Shown here: piece after piece, positions 1 through 20,666 of the stretch
Numbering within the stretch: the first letter of the stretch is position 1
How the letters are laid out: each line of letters opens with the position of its first letter
Virus record (IMG/VR): IMGVR_UViG_3300044825_003855
Coordinates: 1 to 20,666 of that record
Direction: 5' to 3' (one strand)
Length of the DNA: 20,666 nucleotides
From: a virus
Made by a program: the position numbers and the translations under genes
Notes under the pieces: generated by a model
What the model was told of the DNA's origin: nothing
Seen by the model: the letters and a program-made list of their open reading frames with translations, nothing else
Database searches by the model: none

Positions 1-315
1 TTTAAACTGCAAAACTTAATTTTACAATCATTAATGTTATTGCAGATTTACCCTGAGTTATCAGAAGAAATGGCATTTTGTGAGGCACACGAAAGCAAAG
101 GATTTGCTAAAATTAATCATGAATCTTTGTATAGATTGCCACGATGGTTGGGAGTAAAGAAAATAAAACGTATTTATGAAAACTCTGGCAATCATTCTGG
201 AGTACCTAAATCTCCACATGTACGCAGTGGACATTGGAGATTGCAGCCCTGTGGCAAGCAAAACAAAGAACGTAAAACTATTTGGGTTCGCCCAGTGTGG
301 ATAAACTATGCTTAG
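1..315 (+). CDS. C-terminal part of unassigned phage/plasmid-type protein (5' end outside window)
   Basis: The reading frame is open from base 1 to the TAG at 313-315, so the ATG at 34 is probably internal and the gene very likely starts upstream of the window. About 104 residues are visible. The C-terminal third is distinctive: a segment of the form SPHxRSGHWRxQP, then RKTIWVRPVWIN, rich in His, Arg and Trp. I recall this type of ending from hypothetical proteins of phages and plasmids, some of them perhaps grouped with AcrVA2-like anti-CRISPR proteins. I cannot verify that link here and assign no function. The last 8 nt overlap the dCTP deaminase gene, which suggests translational coupling and a shared plus-strand operon. 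Confidence 0.7.
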   Translation, partial: FKLQNLILQSLMLLQIYPELSEEMAFCEAHESKGFAKINHESLYRLPRWLGVKKIKRIYENSGNHSGVPKSPHVRSGHWRLQPCGKQNKERKTIWVRPVWINYA

Positions 316-889
316 AAACGATAAGTGGATTATTGAAAAGTCAAAGGAAGGGATGATTGTCCCTTTTGAAAAAACGTTAGTCCGTCATGTTGATGAAAGA
401 CAGTCTATTAGCTATGGATTATCTTCTTACGGTTATGATATTAGCCTATCAGGAGAAGAGCTTTGCTTGTTTAAGCACGTGGTAGGGTCTATTGTTAATC
501 CTAAACAGTTTCATAATCATGTTGTAGAAAATCTTTCGCTACAGTATGACGAATATGGATCCTTTTTTGTTTTACCACCCCATTCTTATGCACTTGGTAA
601 GACAGTCGAAAAATTTAATATGCCTCCAAATGTAATGGGCATTTGTGTCGGAAAAAGCACTTACGCTAGAGTAGGTATTATGGTAAATATCACTCCATTA
701 GAGCCAGGATGGAAAGGATATTTAACCCTGGAAATTGCTAATTTAGCAGATACAGACTGTCGTGTTTATGCTAACGAAGGAATTGCTCAATTGTTGTTTC
801 TACAAGGCGATAATTGTCTAACTACTTATTCTGATAGACAAGGCAAATATCAAGAACAACCAGACGCGATTGTATATGCTAAAGTTTAG
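308..889 (+). CDS. dcd: dCTP deaminase
   Basis: This enzyme converts dCTP to dUTP plus ammonia and so feeds dUMP into thymidylate synthesis, which suits an AT-rich phage. The 193-residue length and N-terminus (xxNDKWI near residues 4-8, GMIxPF at 15-20) match the roughly 188-residue proteobacterial-type family, supporting the ATG at 308. Visible family motifs are SSYGYD (39-44), GKSTYARVGIMVN (115-127), the TPLEPGWKGYLTLEIAN block (129-145) with the expected catalytic Glu142, YANEGIAQLLFL (154-165), and the nucleotide-binding tail DRQGKYQ (176-182). All key residues are present, so it should be active. It overlaps the upstream gene by 8 nt and has no obvious Shine-Dalgarno of its own, implying translational coupling. 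A bifunctional dCTP deaminase/dUTPase is less likely, because the sequence follows the monofunctional long form. Confidence 0.95.
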   Translation: MLRNDKWIIEKSKEGMIVPFEKTLVRHVDERQSISYGLSSYGYDISLSGEELCLFKHVVGSIVNPKQFHNHVVENLSLQYDEYGSFFVLPPHSYALGKTVEKFNMPPNVMGICVGKSTYARVGIMVNITPLEPGWKGYLTLEIANLADTDCRVYANEGIAQLLFLQGDNCLTTYSDRQGKYQEQPDAIVYAKV

Positions 890-1560
890 CTGTTAACTAA
901 CGTAGCAATTTCCTCTGAGATTGCCAACACTTTTTGCAAATTAACAGGACAGCCAATATAGCAACGGGTTTTTTCTAATAAGAGAAAGCCCGTATATTTT
1001 TCATTAATTAAATACAAAAAATATGATTTAGTAAATCGTTTTTTCATCCAATTCTTGTATATTTTACCTTTTTGGTAATCATCATAATAAACATATTTTT
1101 GCTTACCTTCAACCATGTAATTTATCTCTGTGCTAACAATTGAGTAAATATGTTTAGTCTCTTTAGATTGAAGTCTGTTTACTGCACAATGCTCAAACCA
1201 GGCACAAAAAGAAGTGGCGTAAATACGATCATTTTTTTTCCTAACCTGTTCTAACAAAAACAATGTAGTACGATTAAAGCCTAGTTTAGTCAAGTCTCTT
1301 AATAATTCTCTAATAGATTCTTCTTCTTGTGGTGTAAATTCAGGAGTGTTAGAAGCCTGATGAGATAGGTCTTCAAATTTATTAATTAACAACTTGATTT
1401 GGCTTTTAAAATGCAAAAACAACCAGGCAGCCATAGCAGAAATTATTACCGGAGCAGCACTTATTATTAGCTCTGTCGTTATATCGACGACTATCTTGTA
1501 ATACGTATTGGTTGATTGCTGTTGTTGTGTTTCAGCCAAATACTTTTGCATAAAAATCAT
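886..1560 (-). CDS. Single-span membrane protein of unknown function
   Basis: This 224-residue protein is encoded 28 nt downstream of the tape measure gene on the same strand, so the two are probably co-transcribed. It has a short polar, Gln-rich N-terminus, one clear hydrophobic span at about residues 29-51, then a basic stretch (HFKSQIK), which by the positive-inside rule places the rest in the cytoplasm. A charged linker (60-85) leads to a soluble domain with alternating hydrophobic strands (FNRTTLFLLEQV at 95-106, KYTGFLLLE at 188-196). The plan of one membrane span, linker and small alpha/beta domain resembles GAF-like membrane proteins I recall from phages, but this is a loose resemblance. 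A holin-like or superinfection-exclusion role is possible but unproven. Its TAA overlaps the dcd TAG in a shared TTAG at 886-889. The start could also be the Met at residue 4. Confidence 0.75.
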   Translation of the reverse strand: MIFMQKYLAETQQQQSTNTYYKIVVDITTELIISAAPVIISAMAAWLFLHFKSQIKLLINKFEDLSHQASNTPEFTPQEEESIRELLRDLTKLGFNRTTLFLLEQVRKKNDRIYATSFCAWFEHCAVNRLQSKETKHIYSIVSTEINYMVEGKQKYVYYDDYQKGKIYKNWMKKRFTKSYFLYLINEKYTGFLLLEKTRCYIGCPVNLQKVLAISEEIATLVNS

Positions 1561-1588
1561 TAACTCTATTTAAATAATTGACATTTTA

Positions 1589-4500
1589 TTAACGTTTTGG
1601 AATTGTTCCACCTTGTCTTTGCTGGCGTTGAATTTCATTTAACACAGCAGATTGTACGGCAGACCTTAATTGACTTGCATCTAATCCATTAGAAGATGCA
1701 TTATTACCATTAGATTCAATGTTGATAGGAATATTAACAACATTGCTATTAGAAGTATTTTCAGTATTAATTGTTGGTGCTACTCCTGCATTTACAACAC
1801 CGCCACTCGAATAATTCATAATTCTGTGGAATTGCTTTTCCTCTGGAGATACAACACCGCCACTCGAATATGTTCTTATCTTTTCTACAATTCCACCATC
1901 TGCATGAAATTGCTTTTCCTCTGGAGATACAACACCGCCACTCGAATATGTTCTTATCTTTTCTACAATTCCACCATCTGCATAATTTCTTATTTCAGAA
2001 CTGCCATTGCCCTTCATGTAATTATTTGTTCTGTTAAATTGCCGCTCTTCTATCAAAGCGTTTGAAGATACAACACCACCATCTGAATATGTTTTTATCT
2101 TTTCTATAATCCCGCCATCTGCATAATTTCCTATTTCAGAATTGCCATTGCCCTTCATGTAATTACTTGTTCTGTTGAATCGCCGCTCTTCTAGCAAAAC
2201 GTTATAGTCAATTACTCTATGCAATCCAGCATCTTCAAATCTCTTATTCTGTTCTACTGTTAATACTCTCTCTCCTGGCGTTAATACTGCAAGCACTGGT
2301 TTTATGCCACCATTAGCTGATTTTTCTTTTAGAACAGCTTGGTTAATTGATTGGATAATTCCACCGCCTGCATAGTTAGGCACAACTCCAGTACTGGTTA
2401 CTTCTCCTCCGGTAAATGCTGTTGATGCTTTCTTGCCACCACCTCCAAACAATCCTCCAATTGCAGAAAACAATCCTCCAAGTAATCCACCTTCTCCTAC
2501 TAATGATTGAAGCAGCATCTTAATAGCCATGTTAATGAGTCCGCTTAGTATATTCTGAGCTAAGTTGTTTAAAACATCGTCTAGTTTTTGAACACCCATT
2601 ATTACGTCTGTAAATCCAGAAGATAAATCATTGATTAAACTATTTCTTACTAAATCTTTTATAGAATTTACTATACTTTTAGCTGAATTTTCAATTTCTT
2701 TAATTTCTGCATCGAGTTTTTCTTTAGCTTCTTTTTTTCTAATTTCCTTTGTTGCTGCATCTAAACTACTATCGTGGTCTATTGATTGAATTTGTTTTGC
2801 ATAGTCATCTCTTTTTTCTTCTATTTTTATTTTTCTTTCTTGAGCATTAGCAACAAATTCATTGCCACCTAAGTTTCTATAATTTTGTATTTTCAATAAT
2901 TCAATAGATCTAGCAAAATTCCTCTTTTCTTGCTCACGAGTAAGATCTAATTCGGCTATTCTATTTTGTTTTAGTACGTCTAAGCTGGCATCATATTTAT
3001 TTTTTTCTTCTTGAGGAATATTCGATTTTATTAATTTTTCGCGAAGCGCCGTTATTTCTGATTCAATATTAATTACACTTATTTGGTAAGCATTGTTGTT
3101 TATCTGTTCTTTAAGTAATTTATTATCTTCATTTTGTCTTACGTTTGTTATTTTTTCACTTATTGTTGTATTACTTTTAAAATCGTCTTCGTTAGCTTGT
3201 TTTTCTTTTTGAAGAATATTGTCGAATTCTGCTTTTTCTTTGTTATAACCTTCTTCTGTTAATCTAGTAGAATCTGCCATTGGAAGCTTTCTTCTTTCTA
3301 GTAATTTTTTTATATTTTCATAATATTTTTTCTGTGCGTTTAAATCAGCCATTTTTCTTTCGAGATCTATTCTAAGTAAATCATTTTTACCATCCCAAGT
3401 CAAATTAAGTTGTTGACGTAATAAAGAAATTTGTGATTCATATTGACTTATTTGAATTGCTAACTCATTTATATTAAAATCATTTTCTCCGATTTGTGTA
3501 TTAACTGTTTCTTCTGTTTTAATTTGTTGTTGAATTTGGTTTTTCTTATCTAAAAACATTTTTAAAGCGTTTTGAGTTGTTCGCAATCTTGCAGTAATTG
3601 CTTTTTTAGTATCCTCTGCATCTTGTTGTATAAGAATAATCATATCAAGTATTTGTTGTTTATATAGTGGATAACCTTTTAGCTGATCTGCAAATTTTTT
3701 AAGCTGTTCAATACTATTTTGTGTTGTGTCTGGCAACCGTTCTAATGAAAGTTTGTCACTATCAATGCTGGTTGTTAATTTTCTTTCAAGCGTTTCCAGC
3801 TCTCTAATACTAGATATAGCAGTATTTGAAGCATTGCTTTTTGGATCGCCTGCATATTTTGATATAAGATTTTGTACTTCAGATAATGAGTCACTTTGTG
3901 GAGTAGTTAAAGGAAATTGTTTATCGAGTGACATTGATCGTTGATTTGCTGCTCTATTATTGTCAGCAAGATCCATTGCGTTTTTTAAAATGGCAGCTGC
4001 GGTTTGTTCTTGGATTTTAGTACTTTGATTTATTAATTGTCTTACTTGAGTATTAGGTTTAGGTTTATCTAAATTAGGTACAGAATTTTCCGGATTTGTT
4101 ACTTTTATTGGTTGTCCGTTTCTACGGATAAAAGGTATTGTTTTAGGAATTTTAGAAGCTTGATTTTCAGGTCCTGGTAGTATTTTTTTAGTAGTTATAG
4201 GAGTCTGATTAGTTATAGGTTTTGACGCTGACCTTGGTTTTTGTTCTGTTTTAATACCTAAATATTTTAGTGCTTCTTCCACTTGTTTATTTTGAAGCGC
4301 ATAATCTGGTCGAGGTTCAATTATTCCAAGAACATTACTTAAATCTGTTATTTTTCTTAATCTATTAAAAGTTCTAATACCGTTTAAGATTTTTACTGGA
4401 TTATTAATTTGCTCTCTTGTTGTATTTCTGGCTTCAACCTTATTTCTATCTTCAAAACGTTTTAGCTCTGACGAATGTACTGGGTAATCTGGAAAATCTT

Positions 4501-7500
4501 TATGATTGTATTTTGGATTATTCAAAAAATCAATTAATTCATTAATAGTTGATCTTTCTAATAAAGACATTATTATTTTTTGCACATTACTTGGTAACGG
4601 TTGACTTTTGTAGCCTAATAAATTTACAAATCTTTGATAAAATTGTTTTTCTACACTTTGTATATCTTTAGTTGAGTATGGAACAAGAGGAAAATTTTTC
4701 TGTATAAGAGGAAATTTTCGTTCCGGAGGATTTGTTGAGTTTTGCGTTATTTGTTGTGACGTTGGTTTATTCGTTGTTTGTTGTGACGTTGGTTTATTCG
4801 TTGTTTGTTGTGACGTTGGTTTATTCGTTGTTTGTTGTGACGTTGGTTTATTTGTTGTTTGTTGTGACGTTGGTTTATTTGTTGTTTGTTGTGACGTTGG
4901 TTTATTTGTTGTTTGTTGTGACGTTGGTTTTGTTGTTGATCTATTCCATCCATTATCATCTGGTTTAATTTTTAAATAGTTTAATGCTTGTTCAATTTGT
5001 TTATCCTGAAGTGCTCGGTCTGGTTCAAGTTTAAGTATTTCTATAACAGGATCTAATTCAGATTTTCCAAGTTCACGTAGATTCCCCCAACTATTTTTAT
5101 CATTTCTTCTTTGATCTCTAGCTCGAACGTCATTTATGTCGTCAAAACGTTTTAGTTCTTGCGAATGTGCTTTAGAATTTGGAAAATTCTTATGATTGTA
5201 TTTTGGATCATTCAAAAAATTAATTAATTCGTCAATAGTTGATTTTTCTATTAAATCCATTATTATTTTTTGCACATTACTTGGTAACGGTTGACTTTTG
5301 TAGCCTAATAAATTTACAAATCTTTCATAAAATTGTTTTTCTACACTTTGTATATCTTTGGTTGAGTATGGAACAAGAGGAAAATTTTTCTGTATAAGAG
5401 GAAATTTTCGTTCCGAATGTTTTGTTGTTCTAAGTGCTATTTGAGTATTTGTTAAGTTTGGCAAAAATCCTCCCATATCTGAAATAACATTTGGAACAGC
5501 AGCAACTAAAGCTCCTGGTCCATAATTAATGCCAGAGTCATTATTTTCTCTATAACCAATTCTAGAATCGTCCTGAACATTACTGGAAGAGCGTTTTTTA
5601 GGATTTCTATTTTCAATTTGCTTTAATAACTCAACTTGAGTTTGTAAATCTATTGTTGTTTGTGAGACATTTTGTTGTATTCCTTGGAAAGTTGATCCAA
5701 CTCCCACCATAGTTTTGTTTATATCGTTTACTGTTCTCTGAGTCTCGATAAACTGTTTGTTAGCTTTAATTTGAACTTGAACTTGATTTTCTATAGCTAA
5801 ATTAGTTTTTGACAATTCACTTACAACTTTTTTAACTGAATCTCCAGCTTTATCAAAAACTTTTTGTAAATCATCGTTAGCGCTATTATATTCTTTTTTT
5901 AAATTATCTCGAACAGTATTAACTTTTTGAACAAATACTTGTCCGCTAGGTAATTGCTCTAATAAATTTTGTTCTTGTACTTGAAGTGATCTAATTCTTT
6001 CTTTGTCTGAAATTACTCTTTGTTGATAATCTATAGCTGCGTTCAAACCATTGCTAATTTCATCTATAAATTCGCTGATTGTGCCAACAAATTTAGTAAA
6101 CTCATTTTCAGAAATGCCTTTTAAAGCTGTGTTTATTTTTGATTTATAAGAATTAAGTTCTAATTGAATCCTAGCTTTCTTGATTTCAATTTCAATATCT
6201 TTTAATTGTTTGAACAAATTAAAATTGTAATCTGCTATTTGTTGGTTTAGCTCTTTAATTTTTTGCCTGTAATCATATCTTGAGCGCGCTAATTCTGCTT
6301 TGTTTTGAGCTAGTGCCGCAGTATCGTCTCTAACTTGTTTTTGCAGATCTTGATATTCTTTGGCTTGTTCAGTGGTAAGTTCACTTTCAGGAATACCAGA
6401 CATTCCTCTTAAAGCTTTTATTTTGTTATTTAAGACAAGATCTAACCCAAATATTTTATCTTCTATTTCATATATTTTGCCTTCAGAACTTGCAAAATCA
6501 ATGTCTCCTTTTGTAATATTATTTAACGAGTAAGGAGTTTGATTAATTCCCTTAAAAGCTGCGTCGTATAAACTTGATTCTCTAACTGATGCAGAAATTT
6601 GTATTTCTGACAAATATTTTTCATAACCTATTTCAACTTTGCGTAAAGCTTTTTTAGTTTCTGCATAAATTAACTCTAGTGGTTTTACAGGAATTAAACT
6701 TAAAAAGATTTTTTTAGCTTCTTCTCCTATTTTTTGTATTTTTTTACCTTTTTCTATAAAAATGTCTCTTATTTCTCTTGGGTAATCTTTAGCCTCTTCT
6801 TGTATTTTTTTACCCTGTTCGATCATGTCGTCAAAATTTTTAATTATTTTGTCATTTTCTTTTGATAGCTTGCTTCTTTCTTTAAGCTTAATGTTTATGT
6901 CTTTGTCAATCTTTTTAGCTTTTTCTTGTGAATCATAAGTATTTTGATCAACTAAAGCTATTTTCTTTGCTGTTAATTCATCAATTTCTTTATCTATTTT
7001 ATTAATTTTTTCGTTATTTTGTTGTAAACTTTGTGCTGTAGATTGTTTTCTCTCTGGTGTTAAACCATGAGTTTGTATTTCTTTTTCATAAGATACAATA
7101 TTGTCGTCAAGACTCTTTAAGTTTAAAATTGTTTGTGTAGCAGCTTCTGTCATTCTAAAGTCAGTATCCCTGACAAGAGCTTTTTTAAGTTTGTCATTTT
7201 TTTCTAAATAATCTGCAATTCTTTTTTGAGGTTTTTTCGCGCCAGCAACATATTGAACATCTTCTGCAAGTCTTCCTATTGGATTAAAATTCAATCTTAA
7301 AAAATGGCGATGATCAATATCGTCAGGAGTTTTACCAAAATTTTTAGTTAAATCATAAAAAATGCCTTCAAGATGGTTTAATCCTTCTTTTGAGTTTTCT
7401 GCTAAAGCTCGGTTTACATTTTTGATTGCATCATCAAATTTATATCCTTGAGATTTAGCACCAAAAACAAAAGCAATGTCTAATTCCAGTCCTTTAGAAG

Positions 7501-10500
7501 GAAGTGAATCTGATAAATTTCTAACTCCAGTTGCTACTTTGTCAATAGTATTGCCACTATTTTCTACAGCTTTATCCATTTTTTTGAAAGATTCACCTAT
7601 TGACGTTAAAGAAGCATTAATCGCCAATGCCATTTTATTGATTGATTCTTGTACTGGATTGCTAAAATCACTTCTAGCTAAAAACATTAAACCCAAAGCA
7701 AGTGCGGCTTCAATTGCTAACACACTTAATGCTTTTAATCCTTTTCCTATTCCAGAAATTATATTAGATAAAACCGACCCCCATGCGCCTCTAGCTTGTC
7801 CAGCTATTGCAGCATCTGGATGGAATACCAATTGAATTGCTTTTATAAAACCAGTTGACATTACAGATGTTTTAAAAGCTTGTAATGATGTAGTAAAATT
7901 AGTCCATGCATTTGTAGCGCTAAGAACAATACTTGATTTAATACCTCCTAAAACTGTTTTTAATCCATCTCCAATAGTTTTAAGAGGGTTAGTTTGTAGC
8001 TTGGTCCACAATTCTGCTGCTGATGTTTTAAATGACAAGAAAGCAGCTCCAGTTCTATCTATTAACGGCTTAATAGGAGAAGCGTCATACATTCTTCTCA
8101 TTTCCTGCCCAAAAGTTGCACCTGCACTAGTACCTCCCGCTCTAGTGACTCCTGTTGGTGCTGTTGTTGGTGCTGTTTTATTGTTTTCAAAATTATCAGC
8201 TTCTTTAAAAACATCTTGGAATTTGTCAAAAGTAGTAGCGAATAAAGATCTTCCTCCCGCTCCTTTAAGAGATGCTCCTTTTATAAAGGATCCCATTAAT
8301 ATACCAAGTTCTGCAAATCTTTTAAAAATTGAGCCAAGCAAAGGTCCTCCAATAATTTTTAACAATTTTAGCAATTGCTCAAACATTAATATTAACGCAC
8401 CTAGCTCTACCATTCCTGGCTTAATTGGTTTAAAGAAAAATCCAAGAATATTTTCAAGAGCATTTTTTTCCGGTTTTTTGTTGCCACCAATAACAACATC
8501 GAAAAATCCTTTGCCATCTCCTTTAAACATATTTCCATTAAAGAGATTGCCTAACCCATTAAAACTAGCTTTTAATCTGTCTAATTGGGTAATTATCATA
8601 ACAACAAAGTTGTATGTACCTTTTGACATATTTTCCATAACAGAGTTTTGCGCACCCAGCCAATCATCTGCTATGTCTGCAAAAATCCCTAAAAAGAATG
8701 GACTGAGAGTTCCTACGAACGCAGCAAGTGAAGCAATTATACCATTCCCTAAACTTATTATAAAAGTTTTAACTGGTGCTATACTAAGAATAGTTACAGT
8801 ACCAGCCAAAATTACTGCTGCTGCACCTACAATAAAACTTCCAATGATTTTAATAATATTTTCTAAAGATTTATTAATTAAATCTGCGGCTCCTGCAAGT
8901 ATGTTTGTTATCCCAGTAAATAATCCACCAAAAATATTTGTTAATTTAATATTTATCTCTGCTCCAACGTTTTGTAATTTATTAAAAGATGTAACAAAAT
9001 TGTTTGTTCCTTTTGCCATTTCACCATATTCACTTAATAATTTATCTGCAACTTTAGGCATAACTTCTTCAGACATTAAAGCTCCTGTTGCACTCATTTG
9101 AGATAATTGAGCAGTGCTAACTCCTACTGATTCAGCAAAAATTCGCATAGCGGGAGGGAATTTTTCACCCAACTGCTGTCTTAATTCTTCCATTGAAATT
9201 TTGCCTTTAGACAGCATTTGATTATAAGCGAGAAAAATTGAATTTGCGTCTTCTTGAGAAATTGATAAAGCAGCTATAGACGCTGTTATTCCTTCATGTA
9301 ATTTTTTTACACCTTCACCTTCTAGCTTTGTTCCTTGCGCTGCAACAGCTAATTGACTATATGATTCAAGTGATGTCATTATAGGTGTGTTATATTGTTT
9401 CGCCATATTTGTAGCGTATTGAAATTCTGCTTGTCCACTACCAGCTTTACCTCCCAAAAAATTAAAACGTGTTTGCAGCGATTGTATTTTCAGCATAGAT
9501 TGAATTAAAAGTTCAACTCGTTGATGAAGTGCAGAAACAGCATTTCCAATAGCATCAAAAATTGGAGTTAATGGAGCCATCATTGGACCTATAGCTGTAA
9601 GAAAAGTGCCGATAGGAGCAAAAACAGATCCCAAAGATACAACAAAAGACATTATATTAGTTTGAAAGTCTTCTTTATCATCTGGATTTATAGCCTGTAG
9701 CGCATCTCTCCTAAATTGAAATCCTACTGCTTGCCAGAAATCTTTAAAAATAGCTCTAGGAACAACAACGCCTCGCTTCATGCGATCTATTATATTGTTA
9801 AAGATTTGCGCAGGATTTTCTGTCCCAATAGCTTTATCAACTTCTCTCTTGATGTCTGCTCCGACATCTTTCCACTTACCTATAGTTTCTTGAAAACCTT
9901 TAATTAAAGCTTGTCCAATATTCATTCCTTCTGCTGTAAATGCTTTATGAAACGCAGATATACCTAATAATAAAGCAGTCATCGCCATTTTTATTTGAGC
10001 TGGATTTATGCGTATTCCCAAAACAGCTGCAATGTTTTTAATTCCAGACGTTCTCATTAACGTTCCAGCAGTACGAGTTGTTAAATCAATAGCTTGATCT
10101 ACATTTCCAGAAGCGTAAGCATTTGCTATGTTAACTACTCTACGACCTAAGCCTTTAGAAGAAAATAGTCCAGAGTTTGCACCAGCACCAATAATTGTTT
10201 TAATTAATAAATCTCTAATTTCACCAAAGATTTTACTATTTTTTTCATAAATTCCTCTTAATAAATTACTGTTTTTTGGATTTTTGATAGTAATACTGTC
10301 AAAAAATGTTTTTAAAACTTGTTCAGCTAATTCTTTAGCTCCTTTTTGTACTTGCTGAGTTCCTTCAATTTGAGTTCCCTTGATTCCAACAGAAGAAATG
10401 TTTTCTCTAATTTGATCTCTAATTACTGTTCCTATAGAATCCCGTGCTTCGTTTTCTCCTAAAGCAGGTAAACGATCTGAATATAAAGTTGCTGCTGCAT

Positions 10501-13500
10501 TTCCTAATCCTCCAACTAATTTACCACTTAATATTGGTCCAATGGCAGGTATTTTCCCAATAAATGGCAACATGTTTTTCAAGAACGGAATTTTTGAAAA
10601 CATTTGGCTAATCATAAATTGTTGTGGAATTTCAGAAATTATTTTTGTTAACAAGTTCTTTTGTCCTATAGATCTTCTGCCTAAGTCTATTCCACTTACA
10701 GAATGAATCATTTTACGAATAAATCCATCTTCTTGAAATAAATTATTGTTTTCAAAAGATTTTTGGAAAAACTTTCCTATCTTAGATGCTTGGCTTCCTA
10801 TTATTCCTGGCAACATAGGAGCTAAGAAAGGTAATATATCCATAATACCTTTTTGTCCATTTACCAAGCCAAATAAAGTAGACGATGTTTTAAATAATCC
10901 CAAGTTAGAAAACGCTCCAAGTGGCAATCTTCCTGTTCCCATAAAATTTTTCTCAACTAAATTTTGAACAGTCTTGCCAACTGCTTTACGTAAGAAACCT
11001 GCAATTGAAAAAGAACCTTGCTGAGACGTTTCACTAAAGCTGGATATAATACTATCAAATATTTGTTTTAGTAAAGGTTCCCGTCCTTTATTTACTGTTT
11101 TGCTAGCATCTTTTGTAATATTTTTAATATTTGCATATTTTATACCTTGTTCTTTTGCTCCTTTTCTCGCTTGTTTATATATGTTTGTAATTTGCGTTAA
11201 AGTTTGTTCTTCTGTTAATTTACCTTCATTAAAATCTTTTGCAAAATCTTGAAGCAGATTGTCTATTTGATTTCTTCTGCGTTTATGATCTAACTTGTCT
11301 CTTTTACTTATAGTAGGATCTGCCAATATAGCGTCAATACTTTTCTTGTATTCCTCCGAGATTTTGTAACTCGCTAATACAAGTGTAGAAATATTTTTTC
11401 TTGAGTTTCTAATAACAGAGAAAAGATCTTCGTATTTTAGCTGTGGTGTTTTAGGTCTTCTGTTCATCAATCCTTTAAACTCTATATTAGCTTCCCTGTT
11501 TGCACCTATAATTGTTCTAGAAAAATTCTTTCCTAATGCTTCTTGTACTGTTGCATTAGTAGAAGATCTTCCCATATTTGTCATTGATTGAATATTCCTG
11601 CTACGAATACGATTCAATTCTTGACGCGCTTCTTTGTCATCAGCAAATTTATTTTCACGATAATCTTTGGCAAAGTTTTTAAGATCTTGATCCATTCTAT
11701 TTCTACTTGCTTTAAGCCGTTGTTTTTCAGCTTTGGAAACAGATGGATCTTTTAGTAAAGTATCAACAATTTTTTTGTATTCTTCAGATATTTTTTTCCC
11801 TGAAAAAGCTAAAGCAGCAATAGCAGCATCTCCAAAACTATTACCAAAGTTAAGTCCTATTGAACGCATGATTTTAGATGGAGATTTAATACCTAACACG
11901 TTTTTAATGCTTTCAATTAGAAAAGAAAATCCTTTGACAATTAAATTACTTTTTGATTTAAAATCTATAAATCCATCAAAGAAACTTTTTACTAAATTTA
12001 ATCCTATTCTAAAAAAATTTTCTTGAAATGTTTTTATAGGTAGATTATTTATTTTATTAGAATTATATTCTTTAGAAACTGGATTTTCTATATTTGGAAT
12101 TTCTGGATTTAACATTGAAATATCTTTTCTTTCTTCTGCTATTAAATCTTTGTAATTATTAGAATTAAATTCTTCAACAACCAAATCTTTTATATTTGGA
12201 ATTTCTGGATTTAACATTGAAATATCTTTTCTTTCTTTTGTTATTAAATCTTTGTAATTATTAGAATTATATTCTTCAACAACCGAATCTTCTATATTTG
12301 GAATTTCTGAATTTAACATTGAAATATCTTTTCTTTCTTTTGCTATTAAATCTTTGTAATTTTCAAGTTTACTTTTATAATCTTTAAAACCTTCATTTTC
12401 TGTTATTCGTGACGACATGTTGTGTAATTTTTCAGTCCATAATTCTAAAACAGAATCTATTTCTTTAAATGCATTGTTTAAAATAGAATCTAGTTCTTTA
12501 ATTGCATCTTCAGTAGATGAAAATTTACCTTCTTTATAATCTTTCCTAAAAGTCTGAAGAGATTCGTCGTTTAACATATTTACTTTACTAGAAAATCTTG
12601 TTTTTAATTTATCACCTTTTTCGTATTCATCCTCATCCCAATAAGTATGATCGGGAATATCTCTATTGTCAAACAAAGCACTAATTTTTCCTTGAGATTT
12701 TTCAAGTACTTTGCTTGCTGCAAGAATTTGTTTATCAATAAAATCGTTTGATGAGTTTACTAATTCAATAAAATCGTTTGATGAGTTTACTAATTCAATA
12801 AAATTCTTTGATGGGTTTTCTGATTCAAATTTAGAAAAAGCTAAATTTTTTACATCTGGAATTTCTGATGTTTTAATATTTTTTATATCTTCTATTTGAG
12901 AAATCGCAGTATCAATCTCTTCATCTGTATAGTTAAATTCAGGATTGTTTATTTTTGCATTTACTCTTTTAGAATATATGTTTAAAACAGAATCTATTTC
13001 CTCAATCATAAAATCTAGCATAAGATCCATTTCTTTGGCTGCATCTTCAGCAGATGAAAATTTACCTTCTTTGTAATTTTCTTTAAAAGATTTAATAAAT
13101 TTATTGTTCGGTATATTTTGAAATATTTCCATTAAATCATTAATTTGATCTTGGTCGTCAATTTTTTCTTTTATAACAGGATTTTTTTTAAAAGATTTAA
13201 CAAAAGGCATAGCAGCACGTATTACTGGATTTTTAAGTATAGTATCAAACAATGGGCTTTCAGCAGCCAATTTTTCTTTGGACATTATAGGCTGAGATGA
13301 GGAATTATTTAATTTTTCAAAAATTCTGTTTTCTTCAAATAGTTTAATTGCCGCAAAAACTAGTGTATCAATAGAACCAGCAGGATTTTCTTTAAAAGAT
13401 TCAACAAAAGGCATAGCAGCACGTACTAATGGGCTGTTTTCTTTAAAAGATTTTAATTTAGATTTAACAAAAGGCATAGCAGCACGTATTACTGGATTTT

Positions 13501-16500
13501 TAAGTATAAGCATATTATCAAACAATGGGTCTTTAGCCATAGTATCAAACGAGTCAATCTTACTAAGTATGCCATTTTTTATAGATTCAGCTCTTTCTTT
13601 GGACGTTATAGGCTCAGATGAGGAATTATTCGATTTTTCTCTGTATTCTTCAAATAGTTTAATTGCCGCAAAAACTTTTTTATCAATAAAATCAGCAGGA
13701 TTTTCTTTAAAAGATTCAACAAAAGGCATAGCAGCACGTACTGCACCACGTACTAATGGGCTTTTTTCTTTTAAAGATTTTAATTTAAATTTAACAAAAG
13801 GCGTAGCAGCACGTACTAATGGGTTTTTAAGTATATCACCAAATGGGTTTTCAGCCGTAGTATCAAACATCTCACTAAACAAATTAAACTTACTAAGCAT
13901 GCTATTTGTTATAGATTCAGAGGAAATTATACGCTGAGATAACAAATCATTCAATTTTTCTCTGTATTTTTCAAATACTTTATTTGCCGCAAAAACTTGT
14001 TTATCAATAAAATCATCTGACAAACTATCAATAGAGTTTACCGATTTATTAATTTGATCTTGGTCGTCAATTTTTTCTTTTATAGCAGGATTTTCTTTAA
14101 AAGATTTATCAGCCATAGTATCAAACGAGTCAATCTTACTAGGCATGCTATTTGTTATAGATTCAGAGGAAATTATAGGCTCAGATGAGGAATTATTCGA
14201 TTTTTCTCTGTATTTTTCAAATAGTTTATTTACCGCAAAAACTTTTTTATCAATAAAATCATCTGACAAACTATTAATAGAGTTTACCGATAATACTGAT
14301 GCAATAGCTTGTTGAACTTTATCTTTATTACTAATTAATCCAATGACTAATCCAGCAATAATTGCAGCACCAATACCAATAAATACTTTAGATGGAGATT
14401 TAATACCTAATACGTTTTTAATACTTTCGACTAGAAAAGAAAATCCTTTAACAATTAAATTACTTTTTGATTTAAAGTTTATAAAACTATTAAAAAAGCT
14501 TTCAACTAAATTTGACCCTATTTTTAGAAAAGTTTTTGGTATTTCCTGAATTTGTTTTGGAATTAAATTAAATATATTTCCAATACTAAACTGTTGTTCT
14601 TTTGTATTCTTGTAATTTAATTTTTGCGATTTTAAATTATTTCTTTTATTAGATTTATCCCCGTACATGTAATCAAGAAAGTCTGGATGTGTAAAAACAG
14701 TTTCTTCGTTTATTGGCTTGTTTTCCTTTTCTAACTGTTTATAGATTTTGGAGTAAAGTCTTTTTAACTCTCTTTCTTTTTTAAGCGGTACTTGTCTTTG
14801 CTGTATATAACTTTGCCCTCCAATTATATCGTGTAAGCTATCACTTACTTTTATTCCACCACTAGGATTAATGCTTACCAAACCAGACGTTCTTCTTTTA
14901 AATTCTTTGTCAGACATTGCACTAAGATTAGACTTCGTGACATTAACGTGCCTGCCATCGCTATCCAATAATACCTCTTTCCTAGCGATAGCTTCTGCCT
15001 CTATTTGTTTTCTGGTTTTACCTAGATTTGTATGCCTTGTGTACCCGCCCAAGTCATCTTTTTGGAGATTTAATGATTTTGCAATAGCAGGAAATTTATC
15101 TAATAAAGAGATTAATTTAGAATTTATACTAGCAGGCAATGGAATAGTGACACCTTCTGGAAAACTCTTTTTTTGTTTTGACTTTGCACCTGCCCAATCA
15201 TAGACATCTACTGCATTTATTCCAGTTTTTGTTTTAACTACACCAAAACCCCCAAGAGTTAGCTGTAGAGATCTGAGATCTTTCAAAAGTAGATCAAACT
15301 GAGGTTTTTTACTTGAATTGGCAAACTTAGATTCACTGTTAAACGCACCTAAGTAACTATAGCCAGACTGTTGCTTACCTTTGTCAGCTAAGAAAACACT
15401 AACAGCATCTATTATGGGAGACAAAGAGTTTCTATTATTAAATTTGATTACATCTGCATTCCCTCTGTAAAATTTACCAAGATGGGACATTGGGATATTC
15501 TCCTGTACAGAAGTAGGCTTTTTGCCTAAAATTGGCAATACTGTTGACAACGTTTTGCTAATTGTAATTAAAAAACTACCTATATTTTGAGATAATTCAC
15601 TAGAGTCTTTTGAATCTTCTCTTGAATTTTTAAAAATTTGTTTTACATTAGTTGCATAAGCTTTATTCTTGTCATCAACAGCGTTTTCTATTAAATCATC
15701 AAAAGATTCCGCACTTTTTTCTGTTGTATTTTCAATAGTAGATACTACTTGATTTGCAGCTTTTTTGATATTATCTTTGTTTGCAATTAAACCAATAGCT
15801 AATCCCGCTGTTATTGCAGCACCAATAGCAATAAATACTTTAGATGGAGATTGAATCTCAAGTTCTTTTTTGAAAGAATTTATTATTTCTTTTGCTTTTT
15901 CTGTACTAACTTCTCCAAAATTTATTTTAGAAATACCTTGATTAAATCCTTGAAGTATTTGCTCATCAACCTCAGGCTCTTTTCCATGTATGTAATCAAG
16001 AACCTGTGAAGTAGAATATTGTGGATTATTTTGTGCTTCAAATTGTTTTATTATCTCATTTTCAAATTTTCTTTTAGATGTAGCCAATTCTGATTTAAGC
16101 GTTTTACTTCCAGAAGTTAAAGAAGATTTAGCTGTTCCAATTTGTCGTATATCTTCCGAAACCGCTCCTTTTTGCTTAGCAAGTTCTTGTAATCTTTTAA
16201 TTTCTTCTATAAGTTCTTGTTTTTTTGATTCAAAAAATTTATAGGCTTTTATAACGTCTTCATACTTTCCAAGTTCTGTTTGTCTATGGATCTCAAATTT
16301 AGTTAATTTTACAAATCCTTGATTTGACTTTTTAATTTCTTGCGCACGAGATTTTATTTCTTCAAGACTGTTTTCTGATGTAATGTTTATGTCATTTTCG
16401 TTTACAGCTTGATTTGATTGTAAATTTACTAAACCAGAAAAAGGATCTGGTAAAGCATCTTTTATTTGTAAAGATGCTTTCTTTTCAGCTTCTTCTTGCA

Positions 16501-18256
16501 AATTTGATTGTGTTACATCATTGCTGGCTTGACTTAATTGTGGAACTTTACTACTACTCAAAGGAATTAAAGATGTCAACGATTTATTTATTTCTTCAAC
16601 TCTAGAAGAAAAATTTTCCATCGCTGATATTGTGCGTCGAAGTATTTGACTTAAATCTTCAATTAATTGAATTATTCTATTTGCACGGACAGATAAAGCA
16701 TTGTCTGCATCACTTGCAGTTTGACCTATTTGTGAATCTGTGCTACTTGCAACTTGACCTGTTTGTAAATCTGCGCTATTTACGGGTTGATTTAATGCTT
16801 GCGAGTTTATTCTATTTATGTTATTTATTAATTCAATTATTTCCTGATTTAATTGTTTAATTGTTTGATCATTATTTTTAAATGTGGCACTTAAATCACT
16901 AATACTTTTTTGAAAATCTTCAATAGACGTACTTGATTTATTTAAAGCATTGTCAAAATTATCGAAAGACGCTGTGTTTTGTTGTGTGTTTGTAATTCCT
17001 AAAGCATTGGTTATTTTTGCAGATGCAGCATTACTTAATGCGTTTGCACCTGATGACAAAACATTTGTGTACAACTTTTTAAAAGTTAAGCCTAAAATAG
17101 TCTGTAAAGCATGTTGATTTTGTGCGGTTTGCGGAATATGCAAATTTGATTTTTGAGTTTGTGGAGTTGCCTGTGGAGTTGCCTGTGGAGTTGCTTGTGG
17201 AGTTGCTTGTGGAGTTGCTTGTGGAGTTGCTTGTGGAGTTGCTTGTGGAGGTTTTTTACCAAAAATACCTGTGATAAAATTTCCTGTACTTTGTCCGTAT
17301 TTTTTAAAATCTATATTAGCGTTAACTTTAATAGCACTGCTAAGCCCAGATGCAAAATCTCCGGCTATTTGATTAGTAATACCTTCAAAAAAACCAATAG
17401 CTAAACTTTTTATTGGAGTAGCAACTGCTTTTAAAAACTGATTTTCTTTCTTTTCAGCTTGTTCTGGCTGTTTTATATTAGATATTTTATCAACCAAAGT
17501 AGTATTACTAGATTGCTTAAACCCTTGAGTTACAGCTTCAGATATTATCTTAATAATATCTTTCTCTGACTTTTTAAAACCACCAACTAAACTTCTTTCA
17601 ATAGTTCTTGCAAAAAGTTTTTGAATAGCTACTTCAGCAGAATCTCGTGGTCGTCCTACTGGATTTTTAACTTCACCATAATTTTTTCTCTCTTCTTCAG
17701 GTTTACGAGGCCTCCCCGGCTTTCTCTTTTCTATATTTTCTTCTATGCTTTGTTCTTCTTTTGCTTTAATCGCAGCTCTTTTGCTTCTTAACTCTTTTGT
17801 TCCCGCTGCTTCGTCAATATCGCGAGAATATACATTTATGGGATTATTTTTATAATAATTTTTAAGCTCGTTTAATTCTTGTTTTTTCTGTTTCAATAAA
17901 TTGTTTAATTCATCATCTTTTGTGCGGACGACGATTGGATTTTGCTTGTAATATCCTACAACTTCTTTTAAATGTTTTTGTTTTCTTTCTAAGTGTTTAT
18001 TTAATTTAGTTAAACTTTCATCATTAACAGTAACCGAGATTTTATTTTTATCTGAAAAAATATTTTTTAAGTCTTTAGCTGCTAATTGAGCATCTTTCCT
18101 GGCATCTTGAGTATTAATTAAAAGTTTAGTTTTTCCTGAAAAAATATCTTCTATTTGGTTAACAACTTTTTCTGCATCTTGTTTAGCAATTGCTAATGAC
18201 TTGTCAAAAGCTGTTTTATCTAATGATAACTCAACAATTAATTTACCTAAGTTCAT
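1589..18256 (-). CDS. Giant phage tail tape measure protein (5555 aa)
   Basis: This is the scaffold that sets tail length and lies inside the tail tube. The N-terminus (MNLGKLIVELSLDKTAFDKS) is typical of tape measure proteins. Two AT-hooks sit at about 177-186 and 198-206, and a PQAT repeat linker at about 337-366. SPSK-plus-hydrophobic modules occur at about 800, 1286 and 2123. Residues about 2910-3090 hold the classic tape measure domain (SxxDANSxFLxxNQMLSKGKxSxEELRxQLGExxP). Hydrophobic segments follow at about 3125-3195 and 3505-3530, with long coiled coils from about 3600 to 4350 and 4700 to 5200. The C-terminus has a hydrophobic Gly-rich block (GGLLGGLFSAIGGLFGGGG), a TPGERVLTVEQ motif and GGIV/GGVV repeats, as in other tape measures. 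The frame is intact for 16.7 kb. The start has no strong Shine-Dalgarno. Confidence 0.95.
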   Translation of the reverse strand: MNLGKLIVELSLDKTAFDKSLAIAKQDAEKVVNQIEDIFSGKTKLLINTQDARKDAQLAAKDLKNIFSDKNKISVTVNDESLTKLNKHLERKQKHLKEVVGYYKQNPIVVRTKDDELNNLLKQKKQELNELKNYYKNNPINVYSRDIDEAAGTKELRSKRAAIKAKEEQSIEENIEKRKPGRPRKPEEERKNYGEVKNPVGRPRDSAEVAIQKLFARTIERSLVGGFKKSEKDIIKIISEAVTQGFKQSSNTTLVDKISNIKQPEQAEKKENQFLKAVATPIKSLAIGFFEGITNQIAGDFASGLSSAIKVNANIDFKKYGQSTGNFITGIFGKKPPQATPQATPQATPQATPQATPQATPQATPQTQKSNLHIPQTAQNQHALQTILGLTFKKLYTNVLSSGANALSNAASAKITNALGITNTQQNTASFDNFDNALNKSSTSIEDFQKSISDLSATFKNNDQTIKQLNQEIIELINNINRINSQALNQPVNSADLQTGQVASSTDSQIGQTASDADNALSVRANRIIQLIEDLSQILRRTISAMENFSSRVEEINKSLTSLIPLSSSKVPQLSQASNDVTQSNLQEEAEKKASLQIKDALPDPFSGLVNLQSNQAVNENDINITSENSLEEIKSRAQEIKKSNQGFVKLTKFEIHRQTELGKYEDVIKAYKFFESKKQELIEEIKRLQELAKQKGAVSEDIRQIGTAKSSLTSGSKTLKSELATSKRKFENEIIKQFEAQNNPQYSTSQVLDYIHGKEPEVDEQILQGFNQGISKINFGEVSTEKAKEIINSFKKELEIQSPSKVFIAIGAAITAGLAIGLIANKDNIKKAANQVVSTIENTTEKSAESFDDLIENAVDDKNKAYATNVKQIFKNSREDSKDSSELSQNIGSFLITISKTLSTVLPILGKKPTSVQENIPMSHLGKFYRGNADVIKFNNRNSLSPIIDAVSVFLADKGKQQSGYSYLGAFNSESKFANSSKKPQFDLLLKDLRSLQLTLGGFGVVKTKTGINAVDVYDWAGAKSKQKKSFPEGVTIPLPASINSKLISLLDKFPAIAKSLNLQKDDLGGYTRHTNLGKTRKQIEAEAIARKEVLLDSDGRHVNVTKSNLSAMSDKEFKRRTSGLVSINPSGGIKVSDSLHDIIGGQSYIQQRQVPLKKERELKRLYSKIYKQLEKENKPINEETVFTHPDFLDYMYGDKSNKRNNLKSQKLNYKNTKEQQFSIGNIFNLIPKQIQEIPKTFLKIGSNLVESFFNSFINFKSKSNLIVKGFSFLVESIKNVLGIKSPSKVFIGIGAAIIAGLVIGLISNKDKVQQAIASVLSVNSINSLSDDFIDKKVFAVNKLFEKYREKSNNSSSEPIISSESITNSMPSKIDSFDTMADKSFKENPAIKEKIDDQDQINKSVNSIDSLSDDFIDKQVFAANKVFEKYREKLNDLLSQRIISSESITNSMLSKFNLFSEMFDTTAENPFGDILKNPLVRAATPFVKFKLKSLKEKSPLVRGAVRAAMPFVESFKENPADFIDKKVFAAIKLFEEYREKSNNSSSEPITSKERAESIKNGILSKIDSFDTMAKDPLFDNMLILKNPVIRAAMPFVKSKLKSFKENSPLVRAAMPFVESFKENPAGSIDTLVFAAIKLFEENRIFEKLNNSSSQPIMSKEKLAAESPLFDTILKNPVIRAAMPFVKSFKKNPVIKEKIDDQDQINDLMEIFQNIPNNKFIKSFKENYKEGKFSSAEDAAKEMDLMLDFMIEEIDSVLNIYSKRVNAKINNPEFNYTDEEIDTAISQIEDIKNIKTSEIPDVKNLAFSKFESENPSKNFIELVNSSNDFIELVNSSNDFIDKQILAASKVLEKSQGKISALFDNRDIPDHTYWDEDEYEKGDKLKTRFSSKVNMLNDESLQTFRKDYKEGKFSSTEDAIKELDSILNNAFKEIDSVLELWTEKLHNMSSRITENEGFKDYKSKLENYKDLIAKERKDISMLNSEIPNIEDSVVEEYNSNNYKDLITKERKDISMLNPEIPNIKDLVVEEFNSNNYKDLIAEERKDISMLNPEIPNIENPVSKEYNSNKINNLPIKTFQENFFRIGLNLVKSFFDGFIDFKSKSNLIVKGFSFLIESIKNVLGIKSPSKIMRSIGLNFGNSFGDAAIAALAFSGKKISEEYKKIVDTLLKDPSVSKAEKQRLKASRNRMDQDLKNFAKDYRENKFADDKEARQELNRIRSRNIQSMTNMGRSSTNATVQEALGKNFSRTIIGANREANIEFKGLMNRRPKTPQLKYEDLFSVIRNSRKNISTLVLASYKISEEYKKSIDAILADPTISKRDKLDHKRRRNQIDNLLQDFAKDFNEGKLTEEQTLTQITNIYKQARKGAKEQGIKYANIKNITKDASKTVNKGREPLLKQIFDSIISSFSETSQQGSFSIAGFLRKAVGKTVQNLVEKNFMGTGRLPLGAFSNLGLFKTSSTLFGLVNGQKGIMDILPFLAPMLPGIIGSQASKIGKFFQKSFENNNLFQEDGFIRKMIHSVSGIDLGRRSIGQKNLLTKIISEIPQQFMISQMFSKIPFLKNMLPFIGKIPAIGPILSGKLVGGLGNAAATLYSDRLPALGENEARDSIGTVIRDQIRENISSVGIKGTQIEGTQQVQKGAKELAEQVLKTFFDSITIKNPKNSNLLRGIYEKNSKIFGEIRDLLIKTIIGAGANSGLFSSKGLGRRVVNIANAYASGNVDQAIDLTTRTAGTLMRTSGIKNIAAVLGIRINPAQIKMAMTALLLGISAFHKAFTAEGMNIGQALIKGFQETIGKWKDVGADIKREVDKAIGTENPAQIFNNIIDRMKRGVVVPRAIFKDFWQAVGFQFRRDALQAINPDDKEDFQTNIMSFVVSLGSVFAPIGTFLTAIGPMMAPLTPIFDAIGNAVSALHQRVELLIQSMLKIQSLQTRFNFLGGKAGSGQAEFQYATNMAKQYNTPIMTSLESYSQLAVAAQGTKLEGEGVKKLHEGITASIAALSISQEDANSIFLAYNQMLSKGKISMEELRQQLGEKFPPAMRIFAESVGVSTAQLSQMSATGALMSEEVMPKVADKLLSEYGEMAKGTNNFVTSFNKLQNVGAEINIKLTNIFGGLFTGITNILAGAADLINKSLENIIKIIGSFIVGAAAVILAGTVTILSIAPVKTFIISLGNGIIASLAAFVGTLSPFFLGIFADIADDWLGAQNSVMENMSKGTYNFVVMIITQLDRLKASFNGLGNLFNGNMFKGDGKGFFDVVIGGNKKPEKNALENILGFFFKPIKPGMVELGALILMFEQLLKLLKIIGGPLLGSIFKRFAELGILMGSFIKGASLKGAGGRSLFATTFDKFQDVFKEADNFENNKTAPTTAPTGVTRAGGTSAGATFGQEMRRMYDASPIKPLIDRTGAAFLSFKTSAAELWTKLQTNPLKTIGDGLKTVLGGIKSSIVLSATNAWTNFTTSLQAFKTSVMSTGFIKAIQLVFHPDAAIAGQARGAWGSVLSNIISGIGKGLKALSVLAIEAALALGLMFLARSDFSNPVQESINKMALAINASLTSIGESFKKMDKAVENSGNTIDKVATGVRNLSDSLPSKGLELDIAFVFGAKSQGYKFDDAIKNVNRALAENSKEGLNHLEGIFYDLTKNFGKTPDDIDHRHFLRLNFNPIGRLAEDVQYVAGAKKPQKRIADYLEKNDKLKKALVRDTDFRMTEAATQTILNLKSLDDNIVSYEKEIQTHGLTPERKQSTAQSLQQNNEKINKIDKEIDELTAKKIALVDQNTYDSQEKAKKIDKDINIKLKERSKLSKENDKIIKNFDDMIEQGKKIQEEAKDYPREIRDIFIEKGKKIQKIGEEAKKIFLSLIPVKPLELIYAETKKALRKVEIGYEKYLSEIQISASVRESSLYDAAFKGINQTPYSLNNITKGDIDFASSEGKIYEIEDKIFGLDLVLNNKIKALRGMSGIPESELTTEQAKEYQDLQKQVRDDTAALAQNKAELARSRYDYRQKIKELNQQIADYNFNLFKQLKDIEIEIKKARIQLELNSYKSKINTALKGISENEFTKFVGTISEFIDEISNGLNAAIDYQQRVISDKERIRSLQVQEQNLLEQLPSGQVFVQKVNTVRDNLKKEYNSANDDLQKVFDKAGDSVKKVVSELSKTNLAIENQVQVQIKANKQFIETQRTVNDINKTMVGVGSTFQGIQQNVSQTTIDLQTQVELLKQIENRNPKKRSSSNVQDDSRIGYRENNDSGINYGPGALVAAVPNVISDMGGFLPNLTNTQIALRTTKHSERKFPLIQKNFPLVPYSTKDIQSVEKQFYERFVNLLGYKSQPLPSNVQKIIMDLIEKSTIDELINFLNDPKYNHKNFPNSKAHSQELKRFDDINDVRARDQRRNDKNSWGNLRELGKSELDPVIEILKLEPDRALQDKQIEQALNYLKIKPDDNGWNRSTTKPTSQQTTNKPTSQQTTNKPTSQQTTNKPTSQQTTNKPTSQQTTNKPTSQQTTNKPTSQQITQNSTNPPERKFPLIQKNFPLVPYSTKDIQSVEKQFYQRFVNLLGYKSQPLPSNVQKIIMSLLERSTINELIDFLNNPKYNHKDFPDYPVHSSELKRFEDRNKVEARNTTREQINNPVKILNGIRTFNRLRKITDLSNVLGIIEPRPDYALQNKQVEEALKYLGIKTEQKPRSASKPITNQTPITTKKILPGPENQASKIPKTIPFIRRNGQPIKVTNPENSVPNLDKPKPNTQVRQLINQSTKIQEQTAAAILKNAMDLADNNRAANQRSMSLDKQFPLTTPQSDSLSEVQNLISKYAGDPKSNASNTAISSIRELETLERKLTTSIDSDKLSLERLPDTTQNSIEQLKKFADQLKGYPLYKQQILDMIILIQQDAEDTKKAITARLRTTQNALKMFLDKKNQIQQQIKTEETVNTQIGENDFNINELAIQISQYESQISLLRQQLNLTWDGKNDLLRIDLERKMADLNAQKKYYENIKKLLERRKLPMADSTRLTEEGYNKEKAEFDNILQKEKQANEDDFKSNTTISEKITNVRQNEDNKLLKEQINNNAYQISVINIESEITALREKLIKSNIPQEEKNKYDASLDVLKQNRIAELDLTREQEKRNFARSIELLKIQNYRNLGGNEFVANAQERKIKIEEKRDDYAKQIQSIDHDSSLDAATKEIRKKEAKEKLDAEIKEIENSAKSIVNSIKDLVRNSLINDLSSGFTDVIMGVQKLDDVLNNLAQNILSGLINMAIKMLLQSLVGEGGLLGGLFSAIGGLFGGGGKKASTAFTGGEVTSTGVVPNYAGGGIIQSINQAVLKEKSANGGIKPVLAVLTPGERVLTVEQNKRFEDAGLHRVIDYNVLLEERRFNRTSNYMKGNGNSEIGNYADGGIIEKIKTYSDGGVVSSNALIEERQFNRTNNYMKGNGSSEIRNYADGGIVEKIRTYSSGGVVSPEEKQFHADGGIVEKIRTYSSGGVVSPEEKQFHRIMNYSSGGVVNAGVAPTINTENTSNSNVVNIPINIESNGNNASSNGLDASQLRSAVQSAVLNEIQRQQRQGGTIPKR
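1830..1983 (-). repeat. 78-bp tandem duplication in tape measure C-terminus
   Basis: Bases 1830-1905 and 1908-1983 are identical over 76 bp at an offset of 78, giving two copies of a 26-residue unit containing ADGGIVEKIRTYSSGGVV. A diverged longer relative lies at about 2068-2190 and matches 1924-2046. The unit is in frame, so only protein length changes. Confidence 0.9.
4245..5415 (-). repeat. Duplicated ~150-residue domain in tape measure
   Basis: Two copies of a domain beginning ERKFPLIQKNFPLVPYSTKD lie at about 4245-4725 and 4940-5415. The stretch 4571-4725 matches 5261-5415 at an offset of exactly 690 bp, with only about two mismatches seen, while the rest of each copy has diverged. Conservation is therefore uneven, which suggests gene conversion or strong selection on the first ~52 residues of each copy. 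The 27-bp tandem array sits between the copies. Confidence 0.9.
4751..4930 (-). repeat. 27-bp tandem array encoding NKPTSQQTT
   Basis: Seven copies of a 27-bp unit start at 4751, 4778, 4805, 4832, 4859, 4886 and 4913, with only single-base differences. On the coding strand they give the nine-residue polar unit NKPTSQQTT, likely a flexible or extended linker between the two duplicated domains. Copy number could vary by slippage without breaking the frame. Confidence 0.95.
9000..9520 (-). other. Canonical tape measure domain within giant protein
   Basis: Approximate residues 2913-3086 carry the motif series found in the tape measure N-terminal domain of many siphophages and myophages: FxYATNMAKQY, then DANSIFLAYNQMLSKGKISM, EELRQQLGEKFPPAMRIFAE, a GVSTAQLSQM segment and EEVMPKVADKL. 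In most phages this domain lies near the protein start; here nearly 2900 residues precede it. It is the best single proof of the gene's identity. Confidence 0.9.
11871..14546 (-). repeat. Repeat-dense expansion zone with duplicated SPSK module
   Basis: Bases about 11871-12030 and 14385-14546 are two copies (offset 2514) of a module encoding FKSKSNLIVKGFSFL followed by ESIKNVLGIKSPSK. A third, shorter SPSKVF relative is near 15817-15860. Between the copies are a 102-bp unit repeated three times (about 12061-12362, 34 residues, motif KERKDISMLN), a 30-bp unit at about 12737-12800 (NSSNDFIELV), and many imperfect copies of RAAMPFVKS/ESFKENP and of a DDFIDKxVFAxxKxFEKYRE unit at about 13150-14290. 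All remain in frame. Confidence 0.9.
17160..17249 (-). repeat. 12-bp tandem array encoding PQAT
   Basis: Seven full copies and one partial copy of the 12-bp unit TGTGGAGTTGCY read as PQAT repeats at about residues 337-366 of the tape measure protein. Copies are nearly identical, differing at one pyrimidine. It separates the AT-hook-containing N-terminal region from the rest of the protein. Confidence 0.95.
17639..17728 (-). other. Two AT-hook motifs in tape measure N-terminus
   Basis: The segment encodes KRKPGRPRKP (about residues 177-186) and NPVGRPRDS (198-206). The GRPRKP core is the classic AT-hook, which binds the minor groove of AT-rich DNA. The second copy has the GRPR core but weaker basic flanks. 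Such motifs are not a usual feature of tape measure proteins as far as I know. Confidence 0.75.
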
Positions 18257-18430
18257 ATAATCAAAAAAATAAATTATATATATAAAGTTGCCAAAAAAAC
18301 TAAATTTAATCTAATAGTCTAAAACAAGTTAAGGAGTTATCGCTCCAACCAACAAAACAAAAATGGCATTTTTAGTTAATCTTGCGTAGTTTTAAAGTAT
18401 TGTGCTGCTCAAAAAACTAGTTATGTTTTT

Positions 18431-18455
18431 TTAATCAGTATTATACATTGATTAA
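18431..18455. repeat. Near-palindrome, possible operator
   Basis: TTAATCA (18431-18437) and TGATTAA (18449-18455) are perfect 7-bp inverted arms. Inside them GTAT and ATAC (438-441 and 443-446) continue the dyad with a 2-nt offset. It lies 52 bp upstream of the first rightward promoter and could be a protein-binding site; no matching regulator is identified. Confidence 0.4.
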
Positions 18456-18506
18456 TTAACTCAATATTTCCAATCTGCTGTGCTGCTACAAAGCTTAGTT
18501 GCATTA

Positions 18507-18536
18507 TTGACAAGCAATTAAAATATTTTTTATAAT
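18507..18536 (+). promoter_or_regulatory. Sigma70 promoter P1 for AT-hook gene
   Basis: A perfect -35 TTGACA (18507-18512), an 18-bp spacer and a perfect -10 TATAAT (18531-18536) face the AT-hook gene. Predicted transcription starts near 18543, leaving about 100 nt of leader. Confidence 0.65.
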
Positions 18537-18590
18537 TAAACTTGTAATTATACACATATTATAACAAATTTACTGATTGTCAAATAAAAC

Positions 18591-18619
18591 TTGACAGTTC
18601 ATAAAAAACAATTTACAAT
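18591..18619 (+). promoter_or_regulatory. Sigma70 promoter P2 for AT-hook gene
   Basis: TTGACA (18591-18596), a 17-bp spacer and TACAAT (18614-18619) form a near-consensus promoter, with transcription expected near 18626, about 19 nt before the ATG at 18645. The -35 hexamer is the right arm of an inverted repeat TGTCAA (18578-18583)/TTGACA, a possible repressor site. This promoter explains why the in-frame TTG at 18591 is not the start codon. Confidence 0.7.
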
Positions 18620-18644
18620 AAAAAACAACACTAATACTAAGAAC

Positions 18645-19157
18645 ATGAAACTACCATACGTTGATCTCAAAGAAAAGTGTATAAAAACAAGCGAAGGTAA
18701 AGTCGCTTTGTCCAAAAGCAGTATAAACGCTGCTTTAATGGGAAAAACTTTTCTTGTTAAAGGAGAAAAATTTAATTATCGAATGAAATTCATAAAATCT
18801 AAATCAGAGCCTAGTAGATGGACAGCTGAAAAAAGGATTGGCTTGGTCAATGTAAAGCATTATCTGTCGACTGAAGAATGCTTGTCAATTAATGATTTTG
18901 ATGATATTTACGTAAAATATCAAAACAAAATGGATGAAGAAGGAATAACGCCTAAACCACAAGGAAGACCTAGGTTAGCGCCTGAATTTAGAAAAAAAAG
19001 AAAATATTATCCACCAAAGAAAAATGTTTTACCGGATAATATCTCACCAATAGAGAGAAAATCAGGAAGGCCAAAAAGCCAAAAAACTATTCAAAAAGAA
19101 TGGGAAAAGCTAAATGGATTATCAAGAAAGAGAGGTAGACCGAGAAAAGAAGTATAA
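18645..19157 (+). CDS. Small basic protein with three AT-hooks
   Basis: This 170-residue protein has a folded-looking N-terminal half (about 1-95) that I do not recognise and a Lys/Arg/Pro-rich C-terminal half. The latter carries three AT-hook cores: KPQGRPR (104-110), RKSGRPK (138-144) and RKRGRPRK (161-168). The last is canonical. AT-hooks bind the minor groove of AT-rich DNA, so a DNA-binding role (transcription factor or nucleoid-type protein of the phage) is a reasonable inference. I chose ATG 18645 because the in-frame upstream TTG at 18591 is the -35 box of a strong promoter. The Shine-Dalgarno is weak (AAGA). It is transcribed divergently from the tape measure gene, which has two similar motifs. 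A hammerhead ribozyme begins about 19 nt after the stop. Confidence 0.8.
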   Translation: MKLPYVDLKEKCIKTSEGKVALSKSSINAALMGKTFLVKGEKFNYRMKFIKSKSEPSRWTAEKRIGLVNVKHYLSTEECLSINDFDDIYVKYQNKMDEEGITPKPQGRPRLAPEFRKKRKYYPPKKNVLPDNISPIERKSGRPKSQKTIQKEWEKLNGLSRKRGRPRKEV

Positions 19158-19175
19158 GCTGGCTTTAACGCTATC

Positions 19176-19245
19176 TAAACCCACCTGACGAGTTCATTTG
19201 CAGCGATGGACGAAACTGCCGAAAGGCAGTCGTGGGAGCTGTTTA
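19176..19245 (+). ncRNA. Type I hammerhead self-cleaving ribozyme
   Basis: All invariant hammerhead residues are present: CUGACGA at 19185-19191 (the CUGANGA box), GAA at 19212-19214, the A19215-U19230 pair that starts stem III, and C19231 at the cleavage position. Stem I is CCCAC (19180-19184) with GUGGG (19232-19236), then UAAA (176-179) with UUUA (242-245). Stem II is seven pairs, GUUCAUU (192-198) with GAUGGAC (205-211), including two G-U pairs. Stem III is ACUGCC/GGCAGU closed by a GAAA tetraloop. Stems II and III are closed and stem I is open, hence type I. Cleavage is expected between 19231 and 19232. Loop II (CAGC, 201-204) is complementary to the stem I bulge (GCUG, 238-241), as in fast natural hammerheads. 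It lies between two genes. Confidence 0.92.
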
Positions 19246-19252
19246 CACCCAC
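19232..19252 (+). promoter_or_regulatory. Post-cleavage 5' hairpin next to the ribosome binding site
   Basis: GUGGG (19232-19236), which begins exactly at the predicted cleavage product's 5' end, is complementary to CCCAC at 19248-19252, forming a 5-bp stem with an 11-nt loop. The same GUGGG forms ribozyme stem I with an identical CCCAC at 19180-19184, so the two pairings exclude each other. The Shine-Dalgarno AGGAGG starts at the very next base (19253). Confidence 0.65.
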
Positions 19253-19261
19253 AGGAGGGGT

Positions 19262-19555
19262 ATGAAAGCATTAGAACGTCCAGCACAATGGCACGCCAAT
19301 AGGCTGGAATCATTCAAAGATAAATTAATTCCATGCTATTGTGTTTCAGTCATCGTCTTAGGAGATGACAACGAGATGGAGGAACAGAATAGATATTTTC
19401 CAGCCACCAAAGCTGGATTAGCAGCTGCTAAAGCTGTTAATGGGAGACACTTGTACAAAACCGAGATAGAGGCAAGATATGTGTTGCCTCATGGAGTGAC
19501 GATGCAATCACCAGAGTTTGAAAACTGGTGTAGAGAGTGGAGAGTTTTGCTGTAA
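19262..19555 (+). CDS. Unassigned 97-residue protein
   Basis: The ATG at 19262 is preceded by a very strong Shine-Dalgarno AGGAGGGG (19253-19260, tight spacing). An in-frame GTG at 19232 is rejected because it lies inside the ribozyme at the cleavage site. The protein is soluble, with a hydrophobic strand (CYCVSVIVLGDD, 25-36), three Cys (25, 27 and 90), a helical Ala-rich stretch (PATKAGLAAAKAVNGRHLYK, 47-66) and a Trp-rich end (FENWCREWRVLL). I do not recognise a family and assign no function. Its message would be released by ribozyme cleavage. Base composition is visibly less AT-rich than the tape measure gene. Confidence 0.75.
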   Translation: MKALERPAQWHANRLESFKDKLIPCYCVSVIVLGDDNEMEEQNRYFPATKAGLAAAKAVNGRHLYKTEIEARYVLPHGVTMQSPEFENWCREWRVLL

Positions 19556-19566
19556 AGCACTTTTTT
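19548..19566 (+). terminator. Weak hairpin plus T-run at end of 97-residue gene
   Basis: TGCT-GTAA-AGCA (19548-19559) overlaps the stop codon and is followed by C and six T. The 4-bp stem with a GNRA-type loop is short, so this is only a candidate. The 16-bp sequence GCTGTAAAGCACTTTT (19549-19564) recurs exactly at 19614-19629. Confidence 0.35.
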
Positions 19567-19629
19567 GTTGATTTTTCAAGAAGTTTAAGAGTTAAAAGTT
19601 GTAATTTGGATTAGCTGTAAAGCACTTTT
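19549..19629 (+). repeat. 16-bp direct repeat downstream of the 97-residue gene
   Basis: GCTGTAAAGCACTTTT occurs at 19549-19564 and again at 19614-19629, 65 bp apart. The first copy covers the end of the 97-residue gene; the second lies in the intergenic gap before a terminator-like hairpin. Duplication of a 3' end is a simple explanation. Confidence 0.8.
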
Positions 19630-19646
19630 GGCTCCAAAACTTTTTT
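19626..19646 (+). terminator. Candidate terminator before the next promoter
   Basis: TTTTG (19626-19630), loop GCTC, CAAAA (19635-19639), then C and six T. The stem is AU-rich and weak, but its position, after the 97-residue gene and 12 bp before a consensus promoter, fits an end of transcription unit. Confidence 0.45.
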
Positions 19647-19657
19647 CTCTAAACCCC

Positions 19658-19686
19658 TTGACGGTAAAATAAAAGTAGTTTATATT
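19658..19686 (+). promoter_or_regulatory. Sigma70 promoter for small-gene operon
   Basis: TTGACG (19658-19663), a 17-bp spacer and TATATT (19681-19686), each one base off consensus. Transcription would start near 19693, about 29 nt before the ATG at 19722, and would include an AGGAG at 19704-19708. Confidence 0.75.
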
Positions 19687-19721
19687 AAAAGAGTAATTGA
19701 TTCAGGAGTAAAAAGAAAAAG

Positions 19722-20093
19722 ATGAAGTTCTATCGAGAGATGGAATACACGTTTATTGACAACGAATGGCACGAGCTGTTCGCTGACGCTGCTGCTGGTG
19801 AAGGTGACTTCGACTGGGATAACGTCGAAGTCAGCGATGAAGCAGCGTTCTTTGAAGCTCCAGCGATGGAGCATGTTGGTAAACTTCGTTGGAAAACCGA
19901 CAAACACGTCTATCACGCGGTGGCAATAAAGTCCACCCCGTGGGGATTGGAGTATGACGTTATGCCAGAGAAAGGCAACGGATTTAACGTTGTCAACTTT
20001 TGGCAACAGCAAGTCGGACTAATCTGGAGTCATCCAGAAGTCCGTTACGTTCCCAATGATGATGCAGTAGACATTGACGACTGCTACCACTAA
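19722..20093 (+). CDS. Unassigned acidic 123-residue protein
   Basis: The protein is strongly acidic and rich in aromatic residues, with an Asp/Glu-rich middle (GEGDFDWDNVEVSDEAAFFE, about 27-46) and an acidic C-terminal tail (DDAVDIDDCYH). There is no signal peptide or membrane span. I recognise no family; its acidity would permit a DNA-mimic or protein-inhibitor role, but that is speculation. ATG 19722 follows an AGGAG at 19704-19708 with long spacing (13 nt); a second Met at 19740, just after GAGAG, is an alternative start. It follows a near-consensus promoter and is followed 12 nt later by the next gene, forming an operon. GC content is visibly higher than in the tape measure gene. A perfect 10-bp inverted repeat lies within it at 19805-19833. 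Confidence 0.75.
   Translation: MKFYREMEYTFIDNEWHELFADAAAGEGDFDWDNVEVSDEAAFFEAPAMEHVGKLRWKTDKHVYHAVAIKSTPWGLEYDVMPEKGNGFNVVNFWQQQVGLIWSHPEVRYVPNDDAVDIDDCYH
19805..19833 (+). repeat. Perfect 10-bp inverted repeat inside coding sequence
   Basis: TGACTTCGAC (19805-19814) and GTCGAAGTCA (19824-19833) are exact reverse complements with a 9-nt spacer. It would form a stable mRNA hairpin near the start of the 123-residue gene, or a protein-binding dyad. Confidence 0.7.
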
Positions 20094-20105
20094 AGTGAGA
20101 AAAAT

Positions 20106-20393
20106 ATGTACATAAAAATCACAGTACCAGCTACTCTTAACTTACGTTCTTCCGATGAATGTCATGCATTTATCGGAGAGCAAATCAACAATGTCAACGA
20201 TCAAGTTGTCATTGTTGAGTTTGTAGACGAGTTTGGAAACATACTCGACTACGCTGGCTTTTTGGATGCTGCTGTAGTCGGATGCACAGACACCCGCTGG
20301 CAAGACTATGCAAAGGTGTCGAAATATTCTCCCGTGCCAGGGAGAGCCACTATAATAAGTGGCCCCAACAGGGGAGAAGTGATATCAATCTAA
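20106..20393 (+). CDS. Unassigned 95-residue protein
   Basis: This small soluble protein has beta-rich patterns (YIKITVPATLNL at 2-13, DQVVIVEFVDEFGNILDYAG at 32-51) and a C-terminal Gly/Pro segment (SGPNRGEVISI). No family is recognised. It starts 12 nt after the 123-residue gene with a modest GTGAG ribosome site, so it is the second gene of the same operon. Its 3' end carries two small hairpins (GCCACT/AGTGGC at 20346-20363 and CCCC/GGGG at 20363-20374), and a rho-independent terminator follows 8 nt after the stop. Confidence 0.75.
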   Translation: MYIKITVPATLNLRSSDECHAFIGEQINNVNDQVVIVEFVDEFGNILDYAGFLDAAVVGCTDTRWQDYAKVSKYSPVPGRATIISGPNRGEVISI

Positions 20394-20400
20394 GCAATGC

Positions 20401-20424
20401 ACCTGGACGATTTCCAGGTTTTTT
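20401..20424 (+). terminator. Rho-independent terminator
   Basis: ACCTGG (20401-20406), loop ACGATTT, CCAGGT (20414-20419), then a run of T through 20424. It closes the two-gene operon. An outer complementary pair GCAATG (20394-20399)/CATTGC (20433-20438) brackets it. Confidence 0.85.
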
Positions 20425-20455
20425 AATATCAACATTGCATAAGCGAAGGAGTAAC

Positions 20456-20666
20456 ATGAACAATCAAGATTTCTTTGGAGAAGACTTTGTTGGACAAGAT
20501 TTAAGTGGAAAGGACTTGTCTAACAGCAGCTTTTCAATGGGAGAGCTGAGAGGAGCGAACTTGAGTGGAGTAGACGCAAAGTTTACTTCTTTTAAGTATG
20601 CTGATTTAAGCAATGCCAATTTAAGCAATGCTGATTTAAGAGGAGCTGATTTCAGATACACCAATC
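20456..20666 (+). CDS. Pentapeptide-repeat protein (3' end outside window)
   Basis: The first 70 residues are visible, from ATG 20456 behind a good Shine-Dalgarno AAGGAG (20446-20451). From about residue 9 to the window edge the sequence keeps a strict five-residue register, x(D/N)(L/F)xx, with twelve units such as QDLSG, KDLSN, ANLSG, ADLSN, ANLSN, ADLRG and ADFRY. This folds into a right-handed quadrilateral beta helix. Family members are common in cyanobacteria, and some mimic DNA and bind gyrase, but most have no known function and none can be assigned here. It follows a terminator, and no clear promoter is seen in the 30 bp between, so it may rely on read-through or on a promoter I cannot see. 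Confidence 0.9.
   Translation, partial: MNNQDFFGEDFVGQDLSGKDLSNSSFSMGELRGANLSGVDAKFTSFKYADLSNANLSNADLRGADFRYTN

Follow-up and report, generated by a model that had tools for sequence, protein, structure and literature searches.

Why phages keep hammerhead ribozymes has been described as an open question since 2011 (PMC3088659, PMC6155905). The same question is posed by a virus record of 20,666 bases (the window, by which we mean the whole stretch of DNA that was analyzed), in which a hammerhead motif is situated between a gene for a 170-amino-acid protein with three AT-hook-like GRP motifs (18645-19157, plus strand) and a gene for a 97-amino-acid protein (19262-19555, plus strand). What might a self-cleaving RNA accomplish at this location, and for which of its two neighbors?

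The window is very probably a fragment of a cyanophage genome, since the dCTP deaminase it encodes most resembles the enzymes of phages that infect filamentous cyanobacteria such as Dolichospermum, Anabaena, Nostoc and Cylindrospermopsis. Most of the window is occupied by an open reading frame of 5555 amino acids on the minus strand (1589-18256), which contains the short repeats TPQATPQA and KPTSQQTTN and is probably a phage tape measure protein. The last part (20457-20666) holds the start of a pentapeptide-repeat protein, two of which stand in a row in a related contig (L002).

A Type I Hammerhead Ribozyme Ahead of a Small Phage Gene

By sequence criteria, the element at 19180-19236 on the plus strand is a genuine type I hammerhead ribozyme with a predicted cleavage site. 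The complete core and three intact stems named in the original prediction are all located within this interval. Specifically, stem I pairs CCCAC (19180-19184) with GTGGG (19232-19236), wherein the 5′ strand tolerates wobble pairing in relatives (CCCGC in contig L041 and TCCAC in L379) and the 3′ strand is invariant in the family and supplies nucleotides 1-5 of the predicted cleaved mRNA. The core sequences CTGACGA (19185-19191) and GAA (19212-19214) were identified by descriptor match. Stem II (GTTCAT/ATGGAC; 19192-19197 and 19206-19211) encloses a loop at 19198-19205, and stem III (ACTGCC-GAAA-GGCAGT; 19215-19220 and 19225-19230) includes the A15.1-U16.1 pair. The hammerhead fold sets the predicted cut between 19231 and 19232, immediately after C17 (19231), a position that is C or A in relatives. 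The element therefore carries the CUGANGA...GAA core together with A15.1-U16.1 and H17 (19185-19191, 19212-19215 and 19230-19231) within a three-helix architecture with an open stem I.

Two additional elements on the same strand had been absent from the original prediction. The first is a covarying pseudoknot of 4-5 base pairs between GCAGC in loop II (19200-19204) and GCTGT in the 3′ tail (19238-19242), a kind of hammerhead pseudoknot that Perreault et al. 2011 described (PMC3088659). The second is another copy of CCCAC (19248-19252, hereafter CCCAC2), which offers GTGGG an alternative partner and would thereby give the cleavage product a 5′ hairpin. This putative hairpin arm adjoins a Shine-Dalgarno sequence, AGGAGG (19253-19258), as it also does in relatives. 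The predicted cleaved message begins with GUGGGAGCUGUUUACACCCACAGGAGG, and the ATG at 19262 lies 30 nt downstream of its first nucleotide. A descriptor scan of both strands of the window for type I and type III hammerheads revealed no others.

The strict type I descriptor, which demands at least 4 base pairs per stem, matches the window once. The same descriptor yields no matches in 200 Markov-1 random windows or in both strands of 3.3 Mb of reversed phage sequence, which bears out the initial judgment that a chance occurrence is very unlikely; a relaxed 3/3/3 descriptor yields four matches in 200 such random windows. The covariance model originally proposed as a check, Rfam RF00163 (Hammerhead_1), aligns from end to end with a score of 23.9 bits (E-values of 8e-4 with all families and 221 nt, and of 1.9e-5 with RF00163 alone and the whole record). 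The full-length match was obtained, but its score is lower than the gathering threshold of 34 bits, at which Rfam gives no match, and this outcome had formally been counted in advance as a refutation. The comparison is an unfair test because the cut-off misses nearly all sampled phage type I hammerheads. Only one of ~35 strict type I hammerheads from 13 phage loci passes it, and the conserved relatives of the window hammerhead score 21.6-27.6 bits. The gathering score is a curated cut-off that is unfit as a functional criterion for phage hammerheads, which by the same count are strongly under-annotated.

The base pairing was examined in 11 family copies that were aligned by hand and all checked against the DNA. 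Stem II exhibits compensatory changes at four of its six pairs (pairs 3-6) with no broken pair, stem III exhibits them at pairs 3-5, and stem I varies by wobble only. In the pseudoknot, pairs 2-4 covary and pairs 1-4 include no non-standard pair. Across the three stems and these four pseudoknot pairs, a single non-standard pair, a C-A, is present in one copy. Decayed relatives do exist, namely a copy in L041 (2539-2664, minus strand) whose stem III is broken, and a copy in L379 (1886-1960) in which stem II contains mismatches and the CCC portion of CCCAC2 is gone. A terminator, and no gene, lies behind this second copy. These examples, along with the sub-threshold Rfam score, are what might be expected if the window motif were likewise a dead relic or a chance match. 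Given an intact core, covariation, perfect synteny in the family and the empty controls, we regard such an explanation as extremely improbable.

The Ribozyme Stays with Its Downstream Gene

Two promoter-like sequences precede the AT-hook gene on the plus strand: TTGACA-18-TATAAT (18507-18536), a candidate defined by its agreement with the consensus at 12 of 12 positions, and TTGACA-17-TACAAT (18591-18619), which agrees at 11 of 12 positions and aligns with a promoter repeat of these phages. A further plus-strand site (19658-19686), a copy of the repeated phage promoter, precedes the gene that starts at 19722. In contrast, a consensus scan of the plus strand between the AT-hook gene and the 97-amino-acid gene found no promoter. 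Because consensus sites are found at the neighbors and none is found between these two genes, the 97-amino-acid gene appears to lack a promoter of its own, and the proposal that the hammerhead resides in the AT-hook transcript holds up. The intergenic gap is 104 nt (the stop codon ends at 19157 and the ATG starts at 19262) rather than the 130 bp first reported.

Some of the surrounding sequence is shared more widely. A promoter-like block with the sequence TTGACa-n17-TATATT and conserved flanks recurs before several genes of these phages (window 19642-19716; L002 2676-2729; L130 3286-3361 and 7102-7146; L132 1690-1762). Also, a non-coding segment of the window (18426-18531) shares 80% identity with a portion of a gene-like region in L005 (3843-3953), and may be what is left of a decayed gene beside the AT-hook promoter.

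The 97-amino-acid protein, which has a KALERP N-terminus, has relatives in five viral contigs with 37-93% identity (83-93% in L002-L005, and 37% in L368 and L369). It matches no Pfam, PHROG or PADLOC entry and no known fold, even though its structure model is confident (pLDDT 85.7). A hammerhead precedes every intact copy of the gene, with the predicted cut 30-31 nt before the ATG, and the copy in L005 is truncated and has lost the hammerhead. In L368, three small genes are preceded by three consecutive hammerheads, L369 has two hammerheads in succession, and hammerheads of the same type are located before other genes in L237 and L041. L003 and L004 belong to a single 86-kb contig (IMGVR_UViG_3300042908_001045), whose opposite ends hold inverted, 87% identical copies of a module composed of upstream gene, ribozyme and 97-amino-acid gene, both ending in the repeated promoter block.

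Nucleotide-level similarity to relatives (blastn) extends from the 5′ edge of stem I (19178-19179) through the 97-amino-acid gene. The gene upstream in L002-L004 differs from the AT-hook gene of the window, and homologs of the AT-hook gene are found elsewhere in two related phage contigs, where they do not adjoin the ribozyme. Judging from these comparisons, the selected unit is the ribozyme plus its downstream gene, and not the AT-hook gene, because the same gene is retained downstream, another gene is present upstream, and homology starts at the 5′ edge of the ribozyme. A tail pattern (GTGGGA..ACACCCACAGGAG) gave additional matches at L133-L136, which were dropped because they are situated in unrelated coding-like sequence without a hammerhead.

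A nucleotide search of named phages, tblastn searches with the 97-amino-acid, AT-hook and upstream proteins, and a hammerhead covariance model search of six isolated Nostocales-type phages each returned no match, and the family thus appears to have no cultured relative. A search of cellular genomes with an alignment of the 97-amino-acid protein gave no confirmed relative.

The module boundary bears directly on what the cut might be for. The original prediction held that the ribozyme would serve to separate two messages, as in the processing model of Perreault et al. 2011 (PMC3088659). In this case the AT-hook message would acquire a 3′ end fixed by the cut (a 2′,3′-cyclic phosphate) and the CCCAC repeat would have no role. 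Co-transcription of the two genes, the tandem ribozymes between genes in L368, and the published cleavage of phage-type polycistronic RNAs (PMC3088659) are all consistent with this proposal. As a purpose, however, separation accords poorly with a ribozyme that remains with the downstream gene while the upstream gene changes, with the retention of CCCAC2 despite changes in spacing, and with a general enrichment of helices at product nucleotide 1 (see below). We therefore consider simple message separation quite unlikely as the full explanation.

Small genes in L368, L369 and L379 occur among two or three consecutive ribozymes, an arrangement that invites another proposal, wherein tandem ribozymes would free gene-length RNAs whose 5′-OH and cyclic-phosphate ends are joined into circles by a host ligase such as RtcB. 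This is very improbable. The window, L002, L003 and L004 each have one ribozyme before the 97-amino-acid gene and none behind it, and Perreault et al. sought circular products and found none (PMC3088659).

A Second Possible Partner for the Stem I Strand

GTGGG and CCCAC2 can form five Watson-Crick pairs in 11 of 11 family copies, with a spacing of 11-19 nt, and in every family copy that heads a gene this pairing is positioned directly before the Shine-Dalgarno sequence. Since both strands are invariant, the product hairpin has no covariation within the family, and support for it comes from this conservation and from comparison across families. An alternative role for CCCAC2, as an extension of the Shine-Dalgarno sequence, was rejected, as it is presumably not complementary to the 16S tail.

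For the cross-family comparison, pattern scans of IMG/VR provided at least 256 type I hammerheads by descriptor, and 220 after similar ones were removed. Among the matches listed, 75% have an open frame whose start is 15-60 nt beyond the cut; at random positions the figure is 24%. Each product was then scored for a perfect downstream partner to its first four nucleotides, with tails swapped between ribozymes as the null. A helix from product nucleotide 1 is present in 87 of 220 among the matches listed, versus 35.7±4.9 with swapped tails, whereas in these 220 listed matches helices that begin at nucleotides 3-6 occur at about the chance rate and nucleotide 7 displays a smaller excess. When at least 6 nt are required between the end of the arm and the start codon, helices from nucleotide 1 are found in 46 of 159 leaders among the matches listed, versus 17.1±3.8 (z 7.6), and the excess in these 159 declines to chance level from nucleotide 5. 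The hairpin is not universal, being present in ~29% of phage hammerhead leaders versus 11% expected among the matches listed. One phage contig (L108, 2399-4650) was observed to carry four pistol ribozymes and three hammerheads on one strand between small genes.

Two simpler sources of the enrichment were considered. It arises in part from the loop II pseudoknot, but the signal persists when the pseudoknot arms are masked (61 of 220 versus 31.2±5.2, among the matches listed). Likewise, phage relatedness lowers the signal and does not abolish it: with one ribozyme per distinct 5-nt end, the helix is found in 25-28 of 95 among the matches listed, versus 13±3.2 (z 3.7-4.7), in a weaker test where offsets 7-8 are also in some excess. 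The arms themselves vary among phages (GTGG/CCAC, GCGG/CCGC, GGCA/TGCC, TGGC/GCCA and others), and this variation is equivalent to covariation across families.

When growing transcripts of the window RNA were folded at 30 C with a partition-function model from which the pseudoknot is left out, stem I was predicted to form with a probability of 0.93 immediately after the emergence of GTGGG and of ~0.03 once the leader is complete, at which stage the product hairpin has a probability of 0.65. The fold switches similarly for L368a, L368c and L369c, shifts more weakly for L237, and does not switch for L002 and L004, where stem I persists; without the pseudoknot, L003 and L041 form little stem I. 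For isolated 3′ products, the hairpin is the minimum-energy fold in L002, L003, L004, L237, L041, L368 and L369, and in the window product it competes with CCC/GGG pairing that involves the Shine-Dalgarno sequence (probability ~0.59).

These predictions could also be accommodated if CCCAC2 were an off switch, such that cleavage is possible only before CCCAC2 emerges, and the speed or pausing of RNA polymerase decides between a cut RNA and an intact two-gene mRNA. Equilibrium folding does proceed from stem I to the alternative hairpin in the window and in the three RNAs that resemble it, and the change comes as CCCAC2 and the Shine-Dalgarno sequence emerge. Yet the folding model omits a pseudoknot that stabilizes the ribozyme, no switch away from stem I occurs in L002 or L004, and a helix with this function need not start at product nucleotide 1, where the enrichment peaks. 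On balance, we consider an off switch unlikely.

A Candidate Self-Trimming mRNA Leader

The position of the ribozyme, the module boundary and the re-usable 5′ strand point to one job, which is to make and to cap the mRNA end of a promoterless gene. We propose that this type I hammerhead acts as a self-trimming mRNA leader that leaves a 5′-OH hairpin, and hence is a natural counterpart of the engineered RiboJ insulator, a reading that we hold to be moderately probable. Transcription from the AT-hook promoter would yield a two-gene RNA in which the ribozyme folds on leaving RNA polymerase and cuts between 19231 and 19232, such that the downstream message begins with a 5′-OH, 30 nt before its ATG. 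GTGGG would then be exchanged from stem I to CCCAC2, forming in the cell a hairpin with no unpaired 5′ nucleotide beside the Shine-Dalgarno sequence. This re-pairing should oppose re-ligation and make cleavage hard to reverse.

A 5′-OH is a poor substrate for 5′-phosphate-dependent decay, and the terminal hairpin should further shield the 5′ end. Terminal hairpins are known to stabilize bacterial mRNAs, as cited for RiboJ (PMC6206723). Translation of the downstream gene would be standardized regardless of which gene is located upstream. The exchange of upstream genes exactly at the ribozyme edge provides indirect support for the idea that downstream expression may be independent of upstream sequence.

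A broader proposal, that a large share of phage type I hammerheads are natural insulators, self-trimming leaders in which the 3′ strand of stem I serves again as the 5′ side of a hairpin protecting the new mRNA end, is more tentative, and we judge its prospects to be slightly short of even. If true, phages could place genes behind any neighbor, which would explain why they keep hammerheads. Furthermore, the RiboJ layout would have arisen in nature before it was engineered, and many ready-made insulator parts would be at hand. The five-nucleotide element CCCAC2 offers a handle for testing leader function.

Comparison with Known Systems

The window element shares with type I hammerheads of RF00163 the core, the order of stems, the open stem I, the A15.1-U16.1 pair with C17, and a full-length alignment to the covariance model. 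It differs in having long stems II and III, a pseudoknot between loop II and the tail, and a score under the threshold. Self-cleavage in a 5′ leader governs the downstream gene in the glmS ribozyme and in other ribozyme-based control systems, and the predicted self-cleavage before the 97-amino-acid gene resembles this arrangement. However, no ligand is suggested here, and the predicted message would become more stable rather than being degraded.

Hammerheads close to genes and start codons are already known from phages, and the window ribozyme itself is a new member of this group. Perreault et al. 2011 (PMC3088659) report hammerheads between phage genes and near start codons, among them HHphage, which precedes a helicase gene by 13 nt in haloviruses HF1 and HF2, and the ardA triple of A. 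tumefaciens, and propose that they process long transcripts. The window hammerhead has the placement described there, between phage genes on the transcribed strand, but differs from those examples in being a fixed module of ribozyme and gene in cyanophages. A second stem I strand able to pair with the new 5′ end of the product ahead of a Shine-Dalgarno sequence was not found in the part of that work (PMC3088659) that was searched. In the open-licence literature searched, we likewise found no report of a stem I strand re-used as a conserved product hairpin, of helix enrichment at nucleotide 1, or of a module boundary at the ribozyme edge.

The closest functional parallel is RiboJ, which joins the sTRSV hammerhead to a 23-nt hairpin, leaves this hairpin at the terminus of the RNA, and raises mRNA and protein levels (PMC6206723). 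The order of hammerhead, hairpin and ribosome-binding site is the same in both arrangements, and each would have a hairpin at the 5′ end of the message after the cut. RiboJ is an engineered part whose hairpin was added as a separate unit, whereas the hairpin of the window is natural and uses a strand of the ribozyme. Because of this shared strand, ribozyme and hairpin are predicted to be mutually exclusive in the window element, unlike in RiboJ. By analogy, then, the window element would work like RiboJ without being a member of the RiboJ class.
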